Shown: positions 1-35,496 of the stretch, piece by piece
Position numbering within the stretch: position 1 is the stretch's first letter
How the letters are laid out: each line of letters begins with the position of its first letter
Origin: an uncultured Bacilli bacterium
Lineage (GTDB): Bacteria; Bacillota_I; Bacilli_A; RF39; UBA660
Direction of reading: 5' to 3'
Assembly (NCBI GenBank): GCA_944358525.1
Contig: CALVRI010000011.1
Coordinates: 1 to 35,496 of the forward strand
Length of the DNA: 35,496 nt
Notes under the pieces: model-generated
What the model was told of the DNA's origin: nothing
The model's database searches: none
What the model saw: the letters and a program-made list of their open reading frames with translations, nothing else
Made by a program: the position numbers and the translations under genes

Positions 1-376
1 ATTCTTTATAAGTTGGATCGTTTTCATCTATACATGGTCCAGTTGAATCCCATACATAAAGGGTATTTCCAGATACTTTTTCAACATAGCCAACATGTCC
101 ATATGAAGTCCAGCCACCCCAAACTATAATAGAGTTAGCTTTGGGAGTAGTTCCGACACTATATCCAGCATTTTTGGCATCACTATACCACTCTTTAGCA
201 TTACCCCATCCTGGCAAAGTTACACCGGCTTTTTCATAGGCCATTTTCCAAGCATACCAAGTACAGTTTGTGCCATAAGGGCCACTTTGTTTATATGGGT
301 TACTAGCCGCACTTACCCCACTAATACTTAATACATTAATAATAAGCAATAAAATAATTATTTTAATTTTTTTCAT
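1..376 (-). CDS. Secreted CHAP-domain peptidoglycan hydrolase (3' end cut off by window edge)
   Basis: 125 codons are visible from the ATG at 376; the gene runs off the left edge without a stop. The protein opens with a signal peptide (MKKIKIIILLLII, then a VSAAS cleavage region near residue 24) and passes straight into a CHAP domain. The expected catalytic cysteine sits in NCTWYAW (about residue 38) and the catalytic histidine in YGHVGYVE (about residue 93). CHAP domains are NlpC/P60-like amidases or endopeptidases that cut peptide stems or cross-bridges of peptidoglycan outside the membrane. A GGAGAG ribosome site lies 7 nt before the start, which supports this start codon. It is transcribed away from the J-domain gene. 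Whether the missing part holds SH3 or other wall-binding domains cannot be seen. The domain call is firm; the bond it cuts is not known. Confidence 0.85.
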   Translation of the reverse strand, partial: MKKIKIIILLLIINVLSISGVSAASNPYKQSGPYGTNCTWYAWKMAYEKAGVTLPGWGNAKEWYSDAKNAGYSVGTTPKANSIIVWGGWTSYGHVGYVEKVSGNTLYVWDSTGPCIDENDPTYKE

Positions 377-408
377 AATACTCTCTCCACTACATTTAAC
401 TCGGTTTC

Positions 409-414
409 ATTATA
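409..414 (-). promoter_or_regulatory. Extended -10 promoter for the CHAP gene
   Basis: On the minus strand the sequence reads TGGTATAAT, an extended -10 element (TGn-TATAAT), about 33 nt before the CHAP start codon. The -35 position is poor (GTTAAT), as is common with extended -10 promoters. Confidence 0.55.
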
Positions 415-433
415 CCATATTTTCGTTGTTTAT

Positions 434-443
434 TAACATGTTA
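434..443. repeat. 10-bp perfect palindrome between divergent promoters
   Basis: TAACATGTTA is a perfect palindrome lying between the two divergent promoters of the CHAP and J-domain genes. It could be an operator acting on both, but no protein can be assigned to it and a 10-bp AT-rich palindrome can occur by chance. Confidence 0.3.
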
Positions 444-451
444 TGTACGAT

Positions 452-480
452 TTTACAAACAATTTAATTTCATATATAAT
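452..480 (+). promoter_or_regulatory. Sigma-A promoter for the J-domain gene
   Basis: TTTACA (452-457) and TATAAT (475-480) are separated by exactly 17 bp, a near-consensus housekeeping promoter. The start codon follows 24 nt after the -10 box. Confidence 0.75.
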
Positions 481-504
481 TATTTCTTGTAAAGGACTGG
501 TTAT

Positions 505-1260
505 ATGAATAGTGCACTTAATTATTATGAACTTTTAGGAGTTAGTGAGAATGCGACTAAAGAGGAGATTAAAAAAGCTTATAAAACTCAGATGAAAAAA
601 TGGCATCCTGATATTAATAAATCGGAGGAAGCTCCCGAGATGTCTATTAAATTAAACGAAGCAAAAGAAACACTTTTAGATGATGATAAAAGAAAAGCTT
701 ATGATTTAAGTTTGAAAAAAGAAGTTAATCAGAATTACAATAAGTTTAATTATGGACAAAAAAGTAATGAAAATACTTATACTAATTATGATACTTCATA
801 TAATACATATGAAGAAGCTAGAAAGGTTACTAAATGGGAATACTTCAAAGAATATTTAAAGTATAGTACTGATTCTAAATTAAGAAAGTTTTTGGCTATT
901 ATTGGTGTCGGCTTAGAAAGTTTTATGTGTTTTATTATAAAAATATTATTAATTGGGCTTGCTTTTTTAAGTAGTTTTGGCAGTTATTTAATAATGATGA
1001 CTTTTAGTTTATTAGCGCCTATTTTAGGGTTACTTTTAATAGTTGTTGTTGGTACTTTTCTTACTAAAGGTTTTATTAACACTATTACCGATTCTACAGT
1101 TGTTCAAGGAATACTTATATTTGGAAGTTTATATGTATTGATGTTGATACTACCAATTTTATCTAGAAAAATTATATCACCAAAAGTATTTGATATTTTG
1201 TATAATAAAATAGATATAAATTTATTTAAAAAATGTGTGGGATATGGAAAAAATGCTTAA
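505..1260 (+). CDS. Membrane-anchored J-domain (DnaJ-like) protein
   Basis: The first ~65 residues form a J domain: YYELLGVSENAT, helix II rich in lysine, then the HPD tripeptide in WHPDIN (about residue 34-36) that stimulates the ATPase of DnaK. There is no G/F-rich linker, zinc-finger or C-terminal substrate domain of true DnaJ. Instead a charged, asparagine/tyrosine-rich linker (about 70-120) leads to a strongly hydrophobic C-terminal half with three or so membrane spans (about 135-220). The product is therefore a type C J-protein that probably recruits DnaK to the cytoplasmic face of the membrane; its client is unknown. AAAGGA precedes the ATG by 9 nt. It is a single-gene unit between its own promoter and a hairpin shared with ackA. 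Confidence 0.8.
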   Translation: MNSALNYYELLGVSENATKEEIKKAYKTQMKKWHPDINKSEEAPEMSIKLNEAKETLLDDDKRKAYDLSLKKEVNQNYNKFNYGQKSNENTYTNYDTSYNTYEEARKVTKWEYFKEYLKYSTDSKLRKFLAIIGVGLESFMCFIIKILLIGLAFLSSFGSYLIMMTFSLLAPILGLLLIVVVGTFLTKGFINTITDSTVVQGILIFGSLYVLMLILPILSRKIISPKVFDILYNKIDINLFKKCVGYGKNA

Positions 1261-1275
1261 TTTTAAGCATTTTTT
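1248..1275. terminator. Bidirectional terminator between the J-domain gene and ackA
   Basis: AAAAAATGCTTAA (1248-1260) pairs with TTAAGCATTTTTT (1263-1275). The A-run and T-run on either side give a U-tract in both directions. The hairpin contains the stop codons of both convergent genes. Confidence 0.75.
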
Positions 1276-2444
1276 ATTAATTCTAAAGTATCTCTTGCAA
1301 TCATTAGTTCTTCATCAGTTGGAATGACATATACTTTTATTTTAGAGTTAGAGGTACTAATTAAAGCTTCTCCATGACAATTGTTATTCTTTTCATCATC
1401 AATTTCAACACCTAAACATTTTAAGTTTTCACAAACTAAGCTTCTAACTACAAAACTGTTTTCACCGATTCCAGCAGTGAATACTATGACATCTGCTCCA
1501 CCCAATAGTACATAATATTGAGCGATGTAATCAGTTATTCTTCTCGCATATTTATGCATAGTGAGTATTGCTCTTTCATCACCTTTATTATAAGCTTCGG
1601 TTAAATCTCTCATATCACTACTAATACCACTTAATCCTAAAATGCCGCTATGTTTATTTAAATCGTTGATAATAGCATTTATATCTTTATTTTCAGCTTC
1701 CATAACAGGTGGCAATAATGATGGATCAATATCTCCTGAACGGGTTCCCATCATAACTCCAGCAAGTGGTGTAAAGCCCATAGATGTGTCTACACATTTA
1801 CCATCTTTAACTGCAGTAATTGAAGCACCATTACCTATATGACAGCTAATTAATTTAAATTTATCGGTATTTAATATTTTGGACATTGTTTCAGTAATAT
1901 ATCTATGGCTTGTTCCGTGAGCACCATATTTCCTAATACCATATTTTTCGTACCATTCATATGGTACTGGATATATATAGGTTTCTTTATCCATTGTTTG
2001 ATGAAATGCTGTATCAAAGACAACAGTGTTTGGAACATTTGGTAAAGCTTTCATAAATGCTTCAATTCCAAGCATATTAGCTGGGTTGTGAAGTGGTGCG
2101 AAGTGTTTGATTGATTCTAGTTTTCGCATAACTTCATCATCTACAATAACTGATTTATCAAAGACATCTTTACCTTGAACCACTCTATGTCCAACACCTT
2201 CAATTTCATCTAGTGATTTTACAATATTCAAACTAATTAGTTTTTCAAGTAATAAATTAACTGCATCAACATGAGTTTTCAACTTAGCATCTTCTTCATA
2301 TTTTTCTCCATTAAATTTAATTTTATAGTGTCCATCAATGCCTATTCTTTCAAAGACACCACTTGCAATAACACTTTCATTTTCCATATTAATTAAACTA
2401 AATTTAAGTGAACTGCTTCCTGCGTTTATTGATAATATTTTCAT
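1263..2444 (-). CDS. ackA: Acetate kinase
   Basis: Catalyses acetyl phosphate + ADP = acetate + ATP, the substrate-level phosphorylation step of acetate fermentation, in the cytoplasm. The 393 residues match the usual ~400. Family landmarks are in order: N-terminal NAGSSSLKFSL (residues 7-17), GHRVVQGK near 85, DTAFHQTM near 145, the AHGTSHRYI block near 175, SCHIGNGAS near 201, the MMGTRSGDIDPS block near 232, and the adenosine-binding FTAGIGENS near 325. AAGGAGG lies 7 nt before the ATG, so the start is firm. A TATAAT box is visible on the minus strand at 2480-2485 with no good -35 partner. No phosphotransacetylase gene is adjacent, so the partner enzyme must be encoded elsewhere. Confidence 0.97.
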   Translation of the reverse strand: MKILSINAGSSSLKFSLINMENESVIASGVFERIGIDGHYKIKFNGEKYEEDAKLKTHVDAVNLLLEKLISLNIVKSLDEIEGVGHRVVQGKDVFDKSVIVDDEVMRKLESIKHFAPLHNPANMLGIEAFMKALPNVPNTVVFDTAFHQTMDKETYIYPVPYEWYEKYGIRKYGAHGTSHRYITETMSKILNTDKFKLISCHIGNGASITAVKDGKCVDTSMGFTPLAGVMMGTRSGDIDPSLLPPVMEAENKDINAIINDLNKHSGILGLSGISSDMRDLTEAYNKGDERAILTMHKYARRITDYIAQYYVLLGGADVIVFTAGIGENSFVVRSLVCENLKCLGVEIDDEKNNNCHGEALISTSNSKIKVYVIPTDEELMIARDTLELIKNA

Positions 2445-2589
2445 TTAAATTTCCTCCTTTTTATTGTTGAATTTTCTTAATTATATTTTAATTTTCATCT
2501 AAAACTATTTTCTATATTTGTCTCTTTCTTGTGTACAATAGAATTATAACATATATTTAATATAGGAAACAATAAATTATCTAAATAAA

Positions 2590-2664
2590 TGGTGTCCGAA
2601 AGGAGAATTGAACTCCTATCATTCCCTTCGGAGGGGAATACTTTATCCGTTAAGCTATTCGGAC
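2590..2664 (-). tRNA. tRNA-Arg (anticodon CCG), CCA encoded
   Basis: Folds as a complete 75-nt cloverleaf: acceptor GTCCGAA/TTCGGAC, T8-A9, D arm GCTT/AAGT, anticodon stem TTCCC/GGGAA with loop CTCCGAA (anticodon CCG at positions 34-36), T arm AGGAG-TTCAATT-CTCCT, discriminator A and encoded CCA. It reads the CGG arginine codon, a rare codon in AT-rich genomes. Confidence 0.95.
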
Positions 2665-2672
2665 ACATAAAT

Positions 2673-2701
2673 ATTATAACACGAAAAAGTCCAGGACTAA
2701 A
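2673..2701 (-). promoter_or_regulatory. Possible promoter for tRNA-Arg(CCG)
   Basis: On the minus strand TATAAT (2678-2673) lies 8 nt before the mature tRNA 5' end. At 17 bp spacing the -35 position reads TTTAGT, which falls in the loop of the preceding terminator. The tRNA thus appears to have its own start just after the end of the upstream operon. Confidence 0.5.
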
Positions 2702-2710
2702 CCTGGACTT
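2684..2710 (-). terminator. Terminator of the ftsY-ylxM-HerA operon
   Basis: AAGTCCAGG (2687-2695) pairs with CCTGGACTT (2702-2710) around a 6-nt loop. On the minus strand the stem runs into a short T-run before the tRNA. The hairpin includes the last codons and the stop of the 143-residue membrane protein gene. Confidence 0.75.
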
Positions 2711-3128
2711 CAATATTTATGTCAATATTATTTGTATTTTTTAAATTTTTATTGCTTTTAATTATTATATTTCTTTCAGCTTCTGCTGTTAAATTATCTC
2801 CAATATAACTTGTTAAAATTGTTTCATTATTTTTGTTATCTTTTAAAATTATGGTTATTGGAGATATTTTTAGTGTATTTGAAGTCATATTTGTAGCTTT
2901 AGCTGTCAAATAGAATTCATTATCTTTTTTAAATAATTTAATATCACTAAATAGAATATGATTTTCAACTCTGTTTTCAAAAGTTAGGTGAATCAGTTCT
3001 GGTTCATTTTCTATTTTTTTATTTTCTTTTTTTGGTATAAATATATAAATAGCAATAATTATGATAATTAAAAGTAAAACTATTAAAATAACTTTGCCAG
3101 GGGTTATGGCATTTATGTCTTTTTCCAT
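2697..3128 (-). CDS. Small membrane-anchored protein coupled to the HerA-like ATPase
   Basis: 143 residues, family not recognised. A short cytoplasmic N-terminus is followed by one very hydrophobic span (about residues 11-32), then a lysine/glutamate-rich hinge and a ~100-residue extracytoplasmic domain of alternating strands. That pattern (LTFENRVENHILFSDIKLF, AKATNMTSNTLKI) resembles the beta-sandwich FxLYD-type domains of exported Gram-positive proteins, but I would not assign it to a family. Its ATG overlaps the TAA of the ATPase gene in the arrangement TAATG, which predicts translational coupling and a common pathway. It is the last gene of the ftsY operon. Confidence 0.75.
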   Translation of the reverse strand: MEKDINAITPGKVILIVLLLIIIIIAIYIFIPKKENKKIENEPELIHLTFENRVENHILFSDIKLFKKDNEFYLTAKATNMTSNTLKISPITIILKDNKNNETILTSYIGDNLTAEAERNIIIKSNKNLKNTNNIDINIEVQV

Positions 3129-4882
3129 TAATTAGCTTTCCAGGTTGCGAAAACATCACAACTACTTGATGAAGGTGCTGGGTCTGGCATTTTCATTCTG
3201 ACAATAGTTGGTATTTTGAAAGCACCACCAAAGGCCATACATGTTCCTGGCTGCAAGGTTTTTTGTTTTTCAACAATATCTGCTGAAATATTTGGAAGCA
3301 TTTTTGTTATATAATCTAAATCTCTTGGATGGGTAATCTTAAAGATTAAGAAGTTCGCACATTGTGAAATAACAGTATCAGATATTTCAACCGGTCTTTG
3401 TGAAATAAGGTTGAAAATCAAACCGTATTTACGACCTTCTTTAGCTGCTCTTTCAAAAATATTATATCCAATCAATTCGACATCACCATCGTTTTGAACA
3501 TATCTGTGAGCTTCTTCAACAAAGATATGAAATGGAATAGATGCTCTATTTTTTAAACTTTTAGTGAAGTTAAATAACATTTTAGTATATATTTTAACAA
3601 CTACTTTAGCAAACCAATCTTCAACATCTTCTAGGTTAAAATTAATAACTTGAGCTTTTTTCCCATTTTTAGCAACTAATGTGGCTATATAATTTTCCAT
3701 GGTAATAAAACTTGGGTAACGTAAATATCTAGAATTTTCAGATATAGTTAGTGAGTGAAGTCTTACTTTTAACTCAATTGCATCAGCATATGTATCAGTA
3801 TTATTTAATAATCCTTCACTGATTAAAGTAAATTCTAATGCTTTTTCTAAATCTTCTAAAGTATAAAATTTAACTTCTTTAGGTTCAAATTTATCTAATG
3901 ATTCATCAATAAAACTTGTAATATACTCAGTCATTAAGATACTTTCTGGGAACTGTCCTTGAGTATCAATTGTGAAACATTCTCTGAATTTTCGAGTATA
4001 TCCAATACCTTGGACTGGTGCTTCTAAATTAAACTGCTCAGTAGAACAAGTTGCTAAAATGGCAAAAACATCATTTCTTTTACTGCTGGCTGTTTGATTT
4101 GTATATAAAATTGTCATTATGGCTTTAGCTATTAAATGATTTTTATATTTTGTACTCATTTCATCATCGGATGCAAATATATTAACCAATTTTAACATTC
4201 TTTCAATGATTGTTAATTGTGAATGTTTATCGGCTCTAAGCAATAATGCCATATCATCAATATCTAAAAGCCATAGTGGAATTGAAAGTATTTCACCATC
4301 TGTTTGATGAACATTAGTTGTATAGAATTTAAAGTTTAAATTTGGGTTTATTTGATTAATATTTTGTAAGGCATTATGATATTCACCATAGGCATCAAAT
4401 ATAAAGAAATTAGATCTAAATGGCAATAGTTTTTGATTTTCAAAAACATTTTGAAGTAATCTTGCAACTCCGCACGATTTACCAGAACCGCTGTTACCAA
4501 ATATGGCCATATGACTACTGAATAAGTCATTGATATCAACTCTGATTGGATGACTATCATATAATGGACTTTCTCCAATAACAAAAGACGAAGGTGTGTC
4601 ATCACCAACAATTAGATTTACTTCTTCATCACTAATTAATCTAAGATGTGAATTAAAAGTTGGCTTTCTAATAACACCTCCAACAAATTTACCATTAGTG
4701 ATTTCACCTAAAAATCTAATTTTAATGATATCTGAACTAATATCTTCAACTTCTCCTAATATTTTTTTCTTTTCATCTTCAAAAATAACATGCATGTTCA
4801 TGATGTTTGTTGAAATTGAACCATCCTTTGGTGTTTCAACGTGTGCTTCAGTATTACTGATATAAAGTATTTTTCCAAACAT
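3128..4882 (-). CDS. HerA/FtsK-type DUF87 hexameric ATPase
   Basis: 584 residues. The N-terminal ~100 residues look like the HAS-barrel of HerA proteins. The P-loop GNSGSGKS sits at residues 129-136, the Walker B IFVEEAH in the C-terminal half, followed by an arginine-rich stretch (FERAAKEGRKYG) and a sensor-like SQRPVEIS. HerA proteins are ring-shaped DNA translocases; in archaea they work with the nuclease NurA, and bacterial relatives appear in DNA repair or with SIR2/DUF4297 effectors in phage defence. No nuclease or effector gene lies here: the neighbours are ylxM upstream (12-nt gap) and a small membrane protein whose start overlaps this stop. A housekeeping role is more likely than defence, because the gene sits inside an ftsY operon. 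The ATPase family is sure, the role unknown. Confidence 0.85.
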   Translation of the reverse strand: MFGKILYISNTEAHVETPKDGSISTNIMNMHVIFEDEKKKILGEVEDISSDIIKIRFLGEITNGKFVGGVIRKPTFNSHLRLISDEEVNLIVGDDTPSSFVIGESPLYDSHPIRVDINDLFSSHMAIFGNSGSGKSCGVARLLQNVFENQKLLPFRSNFFIFDAYGEYHNALQNINQINPNLNFKFYTTNVHQTDGEILSIPLWLLDIDDMALLLRADKHSQLTIIERMLKLVNIFASDDEMSTKYKNHLIAKAIMTILYTNQTASSKRNDVFAILATCSTEQFNLEAPVQGIGYTRKFRECFTIDTQGQFPESILMTEYITSFIDESLDKFEPKEVKFYTLEDLEKALEFTLISEGLLNNTDTYADAIELKVRLHSLTISENSRYLRYPSFITMENYIATLVAKNGKKAQVINFNLEDVEDWFAKVVVKIYTKMLFNFTKSLKNRASIPFHIFVEEAHRYVQNDGDVELIGYNIFERAAKEGRKYGLIFNLISQRPVEISDTVISQCANFLIFKITHPRDLDYITKMLPNISADIVEKQKTLQPGTCMAFGGAFKIPTIVRMKMPDPAPSSSSCDVFATWKAN

Positions 4883-4894
4883 AATTTTCCTCCC

Positions 4895-5185
4895 CTATAA
4901 TAACTCTTCTATTTGTTTTTTGATTTCTGGATTTATATTTTTAATTATTTCTTTTATTTTTTGACTGTTTTGATATTGTTTTAATATATTTTCATAATGT
5001 ATTAATTTGTTTTCTGTATCTTTGATTTGTTTATGAACAGCATTTCTCGATACGTTTTCGTTTTCAGCTATTTCTGATAGTGTTAGATTATTGAAGTAAT
5101 ATGATTTAAAGTAATCTTGCTGCTTATCTGTGAGTAACTCTCCATAATAGTCGAATAAATTACTTAAATAAATTGTTTTATCCAT
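4895..5185 (-). CDS. ylxM: YlxM/p13-family helix-turn-helix protein of the SRP pathway
   Basis: 96 residues. It contains the family pattern DYYGELLTDKQQDYF near the N-terminus and a sigma-70 region 4-like helix-turn-helix (LTLSEIAENENVSRNAVHK, about residues 34-52), then a coiled-coil C-terminal tail. YlxM is classically encoded next to ffh or ftsY and in streptococci modulates signal recognition particle GTPase activity. Here it begins directly after the ftsY stop codon, with AAAGGA inside the ftsY end as its ribosome site, so the two are co-translated. ffh itself is not in this window. Confidence 0.88.
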   Translation of the reverse strand: MDKTIYLSNLFDYYGELLTDKQQDYFKSYYFNNLTLSEIAENENVSRNAVHKQIKDTENKLIHYENILKQYQNSQKIKEIIKNINPEIKKQIEELL

Positions 5186-6160
5186 TTATTCATCCATTCC
5201 TTTAAATAAACCATATATATATTTTTCAATATCAAATACCCTTAAATCATCTTTTGTTTCACCTAAACCAACATATTTAACAGGTATTCCTGTTTCTTCT
5301 TTAATTGCTAAAACAATTCCACCCTTGGCTGTGCCATCTAATTTAGTTAAGACGATACCGGTTATATTGGTTATTTCTTTGAAATTTTTAGCTTGACTAA
5401 TACCATTTTGTCCGGTAGTGGCATCGATTACAAGTAGTGTTTCATGTGGTGCATTTTCTATTAATTTGCCAATAACTTTATTTACTTTTTCTAACTCTTT
5501 CATTAAACCCACTTTATTTTGAAGTCTTCCAGCAGTATCGATTAAAACAACATCATAGTTTTCTTCTTTGGCTTTATTAACCCCATCATACATGACACTT
5601 ACGGGATCAGCATTTTCTTTGGAGACAATATCGACGCCTATCCTTTTTGCCCATTCATCTAATTGTTCGATAGCTCCAGCTCTAAAGGTATCACCAGCAA
5701 CCATTAAAACTTTCTTACCTTCTTCTTTTAGTTTGTGTGCTATTTTACCAATAGTTGTCGTTTTGCCAGCACCATTTACCCCGACGAATAAGATAACAGT
5801 TGGTCCTTCTTTAGCATAATTAATTTTATTTGTTATGATATCGCCATCAACATATATAATGAACATTTCATCTACTATAATATCTTTTAACTCATCAGCT
5901 GTTTTGATGTTTTCTTTTTTAACACGTTTTTTTAATCTATCGATTATTTCCATTACGGTGTTTACTCCAATATCAGACATAATTAATATTTCTTCTAGGT
6001 TTTCAAAGTATTCATCATCAACTATTTTGTGGCTTTTATTTAAGTTTAATAAAGCTGATAAGAAATTATCTCTTGTTTTTTCTAATCCTTTATCATAAAT
6101 TTGTACTTCTTCTTTTTCTTCTTTTTTAAAGATGTTTTTAAATTTGTCAAATAATCCCAT
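5186..6160 (-). CDS. ftsY: Signal recognition particle receptor FtsY
   Basis: The SRP receptor GTPase docks ribosome-SRP complexes at the membrane and releases them to SecYEG. The NG domain is complete: helical bundle at about 25-110, P-loop GVNGAGKT (about 127-134), DTFRAGA, DTAGR and TKLDG motifs, ending in the typical GLGE...DLRVFD. The acidic A domain is reduced to about 20 residues (KKEEKEEVQ), normal for this group. I start at the ATG at 6160 (MGLFDKF), because AGGGTG lies 6 nt upstream; a GTG 9 nt earlier overlaps that ribosome site. First gene of a four-gene minus-strand operon. A possible promoter is TTGCGG-17-TAGAAT in the gap before it. Confidence 0.96.
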   Translation of the reverse strand: MGLFDKFKNIFKKEEKEEVQIYDKGLEKTRDNFLSALLNLNKSHKIVDDEYFENLEEILIMSDIGVNTVMEIIDRLKKRVKKENIKTADELKDIIVDEMFIIYVDGDIITNKINYAKEGPTVILFVGVNGAGKTTTIGKIAHKLKEEGKKVLMVAGDTFRAGAIEQLDEWAKRIGVDIVSKENADPVSVMYDGVNKAKEENYDVVLIDTAGRLQNKVGLMKELEKVNKVIGKLIENAPHETLLVIDATTGQNGISQAKNFKEITNITGIVLTKLDGTAKGGIVLAIKEETGIPVKYVGLGETKDDLRVFDIEKYIYGLFKGMDE

Positions 6161-6234
6161 GTTTATCACCCTGTTACTATAATAATTCTACACTATTTTT
6201 TTCGAAACCGCAATAAATATAGAGAAATTTCAAC

Positions 6235-6258
6235 AAAAAGACTGGATTAACCAGTCTT
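6235..6258 (-). terminator. Terminator after the DGxTLxxH-family cluster
   Basis: AAGACTGG (6238-6245) pairs with CCAGTCTT (6251-6258) around a 5-nt loop; on the minus strand it is followed by TTTTT. It ends the transcript of the gene stopping at 6262. Confidence 0.75.
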
Positions 6259-6261
6259 AAA

Positions 6262-6954
6262 TTAAAAAGAAAATGTTTTGCGGGACAAGGTCATAACTAG
6301 AACTTTTTCCCCATCTTCTGCATTAATAAATTGACAGTTTTCTGGAAGCTTTTCTTCTGACGGTGTTAGACTTTTAACTTCTTCTTCTGTCATATATTTT
6401 TGTTTCTTTAAACAGTTTATAATAGCTTTATTTTCTATATTATCTGTTTGAGCTAATTTTTTAAAGTTTACTTTAAATATGACAGTCGGAATGTACTCTT
6501 CGATTACTTTTAATATCATTAAATCTATGAAATCTATATATGAGGCTAGGCTATGGTCAATAAGAGTCTTTCCATCAGATGTTTTATCAGTAAAACTTAA
6601 GTATAATGATGTGTTTACATATGTATTGCCCGTACTATCACATATTTTAAGCATTAAAGTTACTGGAGTATCTTTGTATACTTCTAAAAGGTGATATTTT
6701 GGAAAACGTGAAAAGGTACTTCTTATATATTCTAATTCAACTGTAAGCTCATCTTTGGGAATGTTTGTAATGGCAGAGACTTCTTGAACTAAATCACCTA
6801 TGCTTATGTATATTTGGGAATCTTTATTTAAGTCTGCCATTTTACTTTTTGTTTTTTGAATCTCACTTTCTAAAGAATTTAACTTTTCAGTTAGACAACT
6901 AATTTGTTCTCTTTGAGAGAGAAACGTTTCGACTGTTTCATTTTCTTTTTTCAC
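6262..6954 (-). CDS. Unrecognised coiled-coil protein with DGxTLxxH motif (paralogue 3 of a tandem family)
   Basis: 230 residues from the GTG at 6954, chosen because AAGGAGTGG lies 5 nt upstream; an earlier in-frame GTG at 6996 has no such site. The first ~45 residues are a heptad-like coiled coil (LTEKLNSLESEIQK). A block IGDLVQEVSAITNI follows, then a strand-rich middle and the motif SDGKTLIDHSLAS (about residue 135), then a helical tail (ENKAIINCLKKQKY). The same order of blocks recurs in the two genes upstream, so these are paralogues. No signal peptide or membrane span is present, so the product is cytoplasmic. I do not recognise the family and assign no function. The start overlaps the end of the preceding broken copy by 17 nt. 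Confidence 0.75.
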   Translation of the reverse strand: MKKENETVETFLSQREQISCLTEKLNSLESEIQKTKSKMADLNKDSQIYISIGDLVQEVSAITNIPKDELTVELEYIRSTFSRFPKYHLLEVYKDTPVTLMLKICDSTGNTYVNTSLYLSFTDKTSDGKTLIDHSLASYIDFIDLMILKVIEEYIPTVIFKVNFKKLAQTDNIENKAIINCLKKQKYMTEEEVKSLTPSEEKLPENCQFINAEDGEKVLVMTLSRKTFSF

Positions 6955-7683
6955 TTTTACCACTCCTTTTAAGTATTTTTTGCATTCCAATTTCACGCTC
7001 TTTTTGTTTATTTAAAATATTTGAAATAGTTTTAAGTAATAATTCTCTTGGATGAAAAAACGGATAATCTTCGGGGTGCGCTAAATCATATAAATCAAAA
7101 TTGCATATAATATCATCCATGTTTTATTTTTTAATCCAAAGCCTTGTTATTAAATTTTTAGAAGGCTTATTTGCACGAGAGGCAACTGTATAGGTGTGAT
7201 CAAATAATGTCTCACCATCTGCCTGAAGAGTAGATAAATAACTATAAAACTTGTGATTATAATAAAATTTTATAGAAACTTGTTCACCAAATAAAGGGTA
7301 ATGTTCTGTTTTTTTGCTTTGAATTGTTAAAGATAGATCTACTGGTTTTTCTGTCCAAAATGCCTTACGTGATTTTTTTAAACTATGAGGGCTTCCCTCT
7401 TTGTAAACATTTATAATATTTACATCATAGTCCATATCTTCTACATTTATACCCGTCAAGCTAGACAATTTTTCTATTAAGTCACCTAATCTTACAGAGA
7501 TAATCTCATTGTTTGCAAAGAAAACACTTTCCAATAAGGCAGATTTAAATTCATCTTTTAGAGATCAATCAATCTTTTAAACTCTTCTTGAGCCGGAATG
7601 GTTTTGATTTGAGTTTCAATGTTTTGGACTCTTTTTTCTTTTTCCTTATATTCTTTTACTAATTCTTCTAATGATTTTTCCAT
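6938..7683 (-). pseudogene. Broken middle paralogue of the DGxTLxxH family
   Basis: Translation can start at the ATG at 7683 (AAAGGAAAT upstream) and reads a coiled-coil N-terminus (MEKSLEELVKEYKEKEK...) until a stop at 7558-7560. The homology continues in another frame (SLKDEFKSALLESVFF), consistent with loss of one base near 7561-7566. That frame carries the family block RLGDLIEKLSSLTGI and the motif QADGETLFDH, then meets an in-frame TAA at 7124-7126. The same frame resumes one codon later with NMDDIICNFDL, which lines up with IENIICSFNL of the 272-residue paralogue, and ends at 6938. So one frameshift and one nonsense codon separate three pieces of one gene. The pieces could in principle still make short proteins, but decay is the simpler reading. 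Confidence 0.75.
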
Positions 7684-7759
7684 ATTATTTCCTTTCTAAA
7701 TTTTGAAAATATATTACACTCTTAAAAATTTGTATAGTATTTTAAAACTTATATATAAT

Positions 7760-8578
7760 TTATTTTCTATATTTTAGTTTTTTCATCATTTTACTTTGAG
7801 AGTTGTTTTCCTTGGCCATAGGTGTTTGTATAATCTCTTTTATTGTATATTTATGTTTATGTAGACAGTCTATAACGGCTTTTGATAATAAGTTATTATC
7901 ATAGTTATTTTTAAAATTTACTATTTGTTTTAAATTAAATGAACATATAATATTTTCGATTGATGTTTTATCAATTATGCAAAATAATCCAAGTATTTCG
8001 ATTTTCTTATGATCTTCAGGTCTAATAAATGAAGATACTTTGACAGGTCTTTTTTTACTATGTTCTAATAAGGTTTTGCCATCAGCTTGGATATCTGATA
8101 AATGTCCATCAAATGTAATATTTAATGGTGGCTGACCTTTCACATATATATTTATATTTACATTTACTGTTTCTTTGGTATTTTTGGCAATATATTTTAT
8201 AAATTCATCTTTATTTGAAAGTTCTTTATATGATTCTATCGGTTGGTAGTTAACATAAGAGCGATGTCCTGATATTTCGATATCTTTGATATTTATTTTT
8301 GTTATGTTTGATATTTCATTTATAATATCTTTGAGTTTAATATGTATTTTATAAGTTAATATACATTTATTTAAATTTTGTCTTGCTTCATCAAGTTTAT
8401 CATTTATTGGAGATGTTTCCTGTTCGAATATTTTGTTAAAAAAAGTTATTTGTTCTTCTAATGCTTTTACTTTTTCATCTAATGCTATTCTTAAACCATT
8501 AATTTTTTGTTCATAATCATCTATTTGATGTTTAATTATTTCGTATTCACTAATATATTCTTCTATATTTTTATACAT
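7760..8578 (-). CDS. Unrecognised coiled-coil protein with DGxTLxxH motif (paralogue 1, intact)
   Basis: 272 residues, the longest and best-preserved of the three tandem paralogues. Residues ~1-75 form a long coiled coil (YEIIKHQIDDYEQKINGL...). Next come the family block IKLKDIINEISNITKI (about 85), a strand-rich domain with a GQPPLNITFDGHL stretch, the motif IQADGKTLLEH (about 175), and a helical, lysine-rich tail (ENIICSFNLKQIV, LSKAVIDCLHKHKY). No export signal, membrane span or catalytic motif that I recognise. It is preceded by a strong promoter at 8605-8634, so the cluster is a transcription unit separate from the kinase gene upstream. A 76-nt AT-rich gap separates it from the broken copy. 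Confidence 0.75.
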   Translation of the reverse strand: MYKNIEEYISEYEIIKHQIDDYEQKINGLRIALDEKVKALEEQITFFNKIFEQETSPINDKLDEARQNLNKCILTYKIHIKLKDIINEISNITKINIKDIEISGHRSYVNYQPIESYKELSNKDEFIKYIAKNTKETVNVNINIYVKGQPPLNITFDGHLSDIQADGKTLLEHSKKRPVKVSSFIRPEDHKKIEILGLFCIIDKTSIENIICSFNLKQIVNFKNNYDNNLLSKAVIDCLHKHKYTIKEIIQTPMAKENNSQSKMMKKLKYRK

Positions 8579-8604
8579 ATAAATTTCTCTTTCTTTTAGG
8601 TAAT

Positions 8605-8634
8605 ATTATATAAAAACAGCAATTTAATTGTCAA
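8605..8634 (-). promoter_or_regulatory. Strong sigma-A promoter of the DGxTLxxH cluster
   Basis: On the minus strand a perfect TTGACA (8634-8629) and a perfect TATAAT (8610-8605) are 18 bp apart, 26 nt before the start codon. Confidence 0.8.
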
Positions 8635-8647
8635 TTATTAATTTGCT

Positions 8648-9688
8648 TTAAACTGTTTTTCTTAAAATTTCTAATAGTTTTTTTGAAATATTTTCTTTAT
8701 TTTTAATTAAATAACGACATATATTAGTTCTTTCCCTACCAAATTCTAACATATTTAAATCACCCGTGTTCAAGTACTGTTTATACCCATAAGTACTTGA
8801 TAAAACTTGAATTAAATAAATGTATGGTAAATATTTTAAATCTTCTTTAGTTAAGCTGGAATATTTCATAAATTCTTCTATATATAAAACTAAATTATCA
8901 GTGTTAAATTTGCCATTTTTACCCTCTTTATCCATATAGTTATATGAACGAGCTATCTCCCAAGCTATGGGAAGTTCACCAGATGCCGAGAAATCTAAAA
9001 TAGCTTTTATATTATCGTTTGAATCATAAATAAACTGAAGAACATTATAATCTCCGTGGGTTTTCTTTATAGTTATATTGGTTATGGCTTGAAATGTTTG
9101 ATTTTGTTTTACTTCATTTAAAAAGTTTATTTTATCTATTAAATCTCTTTTTATTGCTTCTCCATAAATATTATCTTTTTCAGCTAACAATATTAAAGCT
9201 TGGTGTTTAGCTATACTTTCATCTATATCTTGAGCGCTTTTAAACTTGTTTATATTAGCTTTAAACATATCATCATAAGGGTAATCTTCTAAGGCGTTGA
9301 TGATAAGTCCTAAATATTTTGCAGACTCTAAAAGGTCTTTTATCTCGCCGGTATATTTATCTTTGGTTATGCCTTCGATATATTTTTGAAGGATAATAAT
9401 TCTACCATTATATTCAAAATAGTTTTGATTATTAGTGCATGGAATATATTCTGGGACTGGCAAGCCTTTTTGTCTTAAATGGTTAATCACATGCACTTCT
9501 TTGAGTATCATTTTAGAGTTAAACTTAGACTGAAATTCTTTTAAAATATACTTTCTATTATGTATATCAGTAAGTTTATATATATTCGCATTTCCACCAT
9601 TAATTACCTCTATTTTATCGATGTCTAGATTGTAATGTTTTTTTACTTCGGCTTTGATTATTTTTTTATTTAAACTTTTTTCTATCAT
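8648..9688 (-). CDS. Aminoglycoside-phosphotransferase-fold kinase (APH/choline kinase superfamily)
   Basis: 346 residues with the two-lobed small-molecule kinase pattern. The N-lobe has NGGNANIYKLTD (nucleotide-binding loop, about 25-36) and YILKEFQ with the ATP-anchoring lysine. The catalytic loop is KTHGDYNVLQF (about 214) and the metal-binding aspartate lies in AILDFSASG. Relatives phosphorylate aminoglycosides, choline, homoserine or spore-coat substrates (CotS). The substrate here cannot be told from sequence; antibiotic resistance should not be assumed. The ATG follows the Nudix stop by one base and the ribosome site lies inside the end of that gene (AGGGGTTAGT), so the two are coupled. 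Confidence 0.8.
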   Translation of the reverse strand: MIEKSLNKKIIKAEVKKHYNLDIDKIEVINGGNANIYKLTDIHNRKYILKEFQSKFNSKMILKEVHVINHLRQKGLPVPEYIPCTNNQNYFEYNGRIIILQKYIEGITKDKYTGEIKDLLESAKYLGLIINALEDYPYDDMFKANINKFKSAQDIDESIAKHQALILLAEKDNIYGEAIKRDLIDKINFLNEVKQNQTFQAITNITIKKTHGDYNVLQFIYDSNDNIKAILDFSASGELPIAWEIARSYNYMDKEGKNGKFNTDNLVLYIEEFMKYSSLTKEDLKYLPYIYLIQVLSSTYGYKQYLNTGDLNMLEFGRERTNICRYLIKNKENISKKLLEILRKTV

Positions 9689-9689
9689 A

Positions 9690-10115
9690 CTAACCCCTAT
9701 TTAAAACGGTTTTAACTTTTTCCAAGATTTCTTTTTGTTCTTGATATGTTACTTTATTAATTGCTTTTTGGAGTGGTAACCATTTACCTTCTGTAAAGTT
9801 TTCTTTTTCTAAAGGAATAATGTTTTGTAGTTCATCTATTTTAAATAAATAGACTTTTATGTTTTTATCACTATTTTCGGTGTCAGAAAAATAATTAAAT
9901 TCACCTATTTTATCAATTAAATCTTCTTTTTTTAATTTTATTTGAGTTTCTTCTAGTACTTCTCTTATAGCTGTTTCTACAAAGGTTTCTTCTTCTTTAA
10001 AATGACCTTTAGGTAATACCCAATTATCATCTTTGTCTTTTAAAAGAGCAGTATAAATTTGCCTATTTTGAATATGTGTGACAACTCCCATGCACGAAAT
10101 TATTGGTTTAGACAT
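9690..10115 (-). CDS. Nudix hydrolase
   Basis: 141 residues, the standard size for a single Nudix domain. The Nudix box is complete: GHFKEEETFVETAIREVLEE (about residues 37-56) with the REVLEE glutamates that bind magnesium. The family cleaves nucleoside diphosphates linked to another group. The preceding LPKGHF and the short domain fit MutT/Ap4A-type enzymes, but the substrate is not evident. Coupled to the kinase gene downstream. A ribosome site GAGGTGAT precedes the ATG by 4-5 nt. Confidence 0.88.
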   Translation of the reverse strand: MSKPIISCMGVVTHIQNRQIYTALLKDKDDNWVLPKGHFKEEETFVETAIREVLEETQIKLKKEDLIDKIGEFNYFSDTENSDKNIKVYLFKIDELQNIIPLEKENFTEGKWLPLQKAINKVTYQEQKEILEKVKTVLNRG

Positions 10116-10135
10116 ATAATCACCTCTTATTTAAG

Positions 10136-10164
10136 ATATTATCATTTAATTATAGTATTTTCAA
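10136..10164 (-). promoter_or_regulatory. Probable promoter of the Nudix-kinase pair
   Basis: On the minus strand TTGAAA (10164-10159) and TAATAT (10141-10136) are 17 bp apart, 20 nt before the Nudix start codon. A second TATAAT at 10154-10149 has no -35 partner. Confidence 0.5.
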
Positions 10165-10247
10165 TGTTTAAGTGCAGATTATATTGTATTTTGAGATTTT
10201 CTTTTATTTATTTTGTTTTTTATTAAGTGAAGTTATTATAAGTGAAC

Positions 10248-10276
10248 TTGTCAAAGATGGAAAAAAAGGATATAAT
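10248..10276 (+). promoter_or_regulatory. Sigma-A promoter of rnjA
   Basis: TTGTCA (10248-10253) and TATAAT (10271-10276) with a 17-bp spacer. The 5' leader is about 33 nt and carries AAAGGAGT 5 nt before the start codon. Confidence 0.8.
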
Positions 10277-10315
10277 GTTATAGTCAGTTTTAACTTTTAA
10301 AGAAAGGAGTTTATA

Positions 10316-12001
10316 ATGAAGTTTAATAAAGATGAGACTTACGTTTTCGCTTTAGGCGGACTTGGTGAAGTCGGAAAAAATATGTATTGTATAATGCATA
10401 ATGATGAAATTATTATTACTGATGCGGGTGTTATATTCCCTGGTGGGGAACTTTTAGGAATTGATTATGTTATTCCGGATTTTACGTTTTTAAAACAAAA
10501 TGAAAGTAAGATAAAAGGTTTATTTATTACTCATGGTCATGAGGATCATATTGGAGGAATTCCTTTTTTACTTTCAGAAGTTAATATTCCGGCTATATAT
10601 GCCCCTAATCAAGCTGCGGCTTTGATTAGAAAAAAATTAGAAGATAGAAAAATTAAATATAATAATCTATTTATTTATAAGGATGATAGTGTTTATAGGT
10701 TTAAAAATATGTGGGTTGAATTTTATAGAACTACCCACTCTATTCCAGATTCACACGGTATAGTTATTCATACTCCAGATGGTGTAATTATGACAACTGG
10801 TGATTTTAAATTTGATTTGACACCAATTGGTCCGATGGCTGATGTCGGTAAGATTGCAAGACTTGGTTCTGAAGGGGTTACTTTACTTTTAAGTGATAGT
10901 ACAAATGCGATGAACCCTGGTATAAGTATCAGTGAATCTAAAGTGGATGATGCTTTGGAGGAGTTATTTAACAAACATGATAGTAGAATTATTATTGCGA
11001 CATTTGCTTCTAATATATATAGATTAAAACATATTGTCGACACTTGTAAAAGACACGGAAGAAAAATTGCGGTGTTTGGTAGAAGTATGGAAAATAATAT
11101 TGAAATTTCTATTGAAGGTGGATATATTAAACATAAGGAAATATTTATTACACCAGATGAAGCTACAAAGCTTCCTTCAAATAAAGTGTGTTTACTTTGT
11201 ACAGGTACCCAAGGAGAACCACTAGCCGCTTTAAGTAGACTTGCGAATGGAACATTTAGACATATTACTTTACGCAGTGATGATGTGGTGGTATTTTCAT
11301 CATCAGCTATTCCAGGTAATGCATTAAGTATTTCAAGAACAATTAACAAATTATATTTAAAAGGAATAACGGTTTATACAAATACATCTCTAAGTGATAT
11401 TCATGCATCTGGACATGCGAATGAAGAGGAATTAAAATGGATGCTTAGACTAGCTAAGCCTAAATATTTTATGCCATTTCACGGAGAATATAGGATGCTG
11501 AAAAGACATGCGGACATTGCTACTGAATGTGATATTCCTAGGGAAAATACTTTTGTTTTAAGTAATGGAGATGTGCTTTCTATTAAAAAAGGTGTAGTTA
11601 CTAAAGCTGGACATATTCAAGCTGGAGATACTTATGTAGATGGTAACCGTATTGGTGAAGTTAGTAATGCAGTAATGAAAGACCGAAAGATCATGGCTAA
11701 TGATGGAATTGTGGTCGTAATCGCTAATATTAATGTTCAAAATGGTAAATTACTTACTAATCCCAATATTATTACAAGAGGTTTTGTACTTGTGAATGAT
11801 AATTTAGATTTACTAAAAAAATTAGAACTTATTGCAAGAGATGCAATTAATAATAAAATTAAAACTGGCATAAATTATACAGATGTAAAAAATGAGATTA
11901 TTAATAGCTTAAGTAGTTATATAGGTTTACACACGGGTAGAAAACCAATTATCTTACCAGTAATTATGGATATCAAAAAAGACGTTAAATTAAATTCTTA
12001 A
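10316..12001 (+). CDS. rnjA: Ribonuclease J
   Basis: A metallo-beta-lactamase/beta-CASP ribonuclease with 5'-3' exonuclease and endonuclease activity, central to mRNA decay and rRNA maturation in Bacillota. The 561 residues match RNase J1 (~555). Zinc ligands lie in ITHGHEDHIGG (about residues 73-83) and HSIPDSHGI (about 142). The beta-CASP part carries GRSMENNI, LLCTGTQGEP and FSSSAIPGN, and the C-terminal MBL part holds the HASGHA and PFHGEYRML histidines. Transcribed alone from its own promoter and ended by a hairpin overlapping its stop. Confidence 0.96.
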   Translation: MKFNKDETYVFALGGLGEVGKNMYCIMHNDEIIITDAGVIFPGGELLGIDYVIPDFTFLKQNESKIKGLFITHGHEDHIGGIPFLLSEVNIPAIYAPNQAAALIRKKLEDRKIKYNNLFIYKDDSVYRFKNMWVEFYRTTHSIPDSHGIVIHTPDGVIMTTGDFKFDLTPIGPMADVGKIARLGSEGVTLLLSDSTNAMNPGISISESKVDDALEELFNKHDSRIIIATFASNIYRLKHIVDTCKRHGRKIAVFGRSMENNIEISIEGGYIKHKEIFITPDEATKLPSNKVCLLCTGTQGEPLAALSRLANGTFRHITLRSDDVVVFSSSAIPGNALSISRTINKLYLKGITVYTNTSLSDIHASGHANEEELKWMLRLAKPKYFMPFHGEYRMLKRHADIATECDIPRENTFVLSNGDVLSIKKGVVTKAGHIQAGDTYVDGNRIGEVSNAVMKDRKIMANDGIVVVIANINVQNGKLLTNPNIITRGFVLVNDNLDLLKKLELIARDAINNKIKTGINYTDVKNEIINSLSSYIGLHTGRKPIILPVIMDIKKDVKLNS

Positions 12002-12010
12002 CGTCTTTTT
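11976..12010. terminator. Bidirectional terminator between rnjA and the prepilin-like gene
   Basis: AAAAAGACGTTAA (11976-11988) pairs with TTAACGTCTTTTT (11998-12010), loop 9 nt. T-runs occur on both strands and the stop codon of rnjA lies in the stem, with the prepilin-like gene ending at its edge. Confidence 0.8.
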
Positions 12011-12383
12011 ACTTGCAATCATTTGGTGCATTGTATTTATAATTGTATTTAGTATTATTTGCTGTTTCAGTGGCTGTTATGGTAACTGAAGCATTGTTTA
12101 AACTGCACCCTTTTGATGGTAATTTAATATCTTTAGGTAAATATCCTCCACTTTGTAGAGTTGATACAGTGACAGTGTATGATGATGCGTTATTAACTGT
12201 AGCTTTATTATCACTTAACCAATTTCTAGCAGCTAGTACAATAGAATCTTGGGTATCTTTGTCGGCTTCGTCTTGTCCTTTTTGAATACTGCTTGTAACA
12301 CTTGGAACAATTACAAGCAATAAAAGAGATAAGATGACAATAACACCTAGTAATTCAATTAGTGTAAATCCTTTATTTTTCAT
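12009..12383 (-). CDS. Type IV prepilin-like protein (N-methylation motif)
   Basis: 124 residues. The N-terminus has the class III signal: positively charged MKNKG, cleavage expected between G5 and F6, then FTLIELL with glutamate at mature position 5, followed by the ~20-residue hydrophobic helix shared by pilins, competence and type II secretion pseudopilins. The C-terminal domain is short and strand-rich, with two cysteines (93 and 123) placed like the D-region disulfide of pilins. No prepilin peptidase, assembly ATPase or other pilin gene is nearby, so this is an orphan. Its ATG overlaps the end of enolase by 11 nt; AGGTAATAGG in the enolase tail is the only ribosome site. Confidence 0.85.
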
Positions 12384-13611
12384 TACCTATTACCTCTTCA
12401 ATACGAAGTAATTCATTGTATTTGCTTGTTCTATCAGTTCTAGAAAGTGAACCGGTTTTTATTTGACCTAAATTTAATCCAACGGCTAAATCAGCGATAG
12501 ATGTATCTTCAGTTTCACCACTACGATGAGAAATTATAGTCTTATAACCATGCGCTTTAGCTAAGTTAATAGTATCTAAGGTTTCACTAATGGTTCCAAT
12601 TTGATTTATTTTTAACAAAATAGCATTTCCAGCATTCATGTCTATACCTTTTTGTAGGTATTTTTGATTAGTTACAAATAAATCATCACCAACTAGTTGA
12701 ATTTTATCTCCATATTTTTTTGTCATTTTTTGGAAACCTTCCCAGTCATTTTCATCTACTGGGTCTTCAATTGAAATGATTGGATATTTATCTAATAATG
12801 TTTGATAGTAATCAATTAATTCATCAGTTGTTAATTTCAAATTGGCTCCTTTTAAATTATAAATTCCATCTTCATAAAATTCACTAGCAGCTACATCGAT
12901 GGCAAAGTTAACATCTTTACCTGGGGTGTATCCAGCTTCATTAATAGCTTTAATAAGTAAATCCAAAGCTTCTTCATTAGTGTTTAAGTTAGGGGCAAAA
13001 CCACCTTCATCCCCTACTCCTGTATGATACCCTGCTTTATTTAAAACACTTTTTAAATGATGAAATACTTCGCTACCTATTTGTAATCTTTTACTAAATG
13101 TTTCAGCAACAGGTACAATCATAAATTCTTGAAAGTCTAATCCATTATCGGCATGAGCACCGCCATTTAAAATGTTCATCATAGCTCTTGGCATTGAATA
13201 TTCTTTTCCGATATATTCAAATAGTGGTTTATTACTATCTAAAGCAGCGGCTTTTAAGTTGGCAAGTGAAATGCCTAATATAGCATTCGCACCATATTTT
13301 TCTTTATTTTCGGTTCCATCTAGTTTTAATAATGTCTCATCAATTTTTCTTTGATCTTTGGGGTCCATTCCGATTAAGGAATTTTTTAAAATATTATTGA
13401 CATTATTTACAGCTGTTAAAACCCCTTTACCCATATATCTTGATTTATCATTATCTCTTAGTTCTAGCGCTTCTCTAGTTCCGGTAGAGGCTCCTGATGG
13501 AACTGCTGCTCTACCTATAAGTCCATTTTCTAAAATAACATCTACCTCAACTGTAGGGTTACCTCTTGAATCTAAAATTTCTCTAGCTTTTATATCTTTA
13601 ATTTTTGACAT
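12373..13611 (-). CDS. eno: Enolase
   Basis: Converts 2-phosphoglycerate to phosphoenolpyruvate in glycolysis; magnesium dependent. Conserved blocks are all present: [16 protein letters not shown] (about 9-24), [17 protein letters not shown] with the substrate histidine (about 150), GDEGGFAP with the catalytic glutamate (about 200), the metal-binding SIEDP and GDDL, the catalytic lysine in LLKINQIGT (about 334), and SHRSGETED (about 363). At 412 residues it is slightly shorter than the usual ~430, mainly at the C-terminus. GAGGGAG lies 5-6 nt before the ATG. The start overlaps the upstream unknown gene by 14 nt, and the stop overlaps the prepilin-like gene. Confidence 0.97.
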
Positions 13612-14299
13612 GTGTTTCTCCCTCTTTCTTTATTGCGTTTTTTTGATTTATTAGATAAATTAAACCACGATATTTATTTAACCAAAATCTGTAGTCTTTT
13701 AAATCTTCTAAAAAATCTTCTGAATTCTTTTTTTCAAATGTATCAATGTATTTTTGAATATCTTCTTTAAACTTTATCCAATAAGTTAGACTATATTCAA
13801 TAGTATAATTTATATGTGGTCCTCTTAACTTAGGATCACCTTTTGGTGGTCTAAAGAAAACATCGTCATTGGTGATTATTTGTGCGACTTGATAATTTAA
13901 TGGTATTTCTTTTCCAGTTATTTTACTTGTAAATTGATTTTTATTTTGATCAAAGTCAAAACTAAATAAATATAAAACATCTTGACAAGCTGTTCTTTCT
14001 GATTTTAAAACTTCTGGTTTTCCTTTATTATTCATACTTTCTCGTGTTTTAACAAATTCTAATATTTTATCTATAGTTTTGTTATATACAAGATTGCTAT
14101 AGTAAGTATAAATAAATATGTCATTGAATTCATCATAGAATTCATTTTCATATTCTTTAATGATTGATATCAATATTTGTTCAAATTGTTCATCAGATAA
14201 ATTGTCATGAATGTTTAATTCTGATTTTAAGCTTTCTTCGAACTTTTCTAATAATACTTCTGGAAAATTAGAATATTTTAGACTATTTTCTTCTTGCAT
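13598..14299 (-). CDS. Uncharacterised cytoplasmic protein upstream of eno
   Basis: 233 residues, family not recognised. It is highly charged, without signal peptide or membrane spans. Predicted helices at both ends ([13 protein letters not shown]..., [19 protein letters not shown]) flank a central part with [11 protein letters not shown] and a proline/glycine-rich [14 protein letters not shown] loop. No nucleotide-binding or catalytic motif was found. It is the first gene of a transcript with eno and the prepilin-like gene, each overlapping the next. GGTGAT precedes the ATG by 3 nt. Confidence 0.6.
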
Positions 14300-14358
14300 A
14301 TTATCACCAGTATAATTATATCATTTTTTTTAATGTTTGTAATTAAAATCATTATATT

Positions 14359-14390
14359 TTTATGTTTGTCTTTATTGACTTTATGTTTGT
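14359..14390 (+). repeat. Two 11-bp direct repeats over the promoter at 14375-14403
   Basis: TTTATGTTTGT occurs at 14359-14369 and 14380-14390, 21 bp apart (two helical turns); a partial copy TTAATGTTTGT is at 14330-14340. The second copy fills the spacer of the promoter. The arrangement looks like an operator. Confidence 0.5.
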
Positions 14391-14403
14391 TGATGTTTAT
14401 AAT
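14375..14403 (+). promoter_or_regulatory. Sigma-A promoter of the zinc-ribbon-like gene
   Basis: TTGACT (14375-14380) and TATAAT (14398-14403) with a 17-bp spacer, 18 nt before the start codon. Confidence 0.78.
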
Positions 14404-14421
14404 TAGTCTAGGAGGGTTATT

Positions 14422-15021
14422 ATGAGTTTGTCAGTATTAGAAATTGAAAAAGGGGCTGATGAATTAAGGAAACCTTTTCACAAAAGGATTGATAAATTAA
14501 AGGAGTTAGAACAGGTACTTTTAAATGATGATAAAGTGCAGCTTTATATCTTTTTACATGGTGAGATTTCTAAATTAACGGATAAAGAAAACGAAGAACT
14601 TGCTATATATTATAATGATGTAAGAAAAGAATGTGAACACCCTTTATATTTATGTGTCACAGATGGTAGTGATTTTGGATATTCTTACAAATGTATTTGT
14701 CTTAACTGTGGTCATACTGAACATTTTAAACAGTATGAATTGGATGAATTGTTTGCTGATCATAGAGTTATTGCCCAAAAAATGGATTATAGAAGTGAAA
14801 ATGGTAAAGATACTCACTATTATTTAGCGCTTTCTAACATGAGTGAAGCTAGTGAATATTATAAAGAATGTTGTAAACATATTTTAGAATTAAATCAAAA
14901 ACTTAAAAATGCTGATATGTCTTCTATAGAAGAAGCTGCTTCAGAAATGACATTTAATTATTTTGTTTTCCAAGATAAAGATAAAAAAAGTGGAAAACAA
15001 TATGTAAAACGTATATATTAA
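14422..15021 (+). CDS. Uncharacterised protein with a possible zinc-binding Cys/His cluster
   Basis: 199 residues, family not recognised. The N-terminal ~75 residues and the C-terminal ~50 are charged helices, likely coiled coil. In the middle (about 73-100) lie CEHPLYLCV and CICLNCGHTEHF: the spacing C-x-H...C and C-x-C-x2-C-x-H could bind one zinc ion in a ribbon-like fold. No signal or membrane segment. It is a single-gene unit with a strong promoter bearing direct repeats, AGGAGGG 5 nt before the ATG, and its own terminator, so it is likely expressed and regulated separately. Function unknown. Confidence 0.7.
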   Translation: MSLSVLEIEKGADELRKPFHKRIDKLKELEQVLLNDDKVQLYIFLHGEISKLTDKENEELAIYYNDVRKECEHPLYLCVTDGSDFGYSYKCICLNCGHTEHFKQYELDELFADHRVIAQKMDYRSENGKDTHYYLALSNMSEASEYYKECCKHILELNQKLKNADMSSIEEAASEMTFNYFVFQDKDKKSGKQYVKRIY

Positions 15022-15026
15022 TCTAT

Positions 15027-15059
15027 AAAATGTAATTATTTATTACATTTTTTCTTTTT
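15027..15059 (+). terminator. Terminator of the zinc-ribbon-like gene
   Basis: AAAATGTAAT (15027-15036) pairs with ATTACATTTT (15042-15051) around a 5-nt loop, followed by TTCTTTTT. Confidence 0.75.
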
Positions 15060-15084
15060 ATAATTATGAAAATGCAAAAATGTA

Positions 15085-15113
15085 TTGAAATTTTTTTAAA
15101 TATATAGTACAAT
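15085..15113 (+). promoter_or_regulatory. Promoter of tRNA-Arg(UCU)
   Basis: TTGAAA (15085-15090) and TACAAT (15108-15113) with a 17-bp spacer, 18 nt before the mature tRNA. Confidence 0.7.
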
Positions 15114-15131
15114 TATTTTGTTGCATGAGTT

Positions 15132-15208
<77 letters not shown>

Positions 15209-15221
15209 TTTTTGACTATAT

Positions 15222-15257
15222 AAAAACTTGAGAAAATAAGCATTCTCAAGTTTTTTT
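15222..15257 (+). terminator. Terminator after tRNA-Arg(UCU)
   Basis: AAAAACTTGAGAA (15222-15234) pairs with TTCTCAAGTTTTT (15243-15255), loop 8 nt, continuing into more T residues. Confidence 0.8.
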
Positions 15258-15272
15258 CTGTAATAAAGTAAT

Positions 15273-15331
15273 TATCACAAAGTATCACAGATTTACATAT
15301 TATGGCACTCTTTGGGCACCAATTTCGGCAC
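15273..15331. repeat. Phased short repeats downstream of tRNA-Arg
   Basis: The 332-nt gap 15209-15540 holds no gene. Besides the terminator it contains TATCACA twice (15273 and 15283, 10 nt apart) and GGCAC three times (15304, 15315, 15327; 11 and 12 nt apart). Helical phasing next to a tRNA 3' end is what arm-type integrase sites look like, but no integrase or duplicated tRNA end is present in the window. The rest of the gap is AT-rich without clear structure. Confidence 0.35.
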
Positions 15332-15540
15332 TCGTTAAAATCACTAATTATCTGTAAAAAAATATGAGCAAAATTTAATGATTGAAAACTAAAGTTAGTA
15401 AACAAAATGTGTGCTATATAAACGTTAATATAGAAACTGATAAAAATGTTAAAGTTAAAATTGTTTTTTATGAATATTAATGATTGTCAGATAGATTTCA
15501 CAAAAGTTGGTTACTATATTTATATAAGAAGGAGATGTAT

Positions 15541-17142
15541 ATGGAAAAAATAAAGAAACATAAAAAGAAAATAATAGTGATTTTTTTAATTTTAATAGTA
15601 CTGGTATGTGCTGGATTTGGTGGTTATAAGTATTATCAATACTATCAAGATACGCGGTTTGAAAATTCTAATTGGTTAAATAGGCATATTTCACTTACAC
15701 AAAATGATGAGGGTATTTATGAAGTTGAAACTGATGAGGATATAGATATCTTTAATTTGGTTTATCAAGATGTTATTGAAAGTAAAATTAATAATTTGAA
15801 AAATGGTGATTATTCAATTGAAAATCCATTAATTATTTATAACCCATATGGTACTGGAAGTCTTTCATATTATGTTTATTTGGGTGAGAGTTATGATAAT
15901 TTAAGTTATAAAGTAAGTACTGATGGATATGCGGATTATAGTCATGATTTGGGTGATAATAAGGAATATCAATTAGTGGGATTTATTCCGGGGGAGACAA
16001 ATACTTTAAGTATAACTGATGGAAATACAACTTTTGAGACCGAAATTACTACTCCAGAAATTGAAGAAGATATTGATATTCAAGTTGAAAAAACAGATGG
16101 TGATAGTGATAGTGAGCTAACTGATGGATTATACACAGTACTTGGACATGATAAGAATTATGAGGCAAATATTTATTTATATGATAATGAAGGAATTTTA
16201 AGAAATGAACTTGTTTTAAATGATTACCGTGCTGATAGAATTATATTTGATGATGGATATATGTATTATCCTTATGAAAGCCGTGGGATAATGAAAGTTG
16301 ATTCTTTAGGTAAGATTGTTCAAATGTATGACCTTGGAAAATATAGAATGCATCATGATATGATTTTAGATGGAAATAAATTAGTTATTTTAGTTGATGA
16401 GGTTGGAGCTGATACTAAGGAAGATGTAATTATTACTTTGGATTTAGATTCTGGTGATGTTAAAGAAGTAGTAGATATGAAAGATTTACTTCCTGAACTT
16501 TATGAAAAAGCTATTTTACCAGAAGATAATGAGACATTAGATTGGATTCATTTGAATTGTTTAACCCTTAAAGGTGATGATTTAATTTTAAGTGCTAGAG
16601 AAATTTCAACAATTGTTTATGTATCTGATTATGAAACTAACCCTACTATTAAGTATTTGATTACTGATGAAAGTATGCTTGAAGGAACATCTTATGATGA
16701 TTTACTTTATGATAAAATTGGTGATTTTGTAGATACTGCTGGTCAGCATTCGGTTACTTATATTCCAGGAGAATCTGATAGTGAATATTATTTGATTATG
16801 TTTAATAATAACTATGGTTCTATCGTGACAAGACCAGACTTTGAATGGACTAACTACCCTGGTGTTGGAAGTTATGAAGAAGGAGATACATCATATTTCT
16901 ATATGTATAAGATTAATGAGGATGATAAAACTTATGAACTTGAAGATAGTTTGGAAATTCCTTATTCAAGTATTGTCAGCAGTGTTCAACTTGTAGATGA
17001 TAATTTAGTTGTTGGTAGTGGAATGGATAATTCCTTTGGAGAATATGATGAAGATGGCAATTTAATTAGTCAGTTTAGATACGGGGCTAAAAAATATGCT
17101 TATAGAGTGTTTAAATATTCATTTGATAATTGGTTTAATTAG
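15541..17142 (+). CDS. Membrane-anchored arylsulfotransferase-like (ASST) protein
   Basis: 533 residues from the ATG at 15541, chosen because AAGGAGAT lies 6 nt upstream; the frame is open further 5' but without a ribosome site. After a lysine-rich start comes one membrane span (about residues 10-28), so the domain is outside the cell, tethered. The large domain has repeated strand motifs of a beta-propeller and the histidine landmarks of the bacterial ASST family: MHHDMIL, DWIHLNCL, the following SAREISTIVYV, and GQHSVTYIPG. ASST enzymes move a sulfuryl group from one phenolic ester to another without PAPS, using a histidine as the sulfated intermediate. No DsbA/DsbB-like partner is adjacent. 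Substrate unknown; it might also be a non-enzymatic propeller relative. Confidence 0.7.
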   Translation: MEKIKKHKKKIIVIFLILIVLVCAGFGGYKYYQYYQDTRFENSNWLNRHISLTQNDEGIYEVETDEDIDIFNLVYQDVIESKINNLKNGDYSIENPLIIYNPYGTGSLSYYVYLGESYDNLSYKVSTDGYADYSHDLGDNKEYQLVGFIPGETNTLSITDGNTTFETEITTPEIEEDIDIQVEKTDGDSDSELTDGLYTVLGHDKNYEANIYLYDNEGILRNELVLNDYRADRIIFDDGYMYYPYESRGIMKVDSLGKIVQMYDLGKYRMHHDMILDGNKLVILVDEVGADTKEDVIITLDLDSGDVKEVVDMKDLLPELYEKAILPEDNETLDWIHLNCLTLKGDDLILSAREISTIVYVSDYETNPTIKYLITDESMLEGTSYDDLLYDKIGDFVDTAGQHSVTYIPGESDSEYYLIMFNNNYGSIVTRPDFEWTNYPGVGSYEEGDTSYFYMYKINEDDKTYELEDSLEIPYSSIVSSVQLVDDNLVVGSGMDNSFGEYDEDGNLISQFRYGAKKYAYRVFKYSFDNWFN

Positions 17143-17145
17143 AAA

Positions 17146-17171
17146 AGACTTACGATTAATTTCGTAAGTCT
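17146..17171. terminator. Bidirectional terminator between the ASST-like gene and topA
   Basis: AGACTTACGA (17146-17155) pairs with TCGTAAGTCT (17162-17171) around a 6-nt loop. A/T-rich flanks give modest U-tracts in both directions; the topA stop lies at its edge. Confidence 0.7.
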
Positions 17172-19197
17172 ATTTTGTATAATCACATTTGCTACATTTA
17201 ATTGTTCCTTTTTTTTCTGTAAGCATTTCACCACACTCTGGACATTTTTCACCAATTGGTTTATCCCAATACGCTGTTTTACATTTTGGATAATTATTGC
17301 ATCCATAGAAGATTTTTCCTTTTCTTGTTTTCTTTTCAATTATTTTTCCATCACAATTTGGGCAATCACAAATAACGATTTCTTCTTTAGGTTCTTGTTT
17401 TATATATTTACATTCTGGAAAGTTACTGCAAGCAACAAACTGTCCATATTTACCTTTTCTAATTACTAATGGATGGCCACATTCTGGACAGGTTTCGCCA
17501 GTTTGCTCTGCTTCTTTTTTAGGTAGTTTATCAAAAGCTTCTTTAATAGCAGGTTCGAATTCTTTATAAAAATCTTCTAAGACTTTATACCAAACTTCTT
17601 TACCTTCAGCAATTTTATCTAAGTCTGTTTCCATATTAGCTGTATATTTTACGTTAATTAAATGACTAAAACATTCTTGAAGTTTGTCAGTTACTTCAAA
17701 TCCAATTTCCGTTGGAATAAATTTACGTTCTACCAAATTAACATATCCCCTATTTTTTATATTATCAATTATAGCAGCATATGTACTAGGTCTACCTATA
17801 CCTAATTCATCCATTTCTTTGATAAGTTTTGCTTCAGTATATCTAGCTGGAGGTTCTGTAAAGTGTTGCTCTTTAGTTATATCATTTGAAACGATTACTT
17901 TAGAGTTATATGTATCAAAAGGTGGTAAGATAGTATCTTTAGTTTCCTCGTAATCACTATATGCTTTTAAATAACCATCAAAGATAATAACACTACCAGT
18001 AGCTTTGAAGTTATAATCATTATTATTTAATATAACGGTTGTTCCTTCAACTTTAGCTGGAGCCATGATACTAGCTAGGGCTCTATAATAAATCAATCTA
18101 TATAACTTAAATTCATCATCAGTTAAATAAGGTTTTACACTTTCTGGAGTTCTTTCGATGCTTGTTGGTCTAATGGCTTCATGGGCATCTTGAACGTTTT
18201 CTGTTTTTTTACTTATTTTAACTGGTCCAGTATATTCTTGGCCATATTTATTTTCGATAAATTTATATGCTTCTGATACAAACTCATTAGAAAGTCTGAT
18301 TGAATCTGTACGCATATATGTAATTAAACCAACTGTTTCACTTGCTAAATCTATACCTTCATATAATTTTTGAGCAATGCTCATGGTTTTTTTAGATGAG
18401 AATCTTAATCTATTTGAAGCAGCTTGTTGTAATGTACTTGTTGTAAATGGTGGTTTTGATTGTCTGTTTTTTTGTTTTTTATCGACACTTTCTATTTCAA
18501 AGGCTTTTGTTAATTTATCTAAGATGGTATTTGCTTCACTTTCTGTTTTAATTTCTATTTTTTTATGGTTATAGGCAAATAAATCGGCTTTAAAATCTTT
18601 GAAGTCGGCTTCAATAGTCCAATATTCTTCCGGGTTAAAAGCTTTTATTTCTCTTTCTCTATCGACAATTAATTTTAAAGCTACACTTTGAACTCTACCA
18701 GCAGATGAACCATCTGTTTTAGACTGTATTAATTTACTTAATCTAAAGCCAATAATTCTATCTAATATTCTTCTTGTCTCTTGACTATTGACTAGGTTTT
18801 GATCGATTTTACCTTCGTGTTTCATAGCTTCTAAGATAGCATTTTTAGTAATCTCGTTAAAGGTAACCCTGCTATAAGGTTTATCTTTTAAACCTAAACA
18901 GTCATAAAGGTGCCAAGCAATGGCTTCCCCTTCTCTATCGTGATCGGTTGCGAGATATACTTTATCTACTTTTTTTACTTCTTTTTTTAATTCATCGATA
19001 ACTGTTTTTTTTCCTTTTATTGTTTTATAATCTGGCTTAAAATGATCTTCAATATCGACTCCTAAACCATATTTTCCTTTTGTAGATAAATCTCTTATAT
19101 GACCTTTACTAGAAGAGACAATATAATTATTTCCTAGATATTTACTGATTGATTTTACTTTTGTGGGAGACTCCACGATAACTAAACCTTTTCCCAT
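17170..19197 (-). CDS. topA: DNA topoisomerase I (type IA)
   Basis: Relaxes negative supercoils by single-strand passage. The TOPRIM domain begins KGLVIVESPTKVKSI (residues 3-17), with acidic metal residues in ATDHDREGEAIAWH (about 97-110). The active-site tyrosine is in GLITYMRTDS (about residue 292). The C-terminus has three zinc ribbons: CPECGHPL...CSNFPEC, CPNCDG...CNNYPKC, and CPECGEML...CSKC. 675 residues is normal for Bacillota. GGAAGTG precedes the ATG by 6 nt and a consensus promoter lies at 19226-19254. dprA, its usual upstream neighbour in Bacillus, is not here. Confidence 0.97.
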   Translation of the reverse strand: MGKGLVIVESPTKVKSISKYLGNNYIVSSSKGHIRDLSTKGKYGLGVDIEDHFKPDYKTIKGKKTVIDELKKEVKKVDKVYLATDHDREGEAIAWHLYDCLGLKDKPYSRVTFNEITKNAILEAMKHEGKIDQNLVNSQETRRILDRIIGFRLSKLIQSKTDGSSAGRVQSVALKLIVDREREIKAFNPEEYWTIEADFKDFKADLFAYNHKKIEIKTESEANTILDKLTKAFEIESVDKKQKNRQSKPPFTTSTLQQAASNRLRFSSKKTMSIAQKLYEGIDLASETVGLITYMRTDSIRLSNEFVSEAYKFIENKYGQEYTGPVKISKKTENVQDAHEAIRPTSIERTPESVKPYLTDDEFKLYRLIYYRALASIMAPAKVEGTTVILNNNDYNFKATGSVIIFDGYLKAYSDYEETKDTILPPFDTYNSKVIVSNDITKEQHFTEPPARYTEAKLIKEMDELGIGRPSTYAAIIDNIKNRGYVNLVERKFIPTEIGFEVTDKLQECFSHLINVKYTANMETDLDKIAEGKEVWYKVLEDFYKEFEPAIKEAFDKLPKKEAEQTGETCPECGHPLVIRKGKYGQFVACSNFPECKYIKQEPKEEIVICDCPNCDGKIIEKKTRKGKIFYGCNNYPKCKTAYWDKPIGEKCPECGEMLTEKKGTIKCSKCDYTK

Positions 19198-19225
19198 TTG
19201 TTCACTTCCTTTTTGACTAATATAT

Positions 19226-19254
19226 TTTATACACTAGTTTATGATTAATGTCAA
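19226..19254 (-). promoter_or_regulatory. Sigma-A promoter of topA
   Basis: On the minus strand TTGACA (19254-19249) and TATAAA (19231-19226) with a 17-bp spacer, 28 nt before the start codon. Confidence 0.78.
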
Positions 19255-19299
19255 ATATTTTTTCATATTTCATTTTAATTATTTTTTTATTTAAAACGG

Positions 19300-19323
19300 A
19301 AAAGGAATGTGTTTAAACATTCC
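19300..19323 (-). terminator. Terminator of the Rpn-like pseudogene
   Basis: GGAATGT (19304-19310) pairs with ACATTCC (19317-19323); on the minus strand it runs into TTTT. The stop codon of the pseudogene is inside the hairpin. Confidence 0.6.
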
Positions 19324-20003
19324 CATTTTGAGTAAAACTTTGAATATCTTGTTCAGTTAGACCAGTAATTTCTGAAATATCCTTTATGCTCATTTTCTTT
19401 TTAAGCATATTTTGGGCTATTTCAATTTTGTTTTCCTTAATTCCTTCAGCTATTCCTTCGGCTTTACCTTCTTTTTTCGCATTTTCTATTTCGTTGTACT
19501 TTACTAATGCATCTATCTTTTCTTTTTGCCATGCGTGTATAACAAATCCATCTTTACTCATATTTATCGATGCCTCCATCAATTTTTTTAATTCTTCTTC
19601 ATTAAGTATCTCTTTTGAGAATTCATATAATTCACTAAAACTTCTTGCTGTTAACATTGTTAACCATATAACTTCTTCATTTCTGATACCGTTATAGTAT
19701 AAGTCACGGTATCTTTCAAGACTTTTTGTTATGACACTTTCACCTGATAAATATATTTTTATTTATAACGACAAATATATCAACGATTTGTTCATGTTCT
19801 TTTTTATTTATGATGGGCATTTCACTATCTAATAGATTAATTTTATCTTCTTTAGATATTTCTATTGGTAGTGTGACATTTAATATATGTTTTAAAAGAT
19901 TTAGATTAGTTTTAAATGTACTTTTAAAGGCTCTATCATAACTTAAGGGAATTAATTCTATTTCCTCATCCAATTTTTTTAAATATTCTTTTGTTAATTT
20001 CAT
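19313..20003 (-). pseudogene. Remnant of an Rpn/PD-(D/E)XK transposase-like nuclease gene
   Basis: The N-terminal part (from the ATG at 20003, AAGGAGAT upstream) reads LIPLSYDRAFKSTFKTN, the typical opening of the family, then an EQIVDIFVVINK strand, and stops with TGA near 19740. The homology resumes in another frame (SLERYRDLYYNGIRNEEVIWLT) and continues to 19313 through LTARSFSELYEF and the helical tail KKEGKAEGIAEGIKE characteristic of these proteins. The middle of the nuclease domain, about 100 residues including the expected ExK strand, is missing. An internal deletion with a frame change is the simplest explanation. The intact family (Rpn, once called transposase_31) acts as recombination-promoting DNA endonucleases. 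The remnant has kept its ribosome site and terminator. Confidence 0.7.
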
Positions 20004-20092
20004 ATATCTCCTTTCTTAGCCCCTTCTATATATAAACATACGACGTTTATTTTTTATGACTTTTTTATTTAGAAATTTATTTTAATTTATAT

Positions 20093-20120
20093 AAAAAACA
20101 AGCTTTAAATTTAAGCTTGT
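20093..20120 (-). terminator. Terminator of the exported DUF6273-like protein gene
   Basis: ACAAGCTT (20098-20105) pairs with AAGCTTGT (20113-20120) around 7 nt; on the minus strand followed by TTTTTT. Confidence 0.85.
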
Positions 20121-20124
20121 AACA

Positions 20125-21099
20125 TTAATTAATTATTCTAAAAGGGTTATCTATTGTGCCCATGCCCAATAATTTTGTAGAAGATTTTAGAAACAGCACT
20201 GGACGTACTCCATGGCTATTACTAGCTCTACTGTTTATTGGCTCACCATATCCAAACACATGAAGTATGTCACATTCATTGCCAACAGCTGGTGAAATAG
20301 TCCACCATGTATCTGGTGCTAAAGATAACCAATTTGTAGTTAAACAAATCTGCAAATTATTTTCTTCGTCTTCATAAGTTCCACACAGTGATAAATTGCT
20401 GTTTGCCCTAATATATTCACTAGCCGTAATTAAGCCTATTTTACCATTCCATTGAAAACATTCTTCCTCCAATATTTGTTGCTCTAAATTGCTATTCCGA
20501 TAAGTTACTTCTCCAATATTCCAGTTTTTATTTATAATTTGTTCTTTAGAGCTGCTGGCTAAATTGTTATAATACTCTCCATTTAAATATGTGTTTATTT
20601 CACTGTCTTTGTCAACGTAACCATGGTATGAACCATTTACAAACTCTGCTGGACTACCAACCATATTTGATGTTGATGACCAAACATCACATCCATTCAA
20701 AGGAGCTAAACCTTGTGAACAATATCCTGTATTTCTATTTCCAACACTATCAAAAGGTCTATAGCTTAACAGCTCATTTCTAATTATCTTATATGTTCCA
20801 TCTACTTCTTTAGAAATTATTCTCCATAGTTCTTCATTAAACCATATATAGTTATCTGGATTTTGTCCACGATAAATATATCTTCCTTCTTCGTATTCAT
20901 CTTCATATAATCCATCACCAGATGTTACAATGTCATCAGTTATATCTTTAGCTTTAATATTACCCTTGGCGGTTATATTTAAATTAGTATCAAAAGCTGC
21001 ATACCCAACTGTTAAAATTAATAATAAACAAATAGTAGATAAGATAATTATTTGATTTTTTCTCTTATTTTTAGTGTTTCTTGTTAGTCTTCTTCGCAT
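20125..21099 (-). CDS. Exported protein with SipW-like signal and C-terminal DUF6273-like domain
   Basis: 324 residues from the ATG at 21099, chosen for the GGGAAGTG ribosome site 6 nt upstream; the frame is open 33 nt further without one. A basic N-terminus (RRRLTRNTKNKRK) and a hydrophobic segment lead to GYAAFDTNLNITAKGNIKA, close to the signals that SipW-type peptidases cleave in TasA/camelysin-like proteins. The body resembles surface proteins of gut Bacillota: YIWFNEELWRIISK near the start, an ITASEY block, WWTISP, and the closing SHGVRPVLFL...TIDNPFRI. About seven cysteines suggest disulfides. A surface or matrix role is likely but no enzymatic function can be claimed. It diverges from the XRE regulator gene, with repeats in between. 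Confidence 0.72.
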   Translation of the reverse strand: MRRRLTRNTKNKRKNQIIILSTICLLLILTVGYAAFDTNLNITAKGNIKAKDITDDIVTSGDGLYEDEYEEGRYIYRGQNPDNYIWFNEELWRIISKEVDGTYKIIRNELLSYRPFDSVGNRNTGYCSQGLAPLNGCDVWSSTSNMVGSPAEFVNGSYHGYVDKDSEINTYLNGEYYNNLASSSKEQIINKNWNIGEVTYRNSNLEQQILEEECFQWNGKIGLITASEYIRANSNLSLCGTYEDEENNLQICLTTNWLSLAPDTWWTISPAVGNECDILHVFGYGEPINSRASNSHGVRPVLFLKSSTKLLGMGTIDNPFRIIN

Positions 21100-21136
21100 A
21101 TTTTTCACTTCCCTATTTTTATAATAGCACATTTTA

Positions 21137-21205
21137 GGACAAAAAGTATACCTTTTGGGGACAAAAAGTTTACTTATTTATTTTACTAATTATGGGACAA
21201 TTAGT
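21137..21205. repeat. GGACAAnnAGT repeats between the exported protein and the XRE regulator
   Basis: GGACAAAAAGT occurs at 21137-21147 and 21159-21169 (22 bp apart), and a variant GGACAATTAGT at 21195-21205. The last is the right arm of an inverted repeat ACTAATT...AATTAGT (21185-21205). GACAATTAGTTT (21196-21207) recurs inverted at 21463-21474 just after the regulator gene. Likely operator sites, probably for the XRE protein. Confidence 0.5.
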
Positions 21206-21217
21206 TTGGTGATAGAT

Positions 21218-21463
21218 ATGGTTGAGCCTTTTAAAAATTATAATAAAGATTTTAAAAAAGTAATTTGTAAAAATATTAAGAAGTTTAGAAAAGAAAAAGG
21301 TATTAGACTTATGGATTTAGCAGAGATGTTAGAGGTATCTCCAGAGTATTTGAAAAGGATTGAATCTCCAAACGACGACAAGAAGACATGCTCACTCACT
21401 TTGGTTTATAAGTTATCTTTAATTTTTGATAAAAAAATAGATGATTTTCTGAAAGACGATTAA
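21218..21463 (+). CDS. XRE-family transcriptional regulator
   Basis: 81 residues from the ATG at 21218 (GGTGAT 4 nt upstream); an upstream in-frame TTG at 21155 falls in the repeat region and is unlikely. Nearly the whole protein is a five-helix lambda-repressor-type domain: IKKFRKEKGIRLMDLAEML, then the recognition helix VSPEYLKRIE, then LVYKLSLIFDKKIDDFL. There is no effector domain, so it resembles small autoregulated repressors. The matching repeats before and after the gene, the second overlapping the -35 box of the next promoter, suggest it controls itself, the divergent exported protein and the phosphoesterase pair. Confidence 0.85.
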   Translation: MVEPFKNYNKDFKKVICKNIKKFRKEKGIRLMDLAEMLEVSPEYLKRIESPNDDKKTCSLTLVYKLSLIFDKKIDDFLKDD

Positions 21464-21479
21464 AACTAATTGTCTTTTT
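21452..21479 (+). terminator. Terminator of the XRE gene
   Basis: AAAGACGATTA (21452-21462) pairs with TAATTGTCTTT (21467-21477), one G-T pair, 4-nt loop, then TT. The stop codon lies in the stem. It overlaps the -35 box of the following promoter. Confidence 0.65.
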
Positions 21480-21499
21480 ATTTATATTGGTGTTACAAT
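21470..21499 (+). promoter_or_regulatory. Promoter of the metallophosphoesterase pair
   Basis: TTGTCT (21470-21475) and an extended -10 TGTTACAAT (TACAAT at 21494-21499) with an 18-bp spacer, 17 nt before the start codon. The -35 box lies inside the inverted repeat shared with the XRE promoter region. Confidence 0.6.
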
Positions 21500-21516
21500 G
21501 GGGATAGAGGTGCTTT

Positions 21517-22443
21517 ATGACAGAACAAGAGATAATTATTGCTGAGATGATTAATGATGGGCAAACGTTAAATGAAATAGCTAAAAGTTTATGGCTTAGT
21601 CCAAAACAAATACACCAAAAAATTCAAAAATTAATTAATGATGGATATTTTATTAATCCTATATATTATGATGATGGTAATATTAAATATAATTTTGAAG
21701 ATAATACAGATTTAAAACATACAATAGATTTAACACTCCCTGATAGTTCAAAGTTCAAAGCCTTGGTGATTTCGGATATTCATATTGGTAATGAACTTGA
21801 AAATTTAAGTTACTTATATAAAGCTTATGATTATGCGAGAGATAATGATATACATGTTATTTTAAATACTGGAGATTTAATCGATGGAAATTTTACTAGA
21901 GGTAGGCAATATATAGATAATATAGATGAACAAATAGACAGGGTTATTAATAAATATCCATATGATAAGAATATTTTAAATTTTATATGTTTTGGCAATC
22001 ATGATTATTCCAGTTATGAAAATGGACGGGATATTTCTTTAGCCATTTCTAAAAGAAGACAGGATTTAGTAAGCGGTGGTTACGGTTTTACTTTAATAAA
22101 TATAGAAAGAGATCAATTTGTTTTATATCACCCACTTTTTAATAAAAGTTATAAACCTATTTCTAATAAGCTAATTTTAGAAGGTCACCACCATAAAATG
22201 ATGGTTAAAATAGATAGAAATAATTATTTTGTTAATGTACCTCCTATTAGTGATTTATGTTTTGGATGTCAAGAAAAACCTGGAATGTTAGAGATGGAAA
22301 TGTCGTTTGGTAATGGTTTTATTCACAGTGCTTTTTTTAAACAAATAGGAGTTAAAAAAAGTTTTGAAGTATATAGTGAGATTAATTTAGAATTTTTCTT
22401 AAAACACGAGAATTTAGATGAAAAAAAGTTAATTTTAAAATAG
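21517..22443 (+). CDS. Helix-turn-helix / metallophosphoesterase fusion (copy 1)
   Basis: 308 residues. Residues 1-48 are a winged-helix-type DNA-binding domain (LNEIAKSLWLSPKQIHQKIQKL) followed by a short strand linker with DDGNI. From about 80 on is a calcineurin-like phosphoesterase with all metal motifs: D87-x-H89 (ISDIHIG), GDLID (119-123), GNHD (160-163), a lone histidine in LYHP (205) and GHHH (223-226). Such enzymes hydrolyse phosphodiesters or phosphomonoesters with two metal ions; the closest architectures are Mre11/SbcD-like nucleases and YfcE-type phosphodiesterases, so DNA, RNA or a nucleotide could be the substrate. GAGGTG precedes the ATG by 5 nt. It is followed 17 nt later by a paralogue of the same architecture. 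Confidence 0.82.
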   Translation: MTEQEIIIAEMINDGQTLNEIAKSLWLSPKQIHQKIQKLINDGYFINPIYYDDGNIKYNFEDNTDLKHTIDLTLPDSSKFKALVISDIHIGNELENLSYLYKAYDYARDNDIHVILNTGDLIDGNFTRGRQYIDNIDEQIDRVINKYPYDKNILNFICFGNHDYSSYENGRDISLAISKRRQDLVSGGYGFTLINIERDQFVLYHPLFNKSYKPISNKLILEGHHHKMMVKIDRNNYFVNVPPISDLCFGCQEKPGMLEMEMSFGNGFIHSAFFKQIGVKKSFEVYSEINLEFFLKHENLDEKKLILK

Positions 22444-22460
22444 AATTTAGGAGATAATTT

Positions 22461-23459
22461 ATGCTTGAAGATATAGAAATTATTAGTAAATTAAAAGAAG
22501 AAAAAAATTTAAATGAGATTTCAAAGGAATTAGGTATATCTTTATTTGATGTACATAAACGAATTATAAAATTAAAAAATGAAGGTTATGTTCTTATAAG
22601 AATGATACATGATGATGGTAACATTAATTATTTTGTGAAATATTATCCAGAGTTTGTTAAGACTAATTCAGTTACTTTAAAACTTTGTAATAGAAGCAAA
22701 TTTTCAGCCATGCTGATAAGTGATACACATTTTGGCAATGAGTTTGAACATTTGGATTATTTAGATAAAGTTTATGAATACTGCAAGGAGTGTGATATAC
22801 ATATAATTATCAATGGTGGAGATTTAGTAGATGGTGGTTTTAGTCAGGGCAATCAAAGTATTAGTGATCCAATTAAACAGGTGGATTATGTTTTAGAAAA
22901 TCATCCATTTGATGAAAGTATTATAAATTTAATTTGTCTAGGAAATCATGACTTTAGTTTATATAAATCTGGAATTGATATTAAAACAGTTTTGGAAAAT
23001 TCTAGAAATGATTTAATTCCTATGGGATATGGTCTTGGAATTATTAATGTAGAAAATGATCAGATTTTTGTTAAACATTGTATTCCCGAATATACTTTCG
23101 AATCAATCGAGAAAAAATTTATTTTGGAAGGTCATAAACACAAAATGGCTGTTTCTGAAGAAAATGGTTTACTTGTAAATATTCCAACATTAAGTAATTT
23201 AGTATTAGGTAAACATGAATTCCCCGGAGCTATTAGAATGGATTTAACTTTTGATAATGAAGGAATAATAAATGTTGGAAGATTTGAACAATTTATATTT
23301 ACTGAAAAAATGCATACCATAAGTGAATTGATTATTAATTTTGATATAGACCATACTCACCTTTACGAAAAAGATATTAGACCAAAGATTAAGTCTAAAC
23401 AAGGTTATAACGGTCTTAGTCAAACCGAAAAATTTAATCAAAGGTGGAACCGAAATTAA
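22461..23459 (+). CDS. Helix-turn-helix / metallophosphoesterase fusion (copy 2)
   Basis: 332 residues, same layout as copy 1: HTH (LNEISKELGISLFDVHKRI, about 17-35), the shared HDDGNINYF linker, and a phosphoesterase with D88-x-H90 (ISDTHFG), GDLVD (120-124), GNHD (161-164), H206 and GHKH (224-227). All expected metal ligands are present, so both copies should be active. It is extended at the C-terminus by ~25 basic residues (KSKQGYNGLSQTEKFNQRW). AGGAGAT precedes the ATG by 5 nt. The two copies have diverged strongly, pointing to an old duplication kept for two roles or a heterodimer. Ended by a hairpin shared with the activase operon. Confidence 0.82.
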   Translation: MLEDIEIISKLKEEKNLNEISKELGISLFDVHKRIIKLKNEGYVLIRMIHDDGNINYFVKYYPEFVKTNSVTLKLCNRSKFSAMLISDTHFGNEFEHLDYLDKVYEYCKECDIHIIINGGDLVDGGFSQGNQSISDPIKQVDYVLENHPFDESIINLICLGNHDFSLYKSGIDIKTVLENSRNDLIPMGYGLGIINVENDQIFVKHCIPEYTFESIEKKFILEGHKHKMAVSEENGLLVNIPTLSNLVLGKHEFPGAIRMDLTFDNEGIINVGRFEQFIFTEKMHTISELIINFDIDHTHLYEKDIRPKIKSKQGYNGLSQTEKFNQRWNRN

Positions 23460-23488
23460 AAATATGTAAACCGAGTTACATATTTTTT
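23458..23488. terminator. Bidirectional terminator between the phosphoesterase pair and the activase operon
   Basis: AAAAATATGTAA (23458-23469) pairs with TTACATATTTTT (23476-23487), 6-nt loop, with T-runs on both strands. Confidence 0.75.
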
Positions 23489-24422
23489 AATATTTGCCAC
23501 ATTTGCTGCCCCATGAATCAACGAGTTCATCATTACGATATATTTTGAGTAATTCACAAGTATTTGGGCAACGATGACATTCAAAAGCTTTAGTTATGAA
23601 TTTTACGTTTTTCAGTTCTAGAGAATAAGTATGACCTGTTTTATTTCTTCGAGCTAAAACAGCAATTCCAATGGCACCCATTAAATGGCTATTTTCATCA
23701 ACAATAATATCTTCTTTTAATATTTCTTTAAAGTATTTGACTACCCCCTTATTCTTAGAAACTCCACCTTGAAAAATAATTGGACCAACTATTTTTTTTC
23801 CTTTACCAACATTATTTAAATAATTTAAAACAACACTTTTACAAAGTCCTGCTATAATATCTTCTTTTGCATAACCGACTTGTGATTTATGGACTAAATC
23901 TGACTCAGCAAAGACAGTACATCTAGCGGCTATTTTAACAGGATTTTTTGATTTTAATGCGTAATCACCAAAGTCTTCTACTTTTATGCCTAATCTTTTA
24001 GCTTGACTAGATAAAAAAGAACCCGTTCCAGCAGCACACAAGGTATTCATAGCATAATTGGTTATTATTCCATTTTTAATTAAAATTATTTTAGAATCTT
24101 GTCCTCCTATTTCTAAAATTGTCCTAACATTTGGATAAAAGGTTAAAGTGCCTATGGCATGAGCTGTTATTTCATTTTTGACAATACAAGCTTTTAACAT
24201 TAAACCGATTAATTTTCTCGCACTTCCTGTAGTACCAATACCTTTTACTTGATACTGCTTAGGTAATTTATCTTTTAAAATGTTTAATAGTTTTCTAACT
24301 GCTTCAACAGGATTACCTTCAGTCCAAATATAAGCTGATGTAATTATTTTATTATTATTATCAATAATTACTCCTTTGGTGGAAATTGAACCAATATCGA
24401 CACCTAAATAACATTCTTTCAT
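23487..24422 (-). CDS. BadF/BadG/HgdC-family ATPase (CoA-dehydratase activase component)
   Basis: 311 residues of the ASKHA-fold reductase that feeds electrons, driven by ATP hydrolysis, to 2-hydroxyacyl-CoA dehydratases, benzoyl-CoA reductases and double-cubane cluster proteins. Visible: phosphate-1 motif GVDIGSISTKGVI (residues 7-19), GIGTTGSARKL, phosphate-2 motif LEIGGQDSK, the two cluster cysteines in NTLCAAGTGSFL and AARCTVFAESD that hold one [4Fe-4S] in the dimer interface, and the adenosine motif FQGGVSKN. Extra cysteines follow at the C-terminus (FECHRCPNTCELL, WGSKCGKY), as in activases fused or linked to DUF2229 proteins. Its ATG overlaps the TGA of the preceding gene (ATGA). Last gene of the operon. 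Confidence 0.85.
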   Translation of the reverse strand: MKECYLGVDIGSISTKGVIIDNNNKIITSAYIWTEGNPVEAVRKLLNILKDKLPKQYQVKGIGTTGSARKLIGLMLKACIVKNEITAHAIGTLTFYPNVRTILEIGGQDSKIILIKNGIITNYAMNTLCAAGTGSFLSSQAKRLGIKVEDFGDYALKSKNPVKIAARCTVFAESDLVHKSQVGYAKEDIIAGLCKSVVLNYLNNVGKGKKIVGPIIFQGGVSKNKGVVKYFKEILKEDIIVDENSHLMGAIGIAVLARRNKTGHTYSLELKNVKFITKAFECHRCPNTCELLKIYRNDELVDSWGSKCGKY

Positions 24423-25483
24423 TTATCTTTCCTCATTTCTAACATATCATAAAATGCTTCTAATCTCGTGTTTATACCAGTTTCAGAGGTTGCTGAGTCA
24501 AAACTAAAGAATAAAACTGGTTTATGGTAAAAACTCGCAATTTTATTTATAATGGGCATAGCTCCAATTTCTGGGGTACAAAATGATGATTTAATATGAA
24601 TAATACCATCATAGTTATGTTCACAAAGATATTTACTTCTAGCAATGTTATCGCTCGCATCAGCTCCCATATTGTAAGTGAAGTATTCTTTAGAATATTT
24701 TTTATACTTTTTATATTTATGAGCTTTTTCAAATAATAAATAGTGGACATTAGTGAATCTTTTTATTTCAATGTGATGTTTAGCTAACTCTTTTTCTAAA
24801 TAATAATTGGAAAAGGGTTCCATGATGGTATATAACTCCCCTATTATACCTATTTTCAAACGGTTATCTGGCTTATGAACTTTTATATTATGAAATTTTT
24901 TTAAATATCTTTTATAGGCTCTATAAAGTTCTTTATAACTTTTCACATGACTAAAAGTTATTAACATCTCTTCTTTTAAACTTTCAAATGAACCTACAGT
25001 TAATTCAAAGCCAATATTTTCTCTAATATAATCGTCAATTTTATCCATGTATTTGACCATTTTTAAGGTTATAAAACCATAATATAAAGCTTTTATTTTA
25101 GAGTATTTAGGATCTATTTGTTTTAATAAATTATTTATTCTTTTAATGTTCGTTTGACCTTCTGTTACTAAATTTATTACTTTACAATTATAATCTAAGT
25201 CTTTTAGTATTTTTTCTTGGAGTTCAGCATAGTAACCATACCTACAACCACCGCCCATTTGAATTAATATATTGGCTCCTTCATCTAAACATTCAATCAT
25301 AGTCCCTAAAGTATATTTAAAAGGTGTACATACAAATTCTGGAGAATGTTTAGTACCCAGCTCAATAGTTTTAGAAGTTATTTTAGGAGCTTTAATAACT
25401 ATAGTGTTCGGAAAAATATGAGATAGTAAATAATTAGCTGGAATATGATAATCTCCCATATGAGGAAAAGCAATTTTAATCAT
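24419..25483 (-). CDS. Acyl-CoA dehydratase activase-related protein (HgdB-like/COG3581 type)
   Basis: 354 residues related to the iron-sulfur subunits that the HgdC-type ATPase reduces. Cysteines fall where these families carry cluster ligands: EFVCTPFKYTLG and IECLDEG, the glycine-rich QMGGGCRYGYYA (about 80), and IKSSFCTPEIGAMP near 290. The C-terminus FSFDSATSETGINTRLEAFYDML is typical of the group. In many Bacillota this protein, the ATPase and a DUF2229 protein are fused into one ~1400-residue chain; here they are three overlapping genes. No CoA-transferase or dehydratase subunit pair is nearby, so the substrate is unknown. ATG overlaps the upstream gene by 8 nt. Confidence 0.75.
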   Translation of the reverse strand: MIKIAFPHMGDYHIPANYLLSHIFPNTIVIKAPKITSKTIELGTKHSPEFVCTPFKYTLGTMIECLDEGANILIQMGGGCRYGYYAELQEKILKDLDYNCKVINLVTEGQTNIKRINNLLKQIDPKYSKIKALYYGFITLKMVKYMDKIDDYIRENIGFELTVGSFESLKEEMLITFSHVKSYKELYRAYKRYLKKFHNIKVHKPDNRLKIGIIGELYTIMEPFSNYYLEKELAKHHIEIKRFTNVHYLLFEKAHKYKKYKKYSKEYFTYNMGADASDNIARSKYLCEHNYDGIIHIKSSFCTPEIGAMPIINKIASFYHKPVLFFSFDSATSETGINTRLEAFYDMLEMRKDK

Positions 25484-26375
25484 TTAACGATCCTCCTAAC
25501 ATGTCTAGAAAACTTTCTAATCTTGTTTCTAAGCCAGTAAATGAGGTACTATCATCTATTACTAGATTTAAATGTGGTATTTGTAATTTTCTCATGGCAA
25601 GTTCATTGGCTAAGCTATCAGGGGCACAAGGAAAAGCTGATATAAAGATAACACCATCTATATTATTTTTACAATATATAATAGATCCTAAATTATCTTT
25701 ACTATATTTGAAGTATAAATCTTTGGAAAGTTTTTTGCTTAAAGGGTTAGTTATTTTAGAGTCGAATTTGTCTGAATAAATTACTTCAATATTATTTTTA
25801 ATTAAATATTTGATAATATCTTTACCAATCATTTCATCATATAAATTATAAGGGTGACCAACAATCAAAATCTTAGTTTTATTTACTTTTAGTTTATTTA
25901 AATTGATGATGTGATTTTTTTTAATTCGTTTTTTTTCTCTAGTTATTGCATATTTATAGGCTTTATAAATTTCATGATGATTTTTATTAAGTTCTTTACC
26001 AATTTTATATAATCCTTTTTTTAAAGTTTGTCCTTTTTCTAAATCAATATTATAGTGAAGTATATTTACGGGAAATAGGTTTTTAACAATATCATAAGCA
26101 GCCCAAAAGTTAGTGCATGTTTGATTGCTATTTTTAAAATTACTAATCCTAGGCACTAAAATATAGTCACATTTATCTTTTAAATAATCAATATGACCTA
26201 AGTAATTTTTTAAAGATAAGCACATTTCATCATTTGCCATTTTTATTCCTCTATCTATTATTTCTTGATTGGTTTTAGGACTTTCTATGTAAGAAATATT
26301 TAAGCTATCAAAAAAATTTTTCCAAATATCACCATAGTAGTAATAAAACAGACTACGAGGAATTCCTACTCTCAT
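25476..26375 (-). CDS. DUF2229-type acyl-CoA dehydratase activase-related protein
   Basis: 299 residues. It starts MRVGIPRSLFYYYYG, the hallmark of the DUF2229/COG3580 family, and ends VIDDSTSFTGLETRLESFLDML, nearly the same closing motif as the next protein, which suggests that the two share a fold. Cysteines at NDEMCLSLKN, SNQTCTNFW and ISAFPCAPDSL are candidate iron-sulfur ligands. Families of this type are cluster-bearing partners of the HgdC-type ATPase. First gene of the operon; GGTGAT lies 4 nt before the ATG. It diverges from the DUF1540-type peptide gene. Confidence 0.75.
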   Translation of the reverse strand: MRVGIPRSLFYYYYGDIWKNFFDSLNISYIESPKTNQEIIDRGIKMANDEMCLSLKNYLGHIDYLKDKCDYILVPRISNFKNSNQTCTNFWAAYDIVKNLFPVNILHYNIDLEKGQTLKKGLYKIGKELNKNHHEIYKAYKYAITREKKRIKKNHIINLNKLKVNKTKILIVGHPYNLYDEMIGKDIIKYLIKNNIEVIYSDKFDSKITNPLSKKLSKDLYFKYSKDNLGSIIYCKNNIDGVIFISAFPCAPDSLANELAMRKLQIPHLNLVIDDSTSFTGLETRLESFLDMLGGSLND

Positions 26376-26464
26376 AATATCACCAATACAAATATATTAA
26401 GTTTTTTTTAATTTATGAATAATTATTGAGTTTTAACAGATGATATTAATGGAGGTAATGTATT

Positions 26465-26626
26465 ATGGAAAATCAGAAAATAAACTGCACGGTTTACGAT
26501 TGTAAACACTGTGATGTAATGAAAGATTTGTGTAAATTAAATCAAATTAAAGTTGCTTGTTGCCATGCAGAAAATGAAAAAGAATCTACTATGTGTGACA
26601 ATTATGTTAAAACAGATTTAAATTAA
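26465..26626 (+). CDS. Small cysteine-rich DUF1540-type peptide
   Basis: 53 residues with seven cysteines. The pattern INCTVYDCKHCDVMKDLCK, then IKVACCH and a final MCDNYV matches the C-x-V-x2-C...C...I-x-V...C core of DUF1540 proteins, small probable metal-binding peptides known from clostridia and bacilli, some sporulation-associated. AATGGAGGT lies 7 nt before the ATG and a strong terminator follows, so this is a real short gene. It is divergent from the activase operon, which also depends on cysteine-bound metal, though a link is only inferred. Confidence 0.75.
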   Translation: MENQKINCTVYDCKHCDVMKDLCKLNQIKVACCHAENEKESTMCDNYVKTDLN

Positions 26627-26652
26627 AATATATTAAATCTGTTTTATTTTTT
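26609..26652 (+). terminator. Terminator of the DUF1540-type gene
   Basis: AAAACAGATTTAA (26609-26621) pairs with TTAAATCTGTTTT (26633-26645), then ATTTTTT. The stem starts inside the last codons of the gene. Confidence 0.8.
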
Positions 26653-26680
26653 CAATAATATATGTTTGTTTGAAATTATT

Positions 26681-26689
26681 TGGTATAAT
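26681..26689 (+). promoter_or_regulatory. Extended -10 promoter of the femX-like gene
   Basis: TGGTATAAT (TGn-TATAAT) ends 20 nt before the chosen start codon; the -35 position is weak (TATGTT at 17 bp). Confidence 0.65.
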
Positions 26690-26709
26690 TATATATGGGA
26701 GGTGTTTTT

Positions 26710-27957
26710 ATGCATATTCAATTATTAACTAATGCAGAGTTTTTAGAGTTTTCAAAATTGTTTAAACCTGGATCTATTTATCAAACACCTTATTATGCTT
26801 TTGCAATGCACGAAGAAAATTATTCTTCGATGTTTGTTGGACTTATGGATGGCAATGTACTTAAAGCGGCTAGTTTAATATTAGTATATAAGATTAATGG
26901 GTTTAAATATGCCTTGGCTCCTAGAGGTTTTTTGATAGATTATAATGACAATGAATTAGTAACAACTTTTACAAAATTAATTAAAAAGTTTTTAGGTAAA
27001 AAAGATATAGTGGCTATTAAAATTAATCCAATGATTATTAAAAAGGTATATAATAGTGCGGGGTATGCAATAACTAATAATGAATTATATGATGTAACTT
27101 TTAATAGATTAAAGAGTTTAGGATATTTTCATTTAGGTTACAACAATTATTTTGAATCTTTAAAACCAAGATTTGAAGCTTATATTAATCTTGATTTAGA
27201 TTATATTAAATTATTTGGCAATATTGATAAAAGCTGCCGAAACAAAATAAGAAAAGCAGTTAGAGATGGTATTAAAGTGTATCATGGTAATGAAGATGAT
27301 TTAAAGTATCTATATGAGCAAACCAAGGGGAAATATCCTAGAGATTTACAATATTTTAAAAATTTATATAAATTTTTTGGTAGAGATAATTTGATTGATT
27401 TTTACTATAGTAAGTTAGATACAACTGATTACTTGCAATATACACAATCTAAATATAACGAATATACTAAGAAAAGTTCTGAACTTAGTCAAAAGTTAAT
27501 TTTACAAAAAGGAAATGCCGATAAACTGATTAATGAAAAATTAAGTGTCGACAAAAATGTAGTTAAATATCGTAATCAATTAGCTGAAGCTACAGAATAT
27601 TTAAGAAAATATCCAAATGGTATTGTTACTTCTTCTGCTTTAATTATAAAATGGCAAGATGAAATTTATTTAGCTATTGATGGTTATGATGAAAAATATA
27701 AAAAATTTGGGGCTAAACAATTAATGATTTGGAAATTAATGGGTAGATATGCAAAACTGGGATATAAAAAATTTCATTTGGGTGGAGTTAGTAATATTAA
27801 TAAGCCTAATAATAAATATAGAGGTTTAAATGAGTTTAAGCTTAATTTCCATGCGAATGTAATAGAATATGCGGGTGATTTTGAATTAATTACTAATTCT
27901 CCTCGTTACTTTGTATATAAAAATTCTTTTGGAATTACAGGTATTTTTAAAAAATAA
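26710..27957 (+). CDS. FemABX-family peptidyltransferase (peptidoglycan interpeptide bridge)
   Basis: 415 residues. These enzymes add amino acids from aminoacyl-tRNA to the stem-peptide lysine of lipid II. The two GNAT-like halves are recognisable: N-terminal FSKLFKPGSIYQTPYYAFAM and KYALAPRGFLIDY, C-terminal IDGYDEKYKKFGAKQLMIWK, KFHLGGVSN and GLNEFKLNF. The helical coiled-coil arm that binds the tRNA lies at about 245-300 (YTKKSSELSQKLILQ). I start at the ATG at 26710, because GGGAGGTG is 6 nt upstream; an in-frame ATG at 26695 precedes that site and lies only 6 nt from the -10 box. Which amino acid is added cannot be told. Single-gene unit. Confidence 0.88.
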   Translation: MHIQLLTNAEFLEFSKLFKPGSIYQTPYYAFAMHEENYSSMFVGLMDGNVLKAASLILVYKINGFKYALAPRGFLIDYNDNELVTTFTKLIKKFLGKKDIVAIKINPMIIKKVYNSAGYAITNNELYDVTFNRLKSLGYFHLGYNNYFESLKPRFEAYINLDLDYIKLFGNIDKSCRNKIRKAVRDGIKVYHGNEDDLKYLYEQTKGKYPRDLQYFKNLYKFFGRDNLIDFYYSKLDTTDYLQYTQSKYNEYTKKSSELSQKLILQKGNADKLINEKLSVDKNVVKYRNQLAEATEYLRKYPNGIVTSSALIIKWQDEIYLAIDGYDEKYKKFGAKQLMIWKLMGRYAKLGYKKFHLGGVSNINKPNNKYRGLNEFKLNFHANVIEYAGDFELITNSPRYFVYKNSFGITGIFKK

Positions 27958-27992
27958 AATGGAATGACAATATTAATCATTCCATTTTATTT
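27952..27992. terminator. Bidirectional terminator between the femX-like gene and yebC
   Basis: A 16-bp perfect stem: AAATAAAATGGAATGA (27952-27967) with TCATTCCATTTTATTT (27977-27992), 9-nt loop. The stop codon of the femX-like gene lies in the stem and that of yebC at its edge. Confidence 0.85.
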
Positions 27993-28710
27993 AATCTAAA
28001 TTAACATTATGATATACGTGCTGAACATCTTCTACTTCATCTAACATGTTTAACATTCTTTCAAAAGTTTCTTTATCTTCACCAGTTAAAGTAACTTTTT
28101 CTTTTGGAAGCATGGTTATTTCATCTAAATCAAATTCAACATTTGGCAATTTAGTTGAAATTGCCTCTTTAATTTTATTTAAATCATTTGGGGTTCCATA
28201 AATGACAACCTCATCATTTTCTGTTTCGATATCATTTACATCGAGTCCAGCTTCTACTATTGCATCTAGAGTTTCCTCTTCAGATAATCCTTTAAAACTT
28301 ACAATACATAAATGATCATACATATAACTTACACTACCTTGAGCTCCCATTTTTACATGACATTTATTAATGACTGCTCTAATACTACTAACTGATCTAT
28401 TTACATTATCGGTTAGACAGGCAACGATGGCAGTTGACCCAGATGGTCCAAAAATTTCATAGTTAGCTAAAGTATATGTTTCGTCGGCACCACTATTTAC
28501 TTTTTCAATAGCTCTATTGACAATGTCGTTTGGTACTTGTTCTTTTTTTGCTTTATCAACTAATCTTTTTAAGGTTGGGTTGCCCTCTAATTCAGTACCT
28601 CCATTTTTTGCAGCTTGATATATTTCTCTTGCATACATTGAATATAATTTGGCTTTAGCAGCTCCTGTTTTTTGAATACTTGCTTTTCTTACTTCATATG
28701 CTCTTCCCAT
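27991..28710 (-). CDS. yebC: YebC/PmpR-family protein
   Basis: 239 residues, full length. The family opening is GRAYEVRKASIQKTGAAKAKL-like, with the conserved NPTLKRLVDKAKKEQVPNDI block near 45-65, YEIFGPSGSTAIVACLTDN (about 88) and the AQGSVSYMY block (about 120). YebC proteins are DNA-binding regulators in some bacteria; recent work also links the family to helping ribosomes through proline stretches. Overlaps rnc by 22 nt, with GAAAGGAAG in the rnc tail as its ribosome site, so it is expressed with rnc. Confidence 0.93.
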   Translation of the reverse strand: MGRAYEVRKASIQKTGAAKAKLYSMYAREIYQAAKNGGTELEGNPTLKRLVDKAKKEQVPNDIVNRAIEKVNSGADETYTLANYEIFGPSGSTAIVACLTDNVNRSVSSIRAVINKCHVKMGAQGSVSYMYDHLCIVSFKGLSEEETLDAIVEAGLDVNDIETENDEVVIYGTPNDLNKIKEAISTKLPNVEFDLDEITMLPKEKVTLTGEDKETFERMLNMLDEVEDVQHVYHNVNLD

Positions 28711-29378
28711 ATTAAACTTCCTTTCTGTGCTTTATTTAAGGCATCTTTAGCGGCCTCTTGTTCAGCAGATTTTTTACTATGTGATTTTCCTACTCCATAC
28801 ACAATATCATCAATTATAACTTCAACTGTAAACATTCTATTATGTGATGGACCAGTTTCACTTATTAATTTATATTCCAAACTGCGTTTTCCTGTTTGGA
28901 CAAACTCCTGCAAAGCTGATTTATAATCATCAAAGAAATCAACTTCATGGTTTTCAATAATTGGAACTATATGTGTATTAAAAAAATCTCTAACTATATC
29001 TAATCCTTGGTCTAAGTATAGAGCTCCTAGGAAAGATTCAAATATATCTGAGACAATGGCTTTGCGATATCTGCCACCATTTTCTTCTTCTCCCTTACCT
29101 AATTTTAAATATTTATTTAAACCTAATTTAATTGAATATTCATAGTTAGCTGTTTCACAAACATAATGAGCTCTAATTTTTGTCATTTCTCCTTCATTAT
29201 ATTTATTACTTTTATAAAGATAATCACTCATTAAAAGTTCCAAAACCGCATCTCCTAAAAATTCTAATCTTTCATAGCTTTTGACATTATGTTCATTTGA
29301 ATATGAGGTATGGGAAAAAGCTATTTCATAAAGTGAGAGATCATTAGGTTTAATTCCTAGTTTATCTAATAGTTCCAC
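28689..29378 (-). CDS. rnc: Ribonuclease III
   Basis: 229 residues. Double-strand-specific endoribonuclease that matures rRNA and regulates mRNA. The signature ERLEFLGDAVLELL (about residues 36-49) carries the catalytic acidic residues, with the second metal site in DIFESFLGALYLD (about 110). A C-terminal double-stranded RNA-binding domain is complete (DYKSALQEFVQ ... SKKSAEQEAAKDAL). Start is the GTG at 29378, supported by GAGGTGA 6 nt upstream. Paired with yebC rather than with smc-ftsY as in Bacillus. Confidence 0.96.
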   Translation of the reverse strand: MELLDKLGIKPNDLSLYEIAFSHTSYSNEHNVKSYERLEFLGDAVLELLMSDYLYKSNKYNEGEMTKIRAHYVCETANYEYSIKLGLNKYLKLGKGEEENGGRYRKAIVSDIFESFLGALYLDQGLDIVRDFFNTHIVPIIENHEVDFFDDYKSALQEFVQTGKRSLEYKLISETGPSHNRMFTVEVIIDDIVYGVGKSHSKKSAEQEAAKDALNKAQKGSLIWEEHMK

Positions 29379-29395
29379 TTAAAATCACCTCGTAT

Positions 29396-29404
29396 ATTAT
29401 AACA
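29396..29404 (-). promoter_or_regulatory. Extended -10 promoter of rnc-yebC
   Basis: On the minus strand TGTTATAAT (TGn-TATAAT); at 17 bp the -35 position reads TTTCAA, which is weak. Confidence 0.6.
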
Positions 29405-29481
29405 CTTATTTACCTAGTTTGAAACCCCTTCATAAATAAAGAACATATATTCCTTTTTTATTTTAACATATTTGAAAACAT

Positions 29482-29511
29482 TTAAAAAGTCATTAATTGT
29501 TTTAATGACTT
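29482..29511 (-). terminator. Terminator of the unknown membrane protein gene
   Basis: AAGTCATTAA (29487-29496) pairs with TTAATGACTT (29502-29511), 5-nt loop; on the minus strand followed by TTT and an AT-rich run. Confidence 0.75.
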
Positions 29512-30352
29512 ATAATGTAAGTTTTTTTTGTCTTCCTATTTGAATGATATTTTGTAATTCTGGAATATCTTCTTCATTAAATGAAGCACCATTTTTTTCC
29601 AAAATTATTTGTATTTCTCTAATTATTTCTTTTAGTGATTCTTTATGAAATGCAATTCTTCTTTGACATATATCCTCAATGGAATTTAAGAAAATTGTAT
29701 TATTTTCTTGCTCTTCTACAGAGTGTTCTTGTTCTTTCAAATATTCTTTTTCTAATATTTTAACAAAATCGTTTATTTGACTTTGAGATATAGATGTTTT
29801 AGGAACTATTTTTAAAGTGATCTGTTTGTTTTTTTGATGTTTGTATGTTCCAAGTGCAGATGTTCCTATTAATATTAATGAAATTATCATTAATATTTTA
29901 TTACCTAGTACAATACTAGCAGTTACTGAGTTGATGGCAGTTATTAATGAAACTAAAGCTAATATTAAATAGCTATAATTAGTGGTAACATTTTCTTTTT
30001 TGAATTTGAAAAACATCTTTAAATATTCTCTTTGATCTAATGGTGCTGGATTAAAGTTTCTACCATCAATGGCTAATTCATCTATTTTAGTTTTGCCAAA
30101 TAGATTTGCAGTTACCATATGTGTTTTTCTTTTTGGAAGACTTTGAGCCAAAAAAAGGTTTTCTTTTATTTCAGTTTCTCTTTTTGTTGGTTCTAAATTT
30201 CTTTTTCTATCATTTTCGCATGAATCAAGCCTTTTTTGAACTGCTTTTATAGCTTGTTTTTCTCTAAAATAAGAATTATAGAGCATATCTAATTTTTTTA
30301 AGTCTGTATCATTCAAATTTGATAAAATTATTTGTATTTCTTCATTTGTCAT
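29510..30352 (-). CDS. Uncharacterised membrane protein with coiled-coil ends
   Basis: 280 residues, family not recognised. A charged helical N-terminal part (about 1-110, including YFREKQAIKAVQKRLDSCEN) is followed by two adjacent membrane spans (about 128-150 and 152-168: YLILALVSLITAINSV and ILMIISLILIGTSALG). A cytoplasmic C-terminal part begins with a strand (ITLKIVPKTSI) and ends in long helices (about 190-270). The two-span hairpin with both ends inside suggests a membrane-tethered scaffold, but no function can be given. Single-gene unit with its own terminator. Confidence 0.65.
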   Translation of the reverse strand: MTNEEIQIILSNLNDTDLKKLDMLYNSYFREKQAIKAVQKRLDSCENDRKRNLEPTKRETEIKENLFLAQSLPKRKTHMVTANLFGKTKIDELAIDGRNFNPAPLDQREYLKMFFKFKKENVTTNYSYLILALVSLITAINSVTASIVLGNKILMIISLILIGTSALGTYKHQKNKQITLKIVPKTSISQSQINDFVKILEKEYLKEQEHSVEEQENNTIFLNSIEDICQRRIAFHKESLKEIIREIQIILEKNGASFNEEDIPELQNIIQIGRQKKLTL

Positions 30353-30424
30353 AATATTTTCCTTTCAAAGTAGTTATTATTATAGCTAGTTTATATATTC
30401 TTGTCAATTAGATGACTTTATACT

Positions 30425-30453
30425 TTTACAATTACTAATATTTTTAGTATAAT
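30425..30453 (+). promoter_or_regulatory. Sigma-A promoter of yidD, predicting a leaderless mRNA
   Basis: TTTACA (30425-30430) and TATAAT (30448-30453) with exactly 17 bp between. The ATG at 30460 begins 7 nt after the -10 box, which is where transcription normally starts. Confidence 0.75.
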
Positions 30454-30459
30454 TATAGT

Positions 30460-30693
30460 ATGAAAAAAATTTTAATAAAGTTAATTAAAATATATCAAAA
30501 AATACCAGGACCATGGCATAATGCTTGTAGACACATTCCAACTTGTTCTAATTATGCGATAGAAGCTATTGAAACATATGGGTGTTTAAAAGGTGGAAAG
30601 ATGGCAGTAAAACGAATACTTAGATGTAATCCATGGGGAACTAGTGGGTATGATCCAGTGATTAAGGGGGATGTACATGAAAAAAATTGTTAA
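30460..30693 (+). CDS. yidD: Membrane protein insertion efficiency factor YidD
   Basis: 77 residues. The family pattern is complete: an amphipathic N-terminal helix (KKILIKLIKIYQK), CRHIPTCSNYAIEAIE with the conserved cysteines (about 22-38), GGKMAVKRILRCNPW, and the closing GYDPV. YidD assists YidC-dependent insertion at the inner face of the membrane. It usually sits in the rpmH-rnpA-yidD-yidC cluster; here it is alone with a lipoprotein gene whose start lies inside its last codons. There is no ribosome site before the ATG, in line with a leaderless message. Confidence 0.92.
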   Translation: MKKILIKLIKIYQKIPGPWHNACRHIPTCSNYAIEAIETYGCLKGGKMAVKRILRCNPWGTSGYDPVIKGDVHEKNC

Positions 30694-31543
30694 TATATTA
30701 GTTTTATTATGTTTAGTGATTAGTTTATCTGGGTGTATAAAACGTGATAGTATGGAGGATATTACTATTTATACAACTAATTATCCAACTGAATATATTA
30801 CTAGAAGGTTATATGGCGAATACAGTGATATAGAAAGTATTTATCCAGATGGAGTTAATATTAATAATTATAAACTAACGAACAAACAAATCGAAGATTA
30901 TAGTAAAGCTGATTTATTTATATTTAATGGTTTAAGTAACGAAAAAAATTATGTAGAGTCAATGAGAGAAAATAATAAAGATTTAAAGATTATTGATACA
31001 ACTTTATCAATGGAATATAACAATAGTATTGAAGAATTGTGGCTAGATCCATCTAACTTTCTAATGATGGCTCAAAATATTAAAACTGGGTTTGGTGAAT
31101 ATATCGATAGTTATTATTTAAATAATAAGATTGAAGAAAACTATGAGGAATTGAAAATTGAAGCTTCTAATTTGGATGCAAAAATTAAAGATGTTATATC
31201 TAATGCAAATAGTAAAACAATTGTCGCATCTAGTAATTTATTTAAATATTTAGAAAAATATGGACTTACAGTTTATTCTTTAGATGAAGATAATAGCGAT
31301 GTAAATGCAGTTTATAGAGATGTTAAAAATATGATCAACAATGGTGAAATTAAATATATCTTTGTAACTTCTAATGAAGATTCTAGTTCAACTGTTAAAC
31401 AATTAATTGATGAAACTAATGTTCAAACTCAAGATTGGAATACACTTTCTAATTTAACGGAAATTCAAAGAACGGAAAATGAAGACTATTTTACACTTAT
31501 GAATTCCAATTTAGAGTTACTTAAAAATGAATTATATAAATAG
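30677..31543 (+). CDS. ZnuA/AdcA-like solute-binding lipoprotein lacking all histidines
   Basis: 288 residues from the ATG at 30677 (AAGGGGG 6 nt upstream; another ATG 6 nt earlier abuts that site). The signal peptide ends in the lipobox LSGC, so the protein is lipid-anchored outside the membrane. The body follows the cluster A-I metal-binding family: ITIYTTNYPTEYI at the start, SKADLFIFNGLSNE, the helical linker, YLEKYGLTVYSLDED, and IKYIFVTSNEDSS. The metal-ligand positions are changed: the usual histidine before YEPT is asparagine (NINNYKLT), the HxWLDP histidine is lost (EELWLDP), and the third site reads SSNLFKYLEKYG. The whole mature chain has no histidine. Zinc or manganese binding in the classical way is therefore doubtful. 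No permease or ATPase gene is adjacent. Confidence 0.78.
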   Translation: MKKIVNILVLLCLVISLSGCIKRDSMEDITIYTTNYPTEYITRRLYGEYSDIESIYPDGVNINNYKLTNKQIEDYSKADLFIFNGLSNEKNYVESMRENNKDLKIIDTTLSMEYNNSIEELWLDPSNFLMMAQNIKTGFGEYIDSYYLNNKIEENYEELKIEASNLDAKIKDVISNANSKTIVASSNLFKYLEKYGLTVYSLDEDNSDVNAVYRDVKNMINNGEIKYIFVTSNEDSSSTVKQLIDETNVQTQDWNTLSNLTEIQRTENEDYFTLMNSNLELLKNELYK

Positions 31544-31565
31544 CGAGCTTTTTAGCTCGCTATTT
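31538..31565. terminator. Bidirectional terminator between the ZnuA-like gene and dacA
   Basis: AAATAGCGAGCT (31538-31549) pairs with AGCTCGCTATTT (31554-31565) around TTTT. The GC core and T-runs on both strands make it strong; both stop codons are inside. Confidence 0.88.
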
Positions 31566-32745
31566 TTTTCTTTTTTAAGAATATAATGGAAATAATTATA
31601 ATACCAACAATTATTAATATTTCTTCTTTGATAAAATTTAGAAGATTGAACTTTAAGTTTTCATTTAAGGTGATAATTTGGGTATCGATTAATTTATCTT
31701 GATAATATATTTTAAGGGTACCTAAGGTATCTCCTTTTTTATGAAAGGTAGTTATTTCTTGTTTTCCATCATAGACTAGTTCGATATCTTGTTTGTCATA
31801 ATCATTTTCTAAATACATGGTTATGCTCTTTGTAGGATATAGTTTTAATTTTTCTTTATCTGCATATTGGACTTTGATTTTTTTAAATGAGTTTTGTTTA
31901 TCAACGACTATTTGATTACCATAGTTATTTATAAAATAGTCATATATAGTTTTAGCATCCTCAATATGATGTGGGGCTTTTTTGTCATAAGTAGCGCCTA
32001 AGGTTACTAACATGTAATTAACATTATTTGCCTTAGAAATCGTTGCGAGACACAAACCAGCATCAGTTGTAGTGCCAGTTTTACCACCTTGTATATAAGG
32101 AACTTCAATATCAAATTTTTTAGCATTGCTTTGAATTGTACTATAAAAATTTACTTTACCATCAGATGAAGTATATTCTTTAGTAGTGATTATTTCTTTA
32201 AAATCTTTATTTTGTAATGCTTCTTTAAAAATTAATGATATTTCTCTTGCGGTCGAATAGTTTTCTTCATCATCTAAACCGATAACTGTTGAAAAATGTG
32301 TTGTTTTTAAATTCATTTCTTTTGCCTTTTCATTCATCTTTTCAATAAATTTTTCTTCACTTCCTAATACATTTCTAGCTAAGGCTTTAGCGGCATCCGC
32401 ACCCGATGGAAGTAATAGACCATATAATAAATCTCTATAAGTAACTATCTCTCCTTTAGTAAAACCAGCTGTAACGGCATTAGCTTCAGCTAGACCTTTA
32501 AAATCATCGGAAGTTAACATTACTTGTCTATCTAAATCATCAATGTTTTCTAAGGTTATTAAGGCGGTCATTATTTTAGTTAAACTAGCTATAGATGCTT
32601 TTTCATCGGCATCTTTTTCATATATTACTTCTCCACTATCCATATTATATAAAATGGCATTTTTAGAAGAAATATTTAACTCTAAAGCATTTGCTTTACT
32701 TGCAAATAAAATAAAAATTAAAAGAAAACTCAAAACTTTTTTCAT
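31552..32745 (-). CDS. dacA: D-alanyl-D-alanine carboxypeptidase (DacA/PBP5 type)
   Basis: 397 residues from the ATG at 32745 (GGTG 8 nt upstream); an in-frame TTG 12 nt earlier is less likely. Removes the terminal D-alanine of peptidoglycan stem peptides outside the membrane. Signal peptide (KKVLSFLLIFILFASKANA), active-site serine in SLTKIMTA (SxxK), second motif in PSGADAA (SGA instead of the classical SxN, a variant I recall from other Bacillota), and third motif GGKTGTT. A C-terminal strand domain (residues ~270-360) leads to a hydrophobic segment (LIIVGIIIISIIFL) with a lysine tail, a true membrane anchor. Located between a lipoprotein and an amylase; single-gene unit. Confidence 0.92.
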   Translation of the reverse strand: MKKVLSFLLIFILFASKANALELNISSKNAILYNMDSGEVIYEKDADEKASIASLTKIMTALITLENIDDLDRQVMLTSDDFKGLAEANAVTAGFTKGEIVTYRDLLYGLLLPSGADAAKALARNVLGSEEKFIEKMNEKAKEMNLKTTHFSTVIGLDDEENYSTAREISLIFKEALQNKDFKEIITTKEYTSSDGKVNFYSTIQSNAKKFDIEVPYIQGGKTGTTTDAGLCLATISKANNVNYMLVTLGATYDKKAPHHIEDAKTIYDYFINNYGNQIVVDKQNSFKKIKVQYADKEKLKLYPTKSITMYLENDYDKQDIELVYDGKQEITTFHKKGDTLGTLKIYYQDKLIDTQIITLNENLKFNLLNFIKEEILIIVGIIIISIIFLKKKKIAS

Positions 32746-32780
32746 TGTATTCACCAATTTAATTATACCTTATATAATGG

Positions 32781-32806
32781 AAAAAAAGAAGTACAAAACT
32801 TCTTTT
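32781..32806 (-). terminator. Terminator of the GH13 gene
   Basis: AAAAGAAGT (32784-32792) pairs with ACTTCTTTT (32798-32806); on the minus strand it continues into TTT. The stop codon of the amylase is at its edge. Confidence 0.75.
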
Positions 32807-34619
32807 AAGACTTTTTAATAGCTACAGCACCATGAGGACTTAAGTAACCTGGCTTTGAGTTTTTTAAAGTATATACCTTAGATGGTGTATTATATTCTTT
32901 TGGAATTGGAAAACTAGTTTCTTCATCACTTCTATTGATGGCGACTAAAATTTTATTTTCTTTATTGTATCTTTCATAGACAAAGTATTTTTCATTGATG
33001 TCTTGAATTTCTAATTCAGCTTCTTTTAAAAATGGTTCATTTGTCCTTATTTTTCCCATGTGTTTAAAAAAATTTAATAGTTCAGTATCATAATTTTCTT
33101 TAGGATAAGGTTTTCGGTTAGATAGATTACCCATACCTTGCATACCTATTTCATCACCATAGAATATAGATAAAATTCCCGGTAAGAAATTTAATGTAAA
33201 AACGTAAGTTTCGTATATTTTTTTACCTTCTGAATATTGCTCTGGAGTTAGTGAGTAGTTTTTACACCAATTATAATCATTGTTGTTTAAATTCCAAGCC
33301 CACTCACCATAATAATCAAATTCGTTTGAAGCAAATAAATTAATAGCTCTGGTAATATCATGAGTCGATGTAAAATTCATTAAAGTTTTAATGGTGTCTT
33401 CAGGATACTCATTTAAAATGTCTTTTATGGTATATGACAATTTATGAACATCAGCATACTTAAAATATCTAAGTAAGGCATCAATAAATACATAATTCAT
33501 GACACTATCCATTTCTTGACCAGATGAGATATATTCTCTATTCATTCTCATCGGATTTTTCCAAACTTCACCGATTATAAAACCATCTTGTTTGTTTCTT
33601 TTTACTGCTTTTCTAATTAATTTTATAAAATTATCTGTTAGTTCATCAGCAACATCTAATCTTAAACCATCAATGCCTAAACTAAACCATTTATCAATGA
33701 TTCCATCTTTACCTGTAATATAATTTATCCATTCTATTGAATTACCATCACATTCCGGTAAATTTTTCATACCCCACCAATAATCGTATTTAATCTTTCC
33801 ATTTTCTTCATGTTTTCTAAAGAATGGGCTATAAATAGAATCTAATGATTGATAAGCCCCTATTTCAGGATATGTACCATATTCATTAAAATATTTACTA
33901 TCGTTACCTGTGTGATTAAACACAGCATCTAAAACTATTTTCATATCTAATTTATGAGCTTTGTCACATAAACTTTTTAAATCTTCATTACATCCAGCAT
34001 ATAAATCTACTATTTCATAATCAGCAGCATCATATCTATGGTTAGATTGACTTTGAACTATTGGAGATAAATATATAATATTAACACCTAATGATTTTAA
34101 ATATTCTAATTGATTTTCAACACCTTTTAAATCACCTCCATAAAAATCATTATTCCAAATACCATTTTTATCTGGACCAATTTGCACTTCTTCATTCCAT
34201 GAATGATGAATATTTCTTCTTTCCATTTCTTCCATAGGCTTTTCACTTCCACGGTTAAAACGGTCTAAGAATATGTGATACATAATACCCCCCTTAGCCC
34301 AATCAGGTACATCAAAATTAACAGATAATTTAAATTCATTATCTTTATTTTTTAAAGACATTAAATTACCGTTAGCTTTAAATGAAAAATAATAATGATA
34401 TATAGCTTTGGTTTCTAAATATAAATTAGTTTTAAAATAAGCCATATTATCTTCACTTTTAAAATATTCCATTGGATAAACATTACTGTCTATTATAAAA
34501 TTTACATCTTCTATCCAACCTAAAGCCATTGGAATTTGAATAATTACTTCGTATTTGTTGCCATCATCTGAAGTTATAATTGGGTTTAATTTAAATTTAA
34601 TGCTTTCTATTTCATTCAT
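32805..34619 (-). CDS. Glycoside hydrolase family 13, neopullulanase/cyclomaltodextrinase type
   Basis: 604 residues, no signal peptide, so cytoplasmic. An N-terminal ~105-residue strand domain resembles CBM34 of maltogenic amylases and neopullulanases. The barrel starts at WAKGGIMYHIFLDRFNRG (about 110). Conserved regions: I, DAVFNHTG (about 235); II, GLRLDVADE with the nucleophile aspartate (about 325); III, IIGEVW with the acid/base glutamate (about 355); IV, FTSTHD (about 430). A short C-terminal strand domain ends it. These enzymes cut alpha-1,4 and sometimes alpha-1,6 bonds in imported maltodextrins, cyclodextrins or pullulan fragments. GGAAG precedes the ATG by about 9 nt; TATAAT is on the minus strand at 34645-34650 with a weak -35. 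No maltodextrin transporter is adjacent. Confidence 0.9.
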   Translation of the reverse strand: MNEIESIKFKLNPIITSDDGNKYEVIIQIPMALGWIEDVNFIIDSNVYPMEYFKSEDNMAYFKTNLYLETKAIYHYYFSFKANGNLMSLKNKDNEFKLSVNFDVPDWAKGGIMYHIFLDRFNRGSEKPMEEMERRNIHHSWNEEVQIGPDKNGIWNNDFYGGDLKGVENQLEYLKSLGVNIIYLSPIVQSQSNHRYDAADYEIVDLYAGCNEDLKSLCDKAHKLDMKIVLDAVFNHTGNDSKYFNEYGTYPEIGAYQSLDSIYSPFFRKHEENGKIKYDYWWGMKNLPECDGNSIEWINYITGKDGIIDKWFSLGIDGLRLDVADELTDNFIKLIRKAVKRNKQDGFIIGEVWKNPMRMNREYISSGQEMDSVMNYVFIDALLRYFKYADVHKLSYTIKDILNEYPEDTIKTLMNFTSTHDITRAINLFASNEFDYYGEWAWNLNNNDYNWCKNYSLTPEQYSEGKKIYETYVFTLNFLPGILSIFYGDEIGMQGMGNLSNRKPYPKENYDTELLNFFKHMGKIRTNEPFLKEAELEIQDINEKYFVYERYNKENKILVAINRSDEETSFPIPKEYNTPSKVYTLKNSKPGYLSPHGAVAIKKS

Positions 34620-34771
34620 ACACCATACTTCCTTTTATGTTTTCATTATAATATAACTTAGAAAAAAAATCTACTTGGTTTTTGTTTAGTAGTATAAAGG
34701 TTATTCTATTAATTAAAATTATAAAAGCATTTAATTATCAAGAACAAAATACCAAAATAAATTTTGATATT

Positions 34772-34885
34772 AGCTTACCTCACGGTAAGCTTTTTCTACT
34801 TCACAGAAACCTAAGATTTCTCCATAGACCAGTATCGGATAGTCGCTACCCTAATTTATATTTTATTTATGTCAAAATTTATTGA
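34772..34885 (-). ncRNA. Probable omegaRNA scaffold / right end of an IS605-type tnpB element
   Basis: Directly after the tnpB stop, on the same strand, three hairpins follow in order: GGGTAG-CGA-CTATCC (34851-34837), AGAAA-TTTCT around a 7-nt loop (34821-34805), and AGCTTACC-GTGA-GGTAAGCT (34791-34772). TnpB guide RNAs start inside or after the 3' end of tnpB and extend over the element's right end, with the guide taken from flanking DNA. The exact RNA ends and the element border (somewhere near 34680-34772) are not visible. No protein gene lies in the gap 34620-34885. Confidence 0.55.
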
Positions 34886-35496
34886 TTAGATAGATTGTTC
34901 TAAATATAACATGTATTTTTCTAAACCTTTAAACATTATATTAACTGCTGCATTATAATCACGTTCATGCTCTGTATGACACACTGGACATTCCCAATTT
35001 CTTATACTTAAATCTTTAACCTCTTTATTTTGATAATTACATATATTGCAGATTTGACTACTTGGATAATATCTATCTATTTGTATTAATTTTTTATTAT
35101 TCCAGTTAGCTTTATATTTAAGTACTCTAATTATTTCTGAAATGGGATTTTCGTTCAGCCCTTTAGCTACATAGTGATTCTTCTGCATTCTTTTAACATC
35201 CAAATTTTCAGTTACTATAATGTCATTTTCGGTTATTAGTTTATTTGTTATATCATGTATCATATGTTTTCTTGCATTTCTTATTTTTTGATATAATCTT
35301 TGTATTTTAAGTTTCATTTTATATCTGTTTTTACTTCCAGTCTTACATCTTGATATTCCCCTTTGTAAACCTATCATTCTTCTAGTATTTAGTTTAATGG
35401 TATTTTCTATTTTCTCATTAAATGATGTTACTATTAAATCTTTTATTCCTAAATCTATACCGATTATACTTGTTGGAATAATGGCCGGTCTTATTA
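34886..35496 (-). CDS. tnpB: RNA-guided transposon nuclease TnpB (IS200/IS605 family), N-terminus beyond window edge
   Basis: 203 codons are visible; the frame is still open at the right edge, so the N-terminal part is missing. The RuvC-like site is complete: first aspartate in GIDLGIKDL (near the visible start), glutamate in VTENLDVKRM, and last aspartate in ERDYNAAVNI near the C-terminus. The zinc finger is CNICNYQNK and CPVCHTE. TnpB cuts DNA next to a TAM under guidance of an omegaRNA, which helps the element persist. No tnpA is visible on this side. An internal ATG at 35377 is not the true start because the RuvC-I motif lies upstream of it. Confidence 0.92.
   Translation of the reverse strand, partial: IRPAIIPTSIIGIDLGIKDLIVTSFNEKIENTIKLNTRRMIGLQRGISRCKTGSKNRYKMKLKIQRLYQKIRNARKHMIHDITNKLITENDIIVTENLDVKRMQKNHYVAKGLNENPISEIIRVLKYKANWNNKKLIQIDRYYPSSQICNICNYQNKEVKDLSIRNWECPVCHTEHERDYNAAVNIMFKGLEKYMLYLEQSI

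Follow-up and report, generated by a model that had tools for sequence, protein, structure and literature searches.

A patchily distributed and apparently undescribed protein family at the rnj-ftsY hotspot of small-genome gut Bacilli

The window, by which we mean the whole stretch of 35,496 nucleotides that was analyzed, is a contig of a metagenome-assembled genome (MAG) of an uncultured Bacilli bacterium (G000; 81 contigs, 80% complete). Its minus strand carries three homologous genes from position 8578 to 6262, with one promoter before them and one terminator after them. Copy 1 (7760..8578) is an intact member of the alpha subfamily; it begins with ATG and encodes 272 amino acids, which comprise a 75-residue helix, a core domain and a basic tail. 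Copy 2 (6938..7683) belongs to the middle subfamily and is broken by a frameshift and an in-frame TAA. Copy 3 (6262..6954), of the gamma subfamily, is intact and encodes 230 amino acids; its GTG start, which overlaps the end of copy 2, is preceded by aaaaggag. The three adjacent genes with a common block order that a preliminary description had reported are present on this strand, and the order is as claimed. A profile search of the same genome, which is 80% complete, found no copies of the family beyond these three.

Copy 2 has two separate lesions. The frame that opens at its 5' end terminates at a stop at 7558-7560 and similarity resumes in another phase; the in-frame TAA lies at 7124-7126. 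All three copies are intact in the close relative G036, where the orthologue of copy 2 encodes 245 amino acids (L054:8905-9642). The earlier remark that the copies are partly decaying applies to copy 2 and not to copies 1 and 3. As the window is a contig of a fragmented and incomplete MAG, the damage could be an assembly error, in which case all three copies would be intact. We consider this unlikely; there are two separate lesions in copy 2, yet the neighboring copies and the flanking genes are intact. The lesion is best taken as real, with assembly error as a minor possibility.

Copy 1 is preceded by a perfect sigma-70 promoter on the minus strand (8605..8634; 12/12 positions), which ends 26 bp before the ATG. 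It consists of TTGACA at 8634-8629, a spacer of 18 bp and TATAAT at 8610-8605, exactly as the preliminary description had it. Behind copy 3 a predicted intrinsic terminator hairpin (6238..6258, minus strand) closes the operon. The same 12/12 promoter, TTGACA-17/18-TATAAT, is found upstream of 10 of 13 lead genes, at a distance of 13-28 bp from the start; the 13 come from the alpha, short and middle subfamilies, are related and hence do not amount to 13 independent tests. The downstream genes of the clusters lack a 12/12 promoter. The background in G000 is 9 out of 365 genes (~2.5%, copy 1 counted), when genes whose upstream intergenic DNA is 60 bp or longer are scored for a promoter within 150 bp. 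The perfect promoter has survived strong divergence of the proteins. The only other gene in the window with a 12/12 TTGACA/TATAAT pair within 150 bp upstream is at 29510-30352 (280 amino acids, minus strand).

A BLASTP comparison of copies 1 and 3 gave an E value of 4e-9 with 25% identity across 185 columns. A profile built from other genomes only, with every sequence of G000 and G036 excluded, scored copies 1, 2 and 3 with 119, 121 and 101 bits, respectively; shuffled controls reached at most 10.6 bits (n=900). Judged by these sequence scores, the homology of the three copies is far above chance. The proteins have a common order of blocks: a helix (residues 2-75), a strand-helix element xLxDLxxExSxxT, a series of strands, the motif [QW][AS]DGKTLxxH and a helical tail. 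Five residues are near-invariant among 23 members (D84, D166, L170, H173 and A234); four of them fall in two motifs, as the D in [LI]xD[LI][LIV] and as D, L and H in DGKTLxxH, and the fifth is an alanine within the last helix. The C-terminal tail is net positive in nearly all of these 23 members. A hydrophobic N-terminus or transmembrane segment was looked for in the window copies and not found, in agreement with the earlier statement that export signals are missing.

Next we considered the relationship among the copies. In a maximum-likelihood tree of 32 cores, in which the intact G036 orthologue represents copy 2, the window copies fall into three separate supported clades; the deep branches are poorly resolved. 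Other species are represented in each of the three clades, and a given clade lies at rnj-ftsY in some species and at other loci in others. A recent tandem duplication is ruled out, since the three copies belong to three separate supported subfamilies. The preliminary view that the copies had diverged too far for a recent duplication can be put more strongly: these are three old subfamilies, all of which have orthologues outside this species.

The genes that flank the cluster, rnj and ftsY, are divergent neighbors and core genes in this part of the genus. Here the family has its main site: the gap between them contains it in 10 genomes and lacks it in 9 genomes of the same genus. Three copies are present in G000 and G036, two in G014, G027, G029 and G031, and one in G002, G004, G020 and G038; the gap is without the family in G001, G009, G012, G016, G018, G025, G030, G032 and G033. 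The tandem clusters in other genomes, which had been named beforehand as support for a new family, are found as two to three copies side by side at rnj-ftsY. Presence differs even among close species: G012 has no insert, yet its FtsY is 98% identical to that of the window. A comparison with the empty sites of nine congeners defines an inserted segment of ~4 kb (6250..10233), with approximate bounds as the empty-site flanks align to the window up to ~6200-6250 and again from ~10233. This segment contains the three copies and two companion genes on the minus strand that lie outside the family, one for an APH phosphotransferase family protein (8648..9688; 346 amino acids; PF01636, E=2.1e-9) and one for a Nudix protein (9690..10115; 141 amino acids; PF00293, E=1.4e-14). 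No integrase, transposase or recombinase gene was found among the genes of the insert. Its ends have no terminal repeats; only weak AT-rich arms occur at the locus. The gap of G018 (L116, G018:C39) contains, without the family, a decayed Nudix fragment with 76% identity to window positions 9916-10072. This fragment is a relic of past occupation, and therefore loss also occurs at the site.

Other copies elsewhere are single and lie between unrelated housekeeping genes, which we take, from inspection of the translations by eye, to be frr, uvrB-lgt, nadD, ileS and cotE. Because these subfamilies occupy different loci in other genomes, a functional link to rnj or ftsY is unlikely. A search of the surroundings found no defense gene, phage or integrase linked to the copies. 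One copy was seen near a mobile element gene: a short member close to a contig end of G012 (G012:C6; L011/L137) adjoins a frame that looks by eye like TnpB of the IS200/IS605 type. In two genomes of another genus (G499 and G366; L060 and L062) members lie directly upstream of what is presumably a CotE-like spore coat gene, again as read by eye. One of these two members is truncated.

The tempo of the family was compared with that of ftsY, taken from pairs of genomes within the genus. The dN/dS ratio is 0.23-0.39 for family pairs and 0.23-0.47 for the cores; the value for ftsY is 0.026-0.040. No whole-gene pair reached 0.5 or more and clear positive selection was not found; one short N-terminal stretch has a dN/dS of 0.86. 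The family evolves fast, yet it is constrained. The dS values differ between pairs of genomes. Between G020 and G031 the family genes have the two lowest dS values of 18 genes (0.48 and 0.44; others 0.54-2.41, with ftsY at 1.90), and in the pair G020 and G012 the dS of the family gene is 0.42, against 0.77-1.84 in the other eight genes. The values are ordinary between G029 and G014 (0.95-1.01) and mid-range between G020 and G002; these two pairs look vertically inherited. The low values suggest that some copies are younger than their host species, which points to exchange between species in some cases. The low dS of the family could in part come from the base composition of AT-rich genes.

For G000 and G036 the locus was set against a genome-wide control. 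The island is 98-100% identical between the two genomes and nearby genes are 85-95% identical, with identity breakpoints within rnj and ftsY. The interior of copy 2 (7020..7620, minus strand) is divergent, with 57-85% identity per 60-bp bin, and both of its sides are 95-100% identical. The same pattern occurs far beyond the locus. Over ~200 kb the two genomes are a mosaic in which a third of the 1-kb windows share 98% identity or more, with the others ranging down to ~65%. A recent transfer of the island between G000 and G036 was dropped as an explanation because a third of the genome windows also reach 98% identity or more, and it is against this same background that the breakpoints in rnj and ftsY have to be read. 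A cassette-like switching of copy 2 was also rejected; the swap is sharp and real, but it has four comparable counterparts elsewhere within 189 kb. Island identity and the copy 2 swap demonstrate recombination (or a mixture of strains in the MAGs) and nothing peculiar to the family. The identity distribution itself is bimodal, with a sharp peak at 98-100%, a broad spread at 60-94% and breakpoints inside genes; this is seen in window positions 1-19657 against G036:C4 and across the ~200 kb. The mosaic reflects either very frequent interspecies recombination or strain mixing in MAGs.

Profile searches found members in ~18 of 44 genomes of the genus, two of these weak, and clear members in a few further genera of the same GTDB family (G301, G366, G464, G460, G499 and G605). 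Beyond this GTDB family there was no credible match among the 395 genomes of the class and 392 genomes of the phylum that were sampled. Eight weak HMM matches (G003, G079, G086, G174, G135, G092, G163 and G669) are short, mostly consist of coiled coil or overlap unrelated proteins only in part, and were taken as chance. One motif pattern, searched against the genomes of 84,980 species, resulted in seven loci, all in uncultured Bacilli/Tenericutes MAGs. By these searches the family is restricted to a single GTDB family of gut Bacilli with small genomes, where its distribution is patchy.

The cores of 26 diverse members were compared with four libraries (Pfam, NCBIfam, PHROGs and PADLOC), and no profile recognized them; in particular, the anti-phage defense profiles of PADLOC-DB gave no match. 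The PDB sequences also contain no match to the core. Three members match Bacteriophage Mu Gam-like (PF07352) weakly (best E 1.3e-4); this identity was rejected since the match is lost once the coiled coil is removed and so reflects coiled-coil composition, as do the Pfam matches to Sec8, IFT57 and the like. An origin from phages or plasmids was set aside because profile and tblastn searches of phages, plasmids and IMG/VR viral contigs found no relatives. The family appears to be undescribed in all libraries searched, and the preliminary description of it as unrecognized has withstood a search for a match to a known family.

We built AlphaFold2 models on alignments of only 11 sequences. The 272-residue model of copy 1 has a mean pLDDT of 80 and a pTM of 0.63; a natural 157-residue form without the coiled coil, from another genome, has values of 83 and 0.79. 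Both models predict the same succession of strand, helix, strand, short helix, four long strands, strand and two helices, with a single helix (residues 2-75) ahead of the core in copy 1 and DGKTLxxH in a turn ahead of the third long strand. The models thus predict one compact alpha/beta domain that is common to the modelled members with or without the coiled coil. The shared fold that had been anticipated among the copies is in this way seen between copy 1 and a member of another genome. Foldseek found no match for the models in the PDB or among the viral structures of BFVD at E<=0.001. A second-look structural aligner gave a best Z of 2.2 for the core model. The beta part of the long form aligned weakly with PTB-like structures (Z about 3.4, rmsd 7.9, 86 aligned residues); this alignment is not among the results for the core model. 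The lack of a match in PDB or BFVD does not exclude a known fold, and we do not claim a new one. The proteins could be a distant branch of a known family, with sequence similarity lost and the match missed by the fold search. The small alignments behind the models, the PTB-like alignment and the span of the fold comparison (PDB and BFVD) speak for this reading. It is nevertheless improbable in our judgment, as the confident core model found no counterpart at the Foldseek threshold and the 26 cores matched neither the four profile libraries nor the PDB sequences.

We propose the following picture. The protein would have a compact alpha/beta domain that usually follows a long N-terminal coiled coil, which probably forms an oligomer, and would end in a basic tail that might touch nucleic acid or membrane. 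The genes are accessory ones with a strong promoter and a terminator of their own, and would be strongly expressed. They are gained and lost in the rnj-ftsY gap and other intergenic sites, probably by homologous recombination in the flanking core genes, given that neither an integrase nor the ends of a transposon turned up. The most likely role would be to bind and neutralize, or to sense, a variable foreign partner such as a phage, a mobile element or a product of a competitor. The coiled coil could provide avidity and the fast-changing core specificity, and several diverged copies could broaden this specificity. A variable foreign partner would account for the divergence, the co-resident subfamilies and the patchiness. 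The reading that we prefer, tentatively and with less than even confidence, is thus an unnamed, lineage-restricted and exchangeable accessory family of cytoplasmic proteins that may bind and neutralize, or sense, such a partner. The preliminary description had spoken of genes under conflict or of variable specificity; this was not borne out beyond circumstantial signs, namely the patchy presence at the hotspot, the likely exchange and a dN/dS of 0.23-0.47 against ~0.03 for ftsY. Most neighborhoods of the family have housekeeping genes instead of a defense or mobile-element link, which counts against a conflict role; the failure to find a PADLOC match, clear positive selection or a relative in phages, plasmids or viral contigs weighs in the same direction. 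A bolder version, in which the fold is new and the proteins form a new class of intracellular conflict proteins, highly expressed, exchangeable and specific to small-genome gut Bacilli, with co-resident diverged copies as a specificity repertoire that ordinary recombination at core-gene hotspots shuffles from one species to another, strikes us as quite unlikely.

The main rival to a conflict role is a niche-adaptive adaptor or scaffold, e.g. for RNA, nucleoid, membrane or a host-derived ligand, which is kept by some species and drifts fast in sequence because its constraint is loose. The housekeeping neighborhoods fit such a protein, as do the strong promoter of constitutive type, the basic tail and whole-gene dN/dS values that stay below 0.5 in all pairs. 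It would be unusual, however, for a plain adaptor to occur as several diverged subfamilies next to one another and to be present or absent even among close species, and we rate this reading as somewhat unlikely. The genes could also be near-neutral orphan cargo that spreads with a recombining island and decays without a selected function in the host. This would agree with the broken copy 2, the many congeners without the genes and the site in G018, where a Nudix relic is all that is left; purifying selection (several pairs with dN/dS 0.23-0.30) and the retention of the perfect promoter by most lead genes make it very unlikely. The strong promoter together with accessory, probably exchanged and diverging genes points to a selected task in a group of uncultured gut bacteria, and sister species with filled and empty sites offer a natural comparison. 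If there is a conflict system here, it would be a new one beyond the reach of present defense catalogues; if not, the family is one more orphan among the very many catalogued.

Multi-copy diversifying genes, such as immunity genes or specificity-subunit arrays, have adjacent diverged paralogues, presence/absence variation and intragenic recombination. The cluster resembles them in all three respects; unlike them, the locus is without a toxin, methylase, recombinase or inverted-repeat cassette. A phase- or antigenic-variation cassette was also looked for, and neither inverted repeats with a recombinase at the locus nor silent donor copies in the 80% complete genome were found. Hotspots with variable cargo between core genes and without mobile genetic elements have been described (Oliveira et al. 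2017, PMC5635113). The rnj-ftsY gap is similar in its variable cargo within one core-gene gap, its empty sites in congeners, the lack of integrase and terminal repeats at the window site and the identity breakpoints inside rnj and ftsY. It differs in that one protein family recurs as cargo and that the flanking recombination is not distinguishable from the genome background. FESNov is a large catalogue of novel gene families from uncultivated taxa (PMC10849945), and the present family is like those in being conserved, confined to uncultivated genomes and absent from reference libraries. The kind of element is already known, as a lineage-specific accessory family in a hotspot without mobile elements; the family itself seems undescribed.

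The surroundings of the insert contain further genes. A gene for a HerA-type ATPase (3128-4882; PF01935) comes after ftsY and a YlxM-like gene, with all three on one strand and in an order kept in several congeners, and is itself followed by a gene for a 143-residue protein with no Pfam match. On the other side the end of enolase is overlapped by the gene for a prepilin-like protein (12009-12383) that has an N-terminal methylation motif (PF07963). No such gene is listed in G012 and G004, and its position is held in G027 and G038 by an unrelated protein of 190 amino acids.
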